DNA of 39,407 nt from an uncultured Granulosicoccus sp. (GTDB taxonomy: Bacteria > Pseudomonadota > Gammaproteobacteria > Granulosicoccales > Granulosicoccaceae). The notes under the pieces were generated by a model, which saw only the letters and a program-made list of their open reading frames with translations, did no database searches and was not told where the DNA came from. Location of the stretch: contig CALKLO010000131.1 in the NCBI GenBank assembly GCA_937991945.1, forward strand, positions 1 to 39,407, read 5' to 3'. A program made the position numbers and the translations under genes. Position 1 is the first letter of the stretch. Every line of letters begins with the position of its first letter. Positions 1 through 39,407 of the stretch are shown piece after piece.

Positions 1-1095
1 TTGTTTTGGGACGGGCGCATAGAAAACTTAGAGCCAACGGCATCTGATAACGGATTGGGTGGTTCAATCAGAACACCAGAGTCTGCATTTAATGTAGCAG
101 CCCCTGGAGCTGGGGGTAATCTTACTGCTGCACAAGCTCACTTTCCTGTGACCTCAGCTGCCGAAATGCGAACCGCTGAATTTCTTGCAGGTGCTGACAA
201 CGCCACGTTAAGGGCTCGTTTGGCTGCTCGTTTAGGGGACTATGGCGACGGTGCTGGAGAAATGCCTGTCAACACGTGGCTAGCGCGTTTTCAAGCTGCA
301 TTTGACGAACCTACAGGCAGTGCCGAAGAACTCATCATCTATAGCAACATTGCAGCAGCACTTGCCGAATACGAACGTTCTATGGTGTTTACTGATAATC
401 CGTTTAATCGTTGGGTTGGCGGAGATATGTCAGCTATGACGGCTGAGCAAAAGCGCGGTGCTATGTTGTTCTATACAAGCGTTGCGGACGGTGGTGCCGG
501 CTGTTCAAATTGTCATTCAGGAGACTTCTTCACTGATGAAGGCATGCACAACATCGCAGCTATTCAGATAGGTGAAGGCAAAGGCAACGGTAACGTAGAT
601 GACTTTGGTCGAGAGCGTGAAACTGGCGATAGTGCTGATCGTTATAAATTCCGTACACCGACGCTACTCAATGTTTCTGTAACCGGACCTTACGGACATG
701 CAGGCGCTTTCGATACGTTGGAGCAGGTGGTTGCACACTACAGCGACCCGGTCGAATCAATAGACAACTGGTTTGCTCGCGGTGGGGTATGTGGTGTCGA
801 ACAATTTAGCACCATGGCCGATTGCAGCACCCTGTATCCAGATACTCTAGCGAATACTCAACTTGCGTTACAGGAGTTGCAGTTGGATCGCAACAGCGGT
901 GAAATTGAATTTTTAAACGCTGATTTAACAGCGACTGAACAAGCGGAATTGGTTTCATTCCTCGAAGCGCTTACCGATCCTTGTGTCGAAGATCCCAGTT
1001 GTATGAGTCCCTGGGTCGCTGATCCACAGAGTCTGGGGCCAGATGGTATGCAGTTAAATGGTGTAGATATGTATGGTATGCCGCTTGCGCAGTAA
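1..1095 (+). CDS. MauG / di-heme cytochrome c peroxidase family protein, 5' end outside the window
   Basis: The frame is open from the first base, so the visible 364 residues are the C-terminal part of a longer protein and the TTG at base 1 need not be a start. Family features seen: FWDGR at residues 2-6, the second-heme motif CSNCH at 168-172, and the FRTPTLLNVSVTGPYGHAG stretch around 218-236 that matches the conserved FRTPxLRNV...PYxHDG region. The N-terminal heme motif expected of the family is missing because of the window edge. Family members are periplasmic c-type cytochromes that reduce hydrogen peroxide or act as MauG-like oxidants. The tail after about residue 330 holds two further cysteines (DPCVEDPSC) and is not a family hallmark. 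A strong terminator follows. The family call is firm; the substrate is unknown. Confidence 0.88.
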   Translation: MFWDGRIENLEPTASDNGLGGSIRTPESAFNVAAPGAGGNLTAAQAHFPVTSAAEMRTAEFLAGADNATLRARLAARLGDYGDGAGEMPVNTWLARFQAAFDEPTGSAEELIIYSNIAAALAEYERSMVFTDNPFNRWVGGDMSAMTAEQKRGAMLFYTSVADGGAGCSNCHSGDFFTDEGMHNIAAIQIGEGKGNGNVDDFGRERETGDSADRYKFRTPTLLNVSVTGPYGHAGAFDTLEQVVAHYSDPVESIDNWFARGGVCGVEQFSTMADCSTLYPDTLANTQLALQELQLDRNSGEIEFLNADLTATEQAELVSFLEALTDPCVEDPSCMSPWVADPQSLGPDGMQLNGVDMYGMPLAQ

Positions 1096-1154
1096 GCGTC
1101 ACTTCATCATCGGCTACCGCTTGTCGCCAGACTAGCTGGCATAGCCATACTTTG

Positions 1155-1194
1155 AAAAAGCGAATCCTTGCCACTGGTGAGGATTCGCTTTTTT
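1155..1194 (+). terminator. Rho-independent terminator of the peroxidase gene
   Basis: A perfect stem AAGCGAATCC / GGATTCGCTT with a 13-base loop is flanked by an A-run upstream and a T-run downstream. The T-run follows the stem on the plus strand, about 60 bases after the stop codon. Confidence 0.9.
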
Positions 1195-1733
1195 CGTTGG
1201 GTTGCTCACAGAAGGTTTATTCATAGGTGATGCAAGCTAAACACGGCGCTCAAGACTTTAGGCTGGGTCCATACCCTAACGCTGACTTGGTCCAAATACG
1301 CCTCTGATCGCGCTGTGAGAGCAAAGCTGGGCAATGTAGCGAATCAGTGAGCATGCATGGGCAATCTGTAACATGTTGCACTATTTTCGCTAATCATTAA
1401 ATTTCATATCGTTATCTACCTTATCTCAACGGTTTTACATAAATTAACTGATGATATATCGAGTAAAACACGTTGATAAATATGAAGAAATCCAAAAACT
1501 ATACGAAAGTTAGTTAAGGAAATACTGTGTGTATACTAAGCTTTCTCCAATAAGCAGATTAAATAATACAACTGTGGTTATGTTGTAAGTTTCTTTGCTG
1601 TGCGATCACCATAGATGTAGCTCGTAGTGACGGGTGCGGGTGGTCCTTAATCGTTATGGCTTGTATCTCTTGGGCCACTGGCATGAGTATTAACATTAAT
1701 ACCGTGTAACTATTATTCTTTGGAGTTCTAGGA
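1195..1733. other. AT-rich gap of about 540 bases without a recognisable gene
   Basis: I see no convincing reading frame, RNA gene or repeat here. The short minus-strand frames at 1559-1911 lack ribosome binding sites or family features. The last part must hold the promoter of the regulator gene at 1734, but no -35/-10 pair stands out. Confidence 0.5.
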
Positions 1734-2531
1734 ATGCCTTTTGTAAACGCGCAGATTTCAAACAACTATTTACGATCGGTGGATTGTCGAATAGAAAATG
1801 AATCTGTGTTCGTAGTTTCCGAATGCCATACCGACGCGAAGATGGCTTCAGAGCTATTAATGCGCAGTGGCTACCGTAGTGAAAGATTGTCTGATATCTC
1901 CTCTTTGGCACAAACTGCGGAGGGCAGGCCTGAATACTCAGAACAGTACGTAGCTACTGTGATTTGCCATAGAAAATCCACCCGTTTGCAACCGCAGGCA
2001 TTAGCTCAGTTGCCACCAGAGCAGTGCGTTATCGTGTTATCCGATTGTGAGTCTGAGCAGACGGTTGTCTCACTGCTTAACAGTGGCGCTCACTACTTTT
2101 TCAATTTAAGTGAGCCTGAGTCTTTACTGCAAGCTCGTATTGAGGCAGCACTGCGTCCCAACGGAATTAGCTCAGACGAATCATTCTCTGTGGGCGACAT
2201 TCATTTTGATACCAGGAAACGCAGAGTAATTCGGCGAGGAATTATTATTGATCTGAGCCCAAAGGAATATGAGCTAGCTTATTATTTATTTTCTAATCGG
2301 CACAGAATGGTGTGCAACAGTGAGCTAATGACCTCGGTTTGGTCATTGCCTACCTCTAACGACACTCGGCGCATTGACACAGCAACATGCCGATTACGAA
2401 AGAAGCTACTGCTCAATACGGAAAATGGTTGGCAACTAAAACGACTGCGAAACGTAGGTTATCGCCTAACACCTGTGAAAGAGCAATCGCTAGTTGAGGC
2501 TGAATTCGATCAGTTGTATTTGGCTAGCTGA
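1734..2531 (+). CDS. Orphan OmpR-type response regulator with a degenerate receiver domain
   Basis: This 265-residue protein has a C-terminal OmpR/PhoB winged-helix DNA-binding domain (about 150-246): LSPKEYELAYYLFSN, the recognition-helix stretch DTATCRLRKKL and the closing wing RNVGYRLTPV are typical. The N-terminal half (about 24-142) has receiver-like size and strand pattern. However, where the phospho-acceptor Asp should sit the sequence is VATVICHRKS, and the usual KPF lysine region reads NLSEPE. Phosphorylation in the normal way therefore looks unlikely. No histidine kinase is adjacent. A ribosome binding site TGGAG lies 8 bases before the ATG. Its 3' end overlaps the convergent RNase J-like gene by 8 bases. 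The DNA-binding call is firm; target genes are unknown. Confidence 0.85.
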   Translation: MPFVNAQISNNYLRSVDCRIENESVFVVSECHTDAKMASELLMRSGYRSERLSDISSLAQTAEGRPEYSEQYVATVICHRKSTRLQPQALAQLPPEQCVIVLSDCESEQTVVSLLNSGAHYFFNLSEPESLLQARIEAALRPNGISSDESFSVGDIHFDTRKRRVIRRGIIIDLSPKEYELAYYLFSNRHRMVCNSELMTSVWSLPTSNDTRRIDTATCRLRKKLLLNTENGWQLKRLRNVGYRLTPVKEQSLVEAEFDQLYLAS

Positions 2532-3903
2532 GCGTTACGCGTTCGCTTATTATTTCCAAGCTTTTTTTACCGACCCCTAAGCGATTGCATGGCACTGCAT
2601 TCCTACGGATAGCGGTAGTCGGTGCGATCATGAACAGATCCCCATTTTGACCTGTTAGCTGTCTCTCTATTCCACAATCCTTGGCCAGAGCGCTTTGCGC
2701 GACTAAATGGCTCTTTTCACCGTGCACTGGAATAACGACTTGAGGTTTAATCCAGCTGTATAGCGTGCGCAATTCTTCAGCGCCCGGGTGCCCAGAGGCG
2801 TGAATCGGCTTCGTTGATTTGTCTGGCGTCATGATGTGTATGCCACGAGCTTCAAGTCGAGCGATTAGCTGCTCAATTGACTTCTCGTTGCCCGGAATCG
2901 CTCTAGCACTGAAGATGACGGTGTCGCCTTCCTCCAAAGAGAGATCTCGAAAGCTATCGTGGCTGAGTCTGTTCAATGCTGTTCTTGGTTCGCCTTGGCT
3001 GCCTGTTGCTACGAGCAGCAATGTTTCTCTTGGCAGGTAAGCGAGGTGCTCTGATTGCACTAAACTTCCCTCGCTAGGCCACAGCCCCGTCGCTCTAGCC
3101 GCCGAAGCCGTATTGATGAGTGAGCGGCCCAGTAAACCCAGATGTCTGTTTGTAGCGGCTGCCACGCGCGCCAGAGTGTGTAGGCGCGCGATATTACTGC
3201 CAAAGCATGCAATCACGACACGTCCAGATGCTTTTTCAATATGCTCATGCAATCCGTCGTACAGCGCACCCTCGGATAAAGAGTGGCCGGGTTGATCTGC
3301 ACACGTGGAGTCGCACACCATCGCTTGGATGCCAGACTCTCCCACACGCCTGTAGATAGACTCTTCGAAATGATGTCCAACTTGGGGTTCTGGGTCCAAT
3401 TTCCAATCAGCGGTATGGAACACGCTGCCTACATCGGTTCGGATGACAACACCACAGGGGCTGGGAATTGAATGTGTGTTGGGGATCCATTCGACATCGA
3501 ATACACCAATTTGTATACGATCACCGGCTTCGACCAAGTGCACGGGTACTTTGTCTTGTAATCCATGCTCAGCTAGTTTACGACGCAGCATCTCAGCGGT
3601 AAATGCGGTGGCATAGACAGGGCAGCGTAGGCGTTTCCAAAGGTGTGCGACAGCGCCAATGTGATCCTCATGGGCGTGGGTTAGTAGCAGTGCCTGTAGT
3701 TGTTCGTGTTTTTCGCTAATAAACGCAGGGTCTGGCATTTGGATGTCATAGCCACTGCCGTTGGTGCCGTCTGCATCGCGAAAAGTGACTCCACAATCGA
3801 CCATTAACCATTGTTCATCATGACCGTACAAATTCATGTTCATACCGATTTCTCCACATCCGCCCAGTGGTAGGAACCAGAAATCGTGATTGTCAGGGGT
3901 CAT
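2524..3903 (-). CDS. RNase J-like metallo-beta-lactamase fold hydrolase (beta-CASP family)
   Basis: The protein opens with FLPLGGCGEIGMNMNLYG, the N-terminal signature of RNase J, and carries the metal-binding HAHEDH at residues 76-81. Further on are NTHSIPSP, a GSVFHTADWKLDP stretch, GSQGEP, and near the end IHASGHPGAEEL followed by VVIPVHGE, all matching RNase J and beta-CASP order. RNase J processes RNA with 5' exonuclease and endonuclease activity in the cytoplasm. I chose the ATG giving MTPDNHDFWF (459 residues) because homologues begin just before FLPLGG. An ATG at 3939 and a TTG at 3972 are alternatives, and none has a strong ribosome binding site. At 459 residues it is shorter than the roughly 550 of Bacillus RNase J, so the C-terminal domain is probably missing. 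It is divergent from the CNNM gene. Confidence 0.85.
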   Translation of the reverse strand: MTPDNHDFWFLPLGGCGEIGMNMNLYGHDEQWLMVDCGVTFRDADGTNGSGYDIQMPDPAFISEKHEQLQALLLTHAHEDHIGAVAHLWKRLRCPVYATAFTAEMLRRKLAEHGLQDKVPVHLVEAGDRIQIGVFDVEWIPNTHSIPSPCGVVIRTDVGSVFHTADWKLDPEPQVGHHFEESIYRRVGESGIQAMVCDSTCADQPGHSLSEGALYDGLHEHIEKASGRVVIACFGSNIARLHTLARVAAATNRHLGLLGRSLINTASAARATGLWPSEGSLVQSEHLAYLPRETLLLVATGSQGEPRTALNRLSHDSFRDLSLEEGDTVIFSARAIPGNEKSIEQLIARLEARGIHIMTPDKSTKPIHASGHPGAEELRTLYSWIKPQVVIPVHGEKSHLVAQSALAKDCGIERQLTGQNGDLFMIAPTTAIRRNAVPCNRLGVGKKSLEIISERVTLS

Positions 3904-3994
3904 CTTTGCGGCTGTTTCTCGGTCAGTTAGTGACAACATCGGGTACCATCTAGGGCTTACGCTACAACGCAAGTGTCGATGGACTCAGGGCCTC

Positions 3995-5104
3995 ATGTAT
4001 ACATTGTTAATCGTGTTCTTGTTTGTCTCAATTATTTTTTCTTTCCTGTGTTCCATTTGGGAGGCGGTGCTGTTGAGCATTACGCCGTCATTCACCCAAA
4101 TGAAAATTCAAGATGGTGAGGAGCTGGGGACAACACTAAAGGAATTTAAAGATAATATCGATCGCCCTCTAGCGGCCATACTAACGCTCAATACGATTGC
4201 CCACACGGTAGGGGCTATTGGTGTCGGTGCTCAGGCAACTAAAATCTGGGGTGCATCCATCATGTCCACAGCGGTTGTGCCTGTTGTCATGACGCTAGCG
4301 ATCTTACTGCTCTCAGAAATTATTCCGAAAACTATTGGCGCAAACTACTGGCGCGAGTTGGCAAGTTTTACCGTCAAGTGTTTAAAGTTTGTTATGTGGG
4401 TGCTAGCGCCGTTGGTGTTTGTTAGTCAAATCATCACCAAAGCCTTAAAAAAGGACAAGGAGGCATCGGTATTTAGTCGCGCTGATTTTGGCGCAATGGC
4501 TGAGCTCGGGTCTCAACAAGGAGTTTTCGACGAGGGCGAGTCGAACATGCTGCGAAACCTACTGCGCTTCAACACTATTTTTGCCAAGAACGTCATGACA
4601 CCCAGAACCGTTATGGTATCGGCCGATCAGACAATGAGTGTCAGGGATTTTCACGATACTAGGCCTAACCTTCGCTTTTCTCGAATTCCTATCTACGAAA
4701 ATACCCAGGATCACGTTACCGGGTACGTTCTAAAAGACCAGATCCTCAAGCAATTGGTGGATGGTAATGGCGAAGAATCGCTGGAAACCATTAGGAGAGA
4801 TATTCTGACAGTAAAGGAAGATTTTCCTATTCCAGATCTCTTCAGTCACTTTACGGCCAAGCGCGAACACATCGCCATCGTTGTTGATGAGTTTGGTGGC
4901 ACGGCAGGCATCGTTACGATGGAAGATGTTATCGAGACGTTGCTTGGTCTTGAGATTGTTGACGAGCAAGACAACGCCGCCGACATGCAAGCCTTAGCAA
5001 GAAAGCAATGGGAGCAGCGTGCTGCGGGCTTAGGTTTGCTTGGAACGGAAAAACCCGAGCCAAGCCCTGATGATGCATCCAGTCAGGATGCACCAGCCAA
5101 GTAA
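3995..5104 (+). CDS. CNNM/DUF21 transmembrane protein with CBS pair (CorB/HlyC-like)
   Basis: The longest frame begins at 3890, inside the divergent gene, but the ATG at 3995 directly precedes the first hydrophobic helix (YTLLIVFLFVSIIFSFLCS), so I place the start there (369 residues). Helices lie at about 2-22, 60-82, 90-110 and 128-150. SEIIPKTIGANYWR (107-120) is the DUF21 hallmark. A CBS pair follows (about 197-322), including NVMTPRTVM at 199-207 and VVDEFGGTAGIVTMEDVIE near its end. The usual C-terminal CorC_HlyC domain is absent; a short low-complexity tail takes its place. Relatives are implicated in magnesium or other divalent-cation homeostasis, and older annotations as hemolysins are not evidence of toxicity. 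Its 3' end faces the DUF808 gene at a distance of 26 bases. Confidence 0.88.
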   Translation: MYTLLIVFLFVSIIFSFLCSIWEAVLLSITPSFTQMKIQDGEELGTTLKEFKDNIDRPLAAILTLNTIAHTVGAIGVGAQATKIWGASIMSTAVVPVVMTLAILLLSEIIPKTIGANYWRELASFTVKCLKFVMWVLAPLVFVSQIITKALKKDKEASVFSRADFGAMAELGSQQGVFDEGESNMLRNLLRFNTIFAKNVMTPRTVMVSADQTMSVRDFHDTRPNLRFSRIPIYENTQDHVTGYVLKDQILKQLVDGNGEESLETIRRDILTVKEDFPIPDLFSHFTAKREHIAIVVDEFGGTAGIVTMEDVIETLLGLEIVDEQDNAADMQALARKQWEQRAAGLGLLGTEKPEPSPDDASSQDAPAK

Positions 5105-5130
5105 GGATGTTTCAAAAACGTGGGTAGTTT

Positions 5131-6093
5131 TTAGTGTGTTTTTTTACCGCGTAGCTTTTGAAATGCCATAACGAGCAGTAGGGCTGCAATACCTGCTGCA
5201 ATACCAACCGCTGTGTTGAGCAGGGTAGCTGTGAGCTGCTCTGCAACTGAACCTACGCCTTTGATATCCGCAAACACAGGCAGGGCTGACACACTGCTAG
5301 CTGCTTGCGCAATGCCTTCGGCTAACCAATGCAAACCGTGAGTCAATATGCCTCCGCCGACGATGAACATGGCGGCAGTACCAACGACCGATAAAAATTT
5401 CATCAGCAATGGAGCAAACCACAAAATGCCACCGCCTATTGCCCGACTAACAGGACCAGGTGTGCGCTCAGCGGTTGTTTGGCTCAGATAGATCCCAGCG
5501 TCATCCAGTTTTACGATACCGGCGACAAGTCCGTAAACTCCAACGGTCATCAGAGCTGAGATAGCTATGAGCGTTGCCACTTGTACATTAAACGCCGATG
5601 CGCCTACCGTACCCAGCGTTATGACAATAATTTCAGCCGATAGGACAAAGTCTGTTCGGATAGCGCCTTTGATCTTGGTCTTTTCCATCTCCACCATATC
5701 TATGCCTTCATTGCTTATAGCTTCGAGCAACTGCTTGCGTTTTTCTTCGGCTTCCTCAGGATGCAGGAATTTGTGGGCGAGCTTTTCGACGCCCTCAAAG
5801 CACAGATATAAGCCACCCAGCATGAGTAGCGGAGTGATTAACCAAGGCGCTATGACGCTGATTAATAGCGCCAAGGGTACTAATATGACTTTGTTGAGGG
5901 CGGAGCCTTTGGCCACGGCCCAAACAACGGGAAGCTCTCTATCAGCCTTTACACCGGTTACTTGTTGGGCGTTGAGTGCCAAATCGTCTCCAAGCACCCC
6001 TGCGGTTTTACGTGCAGCAATCTTGGTCATAACTGCCACATCGTCGAGAATGGTGGCAACGTCGTCTAGTAGGGCTAAAAGGCTTGTAGCCAT
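5131..6093 (-). CDS. DUF808 family inner-membrane protein (YedI-like)
   Basis: The 320-residue protein starts MATSLLALLDDVATILDDVAVMTKIAARKTAGVLGDDLA (in short runs: LLALLDDVA, KTAGVLGDDLALNA), which is the conserved N-terminus of the DUF808/YedI family. Several hydrophobic helices follow, with a charged cytoplasm-like segment at about 110-140 (HKFLHPEEAEEKRKQ). The last helix (about 290-312) is followed by a short basic tail. Function of the family is not established. It is transcribed towards the CNNM gene and no terminator is visible in the 26-base gap between their ends. A plus-strand open frame of 190 codons inside it is a shadow. Confidence 0.85.
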   Translation of the reverse strand: MATSLLALLDDVATILDDVAVMTKIAARKTAGVLGDDLALNAQQVTGVKADRELPVVWAVAKGSALNKVILVPLALLISVIAPWLITPLLMLGGLYLCFEGVEKLAHKFLHPEEAEEKRKQLLEAISNEGIDMVEMEKTKIKGAIRTDFVLSAEIIVITLGTVGASAFNVQVATLIAISALMTVGVYGLVAGIVKLDDAGIYLSQTTAERTPGPVSRAIGGGILWFAPLLMKFLSVVGTAAMFIVGGGILTHGLHWLAEGIAQAASSVSALPVFADIKGVGSVAEQLTATLLNTAVGIAAGIAALLLVMAFQKLRGKKTH

Positions 6094-6344
6094 TGTTCAA
6101 AGTCTCGAAAATGATGTCGATAGGCAAATGCTAGCCTGAAAACGAGCATAAAGGCCAACCTGCAGAACTTTTCACACAGTTGTTGTCCGATTTCCACACA
6201 GATATTGGAGAACACCAAGGTGCGATCACTAGGAGATGAACGTTTCGGGTAAGAGGGCGTTCACAACGTAACCGACGGTATCTATGAGTGGATTGATAAA
6301 CATTATCCGGTTTTAGTTTGGAAGAAGCCTTAGCGTTTCTTTAC

Positions 6345-6382
6345 GGTGAAAACGAAAACGCCCACCGGTAAGGGCGGGCGTT
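6345..6382 (-). terminator. Rho-independent terminator of the HiPIP gene
   Basis: On the minus strand the stem AACGCCCGCC / GGTGGGCGTT (10 pairs, one G-T) with a six-base loop is followed by TTCGTTTTC. It lies about 50 bases after the HiPIP stop. The 251 bases between it and the DUF808 start hold no gene that I can support. Confidence 0.82.
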
Positions 6383-6434
6383 AAGTACATCACAACTTAG
6401 AAAGATGCCGAGGCGGCAAGCTTTCTTTAAACCA

Positions 6435-6731
6435 TTACGATTTTGCGACGAATGCGCTGCAAGATGCTTCGGCAGCGACTGAGCTACCTGGAAACAATGG
6501 GCATGCGCCCACTGATGTACCTGCTTCACCGGTGTAGAGTGCGCAAGAGATGCACATTTTTCCCTCTGGTCCGACGTCTACGTATTGTAGAGCTACGGCT
6601 TGAGCTGATGCAGCGTCAACCAACGGATCAGCAGCGTGGCTTGGTAAGCTAGTGATCAAAGCGCTAAGAGGAATTGCAGCAGCGCCGGCACTGAACATTG
6701 TTACAAACTTACGACGGTTGATATCGGTCAT
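6435..6731 (-). CDS. High-potential iron-sulfur protein (HiPIP), Tat-exported
   Basis: This is a small [4Fe-4S] electron carrier of 98 residues. The four ligands are C60, C63, C77 and C91 in the spacing C-x2-C-x13-C-x13-C, with the family-typical GACPLFPG around the third and CSAF at the fourth. The N-terminus NRRKFV, a hydrophobic stretch and SHA before ADP at about 33 form a twin-arginine signal, so the folded protein should be periplasmic. HiPIPs shuttle electrons from cytochrome bc1 to oxidases or reaction centres. A ribosome binding site AAGGA precedes the ATG, and a strong terminator follows, so it is probably monocistronic. A Fur-box-like site lies 119 bases upstream. The family is certain; its redox partners here are not known. 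Confidence 0.95.
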   Translation of the reverse strand: MTDINRRKFVTMFSAGAAAIPLSALITSLPSHAADPLVDAASAQAVALQYVDVGPEGKMCISCALYTGEAGTSVGACPLFPGSSVAAEASCSAFVAKS

Positions 6732-6849
6732 AGGAAGTTCCTTTCTAGGTTAAATAAGAATGCGTTCAATACTGTATACGACATTCGTGCCGTTTGGAGG
6801 TTCAACGGCCAAAGGTCACTAAACGTTAATTGATGCAGGCTACCGAAAG

Positions 6850-6868
6850 GGTAATGAGAATCATTACT
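6850..6868. promoter_or_regulatory. Fur-box-like operator upstream of the HiPIP gene
   Basis: The 19 bases GGTAATGAGAATCATTACT match the classical Fur consensus GATAATGATAATCATTATC at 15 of 19 positions. They contain the perfect inverted repeat GTAATGA / TCATTAC around three central bases. The site lies between the small ORF (its stop begins two bases away) and the HiPIP start 119 bases downstream. I could not define a matching -35/-10 pair, so which promoter it controls is inferred. Confidence 0.6.
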
Positions 6869-6870
6869 AA

Positions 6871-7047
6871 CTAGACGGGGGCGACGTTGCCACGTGTCGT
6901 TATGAGTAGGTCGTACTGTTTTTGAAAGTGTGCAATCAGCTGAAGGTGCCGTTTAATGACTTCGGCACTGCAATTTGCCTTTACTGCTGGCAAAGTCTTG
7001 ATCAGTTCACGTAAGTTACGAGTTACGTTATGTAGGTTGTTGCCCAA
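6871..7047 (-). CDS. Small hypothetical protein, 58 residues, TTG start
   Basis: The predicted product begins MGNNLHNVTRNLRELIK and ends LITTRGNVAPV. It looks helical and amphipathic (NLRELIKTL, VIKRHLQLIAHFQKQYDLL) with one cysteine and no membrane segment. The case for a real gene is the TTG preceded by AGGAG at a spacing of seven bases, plus a hydrophobic pattern that reads like a folded helical protein. It lies between the MoaD-like gene and the HiPIP gene on the same strand, directly before the Fur-like site. I recognise no family. Confidence 0.5.
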   Translation of the reverse strand: MGNNLHNVTRNLRELIKTLPAVKANCSAEVIKRHLQLIAHFQKQYDLLITTRGNVAPV

Positions 7048-7130
7048 GATGCCTCTCCTGTCTAAGTAAATGCCTAGACTTTTTATAGGATGTTTCCTGA
7101 CAAATACAACATTTTCAGGTTATTGCATCG

Positions 7131-7175
7131 TCGCAAGTTCCCTCTTGCGAGACGCAGTGGTCGCTCACACGACCA
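7131..7175. other. Two tandem hairpins after the MoaD-like gene
   Basis: Perfect stem TCGCAAG / CTTGCGA (7131-7150, six-base loop) is followed eight bases later by TGGTCG / CGACCA (7158-7175, six-base loop). Neither is followed by a T-run on either strand, so they are not ordinary terminators. They lie in the 195-base gap between the MoaD-like gene and the small ORF and could be 3' stabilising structures. Confidence 0.45.
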
Positions 7176-7242
7176 ACCAATACAATACGCAACGCAGCAC
7201 GGCATCACGGTTACGAATTGTTAAAACCGACAGTTTGGGGCG

Positions 7243-7494
7243 CTAGCCTGCCTGAATAGGCGGCATTAACGCTAAGTCGTCGTTATCGGACAACAGGGTG
7301 CTTGTGTAAGTATCGCTGGGAATAACTGTACCGTTGAGGATGACGAGCAACCGTTGCTCGTCAGGGACATTCAAATCAGCCAATAAAGCGCTCAGTGTCA
7401 GTCCATCTACACTGTCGATTACTACGGTGTTGCCCACCGTACCTTTAGGCTTGTAACGAACCAAGGGTCCACCTAGTTTGATTTTAAGAGGCAC
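7243..7494 (-). CDS. MoaD/ThiS-like beta-grasp sulfur carrier of the aldehyde oxidoreductase cluster
   Basis: This is an 83-residue protein with a GTG start that overlaps the end of the oxidoreductase gene by 11 bases, implying translational coupling. The sequence has the MoaD/ThiS layout: an N-terminal strand, LTLSALLADLNVP as the helix, LLVILNGTVIPSD in the middle and DDLALMPPIQAG at the C-terminus. Sulfur carriers normally end in GG, whose carboxylate becomes a thiocarboxylate; here the end is AG. The context suggests it helps make or insert the pterin dithiolene cofactor of the neighbouring enzyme, as proposed for AorD-like proteins. That role is inferred. Confidence 0.8.
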   Translation of the reverse strand: MPLKIKLGGPLVRYKPKGTVGNTVVIDSVDGLTLSALLADLNVPDEQRLLVILNGTVIPSDTYTSTLLSDNDDLALMPPIQAG

Positions 7495-9322
7495 TGTACT
7501 CGCCCAGTTTTAATCGTCCTAGCGTGTCGTTTGTCGGTAGACCTTGATCGTTCCAGCCTCGTAAAGAGTAGTACTCAGGCAGCATGATATCGAGCTCAGC
7601 AACACGACCCTTTGCGACACCTGCAGGGCAGGGAGTCTCTAGCAGTCTTGGCGGTAGAGTATCGTCAGCTTTGGTTAAGCCTGCGCGAAGATTAAACAAC
7701 CGTTCTAAATTCCATATTCTTTCCCCGGTAACCATCAGACGCTCTTGCGTCCAATCGTCGCCACAGGCTGCACTGACTTGTTGCTGCAATTCGTCGACGT
7801 CCCAAGCAGCCAACGTGAATATACAAATACCCATGGAGTCGACCATGGCAATTTTGTCTTGAGAGTGCTTGCACGGCGCAGCCTTACCATTGCCACTTTG
7901 ATCTTCCATGTCTTCGGCAAATACATCGTGCTTCAGATGGCAGGCTCCTCGATTACTTGTGGCGTACCCTAAGCCCATTCCTTGCTGAGCACGAGAATCA
8001 TAACCAGCGAACTCTTGCCCTTTAACAACCATGGCAAGTTCTGGGCGGCCATAATGTTCGCACAGGCGTTTGGCGCCTAAGCCGAGCATTTTCCCAAACC
8101 CTTGATGCAGTCCGGTTTTCTCAGCCATGATCGTTAAGGCTTCAGCGTTACCAAAATTGAGCGCGATACCATCAGTTTCTTCTTGCGTGATTATGCCTAA
8201 CTCATACAATTCCATAGCAGCAGCTAGCGTCACACCGAATGAAATAGGATCCATGCCATGCTCGTTCATAAGATAGCCGGCAAACGTTAAGGCATCGATA
8301 TCGTCCACGCCAATAACAGGACCAAAAGCAAAGGCTGTTTCATATTCCAAACCACCCGACGCGTGGTGGTACTGAGGCCGGTCTCTGATGGCCCAATGGT
8401 TCTTGTCAATGTGCGCGATGCGTCCACAACCAATAGTGCAACCAAAGCAAGCTTTGTTAGTAATTAAATTGGTATGCCCGTTTTCGTTAGCATCAATCAT
8501 TGCACTCGGGTTTACTTTGTCGGTGCCTTCGAACATCACATCTTGGAAGTTGCGTGTCGGTAGTCCGCCAAACGCATTCATGGTATCAATCATGGCGTTT
8601 GTACCGAACTCGGTGAGATCTTTTCGACCTGCGTTGTCTTCCAGTAGTTTATGCGTGTGGGTGACCACCTTCATGAAGTGCGCAGGGTCGTCTACGTTGA
8701 CACCGCGTGTTCCACGAACCGCAATCGCTTTCAAGTTTTTGGAGCCCATAACAGCGCCAACACCGGAGCGTCCTGCAGCTCGGTGTAAATCGTTAACAAC
8801 ACACGCATAGCGAACGCCAACTTCACCAGCCACGCCAATAGATGCGACCTTAATTTGTGGGTCTTTGTGTGCTTCTTTGATGGTTTCTTCTGTATGCCAA
8901 ACGGTGGTGCCCCAATACTGATCAGCAGGTTCGATAGTGACTTGCTCATCTTGAATCAGTAAATAGACAGGTGATTTTGCACGCCCCTCCAAAATAAGTA
9001 AGTCGTATCCGGCAAACTTTAGTTCTGCGCCGAACTTACCACCCGAGTTAGAGCAAGCAATTGCGTTAGTTAATGGGCCTTTTGTGACCACAGCATAGCG
9101 ACCACCGGTTGATGCCATGGTGCCCGTGAGTGGGCCAGTAGCAAAAATAAGGACATTCTCTGGCGACATAGCATCGACAGTTGGGTCCATCATTTCCATA
9201 AGGTACTTGGTGGCTAAGCCACGCGAACCTAAGTAGTCATCTCGCCATTGTGTGTTTAATGGTTCGACCCGGGTAGTGCCATCCGATAGATTCGCTATCA
9301 AGACTCTGTTATGCCAACTCAT
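7484..9322 (-). CDS. aor: Tungsten-containing aldehyde:ferredoxin oxidoreductase, catalytic subunit
   Basis: The family oxidises aldehydes to carboxylates with a tungsten bis-pterin cofactor and one [4Fe-4S] cluster in the cytoplasm. At 612 residues it has full family length. The cluster ligands are visible as C292-x2-C295-x3-C299 (ACFGCTIGCG) plus a distant C500 in MGICIFT, a spacing close to that of the Pyrococcus enzyme. Pterin-binding regions include GGRYAVVTKGPLTN (73-86), the GGLEYET segment near 323-329 and QQGMGLGYATSNRGACH (446-462). The ATG overlaps the stop of the upstream polyferredoxin gene (ATGA), with GGAG seven bases before it. The MoaD-like gene overlaps its end. Which aldehyde is used, and whether W or Mo is inserted, cannot be read from sequence. 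Confidence 0.94.
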   Translation of the reverse strand: MSWHNRVLIANLSDGTTRVEPLNTQWRDDYLGSRGLATKYLMEMMDPTVDAMSPENVLIFATGPLTGTMASTGGRYAVVTKGPLTNAIACSNSGGKFGAELKFAGYDLLILEGRAKSPVYLLIQDEQVTIEPADQYWGTTVWHTEETIKEAHKDPQIKVASIGVAGEVGVRYACVVNDLHRAAGRSGVGAVMGSKNLKAIAVRGTRGVNVDDPAHFMKVVTHTHKLLEDNAGRKDLTEFGTNAMIDTMNAFGGLPTRNFQDVMFEGTDKVNPSAMIDANENGHTNLITNKACFGCTIGCGRIAHIDKNHWAIRDRPQYHHASGGLEYETAFAFGPVIGVDDIDALTFAGYLMNEHGMDPISFGVTLAAAMELYELGIITQEETDGIALNFGNAEALTIMAEKTGLHQGFGKMLGLGAKRLCEHYGRPELAMVVKGQEFAGYDSRAQQGMGLGYATSNRGACHLKHDVFAEDMEDQSGNGKAAPCKHSQDKIAMVDSMGICIFTLAAWDVDELQQQVSAACGDDWTQERLMVTGERIWNLERLFNLRAGLTKADDTLPPRLLETPCPAGVAKGRVAELDIMLPEYYSLRGWNDQGLPTNDTLGRLKLGEYSAS

Positions 9323-9744
9323 GTATTTGCTCCAGCTGGAACAGCATAAGTAATGGCACCGGTAGGGCAGGCCTCAGCACACTTTGGATCGCCGTCGCAT
9401 AGGTTGCATTTAGTAACCTTACCGCTTCGGGTGTTGAAGTTGATAGTGCCGTACGGGCAAGCCATGGTGCACACTTTACAACCGACACACAGTGAATCGT
9501 TTACGACTTTGGTTCCTAACTCTTGGTTGATGCTTATTGCATCAGTAGGGCAGGCCTTCATGCACCATGCCTCTTCGCATTGTGTGCAGGTGTAGGGAAC
9601 GTTACGTTTGCCGTGTTCGAATTCGAATACTTTTATTCTTGAAAACGCAGGTGCAAATAAACCCTCGTGCTCAAGTGAACAGGCAAGTTCGCACTGAACA
9701 CAGCTGGTGCATTTGTTAGCATCCAGAATTAGTTGTTTCAACAT
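9319..9744 (-). CDS. Four-cluster polyferredoxin, electron-transfer subunit of the aldehyde oxidoreductase
   Basis: The 141-residue protein contains 16 cysteines in four groups: CTSCVQCELAC (12-22), CTQCEEAWCMKACP, CVGCKVCTMACP and CNLCDGDPKCAEACP. This is the pattern of the four-[4Fe-4S] ferredoxin-like subunits (HycB/DmsB type, AorA in Aromatoleum) that pair with oxidoreductases. It has no signal peptide, which fits a cytoplasmic partner. It is coupled to the catalytic gene by an ATGA overlap and preceded by AAAGGAAC. The DUF937 gene ends 31 bases upstream on the same strand, so the transcript may start further up. No flavin-containing AorC-like gene lies next to it. Confidence 0.92.
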   Translation of the reverse strand: MLKQLILDANKCTSCVQCELACSLEHEGLFAPAFSRIKVFEFEHGKRNVPYTCTQCEEAWCMKACPTDAISINQELGTKVVNDSLCVGCKVCTMACPYGTINFNTRSGKVTKCNLCDGDPKCAEACPTGAITYAVPAGANT

Positions 9745-9775
9745 TTAGCCTGTTCCTTTGAGTAAGGGAGTTGCG

Positions 9776-10318
9776 TTATCGCAACATGGTTTTAGCAGCC
9801 ATACCGAGAACGTCATCCCAGATGGATCCATCCCTATCACCGTCCAATAGCGAGGTCAGAAGACCGCCGCTGCCTGCGCGGGTGTTTGTTGCCGAGCCAC
9901 CAATAACTTTTTTACTCAATGCACCCATCACTAGAGAGGCAACTATGGGCAACATTTTTTTCAGCACGGTACTGCTCAGCCCAGATGTCTTGGACGCTCG
10001 GTTAGCGACTTCACGGCTGACTTTCTTATCGCCGAATATATGACCAAGAATATCGTTGCCGTCTTTGGTGGTATCGGGGGCACTAAGGGTTCCGGGTTTC
10101 TCCATATACTGCTTATGGCTGCCGGTACGTAGAGCCTCAAGCAGATCATCCATGCCTTGGCCATTTTCAGTGTTCTTTTGCAGGCCTCGAGACAGTGCAG
10201 GAATAAGTTCTTCGACTGCGGCGCGAGTTTCTTTCTCACTGAGATTGAAGTTTTTTTGAACTTCGTCAATCACTGCCTTATTTTCGTCGGCAAAGAGGGT
10301 GTCCAGAATATTGCTCAT
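9776..10318 (-). CDS. DUF937 family protein
   Basis: This is a 180-residue protein with an acidic N-terminal half (NILDTLFADENKAVIDEV) containing helical segments, then the DUF937 core: GNDILGHIFGDKK, VANRASKTSGLSSTVLKKMLPIVASLVMGALSK in shorter runs, and a glycine-rich tail GGLLTSLLDGDRDGS. DUF937 proteins (relatives of E. coli YidB) have no settled function. There is no signal peptide. It sits upstream of the ferredoxin-oxidoreductase genes in the same direction with a 31-base gap, so cotranscription is possible, though a functional link is not shown. An inverted repeat covers its likely ribosome binding site. Confidence 0.8.
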   Translation of the reverse strand: MSNILDTLFADENKAVIDEVQKNFNLSEKETRAAVEELIPALSRGLQKNTENGQGMDDLLEALRTGSHKQYMEKPGTLSAPDTTKDGNDILGHIFGDKKVSREVANRASKTSGLSSTVLKKMLPIVASLVMGALSKKVIGGSATNTRAGSGGLLTSLLDGDRDGSIWDDVLGMAAKTMLR

Positions 10319-10323
10319 GATCT

Positions 10324-10344
10324 GACCTTGTAAATGCGAAGGTC
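10324..10344 (-). promoter_or_regulatory. Inverted repeat covering the ribosome binding site of the DUF937 gene
   Basis: On the minus strand GACCTT and AAGGTC form a perfect six-base stem around nine bases. The 3' arm contains AAGG, seven bases before the ATG, so the hairpin would hide the ribosome binding site. It could equally be a DNA operator. Only the sequence is seen; regulation is inferred. Confidence 0.4.
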
Positions 10345-10417
10345 AAGAATATCACCCTAATTGATTAGCGCGCTTCCATCCGCGCACAGAAAAAACGTCT
10401 GGGGAGGTTATCAGTGT

Positions 10418-10813
10418 TCAGGTGTACTCGTCTTCACCCAACGAATTGTCTATCTGATCATCAAGGATGAAGGCTTCCCAGTCTTCGAGAATTTCACGAA
10501 AGTGCTTTAAACCGACCTGGTAGGTGGTTTCGCTGTGGGTGTGTTCGCCTTCAGTTAACACTTCCGCTGGCTCATTGATGGCAATGCTCACACCAGTGGG
10601 GGAGAAGGTAATGCAATGAGCGTTACCGATAAATTCGCGAGATTCGTCTGTTTCATCCTCAATTGCGGTGAGATCGTCCATGAGATCTCTGCAGATATGA
10701 TCGCTCCCCTGTACATCTTGCTCCAGGAAGTTCATGAGAGTTTTTTCGGCGACAGGCCCTCTAGCGCGTGGAGTGCCGTCTTTATCGAAGAAAAAATTAT
10801 GATTTCGTGACAT
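10418..10813 (-). CDS. Acidic hypothetical protein, possibly YacL/UPF0231-like
   Basis: This is a 131-residue, strongly acidic protein with no signal peptide or membrane segment. The order DKDGTPRARG near the start, an acidic helical middle, a strand region HCITFSPTGVSIAI and a final helix VGLKHFREILEDWEAFI resembles the layout of E. coli YacL (UPF0231), but identity is low by eye and the assignment is tentative. No function is known for that family. It lies 99 bases upstream of the DUF937 gene on the same strand, and 273 bases separate it from the divergent ABC operon. That gap contains a palindrome CCACATGTGG but no gene that I can support. Confidence 0.6.
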   Translation of the reverse strand: MSRNHNFFFDKDGTPRARGPVAEKTLMNFLEQDVQGSDHICRDLMDDLTAIEDETDESREFIGNAHCITFSPTGVSIAINEPAEVLTEGEHTHSETTYQVGLKHFREILEDWEAFILDDQIDNSLGEDEYT

Positions 10814-11086
10814 GTAATATTGTGCCGTTAATCTTGCACACCAGAGTGCCTATCGTACCCATATGATGACGAATTACCAACCCCTGAGGCCAATCTCTTG
10901 TGCTGACAATAGCATGGCTCCACATGTGGTTCAAAACTGTGCCCAATGGCAAAATCATAAAAAGCCCGATCCCATGCGGTTTCGTGATTTCTGACTTTAA
11001 AAAATGACACCCTTAACCTATTTAATTGGCTAGTAGTCGGCTGGTCCGGCAAGCTACACTACCGCGACCAATCCATGGAGTATTTT

Positions 11087-11887
11087 ATGAGCGATCTGAT
11101 TGCTGACGCGATCGATATGACATTTACCACGCCAAACGGTGATGTTGTCCGCGCGTTGAAAAATGTCAGTTTTACGCTCAAGGAGGGAGAGCTGCTTTCC
11201 GTTCTGGGGCCCTCCGGTTGTGGGAAGACGACTCTACTCAATTTAATCGCCGGTTTTCTTCGACCCACTGGCGGACTATTAACCTTGGGGGACCAGGAAA
11301 TTGATGGTCCCGGTGTAGAGCGAGGCATGGTGTTCCAGCAAGGGGCATTGTTCGAATGGCTCACCGTATCGGAAAATGTCGATTTCGGTTTGCGCATGAA
11401 AAACGCCAACAAAAAAGAGACTGCTCGAAAAGTGGAGGAGTGGCTGGAAATTGTTGGTCTGCAAGGATTTGGTGACACGCCTACCTATCAGCTTTCAGGT
11501 GGTATGCAACAACGCGTCGCTTTGGCCCGCTGCCTCATTAACGATCCAGACCTCATCCTGATGGATGAACCTCTCGGAGCTCTTGACGCACTGACGAGAG
11601 AAAAGATGCAGTCTCTCGTGTTGAAAATCTGGAAAGAGACGGGCAAGACAATCATGATCATCACTCACTCAGTGGAAGAAGCATTGCTGTTAGGTGAGCG
11701 CCTATTTGTCATGGCACCGCGTCCTGGTCGTCTACATAAAGAATATTCCCTGCCGTTCGCTGAGCTTGGTCTGGAGCAGGACCCTCGCGACATCAAGAAC
11801 AACAGCGAATTTGCGCAAACGCGTGAGGAAATACTCTCCATGATTTGGAATATGGAAGAAGAAATCATGGGGACAGCGTCATCATGA
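11087..11887 (+). CDS. ABC transporter ATP-binding protein, TauB/SsuB/NrtD type
   Basis: This 266-residue ATPase powers an importer of the nitrate/sulfonate/taurine class. Walker A is GPSGCGKT at 41-48, the Q-loop VFQQGAL at about 83-88, the signature LSGGMQQR at 136-143, Walker B LILMDEP at 156-162 and the H-loop His at 195 in [10 protein letters not shown]. The start at 11087 is preferred over the in-frame ATG at 11075 because GGAG (11077-11080) lies six bases before it. The stop overlaps the permease ATG (ATGA), so the two are translationally coupled. The substrate cannot be read from the ATPase. Confidence 0.93.
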
Positions 11888-13782
11888 GTGCTGTAGGTTT
11901 AAGAGGCTTAGTTATCGGAGCCCTATTCATCGGTCTTTTCTTGGCATTGATTTCTTGCTGGATATACGGTCGACGACTAATCAAAAATGAGAAGACCGAT
12001 GCCGTATTCGGTAACCCAGTAAAAGCGTTAGGGGGCTGGCACTGGATCGTGTCAGGTGTCGCCACCATATTGTTGGTGTGGTTGTATTTCTCTTGGGATG
12101 CAGCGCGAGCATTTTTCCCGCAAGCCGCAAACGAGTTGTGTCAGGTGGCCAAGGTTAATACCGCTGTTCACCCTATGCGCTCATCATTTCCTTTCGATAC
12201 GCGTTTGCCTAAAGGTACGATCATTCTCGCGCGTGAAAATGGTCAACTCGCCAGGATAACGGCCGACTTAGGTAGTGCAGACTATTCGGACCAAGAGCGA
12301 GCGGAGCTTCAGCCTTACTTGGACAGGGCTCAGACTATCCTGACATCGATGGCAGCTGAAGGTAGTGTCGACAACGAAACGCTTCAGGCAATCACAGGCG
12401 TTTCACAACGTATCGATGATCTGACAGCGATTCTTGAAGCGGGCGAGCTACCGGAAGGGGCTGATGCTGCAATCATTCAGGCACGAGACGATCAACCAGG
12501 TTGGGGCGATAGCTCTCAAGAAGTCCCTGTTGATCCGACATCGCGTCGTGGTGCTTTGTTTGACTCAGTGGCCGCGCCGATGGCTGAAATATCTCGCGAT
12601 TTTTCTAAAATCCGAAACACTAACGCGAAGTTCGTTGAAGACGTTGCAGCTTTAGACGCTGAATTAAAAGCGTTATCTGATGGCAGTGAGTCAGCGGGTG
12701 TTATCGCTTTTGCACGCGACATGAACAAGCTACTTAAGCGGGTTGATAACGGTGCAGTCTTTCCACCGGGTGCGTTGGACCCCATAGAAGCGTCACTAGC
12801 GAGTTTTCACACGGTTCAGCAAGACAAGCAAGGTAGCTTGAAGCTCATTGATGCCATTGCTATGCCGTCCGGTACCATCTTGGCAGGTAACACTGCGTGC
12901 AGTGAGCAAGGTTCGGGGCGCTGGTTGCCAAAACCATCTGATACCTTCGCAACGTTGGTACGTTTGTCTGATCCAGAAGTTGGTTACAAAGGCTTTCCAT
13001 TGTTGTGGTACAAGCAAAAGCCGCTAGCTGAGATGGTCGGTTTCTTGGTTCCTGATTTTATTGCTGATCTAATCCCTGGTGAGTATCCTCGTCATGGCGC
13101 TAATGGGTTAGTTGAGCAAAACTTCAAAGCTAAAGTGTTAGCAATCGCGACTGGAAATTTTAACTCCCCGAACGTGCCAGTTCCGACTGGGCATGTATGG
13201 GATTCCGTTCTACGTGTACTAGCAGGTTTGTTCCTAGGTATTTTGCTGGGTGTTCCGTTGGGTCTATTTATGGGACTGTCCCGATTTGCGAAAGGCTTTT
13301 TCGATCCAATGATTGAGCTGTACAGGCCGGTACCACCTTTGGCTTGGGCGCCGTTGATCTTGACCATTTTCGGTATACAAGATGACGGTAAGATATTCCT
13401 GCTCTTTATGGTTGCTTTCGCCATTATGGTTATATCTGCCAGAACAGGGGCTACAGGTACGCAACTGTCTAAGATTCATGCAGCACACTCCTTGGGTGCT
13501 TCGCGTTGGCAGATTGTTCGCTCGGTTATCTTGCCTAACTCATTGCCTGAAATTCTCACCGGTATTCGTATCTCTATCGGTGTGTGTTGGGGAACCTTGG
13601 TAGCGGCGGAAATGTTGGCGGGTACCACGGGTATTGGTTTTGTAGAAAACGTTGCTAGAAAGCAATCTGACTACGAAATCATTTGGGTAACGATCATTCT
13701 GCTGGGCCTATTAGGTTTACTGTTTGATTTGATTATGCGTTTTGTTATTCACAAGACCATTCCATGGCGCGGCAAGGGCTAG
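11884..13782 (+). CDS. ABC transporter permease with a large extra domain before the transport core
   Basis: The C-terminal 195 residues (about 437-625) are a TauC/SsuC-type permease core with VWDSVLRVLAGLFLGILLGV, YRPVPPLAWAPLILTIFG and the EAA-like loop AAHSLGASRWQIVRSVILP. This family is normally about 250-280 residues, but the protein is 632. Two helices (about 6-28 and 52-72) are followed by some 360 residues (73-435) of non-membrane sequence with helical, coiled-coil-like stretches (residues 139-189 and 240-265), two cysteines (C86, C339) and a repeated-looking phrase LPKGTIILA / MPSGTILAG (109-117, 328-335). Given the flanking helices I infer a periplasmic location. No substrate-binding protein gene is adjacent. 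The start at 11884 overlaps the ATPase stop. Confidence 0.88.
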   Translation: MSAVGLRGLVIGALFIGLFLALISCWIYGRRLIKNEKTDAVFGNPVKALGGWHWIVSGVATILLVWLYFSWDAARAFFPQAANELCQVAKVNTAVHPMRSSFPFDTRLPKGTIILARENGQLARITADLGSADYSDQERAELQPYLDRAQTILTSMAAEGSVDNETLQAITGVSQRIDDLTAILEAGELPEGADAAIIQARDDQPGWGDSSQEVPVDPTSRRGALFDSVAAPMAEISRDFSKIRNTNAKFVEDVAALDAELKALSDGSESAGVIAFARDMNKLLKRVDNGAVFPPGALDPIEASLASFHTVQQDKQGSLKLIDAIAMPSGTILAGNTACSEQGSGRWLPKPSDTFATLVRLSDPEVGYKGFPLLWYKQKPLAEMVGFLVPDFIADLIPGEYPRHGANGLVEQNFKAKVLAIATGNFNSPNVPVPTGHVWDSVLRVLAGLFLGILLGVPLGLFMGLSRFAKGFFDPMIELYRPVPPLAWAPLILTIFGIQDDGKIFLLFMVAFAIMVISARTGATGTQLSKIHAAHSLGASRWQIVRSVILPNSLPEILTGIRISIGVCWGTLVAAEMLAGTTGIGFVENVARKQSDYEIIWVTIILLGLLGLLFDLIMRFVIHKTIPWRGKG

Positions 13783-13807
13783 TAAGCCTTTAAGCAGTCT
13801 TGAGGTG

Positions 13808-13829
13808 CGGGAGCTATACTTGGCTCCCG
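13808..13829 (+). other. Hairpin between the permease and response regulator genes
   Basis: A perfect stem CGGGAGC / GCTCCCG with an eight-base loop lies in the 69-base gap. No T-run follows, so it is at most a weak terminator or a stabilising or processing element between the transport genes and the two-component genes. Confidence 0.5.
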
Positions 13830-13851
13830 GGCCATATCGAAGAGCAGATTC

Positions 13852-14517
13852 GTGCGATTGTTAGTTGTCGAAGACGACCCAGAGTTGGTCGCCTATGTCC
13901 GAAGTGATTTGGTCAAGGCAGGCTTTGCTGTGGACGTTGCCGACAACGGCATAGACGCCGAGCACCTCGGCGACACAGAACCCTACGATGCGGTTGTTCT
14001 TGATCTAGGATTGCCGCAAAAGCCTGGCATGGACGTGCTGCACGCATGGCGAAGTCGTGGCAATAGAGTCCCCGTGATTGTGCTAACGGCTCGCGATGCC
14101 TGGTATGAGCGCGTTGATGGCTTTAAAGCTGGCGCAGACGACTACCTTGGTAAGCCATTCCATATAGAAGAGCTCATTGCCAGAATTCGTGCGCTGATTT
14201 ATCGTCGCCATGGCCGCACGTCTCATCGTATCGAAACACCGACCTTAAAACTGGATGAAGATGTTCAGCAGGTCGAGGTCAATGGTGAGACCCACCAGCT
14301 GACCGGAACAGAGTTTCGTCTATTGCGATACATGATGTTGAACAGCGGTCGCATCTTGTCTAAAACTCATCTGTCAGAGCACGTTTACGATCAGGAATCT
14401 GAGCGGGACAGTAATCTGATAGAAGTGTATATCCGACGGTTGCGTGAAAAAATCGGCAACCAGATGATCCTGACCAAGCGCGGTCAGGGCTATATTTTTA
14501 ACGATCCAAACACTTGA
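13852..14517 (+). CDS. PhoP/OmpR-family response regulator
   Basis: This 221-residue regulator has an intact receiver: acidic pocket E7-D8-D9, phospho-acceptor D51 in VVLDLGLP, T79 in VLTAR, K101 in GKPF. A winged-helix domain follows (about 125-218), with LTGTEFRLLRYMM, SNLIEVYIRRLREKI and the wing TKRGQGYIF. The start is GTG; it gives the canonical MRLLVVEDD opening. The PhoQ-like sensor follows with overlapping start and stop. Phosphorylation by that kinase would control DNA binding. The target genes are unknown; the ABC operon immediately upstream is an obvious candidate by position only. Confidence 0.93.
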   Translation: MRLLVVEDDPELVAYVRSDLVKAGFAVDVADNGIDAEHLGDTEPYDAVVLDLGLPQKPGMDVLHAWRSRGNRVPVIVLTARDAWYERVDGFKAGADDYLGKPFHIEELIARIRALIYRRHGRTSHRIETPTLKLDEDVQQVEVNGETHQLTGTEFRLLRYMMLNSGRILSKTHLSEHVYDQESERDSNLIEVYIRRLREKIGNQMILTKRGQGYIFNDPNT

Positions 14518-15845
14518 ACTCTCTTGAGCGCAGTCTTCAGATAGGGCTAGTTAGTAGTCTTATTGCGCTGATGTTTGTCTTCTGGTGGACGACAACGTTA
14601 GGCAGTCGTCTCATGATTGAGAGTTTTGTTTATCGAACTCTTGAGGCTGAAGCTAAAAGCATTGTATCGATTCTAGATTTTTCAGAAAGCGGCCCGCAAC
14701 TGGGAAACTACAAACTCAATCCTGCCTACGAAACGCCTGCTTCGGGTGAGTATTTCGTGCTGTTGCAGGGTCAAAAGCAGCTAATGTCCCGTTCAGCCTG
14801 GGATCAATTTTTCGACATTCCGGTTATGGTGCCGGGACAGCAACAAAAACGCCGCGCATTGGGTGTTGCGGGTGAGCGTTTGTTGATTTGGTCCGGTGGT
14901 TTCAACCGCGCTGGGTCAGAATTCACGATAGCCGTTGCGCAGAACATCGCACCCATAGAATATCGCCTGCGTGTGTTTCAGTGGTTTTCAGCCATTATCG
15001 CAATGCTACTGTTGGCAGCATCATTAGGTGTGCAACGCTGGATTGTCCGAGGCTCCGTGGAAAAGCTTGATGCCATTCGCCAAGACATGCTTAAGCTTGA
15101 ACACGGCAAGGCGGTGTCGCTGTCTGAAGATGTACCCTCAGAAATTGCGCCGCTGGTTAAAGAGTTCAATCGCCTGCTCAGGCGTTTTGATCAAAGGCTA
15201 AGACAGTCTCGAAATGCGGTAGGGAACTTAGCACACTCGCTCAAGGGGCCTTTGAACCTGCTTCTGCGCTCAGCAGAATCTGACCATATCGGCCGCGAAG
15301 AGCGAGCTTCAATTGCACAAAACACCGAGGCCATTCGTCAGCTCATTGAAAGTGAGTTAAAGCGCGCAAGGCTTGCAGGCAGAGGCACTGTTGGGCAGCG
15401 GTTTGATCTCGAATCAGAGATTAGGGCGCTTATTGGCTTGCTCGATCAAGTCTATTCAGAAAAAGCGGTAGATATTCGTTACAACATCGGTCCTGAGGTT
15501 GAGTTGGTGCACGATCGTCAAGATATGCTCGAATTGATAGGCAACTTGTTGGACAACGCGGTTAAGTGGAGCCGTTCGGTCGTCATCGTCAATATCCGTC
15601 AAGCCAACGGAATTTTGATTGAAGTGGAGGACGATGGTCCGGGTTGTTCGCCAGAGGAGCTCAGCCGACTCACCGGGCGGGGCGTGCGACTAGATGAAAC
15701 CGTAGCAGGGCATGGCTTAGGGCTATCCATAGTCACCGATATCGTAGACAGCTACGACGGTCGCTTGGATTTGGCCGCTTCAACCCGGTTAACTGGGCTG
15801 AAGGCAACGGCCTATTTACCCGCGAAAACACGCGAGCAGCATTAA
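14514..15845 (+). CDS. PhoQ-like sensor histidine kinase
   Basis: This 443-residue membrane kinase begins with a TTG that overlaps the TGA stop of the regulator gene, so the pair is translationally coupled. A first helix lies at about 8-30 and a second at about 155-175, enclosing a periplasmic sensor of about 120 residues. After a HAMP-like linker comes the phospho-acceptor H241 in NLAHSLKGPLN, then the N-box GNLLDNAVKWS (343-353), the G1 box EDDGPG (372-377) and the G2 box GLGLSIV (401-407). HSLKxPL is characteristic of PhoQ relatives. The signal sensed is not visible from sequence. Its 3' end stops four bases from the convergent yhbY. Confidence 0.92.
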   Translation: MNSLERSLQIGLVSSLIALMFVFWWTTTLGSRLMIESFVYRTLEAEAKSIVSILDFSESGPQLGNYKLNPAYETPASGEYFVLLQGQKQLMSRSAWDQFFDIPVMVPGQQQKRRALGVAGERLLIWSGGFNRAGSEFTIAVAQNIAPIEYRLRVFQWFSAIIAMLLLAASLGVQRWIVRGSVEKLDAIRQDMLKLEHGKAVSLSEDVPSEIAPLVKEFNRLLRRFDQRLRQSRNAVGNLAHSLKGPLNLLLRSAESDHIGREERASIAQNTEAIRQLIESELKRARLAGRGTVGQRFDLESEIRALIGLLDQVYSEKAVDIRYNIGPEVELVHDRQDMLELIGNLLDNAVKWSRSVVIVNIRQANGILIEVEDDGPGCSPEELSRLTGRGVRLDETVAGHGLGLSIVTDIVDSYDGRLDLAASTRLTGLKATAYLPAKTREQH

Positions 15846-15849
15846 TGGT

Positions 15850-16167
15850 TTAACGCTTTGCCAAAGACAGCTCGATGACAGGCTTTTTGTTGTTGCGTCT
15901 GAAGAGAGTGGCCGTATGACCAATTTGCTGGACGGAAACGGCTCCAACCGATTTGCATAACGCGTCGAGTTGCGCGTCTCGAGCTTCTTTTTCAGATTCA
16001 CTCAGCTTGACTTTGACCAACTCGTGGTGATCTAAGGCGCCATCCAATTCTTTCGTTACAGCGGCTGTCAGGCCATTATTGCCCAAGCGGACGACTGGCT
16101 TTAGCGCGTGTGCGAGAGAACGAAGGTACTTTACGGTCGCCTTATCCAGTGTTCTGGGTTTTTTCAT
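15850..16167 (-). CDS. yhbY: YhbY family RNA-binding protein (CRM domain)
   Basis: The 105-residue protein is a single CRS1-YhbY domain. It shows KYLRSLAHALKPVVRLGNNGLT with the RNA-contacting GxxG-type loop GNNG, then KVKLSE and a C-terminal strand ATLFRRNNKKP. YhbY associates with pre-50S ribosomal subunits. The gene diverges from rlmE, as is usual in gammaproteobacteria, with 121 bases between the starts. The 3' end lies four bases from the sensor kinase gene. No strong ribosome binding site is seen before the ATG. Confidence 0.93.
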   Translation of the reverse strand: MKKPRTLDKATVKYLRSLAHALKPVVRLGNNGLTAAVTKELDGALDHHELVKVKLSESEKEARDAQLDALCKSVGAVSVQQIGHTATLFRRNNKKPVIELSLAKR

Positions 16168-16209
16168 GGGAATCTTTGTGTGAAATTACGAAATGGTGCA
16201 AAAAATGCG

Positions 16210-16238
16210 CTGGCAGTTAGGTGTAAACACCCTACAAT
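16210..16238 (+). promoter_or_regulatory. Probable promoter of rlmE-ftsH with a palindrome in the spacer
   Basis: CTGGCA (16210-16215) and TACAAT (16233-16238) are separated by 17 bases, matching the -35 and -10 at four and five of six positions. The spacer contains the perfect palindrome GGTGTAAACACC (16220-16231), an operator-like position. The rlmE GTG follows about 50 bases later. Confidence 0.55.
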
Positions 16239-16288
16239 CGATGTCGGCGGAACGCGGATGTGTCCGTGATTCTAAAGGTTGAAAGGTT

Positions 16289-16912
16289 GTGGGTCGAGCA
16301 GGATCGAAAAGTAGTAATCGTTGGCTTCAAGAACACGCCAATGATCACTATGTAAAACAAGCCGCAATCGATGGTTATCGGTCGCGAGCAGTTTACAAGC
16401 TGATTGAGCTTGACCAGAAGGATTCGCTCATTAAACCCGATTCAGTCATTTTGGAATTGGGAGCTGCCCCCGGCGGTTGGACACAGTATTTATCTCGTCA
16501 AGCCGGAAACAAAGCGGTCATTGTAGCGTCAGACATCCTTCCGATGGATGCTTTGCCAGATGTACACTTTGTCTTGGGTGACTTCACTGAGCAGTCTACA
16601 GCTGATGAAATAACCCGTGTCATGGGAAATTGTCGAGCAGACCTTGTTTTGTCTGACATGGCGCCTAACTTAAGCGGTGTGGGTTCCTCCGATCAGGCCA
16701 GAGCTATGGCCTTGGTTGAGCTTGCATTGGAGTCTGCAAGTGAATTTCTCAATGAAAATGGGGCGTTCGCTGTCAAAGTCTTTCAGGGTGAAGGCTTTGA
16801 TGAGTATGTGAAAGAAGTACGAAAACGCTTCAAGAGCGTAAGAGTGCGTAAGCCTGCTGCTTCTAGACCTCGTAGCCGAGAAGTCTATGTAGTGGCAAGG
16901 AACTTGATATGA
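16289..16912 (+). CDS. rlmE: 23S rRNA 2'-O-ribose U2552 methyltransferase
   Basis: RlmE (FtsJ/RrmJ) methylates U2552 in the ribosomal A-loop using S-adenosylmethionine. The 207 residues show the K-D-K-E catalytic set: K37 in RAVYKL, the SAM motif LGAAPGGWTQYL, D in LSDMAPNLSG, K in FAVKVFQGEGFDEY and E in SREVY near the end. Length equals that of the E. coli enzyme. The start is GTG, with AAAGG ten bases upstream. ftsH follows 69 bases downstream in the same direction, the conserved rlmE-ftsH pairing. Confidence 0.96.
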   Translation: MGRAGSKSSNRWLQEHANDHYVKQAAIDGYRSRAVYKLIELDQKDSLIKPDSVILELGAAPGGWTQYLSRQAGNKAVIVASDILPMDALPDVHFVLGDFTEQSTADEITRVMGNCRADLVLSDMAPNLSGVGSSDQARAMALVELALESASEFLNENGAFAVKVFQGEGFDEYVKEVRKRFKSVRVRKPAASRPRSREVYVVARNLI

Positions 16913-16981
16913 TGAGTATGGTAATACCCATCAAACAGATAACGGACCAGCCAGAATTGTCTGGCATTGTGAGGTAAGTCT

Positions 16982-18931
16982 TTGAGTGATCTACTAAAAA
17001 ACGTCCTGCTATGGGTTGTGATCGCAGTCATATTGATGACTGTCTTCAACAATTTGGGTGGACAGCGTCAGGCAACCAATACGATTGCGTATTCCGATTT
17101 TCTGCAAAGCGTCAATACAGGGCAAGTCGATCAGCTCAAATTTGACGGTGTCGAGATCTCCGGTGTTCGCGATGGCGGCAAGCCTTTCACCACCTTCAGC
17201 CCTGAGACAGACAACAGTTCCCTCATTGGTGAGCTAAACCGTGCTGGTGTGCAATTCGAGCGTACTCCGCCGGAAAGTACCAGCATGCTGTTTAGCATTC
17301 TGATCAGTTGGTTCCCGTTCATCCTCCTCATTGGTGTATGGATATTCTTCATGCGTCAAATGCAGGGTGGTGGTGGTGGTCGTGGCGCTATGTCATTCGG
17401 CAAAAGCAAAGCCAAACTGCTTAATGAAGACCAAGTAAAAGTCACCTTTGCCGATGTGGCAGGTGTTGAAGAAGCAAAATCAGAAGTATCTGAGTTGGTT
17501 GAGTTTCTGCGCGACCCAGGTAAATTCCAGAAACTCGGCGGTAAGATTCCCCGCGGTGTTCTGATGGTTGGTTCTCCAGGTACAGGTAAAACGCTGCTGG
17601 CTAAGGCTATTGCGGGCGAAGCTAAGGTTCCATTTTTCACCATCTCCGGCTCCGACTTTGTTGAGATGTTTGTAGGTGTCGGTGCAAGTCGAGTTCGAGA
17701 TATGTTCGAACAAGCCAAGAAGCATTCTCCTTGCATCATCTTCATCGATGAAATCGATGCTGTAGGTCGTCATCGTGGAGCCGGTTTAGGTGGTGGTCAC
17801 GATGAGCGAGAGCAAACACTCAACCAGTTACTTGTTGAGATGGACGGTTTCGAAGGCAACGATGGCGTAATCGTTATTGCTGCGACCAACCGACCTGATG
17901 TACTCGATCCAGCGCTACTTCGCCCAGGTCGTTTCGATCGCCAAGTGGTTGTTCCATTGCCAGATGTTCGTGGCAGAGAGCAAATCTTGCGAGTTCACAT
18001 GGCCAAAGTGCCAGTTGCTGATGACGTTCGTCCAGAGCTAATCGCTCGTGGTACTCCAGGTTTTTCTGGTGCTGATCTGGCCAACTTGGTTAACGAAGCT
18101 GCTCTGTTTGCTGCTCGCGAAGATGAGCGCCAAGTAGACATGGGCCATTTCGAACGTGCTAAAGATAAAATCATGATGGGTGCAGAGCGCCGATCCATGG
18201 TCATGAGCGATCAGGAAAAGAAACTGACTGCGTACCATGAAGCTGGACACGCCATCGTGGGTCGGTTGGTTGCGGAGCATGATCCGGTCTATAAGGTCAG
18301 CATCATTCCACGTGGCCGTGCATTGGGTGTCACGATGTTCCTACCTGAAGAAGATCGCTACAGCCACAGCAAGCGTAAGCTTCAGTGCCAAATTGCTACC
18401 TTGTACGGTGGTCGAATTGCTGAAGAGCTAATCTTCGGTGAAGACATGGTGACTACCGGTGCATCCAACGACATCGAGCGCGCTACTGATTTAGCTCGAA
18501 ACATGGTTACTCGCTGGGGTTTGTCGGACAAGTTAGGTCCTTTGGCATACAGCGAAGAAGAAGGCGAAGTCTTCTTGGGTCGTTCGTCTTCTAAGCAAAA
18601 CCCGATGTCTGGGGAGACTGTGAAGACTATCGATCAAGAAATTCGCAAGTTCATCGATGACAATTACCAAGAAGCAGAAACCATTCTCAAGGACAACATG
18701 GATATCTTGCATGCCATGTCTGACGCCTTGCTCAAGTACGAGACCATCGATCTAGGTCAAATTGACCGTCTGATGGATCGTCGTGAGCCTGGTCCACCAG
18801 CTGATTGGGGCGGGGATGATTCCAGTGGTTCGTCAGCGAGTTCTTCATCATCTAAAAAGGATGTGAAAGAAGAAGATGTTGCTGATGACGACGCCGCTGA
18901 TCCTGCCGATCCATCGCCTAGTCTGCACTAA
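16982..18931 (+). CDS. ftsH: ATP-dependent zinc metalloprotease FtsH
   Basis: FtsH is the membrane-anchored AAA protease that degrades misfolded membrane proteins and regulators such as LpxC. The 649 residues include helices at about 5-23 and 102-124 enclosing a periplasmic domain, Walker A GSPGTGKT (197-204), Walker B IIFIDEID (252-259), the second region of homology [18 protein letters not shown] (303-320) and the zinc site HEAGH (419-423). The C-terminal tail is serine-rich then acidic. The start is TTG with GAGG seven bases upstream (16971-16974). A strong terminator follows about 50 bases after the stop. Confidence 0.97.
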
Positions 18932-18982
18932 GCGATTGGCGGCTTGCTTATGCAGGCTGTGAGTGTGTTAGTTGTTAATAGG

Positions 18983-19010
18983 AAAAGAGCCGCGCAAGCG
19001 GCTCTTTTCG
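18983..19010 (+). terminator. Strong hairpin terminator between ftsH and folP
   Basis: AAAAGAGCCGC and GCGGCTCTTTT form a perfect 11-base stem with the stable tetraloop GCAA, and the T-run is part of the 3' arm. It ends less than 20 bases before the folP ATG, so folP needs either readthrough or an overlapping start of transcription. Confidence 0.9.
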
Positions 19011-19026
19011 TTTGGAGTCTGTTTTC

Positions 19027-19866
19027 ATGAGTCTTGAATACACGCGTCTGCAGTGTGGCAGCCGAACTTTGTCGCTAGAGCGCCCAAGCGTGATGGGGAT
19101 ATTGAATGTAACCCCTGATTCGTTTTCCGATGGAGGACGCTTTTTAGGCGCTGAATCGGCTCTAAAGCATGCTGAGGCCATGATTGCAGCAGGTGCCGAT
19201 ATCATTGACGTAGGAGGGGAGTCGACCCGTCCTGGGGCTGCTGACGTGTCTGAGCAGGAAGAGCTGGATCGTATCCTGCCGGTTATAGAGATGATCAATA
19301 CACGTTTCGACACCATCGTCTCTTTGGATACCAGTAAGTCTGCCGTTATTCATGAAGGCGCCAAGGTCGGTGCGGGCTTAATCAATGATGTAAGAGCACT
19401 GCAGGAACCGAATGCGCTAAATATTGCAGCAAAAACAGGGCTTCCGGTATGCCTGATGCATATGCAAGGGAAGCCGCGTAGCATGCAGCAGGCGCCTATC
19501 TATAAAGATGTCGTTGCTGAAGTTGCGCAATTTTTGATGGAACGGCGTCAGGTCTGTATTGACGCGGGTATTCCGGCATCGCAAATCGTGATTGATCCGG
19601 GATTTGGATTTGGTAAGAATTTGCAGCATAACCTGACGCTTTTGCAAGGACTGAGCGAATTGTCCAAATTAGCGCCAGTGCTTATTGGCTTGTCTCGTAA
19701 GCGCATGTTTGCAAACATTCTTAACAATGATTCGGCTAATAGAGTTGTAGCATCAGTGACAGCTGCGCTTCTATGCGTGCAGAGGGGCGCGTCGATAGTG
19801 CGGGTGCATGACGTTGAGGAAACTGTTCATGCACTGGCGGTGTATCGAGCGGTAAATGAGCTATAG
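19027..19866 (+). CDS. folP: Dihydropteroate synthase
   Basis: FolP condenses p-aminobenzoate with 6-hydroxymethyl-dihydropterin diphosphate in folate synthesis. Family signatures are MGILNVTPDSFSDGG (23-37), DVGGESTRPGA, LINDVRAL, PVCLMHMQGKP, IDPGFGFGKN and GLSRKRMF. I chose the ATG at 19027 (279 residues) because GGAG lies nine bases before it; an upstream in-frame TTG at 19012 would run into the terminator hairpin. The gene lies 34 bases before glmM, the usual ftsH-folP-glmM order. Confidence 0.96.
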   Translation: MSLEYTRLQCGSRTLSLERPSVMGILNVTPDSFSDGGRFLGAESALKHAEAMIAAGADIIDVGGESTRPGAADVSEQEELDRILPVIEMINTRFDTIVSLDTSKSAVIHEGAKVGAGLINDVRALQEPNALNIAAKTGLPVCLMHMQGKPRSMQQAPIYKDVVAEVAQFLMERRQVCIDAGIPASQIVIDPGFGFGKNLQHNLTLLQGLSELSKLAPVLIGLSRKRMFANILNNDSANRVVASVTAALLCVQRGASIVRVHDVEETVHALAVYRAVNEL

Positions 19867-19900
19867 ATAAATATGGACGATAGGAACAGGACGAAGCGAA

Positions 19901-21238
19901 ATGGCTAGAGAATTTTTCGGAACAGACGGAATCCGTGGGCGAGTCGGCGAATACCCGATGACAGCACAGACGGTCATGAAGCTCGGTTGGGCTGCAGGCA
20001 AGGTCTTGGCGTCCAAAGGTAATCGCGAAGTCTTGATCGGTAAAGACACGCGAATTTCTGGCTATTTGTTTGAATCGGCGCTTGAAGCAGGTTTGGCGTC
20101 AGCGGGCATTAACAGTCGTTTGCTCGGGCCCATGCCGACACCTGCTGTTGCTTATCTGACCAGTACCTTTCGTGCTGCGGCGGGTATTGTCATCAGTGCA
20201 TCGCACAACCCGTTTTACGATAACGGTTTGAAATTCTTCTCAACCGAAGGCAGTAAGCTGCCCGACGACGTCGAGTTAGAAATCGAAGCGATGATGCGCG
20301 AAGAGATGACAACCGTCGATTCCAAAGATTTAGGTCGAGCGCGTCGCGTTGATGATGCTGCTGGCCGTTATATCGAATTTTGTAAAAGTACCTTTCCATC
20401 GTCTTTACGATTGGATGGTATGAAGATCGTTGTCGATTCTGCCAATGGTGCTGCCTACCATATTGCAGGTCAGGTGTTTGATGAGCTGGGTGCGCAAGTT
20501 GTCTCTGTGGGCGCAGATCCAAACGGTATGAACATCAACAAAGATTGTGGTGCAACAGCTCCTGATAATTTGCGTGCCCACGTATTGCTTGAGAGAGCAG
20601 ATGTGGGTATCGCGTTAGACGGTGACGGCGATAGAATTATCATGGTTGATCATCGCGGTGAAATTGTCGATGGTGATGAAATTCTCTATGTGCTGGCTAA
20701 GGCTCGGCATGCTGCAGGCACATTGAAGGGCGGTGTTGTAGGAACACTGATGTCCAATTTGGCTTTGGAACATGCCATGAATGACTTGTCGATTCCTTTC
20801 GAGCGTGCCTCTGTAGGTGATCGCTACGTTATGGAATTGTTGCGTGCTAACGGGTGGGAGCTTGGCGGAGAAAACTCAGGTCATGTGATTTGCCTAGATC
20901 GCGTAACAACAGGTGATGCCATTGTTGCGGCTCTGGCTGTATTGGCTGTCATGCGCTCCTCGGGTGAGTCGCTGTCTCGGCTTCGCTCCGACATGCAGCT
21001 GTACCCTCAGGTACTCGTGAACGTTCCATCCTCCAAGAAAGTCGATTTAGAGGCTAACGATCAAATTCAGCAGGCGGTTAGGCAGGCTGAGCAAGATTTG
21101 GGCGACAGCGGTCGTATCTTGCTTCGTCCATCGGGAACTGAGCCATTGGTTCGCGTTATGGTCGAAGGTAAGGTTGCCAACGATGTCGAGGCAATCTGTA
21201 ACTCTGTTGCTAAGGTGGTCGGTGAAGCTCTCGGCTAA
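19901..21238 (+). CDS. glmM: Phosphoglucosamine mutase
   Basis: GlmM converts glucosamine-6-phosphate to glucosamine-1-phosphate for UDP-N-acetylglucosamine and thus peptidoglycan and LPS synthesis. At 445 residues it equals E. coli GlmM. It begins [11 protein letters not shown] and carries the phosphoserine active site S101 in [12 protein letters not shown]. The metal loop DGDGDR, the substrate loop GGENSGH and the C-terminal phosphate-binding [12 protein letters not shown] are all present. It follows folP at 34 bases, so the two are likely cotranscribed. Confidence 0.97.
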
Positions 21239-21276
21239 AGCCGAACCTTGTTTATTACGTTATCACTGGACTAAAT

Positions 21277-21301
21277 CGCCGGAGCTAGGTATGCTTCGGC
21301 G
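21277..21301 (+). other. Hairpin in the glmM-tpiA gap
   Basis: CGCCGGAGC and GCTTCGGCG form a nine-base stem (one G-T pair) with a seven-base loop. No T-run follows, so it is more likely an RNA processing or stability element than a terminator. tpiA begins 24 bases later. Confidence 0.5.
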
Positions 21302-21325
21302 GCTAAATACTTGGAGTAGTCCGCT

Positions 21326-22081
21326 TTGGCACATCGCCAATCCCTGATAGCAGGTAACTGGAAACTTAACGGTTCCAGACAATCCGTGATCGAGCTAGCC
21401 ACCGCAGTTTCTGCGGGTTGTGGGCACTTGTCGGCCGAAGTTTTGGTCTGTCCAACATCGGTTCATCTCGGTGACGTGTCGACAATTACAGCCGACTCCG
21501 CAGTAACGCTGGGTGCTCAAAATTGTTCCAACGAGCAATCTGGCGCATTTACCGGTGAAGTGTCGGCCTCCATGCTGGCTGAATATGGTTGTAAGTACGT
21601 TATATTGGGGCACTCCGAAAGGCGTGCGATATATCACGAGTCAAGCGAATGGGTCGCGTCCAAATGCCAGGCTGTGCAAAAAGCCGGGCTAACGCCTATC
21701 TTATGTGTGGGCGAGACGCTAGAAGAGCGCGAAGCAGGGCAGGTGGAATCTGTTATTGCGGAGCAGCTAGATGCTGTTTTAAACAGCGCTAGCATTCAAG
21801 CATTTGACAACATGGTTGTGGCTTACGAGCCTGTTTGGGCAATTGGTACCGGAAAAACGGCATCTCCTGAACAAGCGCAAGAGGTTCACGCTATGATTCG
21901 CGCTAGAATAGCGGCACACGACAACGCAATAGCTCAGGCTTTGCGAATTCTCTACGGTGGCAGTGTCAAACCAGACAATGCAACCACACTCTTTTCTCAG
22001 GTCGATATCGATGGCGGCCTGATCGGCGGTGCAGCACTTGATGCTGAATCGTTTCTCGCCATTTGTGAGGCTGCGGGCTAA
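21326..22081 (+). CDS. tpiA: Triosephosphate isomerase
   Basis: TpiA interconverts dihydroxyacetone phosphate and glyceraldehyde-3-phosphate. Catalytic residues are visible: K13 in GNWKLNG, H96 in LGHSERR and E168 in AYEPVWAIGTG. The phosphate-binding GGS and GGAAL motifs (LYGGSVKPDN, LIGGAALD) close the barrel. The 251-residue length is normal. The start is TTG with GGAG nine bases upstream. secG follows after 33 bases, as in many gammaproteobacteria. Confidence 0.97.
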   Translation: MAHRQSLIAGNWKLNGSRQSVIELATAVSAGCGHLSAEVLVCPTSVHLGDVSTITADSAVTLGAQNCSNEQSGAFTGEVSASMLAEYGCKYVILGHSERRAIYHESSEWVASKCQAVQKAGLTPILCVGETLEEREAGQVESVIAEQLDAVLNSASIQAFDNMVVAYEPVWAIGTGKTASPEQAQEVHAMIRARIAAHDNAIAQALRILYGGSVKPDNATTLFSQVDIDGGLIGGAALDAESFLAICEAAG

Positions 22082-22114
22082 CCCCCTGTGGTCAAAGGAA
22101 AATACTGAAAAACC

Positions 22115-22489
22115 ATGCAATCCATAGCGTTAATTATTCATGTACTTCTAGCTGCAGCTGTTATCGGACTTGTGCTTATCCAGCACGGGAAAGGAGCTGA
22201 TGCCGGTGCGGCCTTTGGCAGTGGTGCCTCTGCAACCGTTTTTGGAGCGGGCGGAGCAGCCTCTTTCATGACACGTGCCACCACGGTTTTGGCAGCGTTA
22301 TTTTTCGGAACTAGCATCTTTTTGTTTTACATGGCGGCTAACCGAGACGGATCTGTTCGCTCAGTAACTGATGTGCCAGGTTTGATTCAAGAAGCACCAG
22401 CCGCAATAACAGACTTACCAGGTGGAGTGACAGATAGTGCCGGTAGTGAAACCGAGACTGACTCGGATTTACCGAAACCCGCGAACTAG
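22115..22489 (+). CDS. secG: Protein translocase subunit SecG
   Basis: SecG is the small auxiliary subunit of the SecYEG channel. The 124 residues show the two membrane helices (about 4-22 and 55-73) around the conserved loop IQHGKGADAGAAFGSGAS and TVFGAGGAASF. The C-terminal tail after about residue 80 is acidic and low in complexity, as in other SecG proteins. The ribosome binding site is weak: AAGGAAAA lies some 16 bases before the ATG. Confidence 0.94.
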   Translation: MQSIALIIHVLLAAAVIGLVLIQHGKGADAGAAFGSGASATVFGAGGAASFMTRATTVLAALFFGTSIFLFYMAANRDGSVRSVTDVPGLIQEAPAAITDLPGGVTDSAGSETETDSDLPKPAN

Positions 22490-22499
22490 GTCCCACACC

Positions 22500-22541
22500 G
22501 CCGAGGATTTGAGATATGATCTTCGGCTGGCCGTTATGGCC
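22500..22541 (+). other. Two hairpins between secG and tRNA-Leu
   Basis: GCCGAGGAT / ATCTTCGGC (nine pairs, one G-T) at 22500-22527 is followed by GGCC / GGCC at 22529-22541 and a short TTTCCC. They may terminate the secG transcript or separate it from the tRNA. A TATGAT at 22514-22519 could be the tRNA -10 but has only a weak -35. Confidence 0.45.
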
Positions 22542-22551
22542 TTTCCCTTAT

Positions 22552-22636
22552 GCCGACATGGTGGAATTGGTAGACACGCTATCTTGAGGGGGTAGTGGCG
22601 CAAGCTGTCCCGGTTCGAGTCCGGGTGTCGGCACCA
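22552..22636 (+). tRNA. tRNA-Leu (anticodon GAG)
   Basis: The sequence folds as a class II tRNA with an 85-base gene including an encoded CCA. The acceptor GCCGACA pairs with TGTCGGC; the D-arm has GGTGGAATTGGTAGACAC; the anticodon stem CTATC / GGTAG encloses TTGAGGG with GAG at 22586-22588; a variable arm and the T-arm CCCGGTTCGAGTCCGGG follow. It reads CUC and CUU leucine codons. tRNA-Leu after secG is a conserved arrangement. Confidence 0.97.
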
Positions 22637-22660
22637 AATTTAGTACCGTAGTAAAGCAAT

Positions 22661-22735
22661 GCTCAGGTGATGAAGCCTGAGCGCAAGTACCGGCTTGCCC
22701 ATTTCTGGCTGCCAAGACAAGAATTTTGCGATAAT
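22661..22735 (+). promoter_or_regulatory. Leader region of the nuo operon: hairpin and candidate extended -10 promoter
   Basis: GCTCAGG / CCTGAGC (22661-22682, eight-base loop) is a perfect stem after the tRNA. Further on, TGCGATAAT at 22727-22735 fits an extended -10 element (TGn plus GATAAT) with no good -35, about 135 bases before nuoA. This would give the nuo mRNA a leader of roughly 130 bases. The promoter is inferred. Confidence 0.4.
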
Positions 22736-22870
22736 CTGTGTGAGGTGTTTACTAGTCTCTTGAGCACGGCCCTATTTTTGTTACAACCGATCCCTTTGAG
22801 TAATCCGGTTGAACCTAGGCTCGCGTAAACAGAGCGTCTGTTTATTTATTTTCTGTCCTGGAGCATCAGT

Positions 22871-23227
22871 TTGCTAGCCACATATTTCCCCGTCCTCCTG
22901 TTCATCATCATCGGGCTAGGCCTTGGCGTTGCACTGTTGACCGTGGGTCGTCTAGCTGGACCCTCCAATCCCGGAAAAGACAAAAACTCTCCTTACGAAT
23001 GCGGTTTCGAAGCATTCGAAGATGCGCGAATGAAATTTGACGTTCGCTATTACCTAGTTGCCATTCTTTTCATCATTTTTGATCTCGAAATCGCATTTTT
23101 AATCCCTTGGGCGGTCACACTGGATTCAATATCCGGAACGGCGTTCGCCGCAATGGGAGTCTTCCTCTTTATCCTAGTCATCGGATTTATATACGAGTGG
23201 AAGAAAGGCGCGCTCGAGTGGGAATAA
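22871..23227 (+). CDS. nuoA: NADH-quinone oxidoreductase subunit A
   Basis: NuoA is a small membrane subunit of complex I next to the quinone site. The 118 residues show three helices and the conserved loop [25 protein letters not shown] (in pieces: SPYECGFE with the quinone-site cysteine, [19 protein letters not shown]). The start is TTG with GGAG seven bases upstream. It opens the operon; nuoB follows four bases later. Confidence 0.96.
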
Positions 23228-23231
23228 CATC

Positions 23232-23708
23232 ATGGGTATAGAGGGAGTTCTGGAAGAAGGGTTTGTAACCACTTCTGCAGACAAACTGATCAACTGGGCT
23301 CGTACAGGCTCCATGTGGCCAATGACGTTTGGTTTGGCCTGTTGCGCTGTCGAAATGATGCACGCCGGTGCTGCGCGTTATGACTTAGATCGCTTCGGAA
23401 TCATTTTTCGACCTAGTCCGAGACAATCGGACGTAATGATTGTAGCGGGAACACTCGTTAATAAAATGGCTCCGGCGCTGCGTAAAGTCTACGACCAAAT
23501 GCCTGACCCTAAATGGGTTATTTCTATGGGAAGCTGCGCAAACGGAGGCGGTTATTACCACTACTCCTATGCGGTTGTCAGAGGTTGCGACCGTATCGTG
23601 CCAGTGGACGTGTACGTGCCGGGTTGTCCGCCCACTGCTGAAGCGCTTTTATACGGCATCTTGCAGTTGCAGAACAAGATCCGTACAACCAACACAATAG
23701 CTCGCTGA
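23232..23708 (+). CDS. nuoB: NADH-quinone oxidoreductase subunit B
   Basis: NuoB carries cluster N2, the last iron-sulfur cluster before quinone. Its ligands are visible as the tandem C37-C38 in [11 protein letters not shown]102 in SMGSCANGG and C132 in [11 protein letters not shown]. The 158-residue length is that of the family. It lies four bases after nuoA and five bases before nuoC. Confidence 0.97.
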
Positions 23709-23713
23709 AGACC

Positions 23714-24457
23714 ATGCCGACACGCGTTGAACAAATGAGGGATGCGCTGCAAGCAGCATTTCCAGAAAACGACACGATTCGAGTATCACTCGACATGGCT
23801 GTCATTGATGTTGCTCCTGATCAATTAGTTAGCGTTTGCCAACAATTACACGACGACCCCGCGCTATCGTTTAAACAAATGAGCGATCTGTGTGGAGTCG
23901 ACTTTGCTACTTACGGTTCCACTGAGTGGTCAACTGATACAGGCAACATGGCAAGCTTTAGTAGAGCGGTAAATGCATCGTCTACTGGAAGCCTGACATT
24001 CAACACCGGTTTAGACCTACCTGCATCAGATCAACCACGCTTTGTCGTGATCTACCATTTGCTTTCGTTGGATCATAACGTTCGCTGTCGCGTTCGTTGT
24101 GCAGCACCTGACGACGAAATGCCGGTTGTGCCATCCATAACACCGGTTTGGAACAATGCTGATTGGTACGAGCGAGAAGCCTTTGATCTGTTTGGCATTC
24201 TATTCGATGGCCATGCAGACTTACGTCGAATTCTTACCGATTATGGTTTCACGGGCCACCCATTCCGCAAAGACTTTCCGCTTATTGGAACGGTCGAAAT
24301 GCGCTACGACTCGGTAAAAGAGCGGGTAGTTTATGAGCCCGTGAGTATCGAACCCCGCGTATTGGTTCCACGAGTTATTCGTGAAGATTCACGTTATGCC
24401 TCTGGCGAGTCTGTAAGCAAGACCGAAAGCGACGCTGCGAAGAAAAACGATGCCTGA
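23714..24457 (+). CDS. nuoC: NADH-quinone oxidoreductase subunit C
   Basis: NuoC is the 30-kDa subunit of the peripheral arm. The 247 residues include the family core [32 protein letters not shown] (in pieces: [33 protein letters not shown]). An extra divergent segment of about 40 residues lies near 75-100 ([10 protein letters not shown] and nearby), and the C-terminal tail is charged. It is a separate gene here, not fused to nuoD as in E. coli. Its end overlaps the nuoD start by eight bases. Confidence 0.96.
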
Positions 24458-25703
24458 GATACGCAATTACACATTGAATTTCGGCCCGCAGCATCCCGCT
24501 GCACACGGCGTTTTGCGCCTGGTGTTAGAAATGGATGGCGAGGTAGTAGAGCGAGCCGACCCGCATATCGGATTGCTTCATCGTGGTACCGAGAAGCTGG
24601 CAGAGTCTAAGCCTTACAACCAGACCATCGGCTACATGGATCGCCTAGATTACGTCTCCATGATGTGTAATGAGCATGGTTATGTCATGGCCATAGAAAA
24701 ATTGCTTGAAGTCGAAGTCCCCAAGCGTGCGCAGTACATTCGCACCATGTTCGATGAAATTACACGTATTTTGAACCACCTGATGTGGTTAGGCGCACAC
24801 GGTTTAGATATCGGTGCCATGTCCATCTTCTTGTATTGCTTTCGCGAGCGAGAGGACCTAATGGATTGCTACGAAGCTGTATCGGGTGCAAGACTGCACG
24901 CCACCTATTACCGGCCCGGCGGTGTTGCCAGAGATCTACCCGATCGCATGCCGCAATACGAAGCGTCACGATTCACCAGTAAAGCTGCTGCATCAAAATT
25001 AAACGATAAGCGTCAAGGCAATATGCTCGACTTCCTTGAAGACTTCGTGCAACGTTTTCCTAAGTGTGTCGATGAGTACGAGACACTCTTAACGGATAAT
25101 CGCATTTGGAAGCAACGCACGGTCGGCATCGGTGTTGTTACTCCAGAGCGGGCGTTACAACTCGGCTTTACCGGTCCTATGTTGCGTGGTTCTAACATCG
25201 AATGGGATCTACGTAAGAAGCAGCCATACGAGGTTTACGACGAACTCGACTTCGACATCCCCGTCGGTGTTAACGGCGATAGCTATGATCGTTACTTGGT
25301 GCGCATTGAAGAAATGCGTCAGTCCAATCGCATTATTAAGCAATGCATTGATTGGCTGCGAGTCAACGAAGGCCCGACTATTACCGAAGACCACAAAATA
25401 GCACCGCCGCGTCGTGCGGAAATGAAAGGTGATATGGAATCACTTATTCACCATTTCAAATTGTTTACTGAAGGCTTTTGTTTGCCTGAAGGCGAAGCGT
25501 ATGCGGCAGTCGAGCATCCCAAGGGTGAGTTTGGTTGTTTTCTCGTATCCGATGGCGCCAACAAGCCTTATCGATTGAAAGTTAGAGCGCCCGGTTTTCC
25601 GCATTTGGCATCGCTAGATGAGATGGCACGCGGACATATGCTCTCTGACGTGGTCGCTCTTATCGGAACACAAGATATCGTGTTCGGTGAGATAGATCGC
25701 TAG
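24450..25703 (+). CDS. nuoD: NADH-quinone oxidoreductase subunit D
   Basis: NuoD is the 49-kDa subunit, which with NuoB forms the quinone-binding pocket. The 417 residues include [21 protein letters not shown] near the start (histidines of the quinone site), [10 protein letters not shown], a [17 protein letters not shown] stretch and the C-terminal [19 protein letters not shown], which are all family hallmarks. It overlaps nuoC by eight bases, and nuoE begins 46 bases later. Confidence 0.97.
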
Positions 25704-25749
25704 GTGGTAACGATGAATCGCAACAAAAACTGTTGATAGAGACGCATAC

Positions 25750-26271
25750 ATGAGTTCAGTACCTGCCGACGTCACTTTGCCAACACCGGAATCCGTGTTG
25801 AGTGAGCACTCGATCGAGGAGATCGATGAGTGGCTTACCCGCTATCCGGACGATCAAAAGCAAAGCGCTGTGCTTGCCGCATTGAGTGTTGCGCAGCATC
25901 AAAATTTGGGTTGGCTTTCAACGGAACTCATGGATGCAGTTGCGGCCAAACTAGAGATGGCACCCATCGCTGTGTATGAAGTGGCTAGCTTCTATTCCAT
26001 GTTCGAAACTAAGCCTGTCGGTAAACATTGTGTGGCTATCTGCACGAACATCAGCTGCATGCTGATGGGGTCCGATACCATCGTTGAACATGTAGAAAAC
26101 AAATTCGGTATTAAGTTGGGTGATTCAACCAGCGACGGCAAAATCTATTTGAAAGTTGAAGAAGAGTGTTTGGCGGCGTGTTCGGGTGGACCCATGATGC
26201 AGGTTGATCATGTCTATCACACGCAGCTTACACCGCAAAAAGTGGATGAAATTCTCGATGCGCTTGATTAA
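25750..26271 (+). CDS. nuoE: NADH-quinone oxidoreductase subunit E
   Basis: NuoE is the 24-kDa [2Fe-2S] subunit (cluster N1a) of the NADH dehydrogenase module. The ligands are C98 and C103 (CTNISC) and C140 and C144 (CLAAC). EVASFYSMFETKPVGKH is a family signature. The 173-residue length is normal. It sits between nuoD and nuoF. Confidence 0.96.
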   Translation: MSSVPADVTLPTPESVLSEHSIEEIDEWLTRYPDDQKQSAVLAALSVAQHQNLGWLSTELMDAVAAKLEMAPIAVYEVASFYSMFETKPVGKHCVAICTNISCMLMGSDTIVEHVENKFGIKLGDSTSDGKIYLKVEEECLAACSGGPMMQVDHVYHTQLTPQKVDEILDALD

Positions 26272-26298
26272 TACAGATTCGAGAATAGGGGAGACACG

Positions 26299-27624
26299 AT
26301 GAGCGATATAGCGCTACCTGAAGGCCTCGCGCCAATGAATCAGGTTTGTTACACCACGTTGCAGTTCGATGAGCCGTGGACGTACGAAAACTATTTGGCC
26401 ATTGGTGGCTACAAAGCCTGGAACAGAATCCTCGAAGAGAAGTTGTCTCCAGACGACGTTGTTCAAATTGTAAAAGATTCCGGTTTGCGTGGCCGTGGTG
26501 GTGCAGGGTTTCCAACCGGTCTCAAGTGGAGCTTCATGCCTAAAAATGGCGGGCAAAGCTACTTTGTTATTAACTCTGACGAGTCAGAGCCCGGTACCTG
26601 CAAAGATCGCGATCTTATTCGTTTTAACCCGCACGCCTTAGTTGAAGGCATGTTGATTGGCAGCTACGCCATTCGCGCAACGGTTGCTTACAACTACATG
26701 CGCGGCGAGTTTATGGACCAAGTCTATAAGAACTTCATGCAAGCGATTAAAGATGCCTACGACAACGGTTGGGCTGGTACAGACATAAAAAGCAGTGGCA
26801 TTGATATTGAGGTGATAGGCACGTTGGGCGCAGGCGCCTACATTTGCGGCGAAGAAACCGCATTGCTCGAGTCACTTGAAGGAAAGAAGGGCCAGCCACG
26901 ATTTAAACCGCCATTTCCAGCAGGCTTTGGTTTGTATGGTCGCCCAACGACCATCAACAACACCGAGTCTGTAGCCAGTGTGCCAGCGATCATTCGCAAT
27001 GGCGCTGAGTGGTTCAAGGGTATGGGCATCGAAACAGCTGGTGGCCAGAAATGCTTTTCCGTATCAGGCCATGTCGCAAAGCCTGGTAACTTTGAAATTA
27101 ATTTAGGAACACCGTTTTCTACGCTGCTGGAACTAAGCGGTGGAATGAAAGACGGTATTCCTTTGAAAGCTGTTATTCCCGGTGGGTCTTCAGTGCCTGT
27201 TGTACCAGGAGATCTCATGATGACAACCAATATGGATTACGACTCCATTTCTAAGGTTGCTGGGTCCATGTTGGGTTCAGGTGCGGTCATCGTCATGAAC
27301 GAAACAACCGATATGGTGGTGGCTTTGCGCCGAATATCGCGCTTCTACTACTCTGAGAGCTGTGGGCAGTGCACACCTTGCCGTGAAGGAACAGGCTGGT
27401 TGTATCGCATGTTAACGCGTATCGTTGAAGGCAAAGGTTTGCCAGAAGATATCGATAAGCTCGAAGATGTCGCTGGCAAAATTGCTGGACGTACTATCTG
27501 TGCACTGGGTGATGCGGCGGCAATGCCGGTGCAGAGTTTTGTAAAACACTATCGGCACGAGTTCGAGTATTACATTCAAAACGGACGCAGTATGGTGTCC
27601 GACAAACTGGGAGCAGTCGCCTGA
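26299..27624 (+). CDS. nuoF: NADH-quinone oxidoreductase subunit F
   Basis: NuoF binds NADH and FMN and holds cluster N3. GRGGAGFPTG (65-74) and GAGAYICGEETALLESLEG form the nucleotide and flavin sites. The N3 ligands are C355, C358 and C361 (CGQCTPC) with C401 in TICALGD. The 441-residue length is normal. A ribosome binding site GGGGAGA lies just before the ATG. Confidence 0.97.
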   Translation: MSDIALPEGLAPMNQVCYTTLQFDEPWTYENYLAIGGYKAWNRILEEKLSPDDVVQIVKDSGLRGRGGAGFPTGLKWSFMPKNGGQSYFVINSDESEPGTCKDRDLIRFNPHALVEGMLIGSYAIRATVAYNYMRGEFMDQVYKNFMQAIKDAYDNGWAGTDIKSSGIDIEVIGTLGAGAYICGEETALLESLEGKKGQPRFKPPFPAGFGLYGRPTTINNTESVASVPAIIRNGAEWFKGMGIETAGGQKCFSVSGHVAKPGNFEINLGTPFSTLLELSGGMKDGIPLKAVIPGGSSVPVVPGDLMMTTNMDYDSISKVAGSMLGSGAVIVMNETTDMVVALRRISRFYYSESCGQCTPCREGTGWLYRMLTRIVEGKGLPEDIDKLEDVAGKIAGRTICALGDAAAMPVQSFVKHYRHEFEYYIQNGRSMVSDKLGAVA

Positions 27625-27683
27625 TCTATTATGTATAGATCAAGTCCGGCACCCGAAGCTGCCATTTTTGCGAAAATTGATAC

Positions 27684-30032
27684 ATGAGTGACGACACCAC
27701 AATTCAGATTACCGTTGACGGCACACCGCTGACAGCTCAGCGTGGACAAATGCTGATCGAGGTCACCGATGCTGCGGGTATCGATGTGCCGCGTTTCTGC
27801 TACCACAAGAAGCTATCGGTGGCAGCTAACTGCCGTATGTGCTTAGTTGAAGTAGAGAAAGCGCCAAAGCCCTTACCGGCCTGCGCTACACCGGTTATGC
27901 CAGACATGGTGGTTCACACCGCCTCTAAGCTTGCCAGAGCTGCGCAGAAAGGCACCATGGAATTTCTGCTAATCAATCACCCTCTCGATTGCCCCATTTG
28001 CGATCAAGGCGGCGAGTGTGAATTGCAAGATGTCGCCATGGGCTACGGCGGCGGTGCTTCTCAATACACAGAAGGCAAGCGCGTTGTTTTTGATAAGTAC
28101 ATCGGCCCCTTAATCGCAACTGAAATGACACGCTGCATCCACTGCACACGATGTGTTCGGTTCGGTGAAGAAATAGCAGGTATTCGTGAGTTGGGAGCGA
28201 CTGGGCGAGGCGAGAACGTTCGCATCGGCACCTATATTGAAAAATCAGTTGTCTCAGAGGTGTCTGGCAATGTCATTGATATTTGCCCAGTAGGTGCTTT
28301 GACAGCAAGACCCTCTCGTTACACCGCACGCTCATGGGAGTTGTCTCAGCAACCTTCTGTCTCTCCACATGACTCAGTGGGCTCCAATGTCTTCGTACAC
28401 CTAGATGGCACCACCATTAATCGGGTTGTGCCAAGAGAAAACGAATCTATCAATGAAGTCTGGATTGCCGATAGAGACCGCTTCAGCTACCAAGGTTTAA
28501 CGAATTCAGACAGACTTCAAACACCTATGGTGCGTGTTGATGGAGAGCTACAAGCGTGTGATTGGTCAACAGCGTTAGCCGCTGCGGCAGATCACGTGCG
28601 TCGCCAAGATTTAGGCGTTCTGGTCTCACCCAATGTGACACTTGAAGAATTGTATTTGAGTCAAAAGCTAGGCCGCGCTCTAGGTACAAACAATATTGAT
28701 CATCGTTTAGGTCAGTTAGATTTTACAGCGCAAGATGCAGCTCCAGTCATGCCTTGGTTAGGTATGCAGTTAAACGATCTAGAAACCCTAGATGCCGCAT
28801 TGTTGATCGGGTCCAACATACGTAAGGACCAACCTATAGCAGCACTTCGATTGCGTAAATCAGCTCTGAAGGGTGCCGCTATCAGCTTCATTAATCCTAA
28901 GCGTTTCGGTTTGCATTTCGACGCTTGCGAAAATATTGCTACACGATACGACCACATGGTGTCCGAGCTTCTATGCGTTGCTATGGCTTGCGGTGCTGAT
29001 GTCTCTGCAATGGCTGACATGCCGTCAACCGATGCTAACGAGCGCCATCAACGCATTGCCGACTCACTAAACAATGGTGAAAGGGCAGCGGTATTTCTTG
29101 GCAATATCTCAGTACAACATCCTTCGTACTCGCAGCTGCAATACTTAGCTGTGGCTATTGCCCGTAAAACCGGTGCAACACTCGGTATGTTGCCAGAACG
29201 TGCCAATACAGCAGGCGCTTGGTTGGCTGGCGCTGTACCGCATCGTGTAGCAGGTGGTAAGAAATCCTCTACCGAGGGTCTCAATGCACACGCCATGCTC
29301 GAAGCACCATTAGCCGCTTACTTGTTGGTTGGCTGCGAACTTGAGTTCGATGCCGCTAACCCGGCACAGGCACTGAGCAGTTTGAAAGGTGCGAGCAGTG
29401 TGGTTGCCATAAGCTCATACATGAGCGACAGCTTGCGTGAACATGCCGATGTCATTTTGCCATCAGCAACGTTTACTGAAACATTCGGAACCTATGTAAA
29501 TGCAACGGGTAACTGGCAGAGCGCTCGCGGTGTAACAGCACCTCCAGGTGATGCTCGACCCGCGTGGAAAATCTTTCGAGTCTTGGCCGATGAGCTTGAG
29601 ATCGATGGATTTACCTACGACAGCCCAGAAGCTGTCACCAAAGAGCTGCAAGGCCAATGTGGTGATGTGCAGCTAACGAATATGATTCAGTTCGATTCGG
29701 TTAAGGCATTTGAAGCACCAAGTACTGCTGCGTTACTCAGAGCAGGCGAGACGCCTATTTACGCAACTGACCCTATCGTTCGTCGTTCGCAGCCGTTGCA
29801 AAAGTCTTTGGACGGTAAGCAAGCGTTTGCTTTCATGGCCGATGCTGAATTGCAAAAATTGTCTTTGAAAGACGGTGATGTTGTCCAGATCAAACAAAAT
29901 GGTTCGGCAGTCTCCCTACCGAGCAAGCTGGATAACGACATTCCACTAGGATGCGTTTGGGTTCCTACGGGATTACCAGAAACGGCGGCTCTGGGTGAGT
30001 TGTTCGGCGAAATTGAGGTGAGTAGAGCTTAA
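27684..30032 (+). CDS. nuoG: NADH-quinone oxidoreductase subunit G
   Basis: NuoG is the 75-kDa iron-sulfur subunit. Ligands read directly: N1b at C39, C50, C53 and C67; N5 at H99, C103, C106 and C112; N4 at C151, C154, C157 and C201. The extra N7 cluster of E. coli and Thermus is missing: the matching stretch reads [11 protein letters not shown] (225-235) without cysteines. The 782-residue length is below the 908 of E. coli. A degenerate molybdopterin-oxidoreductase-like domain fills the C-terminal part. The stop overlaps the nuoH ATG by one base. Confidence 0.97.
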
Positions 30033-31045
30033 TGGATGCATTAATCCTTACTGTTATGACTCTACTCAAGATTGTCGCGGTCTTGGTGCCGTTGATCTTG
30101 TGTGTGGCTTACTTGACGCTTGCAGAGCGTAAAGTTATTGGATCGATGCAAGTACGGGTAGGACCTAACCGAGTTGGTTTTAAAGGTCTTGGGCAACCGT
30201 TTGCTGATGTGTTCAAGCTGATGTTCAAAGAAGTCATCATTCCTACTAATTCATCAAAATTTCTATTCCTCACAGCACCCATTTTGTCACTAGCACCGGC
30301 TGTGGCGGCTTGGGCTGTCATACCGTTCGCGGATGGTTGGGCAATTTCTGACGCTAATGCCGGGTTGCTCTACGTGCTCGCCATGACCTCCATCGGTGTA
30401 TACGGAGTCATCATTGCAGGTTGGGCGTCGAACTCTAAATATGCGTTTTTAGGTGCCATGCGATCTGCAGCGCAAATCGTAGCCTATGAAATAGCTATGG
30501 GTTTCGCACTTATTGGCGTTCTCATGATGTCTGGCAGTCTGAACTTGGGTGATATTGTTCGCGCTCAAAGCGGTGGCTTCTTCAACTGGTATCTGTTTCC
30601 ACTGTTTCCATTGGCCATTGTTTACTTCATATCCGGTGTGGCCGAAACGAACCGTGCACCGTTTGATGTTGCCGAGGGTGAGTCGGAAATTGTCGCAGGT
30701 TTTCACGTTGATTATTCCGGTATGGCATTCGCGCTGTTCTTCTTAGCCGAGTACGCCAACATGATTATGATTGCGGCGTTGGCAGCCATTCTGTTCTTGG
30801 GTGGGTGGATGTCGCCTATTGATGGATTTGGCGATGGTATTCACTGGTTCTTGATCAAGACAGCTGCCATGCTGTTTATATTTTTGTGGCTCAGAGCAAC
30901 GTTCCCTCGCTATCGCTATGACCAAATCATGCGATTGGGTTGGAAGGTGTTTATACCGGTCACGATTGTGTGGATAGCCGTTGTTGGGTTCGCCATTTAT
31001 TTCGAAGTGGGTCCTTGGTTCAGTTCCGTTCGCGGTGCTGGCTAG
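30032..31045 (+). CDS. nuoH: NADH-quinone oxidoreductase subunit H
   Basis: NuoH is the membrane subunit (ND1) that forms part of the quinone tunnel. The 337 residues contain the family signatures [40 protein letters not shown] and [16 protein letters not shown], with about eight helices. The ATG shares one base with the nuoG stop (TAATG), indicating coupled translation. Confidence 0.97.
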
Positions 31046-31076
31046 TCATCAATAGACAAGGATTGAGAAGAGAAAC

Positions 31077-31568
31077 ATGACAGGACAAATCAGCAAGTAC
31101 ATTAAGAGCTTTACCTTATGGGAGCTGCTGAAAGGCATGAGCCTGACAGGTAAGTACTTTGTGTCTGGCAACATCACTATTCAGTATCCGGAAGAGAAGA
31201 CTCCTCAGTCTCATCGCTTTCGTGGATTACATGCACTGCGTCGTTACGCTAATGGCGAAGAGCGTTGCATTGCCTGTAAGTTGTGCGAAGCAGTATGTCC
31301 TGCACTAGCCATTACCATTGACTCCGAACAACGCGATGACGGTAGCCGCAGAACAACGCGCTATGACATCGATTTGTTTAAGTGTATTTTTTGTGGATTC
31401 TGCGAAGAGGCTTGCCCAGTAGACTCCATAGTAGAGACCCGTATTTTTGAATATCACTTCGAAAACCGAGGTGAACAGATCATGACCAAAGACAAATTAC
31501 TTGCCATTGGTGACAAATATGAAGCTCAAATCGCTGCCGACCGTGCAGCGGATTCAGCATTCCGATAA
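31077..31568 (+). CDS. nuoI: NADH-quinone oxidoreductase subunit I
   Basis: NuoI carries the two [4Fe-4S] clusters N6a and N6b. The ligands are C64, C67, C70 and C74 ([12 protein letters not shown]) and C103, C106, C109 and C113 ([12 protein letters not shown]). The N-terminal amphipathic helix (about 5-25) docks on the membrane arm. The 163-residue length is normal. Confidence 0.97.
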
Positions 31569-31605
31569 TTGATTTGCGCGTGTACGTTTACCTAAGGAAC
31601 ATCCA

Positions 31606-32214
31606 GTGACTTTCGAACTGTTCGTTTTCTATCTATTCGCGGCCATCATGATTTTTGCCGCGTCGCGTGTCATCTCAGTGCGCAACCCCGTGCATGCAGC
31701 CATGTATTTGGTGTTGACGTTTTTCACCTGCGCTGGCATCTGGTTGCTTCTGGAAGCAGAGTTTCTAGCCATGACGCTAGTGCTTGTTTACGTGGGTGCG
31801 GTCATGGTGCTATTCCTGTTTGTTGTCATGATGCTTGATGTCAACGTGGAACCCATGCGAGAAGGCTTTGTTAAATACCTGCCAGTGGGTTTGTTGGTGG
31901 GACTGATCATGCTTGTTGAGATGGTGTTTCTCATTACACAACGCTATTTCAAGTCTGAGCAATTCCCCATTCCTGAGCGCGCAAGTGCGGAAGGTATGAG
32001 CAACACGGAGTCGTTAGGGCGGTTGTTGTACAGCGAATACCTGTTTCAGTTTGAAATCGCTGCCATCATCTTGCTGGTTGCCATTGTTGCGGCCATCGCA
32101 TTGACTATGAGACGCCGACCAGAAACTAAATACCAAAAGCCTTCTGAGCAGATTGCCGCAAACAAGCAAGACCGTTTGCGAGTGGTTCAAATGCCTTCAG
32201 AAAAGCGTACTTGA
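31606..32214 (+). CDS. nuoJ: NADH-quinone oxidoreductase subunit J
   Basis: NuoJ (ND6) is a membrane subunit with five helices; the third is kinked by [18 protein letters not shown], which is seen here. [15 protein letters not shown] is another family hallmark. The start is GTG with AAGGAAC upstream. The 202 residues end in a basic soluble tail. nuoK begins 22 bases after the stop. Confidence 0.96.
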
Positions 32215-32236
32215 TCGAGACGGATACCAGACAACT

Positions 32237-32542
32237 ATGATCACACTGTCTCATTACCTCACGTTAGGCGCTTTGCTATTTTGCCTAAGTGTTGTGGGTA
32301 TATTCCTTAATCGAAAAAACGTCATTATTCTGCTGATGTGCATCGAGTTGATGCTGCTATCGGTGAACATGAACTTCGTTGCGTTCTCTTACTTTCTGGG
32401 AGACGGAGCAGGGCAGATTTTCGTATTTTTCATTCTGACCGTCGCAGCGGCGGAGGCAGCCATCGGGCTTGCCATACTTGTGGTGTTGTTCCGTACGCGG
32501 TCCACCATCAATGTTGCAGACCTTGACGCACTGAAAGGCTAG
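32237..32542 (+). CDS. nuoK: NADH-quinone oxidoreductase subunit K
   Basis: NuoK (ND4L) is a three-helix antiporter-like subunit. The reading frame is open from 32153, inside nuoJ, but the ATG at 32237 gives the family-normal 101 residues beginning [14 protein letters not shown]. The conserved buried glutamates are seen in [16 protein letters not shown] and [13 protein letters not shown]. It lies five bases before nuoL. Confidence 0.96.
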
Positions 32543-32547
32543 CCCAC

Positions 32548-34500
32548 GTGAAGCTATTTTATACACTCATCCCGCTAGCCCCTCTGATAGCGGCTATTGT
32601 CACGGGGCTCTTTGGTCGACGAATTGGTCGTGTCAATGCGCACCGCGTAACTATTGCAGGTGTAGCGTTTTCGCTTGCGCTCTCGGTATACGCTTTCTTC
32701 CACGTTGTCGTGGGAGGCGCAGCACCCTATAACGAGACGCTGTACACCTGGTTAATCAGCGGAAACATCAAGTTCGAAATTGGTTTTCTAGTCGACAACC
32801 TGACCGTCATGATGCTGTTGGTAGTGAACTTTGTATCGCTCATGGTGCATATCTACACCATTGGATACATGCACGATGACGACGGCTATCAACGGTTCTT
32901 CTGTTACATATCGCTGTTTACGTTCTCCATGCTTATGTTGGTCATGTCCAATAACTTCCTACAGCTGTTCTTTGGTTGGGAAGCAGTGGGTACGGTCTCC
33001 TACTTACTCATCGGTTTTTACTACAAGAAAGAGACTGCCATATTCGCGAATATGAAAGCCTTCTTGGTTAACCGCGTGGGCGATTTTGGTTTCGTCTTGG
33101 GTATCGCAGGCATTGTCATGTACACCAACAGCCTGGCGTACACCGATGCATTTGCAGCGGCACCGGGTCTTGTTGGGCAAACCATGAATATCGTGGGGTC
33201 CTACGAATGGGACGTACTAACTGTCTTGTGTATTTTGTTGTTCATCGGTGCGATGGGTAAGTCTGCACAAGCACCATTGCATGTCTGGTTACCAGACTCA
33301 ATGGAAGGTCCAACACCTATCTCAGCATTGATTCACGCAGCCACCATGGTCACTGCAGGCATTTTCATGGTGTCTCGCATGTCACCGATGTTTGAATTGT
33401 CCGAAACTGCATTGAGCTTCATTCTCATCATTGGCTCATTTACAGCTTTTTTCATGGGGCTGATTGGTATGGTGCAAAACGACATCAAGCGGGTTGTCGC
33501 CTACTCAACGCTTTCCCAGTTGGGATACATGACAGTTGCTTTGGGCGTCTCAGCTTATTCAGCTGCTATGTTCCACTTAATGACTCACGCTTTCTTCAAA
33601 GCGTTGCTTTTCTTGGCGGCAGGCTCGGTCATCATGGCCATGCACCATGAGCAAGATATTCGTAAGATGGGTGGACTTCGTAAAAAGATGCCCATCACTT
33701 ACTGGACCTGCTTGATCGGTACTCTGGCGCTAATCGGCTTCCCAGCGTTCTCGGGCTTTTTCTCAAAAGACATCATCATTGAAGCGGTTCATATGTCTAC
33801 GCTACCAGGCGCATCCATTGCATTTTGGGCAGTCTTGGGTGGTGTGTTTGTCACAGCGTTTTATTCCTTCCGTTTGTTCTTCTTGGTTTTCCACGGTAAA
33901 CCTCGCATGGACCAGGAAACGTTTGATCACGCGCATGAGTCACCTCGGGTGGTCACCATACCGCTAATCTTGTTAGCGATTCCTTCCGTTATCATTGGTT
34001 TGTTGACCGTGTCTGCAGTTGTATTCGGCGATTACTTCAAGGGTATTATTGACGTACTTCCGGCGCACGATGTCCTTGGCAAGCTAGGCGAGAACTACCA
34101 TGGTCCATGGCAGTTTGTTATTCATGCCTTCCAGACACCCGCTGTGTACATCGCATTTGCAGGCTTCGCGACGGCATTTCTCTTTTACATGATTGCCCCA
34201 TCAATTCCAGCCATGCTCGATTCGAAACTAGGGTTCTTACGACGAATTCTAGAAAATAAGTACGGCTTTGATGACTTCAACCAGGCTGTGTTTGCCCGCG
34301 GTAGTGTTCGCTTAGGCCATCAGCTTTGGGAGAAGGGCGATATGAAAATTATCGACGGTGCCTTAGTTAATGGTACGGCCAACAGTGTCGGCTTCTTTGC
34401 AGGCATTGCCCGTCATTTACAAAGCGGTATGTTGTTTCACTACGCGTTTGCCATGATCTTGGGCTTGTTAGCCATGTTGTCATGGTTTCTATTCGTCTGA
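32548..34500 (+). CDS. nuoL: NADH-quinone oxidoreductase subunit L
   Basis: NuoL (ND5) is the distal antiporter-like proton-pumping subunit with a long lateral helix at the C-terminus. The 650 residues include the GWEAVGTVSYLLIGFY signature with the conserved glutamate, the GAMGKSAQAPLHVWLPDSME lysine-containing helix, PTPISALIHAATMVTAG and AYSTLSQLGYM. The start is GTG. Confidence 0.97.
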   Translation: MKLFYTLIPLAPLIAAIVTGLFGRRIGRVNAHRVTIAGVAFSLALSVYAFFHVVVGGAAPYNETLYTWLISGNIKFEIGFLVDNLTVMMLLVVNFVSLMVHIYTIGYMHDDDGYQRFFCYISLFTFSMLMLVMSNNFLQLFFGWEAVGTVSYLLIGFYYKKETAIFANMKAFLVNRVGDFGFVLGIAGIVMYTNSLAYTDAFAAAPGLVGQTMNIVGSYEWDVLTVLCILLFIGAMGKSAQAPLHVWLPDSMEGPTPISALIHAATMVTAGIFMVSRMSPMFELSETALSFILIIGSFTAFFMGLIGMVQNDIKRVVAYSTLSQLGYMTVALGVSAYSAAMFHLMTHAFFKALLFLAAGSVIMAMHHEQDIRKMGGLRKKMPITYWTCLIGTLALIGFPAFSGFFSKDIIIEAVHMSTLPGASIAFWAVLGGVFVTAFYSFRLFFLVFHGKPRMDQETFDHAHESPRVVTIPLILLAIPSVIIGLLTVSAVVFGDYFKGIIDVLPAHDVLGKLGENYHGPWQFVIHAFQTPAVYIAFAGFATAFLFYMIAPSIPAMLDSKLGFLRRILENKYGFDDFNQAVFARGSVRLGHQLWEKGDMKIIDGALVNGTANSVGFFAGIARHLQSGMLFHYAFAMILGLLAMLSWFLFV

Positions 34501-34527
34501 TTATCACGCCCAATTGAGATTGAACCA

Positions 34528-36024
34528 TTGAGCTTCCCACTACTAAGTCTGACGATCTGGTTACCTATACTGGCCGGTTTTCTGATCATCGCCCTAGGTG
34601 ACGGTCCGGCGCGTAAGTTAGCTGCTGCCACATCCGTGTTGACCATGCTGGTCAGTTTGCCGCTGTACTTCGGATTCGATTCCAGTACCGCTGCCATGCA
34701 ATTCACAGAGACTGTGGCTTGGCTACCAAGTTTTGATATCAACTACGCAATAGGCGTTGATGGCATCTCTATGCCTCTGATCATCTTGACCACATTGATT
34801 AATGTGATTGTTGTGATTTCCGCTTGGGATGTCATCAAAGACAGACCTGCTATGTATCTGGGTGCCTTCTCGATCATGACAGGGCTCATGATCGGTGTGT
34901 TCTCAGCACTCGACGCAATCCTGTTTTATATCTTTTTCGAAGCCACACTCATTCCAATGTTCCTCATCATCGGAATTTGGGGCGGACCTCGACGTGTGTA
35001 TGCCACGGTTAAATTCTTTCTCTATACGTTCTTAGGTTCTGTGTTCATGCTCATAGCCTTGATCTACATGTACCAGCAAGGCGGTACGTTTAGCATTTTA
35101 GCTATGCATGAGTTGCCGCTGAACAAGGATCAGCAGTTTTGGATATTCCTGGCTTTCCTAGCAGCGTTTGCGGTCAAAATTCCTATGTGGCCAGTACACA
35201 CGTGGCTGCCTGATGCTCACGTGGAAGCACCAACAGCGGGTTCTGCAGTACTAGCGGCCATCATGTTGAAAATGGGCGGATACGGATTTTTGCGTTTCAG
35301 TTTGCCTGTCACACCGGATGCCAGTGGATTCATGGACACATTCATGATTGTCATATCGTTGGTGGCCATTGTGTACATAGGCTTTGTTGCGTTGGCGCAG
35401 CGAGATATGAAAAAGCTCATTGCTTATTCCTCGATATCTCACATGGGCTTCGTCACGCTGGGTATTTTCATTGCGTTCCGCTTAATAGCGAAAGGCGATG
35501 ATGCTGGTGTCGCCTTAGGTTTAGAGGGCGCTATCATCCAGATGGTGTCCCACGGTTTTATATCTGCGGCCATGTTCTTGTGTGTTGGCGTTATGTACGA
35601 TCGAATACACAGTCGCGAAATCGCAGACTACGGCGGTGTGATAAATACCATGCCTATCTTTGCCGCATTTATGGTGTTCTTCGCCATGGCAAACGCAGGC
35701 CTGCCGGGTACTTCTGGTTTCGTTGGTGAGTTCATGGTCATATTGGCCAGTTTCAAAGCCAATTTTTGGATTGCATTCTTAGCGGCTAGCACACTGATTT
35801 TGGGTGCTGCGTATACGCTATGGATGGTCAAGCGCGTCATCATGGGACCGATTGGCAATGACAAGGTGGCAGCTCTGACTGACATCAACCCTCGCGAGTT
35901 CTGGATGCTAGCTATCCTTGCAATATTTGTATTGCTAATAGGTGTCTGGCCGAACGTTATCGGTAGCGTGATGCACGCATCGATAGAGAATCTCGTGCAA
36001 CACATTTCAACCTCTAAGTACTGA
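34528..36024 (+). CDS. nuoM: NADH-quinone oxidoreductase subunit M
   Basis: NuoM (ND4) is the second antiporter-like proton-pumping subunit. The 498 residues contain FYIFFEATLIPMFLIIG with the key glutamate, FAVKIPMWPVHTWLPDAHVEAPT, AVLAAIMLKMGGYG and AYSSISHMGFV. The best start is a TTG at 34528, which gives SFPLLSLTIWLPILAG as the first helix; an ATG farther in would remove it. Confidence 0.96.
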   Translation: MSFPLLSLTIWLPILAGFLIIALGDGPARKLAAATSVLTMLVSLPLYFGFDSSTAAMQFTETVAWLPSFDINYAIGVDGISMPLIILTTLINVIVVISAWDVIKDRPAMYLGAFSIMTGLMIGVFSALDAILFYIFFEATLIPMFLIIGIWGGPRRVYATVKFFLYTFLGSVFMLIALIYMYQQGGTFSILAMHELPLNKDQQFWIFLAFLAAFAVKIPMWPVHTWLPDAHVEAPTAGSAVLAAIMLKMGGYGFLRFSLPVTPDASGFMDTFMIVISLVAIVYIGFVALAQRDMKKLIAYSSISHMGFVTLGIFIAFRLIAKGDDAGVALGLEGAIIQMVSHGFISAAMFLCVGVMYDRIHSREIADYGGVINTMPIFAAFMVFFAMANAGLPGTSGFVGEFMVILASFKANFWIAFLAASTLILGAAYTLWMVKRVIMGPIGNDKVAALTDINPREFWMLAILAIFVLLIGVWPNVIGSVMHASIENLVQHISTSKY

Positions 36025-36031
36025 GCGCCTC

Positions 36032-37468
36032 ATGGACAACCTGCAGATCGCGACACCCGAGATCTTTCTGCTGGCGGCCACCTGTGCGGTGTTGGTCGTC
36101 GGATTATTTACTAAGCCCAAATCAAACGCGGTGTATTGGCTGTCGCAGCTAACACTTGTTATTACGTTGATGATGGCTGTCTCCCAAATAGGGGGAGAGA
36201 CAAAAACAGGTTTTAGCGGTGCGTACACCGTTGACGCTTTGAGTGCCAGTTTGAAATCTTGGCTCCTTGTTGTGGCTGTGGGTATTTTTCTCTACTCACG
36301 CGATTACGTGGGTGCTCGCAAGATTCAACGTCACGAGTATTTCGTATTAGGCTTATTTGCTGTGTCTGGCATGATGATCATGGTGTCGGCGACACACATG
36401 CTCACTGTCTACCTAGGCTTAGAGCTGCTCGCTTTATCTCAATACGCCATGGTCGCGTTGCACCGCGATAACGGCCGTGCTGCAGAAGCCGCGATGAAGT
36501 ACTTCGTCTTGGGTGCACTGGCGTCAGGTATGTTGCTGTACGGAATGTCTATGGTCTACGGAGCCACCGGTTCTCTCGACTTAAATGTTATTGCCGACAT
36601 CCTTGCGGGTAATGGCGATGCGATGACGGCAGAACGAACCATAGGCGCACGTTTTGGTTTGACGTTCCTCATCGTGGGCATTGCCTTCAAACTAGGCGCT
36701 GTCCCATTCCACATGTGGGTGCCAGATGTTTACGAAGGTGCACCGACCTCGGTAACCATGTTCATTTCAACCGCACCCAAGATTGCAGCATTCGCCATGC
36801 TCATTCGTTTGTTGGTTGGCGGGTTGGAGACCTTAAGTGCTGACTGGCAGCAAATGCTAGCCATCATGGCGGCACTGTCTATGGTCGTCGGCAACCTAAT
36901 TGCCATTGCTCAAACCAATATAAAACGTATGCTGGCTTACAGCACAATTTCACATGTGGGATTTTTACTCATGGGCTTAGTTGGCGCCACTAGCGAAGGC
37001 TACAGTGCCGCGATGTTCTATGCGATTACCTATGCGTTTACCACATTGGCAGCTTTCGGTGTATTGCTAGCCGTATCACGTGAAGGCCATGAAGCCGACG
37101 AACTCAAAGACCTTGCAGGGTTAGGTAAGCGAAACGCACTATTAGCTACCGTTATGATGATTGCAATGATATCGCTAGCCGGTGTTCCGCCAGCAGTTGG
37201 CTTCTACGCCAAGCTATCGGTACTGCAAGCAGCTGTCGGAGCTGGGTTTACGTGGCTCGCCATTCTGGCTGTCATCATGTCAGTCATCGGTGCGTTCTAC
37301 TACTTGCGCATTATTAAGTTGATGTTCTTTGACGATGCAACCGATGAAACCGAAGTTAAGCCTGCAGGCGATGTATCAGCAGCCTTAGCGGTCAACGGTG
37401 TTGCGGTGCTGGTTTTAGGAATTGCCCCTGGTTTTATTATGAGTGCTTGTATAGCCGCTTTTGCATAA
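36032..37468 (+). CDS. nuoN: NADH-quinone oxidoreductase subunit N
   Basis: NuoN (ND2) is the third antiporter-like subunit and the last gene of the operon. The 478 residues contain YLGLELLALSQYAMVAL, AIKYFVLGALASGMLLYG-like sequence (here EAAMKYFVLGALASGMLLYG), GAVPFHMWVPDVYEGAPTSV and AYSTISHVGFLL. It begins seven bases after the nuoM stop, and a terminator-like hairpin overlaps its 3' end. Confidence 0.97.
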   Translation: MDNLQIATPEIFLLAATCAVLVVGLFTKPKSNAVYWLSQLTLVITLMMAVSQIGGETKTGFSGAYTVDALSASLKSWLLVVAVGIFLYSRDYVGARKIQRHEYFVLGLFAVSGMMIMVSATHMLTVYLGLELLALSQYAMVALHRDNGRAAEAAMKYFVLGALASGMLLYGMSMVYGATGSLDLNVIADILAGNGDAMTAERTIGARFGLTFLIVGIAFKLGAVPFHMWVPDVYEGAPTSVTMFISTAPKIAAFAMLIRLLVGGLETLSADWQQMLAIMAALSMVVGNLIAIAQTNIKRMLAYSTISHVGFLLMGLVGATSEGYSAAMFYAITYAFTTLAAFGVLLAVSREGHEADELKDLAGLGKRNALLATVMMIAMISLAGVPPAVGFYAKLSVLQAAVGAGFTWLAILAVIMSVIGAFYYLRIIKLMFFDDATDETEVKPAGDVSAALAVNGVAVLVLGIAPGFIMSACIAAFA

Positions 37469-37504
37469 GGCGGCTTTTACAACCTCGCTAGCGCTTAGCT
37501 AGCG
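37453..37504. terminator. Terminator region between nuoN and the convergent glycosyltransferase gene
   Basis: AGCCGC / GCGGCT (37453-37475, 11-base loop) spans the nuoN stop codon and is followed by TTTT. A second perfect stem CGCTAGC / GCTAGCG (37486-37504, five-base loop) lies between the two converging genes and may serve both strands. The first stem is modest, so termination strength is uncertain. Confidence 0.65.
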
Positions 37505-37515
37505 GCTTTACCGAA

Positions 37516-38541
37516 TTAAACCTTCTTGGAGAAGAGTCGGCTCAGTCCGGAGCCAACGGCTAGGCTTTTCAATACGCCGGCTGGAGTAGGGCGAGACACG
37601 CCAGCGGGCGGTTTAACCCAGTTGCGAACCTGCTGCTCCAAATACACTCTCCACTTATGCGTGGATATTCTTACTGACTGTATGGGCAAATTGGCAGAGC
37701 GTGTTGTTCGCTCTAGCGTTGATGCAAACGTGTTGAACATTTGATCGGGAGCATAGGCAGATTCCCATGCAGATCTGGCAGCACGGCCACGATCTTCCCA
37801 TTCGTTTTCCAGTTCGCGCAATTTTCTTGGAATATTAGGAATTTCCCACTCAGGTATCCGAACGGCAAAGCTCCAATCAATTTGAGCTGGTGCCAGCCAG
37901 GAGTCAGAGATGATGACTGGCGCGCGCCCAGCCTCTATCGCTTCATAGAGGCGTAAGGAGGCGGGTCCAATGCCACGCGGACACAAAACAAATTTACTGC
38001 TGGCCATCGCTTCTGAAAAAATCTTTTGATACCCGTATTTTGATGTCTGCGTAGGATTCCAAACACAGAATTCTGAGGTGTCGACTATCCGAGCGGCATC
38101 ATCGTCAAGCTGCAGAATGGGCTTTCTGACACTGTGGCTGCATGAACCAACAAAAGAGTAGAGCCATTGCCGCTCAATGTCTAAGTTGTGAATATTTTGA
38201 ATGTTTTCGTTGCACGTGTTGATGTAAGGAAAAGCGACATGGTCAGAGTAAGCTGCAAGCTTTGCAGACAAGCTGCAATACAGCCCTGGCAAGAGGGGCC
38301 ACGATTGATCCATCTCGTTATACATGTATACCTTTTCAGGGTAGTCACGATATAGAGGGTGGCTTAATAGCTGTTCAAACAGGATGTCTTCAAACTGTGT
38401 GTTCTCAACGAACACGATAGCGTCTGCCTCGGCCGGATTGTTGGCGAGTTCGTGCTGCTGATGGACATCTTGCTTTTGCAGCTGGAGCAGGCGATCGAGC
38501 CGCGAATGTTCTTGATAGGCTGAAGTTAGAAATAATTTCAT
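37516..38541 (-). CDS. Exostosin-family (GT47-like) glycosyltransferase
   Basis: The 341-residue protein shows the exostosin C-terminal signature FVLCPRGIGPASLRLYEAIEAGRAPVIISDSW in pieces: SSKFVLCPRGIGPAS, RLYEAIEAGRAPVIISD. The N-terminal half has YSFVGSCSHSVRKPIL and ADAIVFVENTQF, typical of bacterial relatives that transfer sugars in polysaccharide synthesis. No signal peptide or membrane helix is seen, so it is probably cytoplasmic. The final 40 residues are basic. It interrupts the run between nuoN and the initiator tRNA and has no partner genes in the window. An inverted repeat covers its start codon. The donor and acceptor are unknown. Confidence 0.78.
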   Translation of the reverse strand: MKLFLTSAYQEHSRLDRLLQLQKQDVHQQHELANNPAEADAIVFVENTQFEDILFEQLLSHPLYRDYPEKVYMYNEMDQSWPLLPGLYCSLSAKLAAYSDHVAFPYINTCNENIQNIHNLDIERQWLYSFVGSCSHSVRKPILQLDDDAARIVDTSEFCVWNPTQTSKYGYQKIFSEAMASSKFVLCPRGIGPASLRLYEAIEAGRAPVIISDSWLAPAQIDWSFAVRIPEWEIPNIPRKLRELENEWEDRGRAARSAWESAYAPDQMFNTFASTLERTTRSANLPIQSVRISTHKWRVYLEQQVRNWVKPPAGVSRPTPAGVLKSLAVGSGLSRLFSKKV

Positions 38542-38563
38542 TTCAGCATTCCGAATTGAAATG
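38539..38563 (-). promoter_or_regulatory. Inverted repeat spanning the glycosyltransferase start codon
   Basis: CATTTCA and TGAAATG form a perfect seven-base stem around 11 bases; the start codon lies in one arm. In mRNA it could hide the start, or it may be an operator. AT-rich stems of this length can arise by chance. Confidence 0.3.
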
Positions 38564-39149
38564 ATGTGTGAAGGTTACCACCGTCATTCTGAATTCGAAG
38601 GGTATTGTTACCGCAACTAAGCAGTCTCTTTGGTAGTACAGATCCGTCAAATACGTGTAGTTGCATGCGGTATATTTGGGATAATTCCCAACGCCTTCTG
38701 AGATTTAAATTTAATTGTAGGACCGAGTTATAGGAATGCAGGGTGCCTTTTGAACCATCATTACGTTTGGAGAAGTGGTTATCATTTCAAAAGCAAAGAG
38801 TGTGAATTGTGTCTCATATAATGTTGTAAAGCTTAATTCAGTATGAATAAAAAGAGACGTCAAAGCCAGTTAAATGTTCACAACTAATAGGCAACCAAGC
38901 TTGCACCGTAAATGTATGAGGCGCAATAGAGTCAAATTTATAGCGCGCAAGCGAGCGACTCTGGGCTTGCGAGAGGTTCGATAGCAGCTTGTCGAATCAC
39001 TTCAAATTCTAAGGAATGAAAGGGTGTTGAATGGCTCATCGAGAAGCCCCTTTACCGTTAGCAGTAAATGCTGGCACTGGTTTAGGTAAGTTGCTGAATC
39101 ATCAACAGTCTTATTCAAAATATATATCCACTTATTTGTCGACTGACTG
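38564..39149. other. AT-rich stretch of about 590 bases without a recognisable gene
   Basis: No reading frame with a ribosome binding site or family feature was found. The one structure noted is a perfect inverted repeat CGCAAGC / GCTTGCG at 38946-38971 with a 12-base loop and no T-run. The composition contrasts with the housekeeping genes around it. Confidence 0.5.
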
Positions 39150-39178
39150 TTGTATATGAAACGTATGCAGCTTATACT
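39150..39178 (+). promoter_or_regulatory. Probable promoter of the initiator tRNA gene
   Basis: TTGTAT (39150-39155) and TATACT (39173-39178) are spaced by 17 bases. The -10 matches at five of six positions and the -35 at three. Transcription would start about 12 bases before the tRNA. Confidence 0.5.
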
Positions 39179-39196
39179 TTCGCTTGTCAGCACAGG

Positions 39197-39273
<77 letters not shown>

Positions 39274-39305
39274 ACACTTAGTTCAAGTGAGTTTGACCAA
39301 AAACT

Positions 39306-39328
39306 AGCCGCTTAAGTGCGGCTTTTTT
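39306..39328 (+). terminator. Rho-independent terminator after tRNA-fMet
   Basis: AGCCGC / GCGGCT with a six-base loop is followed by a run of six T. It lies about 30 bases after the tRNA. Confidence 0.88.
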
Positions 39329-39391
39329 GTGTCTGGAATTTGTTAAGGAGCCAGTACCTTGATCGGCACTGGCATCCCTTCTTGTCTTAAA

Positions 39392-39407
39392 GCAGCTTAG
39401 AAGCTGC
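39392..39407. other. Inverted repeat at the window edge
   Basis: GCAGCTT and AAGCTGC form a perfect seven-base stem with a two-base loop, ending exactly at the window edge. A T-run, if any, would lie outside the window or on the minus strand, so its role cannot be judged. Confidence 0.3.

Follow-up and report, generated by a model that had tools for sequence, protein, structure and literature searches.

An aldehyde oxidoreductase cluster without an adjacent flavin gene in a Granulosicoccaceae genome: a candidate soluble AorAB enzyme

Organization of the cluster

The window analyzed here is the whole 39,407-nt (39.4 kb) stretch of contig CALKLO010000131.1 from a Granulosicoccaceae genome (G000). 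It contains three genes for a tungsten-type aldehyde oxidoreductase (AOR), which are arranged with their nearest neighbors as follows.

6435-6731, minus strand: HiPIP gene, whose product has a signal-like N-terminus as judged by eye
7243-7494, minus strand: moaD (worX-like) gene, GTG start, for a ThiS-fold protein of 83 aa with an Ala-Gly end
7484-9322, minus strand: aorB (worL), ATG start, for a tungsten-type aldehyde oxidoreductase of 612 aa with the cofactor ligands kept
9319-9744, minus strand: aorA (worS), ATG start, for a polyferredoxin of 141 aa with four [4Fe-4S] motifs
9776-10318, minus strand: gene for a DUF937 protein, 31 bp before aorA

The coordinates, strand and gene order given for aorA-aorB-moaD in the preliminary description are correct, and the genes overlap, by 4 bp (ATGA) between aorA and aorB and by 11 bp between aorB and moaD. 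AorB scores 261 bits against AFOR_N and 415 bits against AFOR_C (cut-offs 29.8 and 27), several Fer4 families score on AorA, whose 16 Cys residues make up the four cluster motifs, and the small MoaD-like protein scores 37.5 bits against ThiS. The DUF937 gene is possibly the first gene of the transcription unit; promoter-like matches near it score below the shuffle mean. No molybdenum/tungsten riboswitch was found, the sole match at Rfam's gathering score in the window being a tRNA.

Catalytic subunit, substrate pocket and signs of conservation

Cys292, Cys295, Cys299 and Cys500 of the window AorB align with the FS0 ligands Cys295, Cys298, Cys302 and Cys509 of Aromatoleum AorB. These four residues, together with the cofactor-site residues Arg75, Asn92, Gly94, Arg181, Ala182, Asp361 and Asp504 as well as Glu331, Tyr443 and His464, are identical in all 99 aligned AorB rows. 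Position 508 is Ile, as in Aromatoleum, and position 510 is Ile for Val; position 484, a His in the text of the paper, which elsewhere names His464, is Gln in the window and variable across the set. Phylogenetic analysis placed the window AorB in a clade of 84 rows (SH-aLRT 99), designated type 1, which is sister to the Aromatoleum AorB clade; it placed Aromatoleum AorB (8c0z) close to type 2, not in type 1. The suspicion that the catalytic subunit forms a distinct branch is thus borne out by the tree. Within type 1, the 26 rows from Granulosicoccaceae cluster as a single group (SH-aLRT 99). Genome G000 also carries a second, canonical aorABC on contig C31, whose AorB is 55% identical to that of the window.

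The substrate pocket is altered throughout the clade. Tyr468 (Tyr452 in PfAOR) and Phe514 are named as an active-site and a pocket residue, respectively (PMC10413684), the Tyr also in PMC12096430. In the window AorB, they are replaced by Asp466 (codon 7925-7927) and Ala505; in type 1, Asp stands for Tyr468 in 83 of 84 rows and a small residue for Phe514 in 84 of 84. The Tyr468/Phe514 pocket is a feature of the AORAa/AORPf-type subclade and no criterion for the whole AOR/WOR family. As the two replacements are clade-wide, the substrate probably differs, and, judged from these residues, the window and C31 enzymes probably serve different aldehydes. Asp468 alone would mark an enzyme group with a guessable substrate.

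One such guess is that the type-1 enzymes are tungsten-dependent oxidoreductases of betaine aldehyde, or another cationic aldehyde, which replace BetB in choline breakdown, with Asp468 facing the trimethylammonium group and with the Granulosicoccaceae enzyme also off the AorC-capped nanowire. It comes from linkage to choline dehydrogenase (betA, GMC) genes, found at type-1 loci of four lineages in a family known mostly from proteobacterial MAGs; the link was noticed first and tested afterwards, and weakly suggests betaine aldehyde as the substrate. In two of the four cases, betA is not adjacent but lies at a distance of 5-7 kb. Curated BetB is often missing from genomes without type 1 too (5 of 9 within the genus and 12 of 12 elsewhere in the family, with at most 17 candidates scored per genome), and G019 has both type 1 and BetB. 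In addition, 13 of 13 genomes examined encode other aldehyde dehydrogenases that could take over this step; their scores with the BADH model, whose cut-off is 668.6, are about 340-565 bits. Among the matches listed in a literature search for betaine aldehyde, none dealt with an AOR of the type-1 clade; the review PMC12096430 matched but concerns WOR5/ASOR. Altogether, this assignment appears unlikely. A taurine-type ABC transporter at 11075-13782 was considered as a further substrate clue, and its permease recurs at 7 of 80 loci, all Granulosicoccaceae. As for metal uptake, the G000 proteins include a TupA-like protein at 209 bits (cut-off 400), a TupB-like permease at 143 bits (cut-off 320) and a ModA above its cut-off.

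A quite different view is that the cluster is a relic losing AorC, the AorA filament helix and a working MoaD. ThiS/MoaD sulfur carriers characteristically end in Gly-Gly. The MoaD-like protein, which presumably serves the pterin cofactor, ends in Ala-Gly in the window and in all 24 Granulosicoccaceae examples, compared with Gly-Gly in all 44 others found. Compared with the homologues at L043, the MoaD-like gene changes faster, with a dN of 0.26 vs 0.04 and 0.06 for aorA and aorB (AorB 92% identical), a comparison in which dS was not computable (the program gave -1, read as saturation). Against decay, the catalytic residues and cofactor ligands are kept, all 26 Granulosicoccaceae type-1 rows have an uninterrupted frame, and aorA and aorB look strongly conserved at their low dN. 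Decay is highly improbable.

The flavin subunit, the small subunit and the route of electrons

The absence of an adjacent flavin subunit, as first described, holds across the 39.4 kb: a tblastn search of the whole window with the C31 AorC yielded no match at E<=1, ruling out an overlooked adjacent gene. An AorC next to the locus was likewise detected in none of the 26 type-1 rows from Granulosicoccaceae, among which L048 shows just 467 bp downstream, with the MoaD-like gene first. In the type-1 clade as a whole, adjacency of AorC comes and goes, and subunit make-up changes repeatedly around a similar catalytic subunit. A flavin-less locus does not mean a genome without AorC, a reading that was ruled out: of 27 Granulosicoccaceae genomes with a window-type AorB, 23 have an AorC gene at another site (the four others are 68, 76, 80 and 82% complete), as do 29 of 30 further genomes with an AorC-less type-1 locus, the miss being G146. 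L110 is not judgeable, and its genome also has an AorC. Since 52 of 57 genomes with flavin-less type-1 loci encode AorC elsewhere, adjacency is a weak test, and class assignment by gene neighbors misses AorC genes encoded far away.

These counts bring in the main rival, in which the absent flavin gene merely reflects a split operon: the window AorAB would dock the C31 AorC as a 1:1:1 AorABC reducing NAD+, or would join or cap mixed filaments of the second enzyme. Several genomes fit such sharing. In G148, G150, G152 and G153, no AorB was found besides a type-1 one with MoaD, and aorA-aorC lies elsewhere without aorB, in G150 at a distance of 1.8 Mb on one contig; G156 has a single AorB plus a second aorA-aorC without aorB. 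Type-2 aorAB also lies apart from aorC, by 25 kb in G002 and 8.6 kb in G008, and on another contig in G021. The preliminary description had regarded an AorC gene elsewhere that co-occurs among relatives as evidence against an enzyme without a flavin subunit. Such a gene is indeed present at C31 and among the relatives; however, the C31 AorC is accompanied by its own AorA and AorB, and thus co-occurrence is no proof of sharing.

The small subunit bears on both readings. The window AorA has the tail PTGAITYAVPAGANT, in which the motif of the C-terminal filament helix, the element that builds the nanowire in Aromatoleum, is absent, and ends four residues past Asp137. This residue is the cut point of the Aromatoleum helix-deletion mutant, which gave only AorAB and AorABC and no filaments (PMC10413684). 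The tail lacks the motif in all 25 Granulosicoccaceae type-1 proteins with AorA seen, L035 being cut, and the helix-less loci are natural counterparts of the engineered deletion. Because the mutant still bound AorC one-to-one, forming AorABC (PMC10413684), helix loss does not exclude AorC. Of the AorC contacts named in AorA, Phe42, Trp60 and Ala95 are unchanged in the window and only Pro9 differs (Ala). At the two positions named in AorB, Pro287 and Val290, the window has Thr and Ile, and both also vary among type-1 rows with adjacent AorC. The window AorA nevertheless carries Thr67 and Tyr98 where AorC-linked AorA has Val and Phe. Residue 67 is Thr in 25 of 25 Granulosicoccaceae rows, whereas all 34 rows in which AorC is adjacent have Val; residue 98 is Phe wherever the helix is present (49 of 49 rows), and of the 33 rows without it, 31 have Tyr, including all but one of the Granulosicoccaceae rows. 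The orphan AorA proteins beside AorC keep Val67, Phe98 and the helix in five of five cases. Hence, three residues that show little or no variation in AorC-linked AorA, Val67, Phe98 and Pro9, are altered in the window, and with the C31 AorC having partners of its own, sharing of AorC in trans appears somewhat unlikely.

The association of Phe98 with the helix runs in the same direction in five of five or four of five independent pairs and in the opposite direction in none, making Phe98 a candidate partner residue. A joint loss of adjacent AorC and helix as a rule is unsupported on the tree (five pairs, p 0.25 at best); the helix is kept at 14 loci without adjacent AorC and lost at L053 despite adjacent AorC. 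The co-variation of helix and residue 98 is the firmer of the two.

Another electron partner, such as a different flavoprotein, a quinone-reducing module or the neighboring HiPIP, was also considered. A HiPIP gene occurs near 17 of 81 type-1 loci, GMC oxidoreductase genes recur in four lineages, and genes for a GlcD-like protein and another FAD oxidase recur in two lineages each. However, none of the recurring FAD genes is in the window's cluster, and all 17 HiPIP loci are Granulosicoccaceae, at distances of 0.7 to 5.3 kb; the HiPIP was rejected as lineage-bound synteny. It is probably no partner of a cytoplasmic enzyme, given its export-type N-terminus by eye and the lack of one on AorA, which begins MLKQLILDANKC and shows, again by eye, no Tat signal, the small-subunit feature of Class V WOR. 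The quinone pool, previously proposed as an acceptor alongside ferredoxin, found no support in the analyses run. Such a partner is quite improbable.

On balance, we slightly favor a second, specialised tungsten aldehyde oxidoreductase, a soluble, non-filamentous AorAB heterodimer passing electrons to ferredoxin. The aldehyde hydrate would donate two electrons to tungsten, from which they would travel through the cluster of AorB and then those of AorA and reach a soluble ferredoxin, and the Rnf complex could re-oxidise the latter. G000 encodes RnfB and RnfC above their subfamily cut-offs and FdxA above its cut-off. The NAD-reducing filament would be made by the separate aorABC of contig C31.

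Comparison with known systems

Bacterial AORs were described in 2019 as all three-subunit enzymes (PMC6365974). In the 2026 classification, flavin-less WorL+WorS enzymes constitute Class II, with ferredoxin as the acceptor, clade 87, to which AaAOR belongs, is listed among the clades with Class II members, and Class IV enzymes include a bifurcation module (PMC13328260). As in Class II, WorL in the window has a four-cluster WorS but no WorN next to it; neither the aorC in the cluster nor the AorA filament helix of Class III and the nanowires is present. The layout is therefore already known and not new in itself, and ferredoxin as the acceptor is proposed by analogy with this published class.

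The AorABC of AORAa (8c0z, Class III WOR) resembles the window enzyme in AorB, which matches at 757 bits along the full length and shares the cofactor ligands, and in AorA, which matches at 195 bits and shares the four motifs. The window enzyme differs in having neither adjacent aorC nor AorA helix, in Asp and Ala for Tyr468 and Phe514, in a 7-residue shorter loop and in its separate clade; AORAa is closer to the C31 enzyme (AorB 939 bits). PDB 9mqx, which we take to be Acetomicrobium WOR1, is homologous in both subunits (590 bits for the large and 119 for the small one), but its own pocket retains Tyr and Phe. According to a review (PMC12096430), the AorA of the Moorella thermoacetica AOR is likewise without the C-terminal extension, and long filaments are not expected of this enzyme. 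Its operon includes an AorC gene; Moorella complexes up to 1600 kDa, cited in a passage of PMC10816221, sit uneasily with that review. Finally, the characterized Class II enzymes, such as PfASOR and CbGOR, belong to clades 40 and 20 (PMC13328260). They share with the window enzyme a large subunit, a four-cluster small subunit and the lack of an adjacent flavin gene, whereas the window AorB is nearer to clade 87 (757 bits with 8c0z and 517 with PfAOR, 1aor, vs 190 with PfASOR, WOR5, 6x1o).

AorB placement and cluster composition

The window cluster consists of three overlapping genes on the reverse strand.

Within 9744-7243, reverse strand: AorA, polyferredoxin, 141 aa
Within 9744-7243, reverse strand: AorB, tungsten-type aldehyde oxidoreductase (AOR), 612 aa
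Within 9744-7243, reverse strand: ThiS/MoaD-like protein, 83 aa

The cysteines assigned to window AorB in the preliminary description (292, 295, 299 and 500) are correct and correspond to the ligands of FS0, the AorB cluster, in the Aromatoleum enzyme. In Aromatoleum numbering, 14 ligand or catalytic positions (75, 92, 94, 181, 182, 295, 298, 302, 331, 361, 443, 464, 504 and 509) are invariant across the window protein and the 99 rows of the alignment; at position 510 the window protein has Ile where Aromatoleum has Val, and position 484, named once in the Aromatoleum paper, is variable in this alignment. The nearest solved proteins to window AorB and AorA are the corresponding chains of 8c0z, the Aromatoleum aromaticum AorABC structure (757 and 195 bits, respectively).

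Besides the window itself, the alignment comprised the best 80 of 115 genome loci, five more loci, two PDB chains and eleven loci of the type found on contig C31, which carries the second AOR cluster of the window genome. A quick IQ-TREE analysis (LG+G4, SH-aLRT support, no bootstrap) grouped the window-type rows into a clade of 84 (type 1; SH-aLRT 99), the sister of which is L032, not counted among the 84; L033, fetched as type 1, falls outside. The suggestion that the window enzyme belongs to a distinct branch is borne out, as type 1 is separate from type 2, the rows with Aromatoleum AorB and the C31 type. The Granulosicoccaceae type-1 enzymes form a single group of 26 rows (SH-aLRT 99), including L063, which is titled Chromatiales and is the same contig as one in the Granulosicoccaceae genome G038.

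The MoaD-like protein ends in Ala-Gly in 24/24 Granulosicoccaceae and in Gly-Gly in 44/44 others among 81 loci, under a search pattern that required Ala, Gly or Ser ahead of the final Gly, left 12 loci without a match and gave one spurious match (L113), which was excluded. The window MoaD-like gene evolves faster than its neighbours. Elsewhere in the window, 11075-13782 encodes an ABC ATPase together with a permease of 645 aa whose N-terminal part is long; they are of taurine type but score below the curated cut-offs, and the permease is conserved in 7/80 type-1 loci. The gene run at 22871-37468 resembles, by eye, an ordinary complex I (nuo) operon.

Substrate pocket and betaine aldehyde as a possible substrate

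Benzoate in Aromatoleum AorB is contacted by Tyr468, Phe511 and Phe514 (PMC10413684). PfAOR Tyr452, equated here with Tyr468 through the adjacent His, has been termed highly conserved (PMC12096430). In type 1, Asp replaces Tyr468 in 83/84 rows, the exception being L068 with Ser. Phe514 gives way to Gly, Ala, Ser, Cys or Thr in all 84, and Phe511 is retained. Tyr468 and Phe514 are both kept in type 2 (11/11), L033, 8c0z and 9mqx; L032 has Asn and His. In the rows inspected, both sites lie within gap-free motifs, and a 7-residue loop between them is absent from L032 and all seven type-1 rows. The pocket changes suggest that type-1 enzymes act on a substrate different from that of type 2.

Regarding the identity of this substrate, GMC oxidoreductases are among the genes recurring beside type 1 (own subunits excluded; four lineages), and tblastn of all 80 loci placed such genes in eight. 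The choline dehydrogenase model TIGR01810 (cut-off 732 bits) is exceeded in L082 (774), L088 (760), L077 (774), L051 and L071 (both 791) and in G175, the genome of L052 (816); L086 (661, a short ORF) and L076 (550) fall below it. The betA gene lies directly 5' of aorA-aorB-moaD in L082 and L088 (192 and 83 bp from aorA), 3' of aorA-aorB-aorC and a MoaD-like gene in L077, and 5-7 kb downstream in L051, L071 and L052. This link occurs in 4/27 lineages of our own grouping, whereas flank length together with a single betA in each genome would predict 0.10-0.15 (Poisson p 5e-6 to 2e-5); the gene was picked for the test after being seen. Among 80 of the 181 genomes (all 48 Granulosicoccaceae and 32 others), betA is above cut-off in 63 and BetB (TIGR01804) in five: 4/9 members of the genus without type 1 versus 1/18 with it (G019; Fisher 0.030, uncorrected for kinship), and 0/53 others. 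In the window genome, MttB-like and sulfatase-like (BetC-like) genes, both named by eye, stand in a row with betA, which follows them (L187:4121-8964, contig C61), and the ORF list over 16 kb holds no aldehyde dehydrogenase (betB) near betA. This row would fit a use of choline-O-sulfate in which the customary aldehyde dehydrogenase has no part. A pocket-facing Asp would suit a trimethylammonium group; betaine aldehyde as the type-1 substrate is an unlikely proposal.

Flavin subunit and AorA changes

The window genome (3.8 Mb, 97% complete; named nearest relatives, Granulosicoccus and Granulosicoccaceae MAGs), of which the window is contig C131, contains three AOR-family genes, two of them outside the window.

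Contig C31: second AOR cluster, aorA-aorB-aorC-moaD-(small ORF)-moaA
L115:5168-6592 (contig C69): third, divergent AOR gene, cut by the contig end, directly 3' of and on the same strand as glcD-, glcE- and glcF-like genes (named by eye)

C31 AorB is 55% identical to window AorB, C31 AorA carries the C-terminal helix, and C31 AorC scores 422 bits against the FAD subunit of 8c0z. An ORF of ~100 aa between moaD and moaA is conserved in type-2 aorC clusters (L114:5321-5647; also L123, L124, L126, L128 and L129). Divergent AORs similar to the third gene are present in many Granulosicoccaceae genomes, and the third gene may be connected with glycolate oxidation.

The preliminary description had noted the lack of an adjacent flavin subunit. 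None adjoins the window cluster, and C31 AorC as query found no match in the whole 39.4 kb; AorC is, however, encoded on C31 beside its own aorA-aorB, and the question therefore has a two-enzyme answer. Among the 86 rows fetched as type 1 (L032 and L033 included), AorC adjoins AorB in 27 and does not in 58, one row (L110) being impossible to judge. A genome search with C31 AorC (E<=1e-60) found AorC in 40/48 Granulosicoccaceae, comprising 23/27 with type-1 AorB (the four misses being 68, 76, 80 and 82% complete) and 17 without type 1. Outside the family (57 loci), 38 genomes were searched, namely all 31 in which no AorC had been seen next to the locus (including that of L110) and, as positive controls, 7 of the 26 with one; 37 contained AorC, the miss being G146. 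In G148, G150, G152 and G153 the search found a single AorB, of type 1 and accompanied by MoaD, and aorA-aorC lies elsewhere without aorB (in G150 on the same contig), so that an enzyme put together from widely separated genes seems almost unavoidable there. The orphan AorA of these four and of G156 keeps Val67, Phe98 and the helix in 5/5 cases. Even type-2 aorAB stands apart from aorC in three genomes of the window's genus (G002, G008 and G021). Because AorC is often encoded away from aorAB, subunit make-up read from gene neighbours is a weak test, and adjacency misleads. In five gammaproteobacterial MAGs, one titled Spongiihabitans, type-1 AorB has neither AorA nor a convincing MoaD next to it (L105, L107, L108, L109 and L113); these genomes contain a second, type-2-kind AorB match and AorC.

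We favour an AorC-free window enzyme because AorA itself has changed, not because the gene is missing. Residues 138 onward of Aromatoleum AorA make up the nanowire-building helix, and a mutant ending at Asp137 yields AorAB and AorABC only (PMC10413684). Window AorA is 141 residues long and lacks this filament helix. Where both traits are known, the helix motif (a regular expression, widened once after the L033 and L132 tails looked helix-like) is present in 24 and absent in two rows with adjacent AorC (L053, and L112 with a partly helix-like tail), versus 14 and 31 rows without; on the tree this association is not significant (p no lower than 0.25 with the five independent pairs that supported branches provide). 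Six AorA sites (7, 9, 67, 94, 98 and 135) have one residue in at least 85% of AorC-linked rows and the same residue in <30% of Granulosicoccaceae. Residue 98 is Phe in 49/49 helix rows, including all 14 type-1 rows with the helix but without adjacent AorC, and Tyr in 31/33 helix-less rows (exceptions, L072 and L112), including L053, which lost the helix and kept AorC. The AorB tree requires seven changes for each trait; 4 or 5 of 5 independent pairs on supported branches are concordant and none opposite (p 0.0625 to 0.125, five pairs being unable to reach 0.05). Phe98 may belong to the surface on which the helix docks. At residue 67, Val is found in 34/34 rows where AorC is adjacent and Thr in 25/25 Granulosicoccaceae, but on the tree the association of this residue with adjacent AorC is not significant.

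Electron acceptor, tungsten and relation to known enzymes

The published class with the window's gene layout uses ferredoxin, and the aldehyde/acid couple is given as about -500 mV (PMC13328260). The window genome encodes FdxA above cut-off and RnfB and RnfC above subfamily cut-offs; by analogy, ferredoxin would be the electron acceptor, on circumstantial grounds. In other lineages, a GlcD-like FAD oxidase gene points away from aorA (L080, L091, L093, L095 and L100) and a LysE-type exporter lies 3' of the MoaD-like gene (L091, L093 and L095), both named by eye; they are possible electron or product partners there. Tungstate uptake by the window organism is plausible, judging from a TupA-like binding protein on C31 (209 bits, cut-off 400; E 6e-62) and a C82 permease that passes the cut-off of a generic subfamily and resembles TupB to some extent (143, cut-off 320), located beside ModA above cut-off.

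Literature searches on Granulosicoccus with tungsten or aldehyde, tungsten with betaine aldehyde, choline dehydrogenase with AOR, and the AorA helix or filament returned no paper on the type-1 clade among the matches listed. A 2026 classification already lists Class II members (WorL+WorS layout) in clade 87, without description in the available part of its text (PMC13328260), and Moorella AorA is stated to have no C-terminal extension (PMC12096430). The kind and gene layout of the window enzyme are thus known, and its pocket, AorA and distribution are new.
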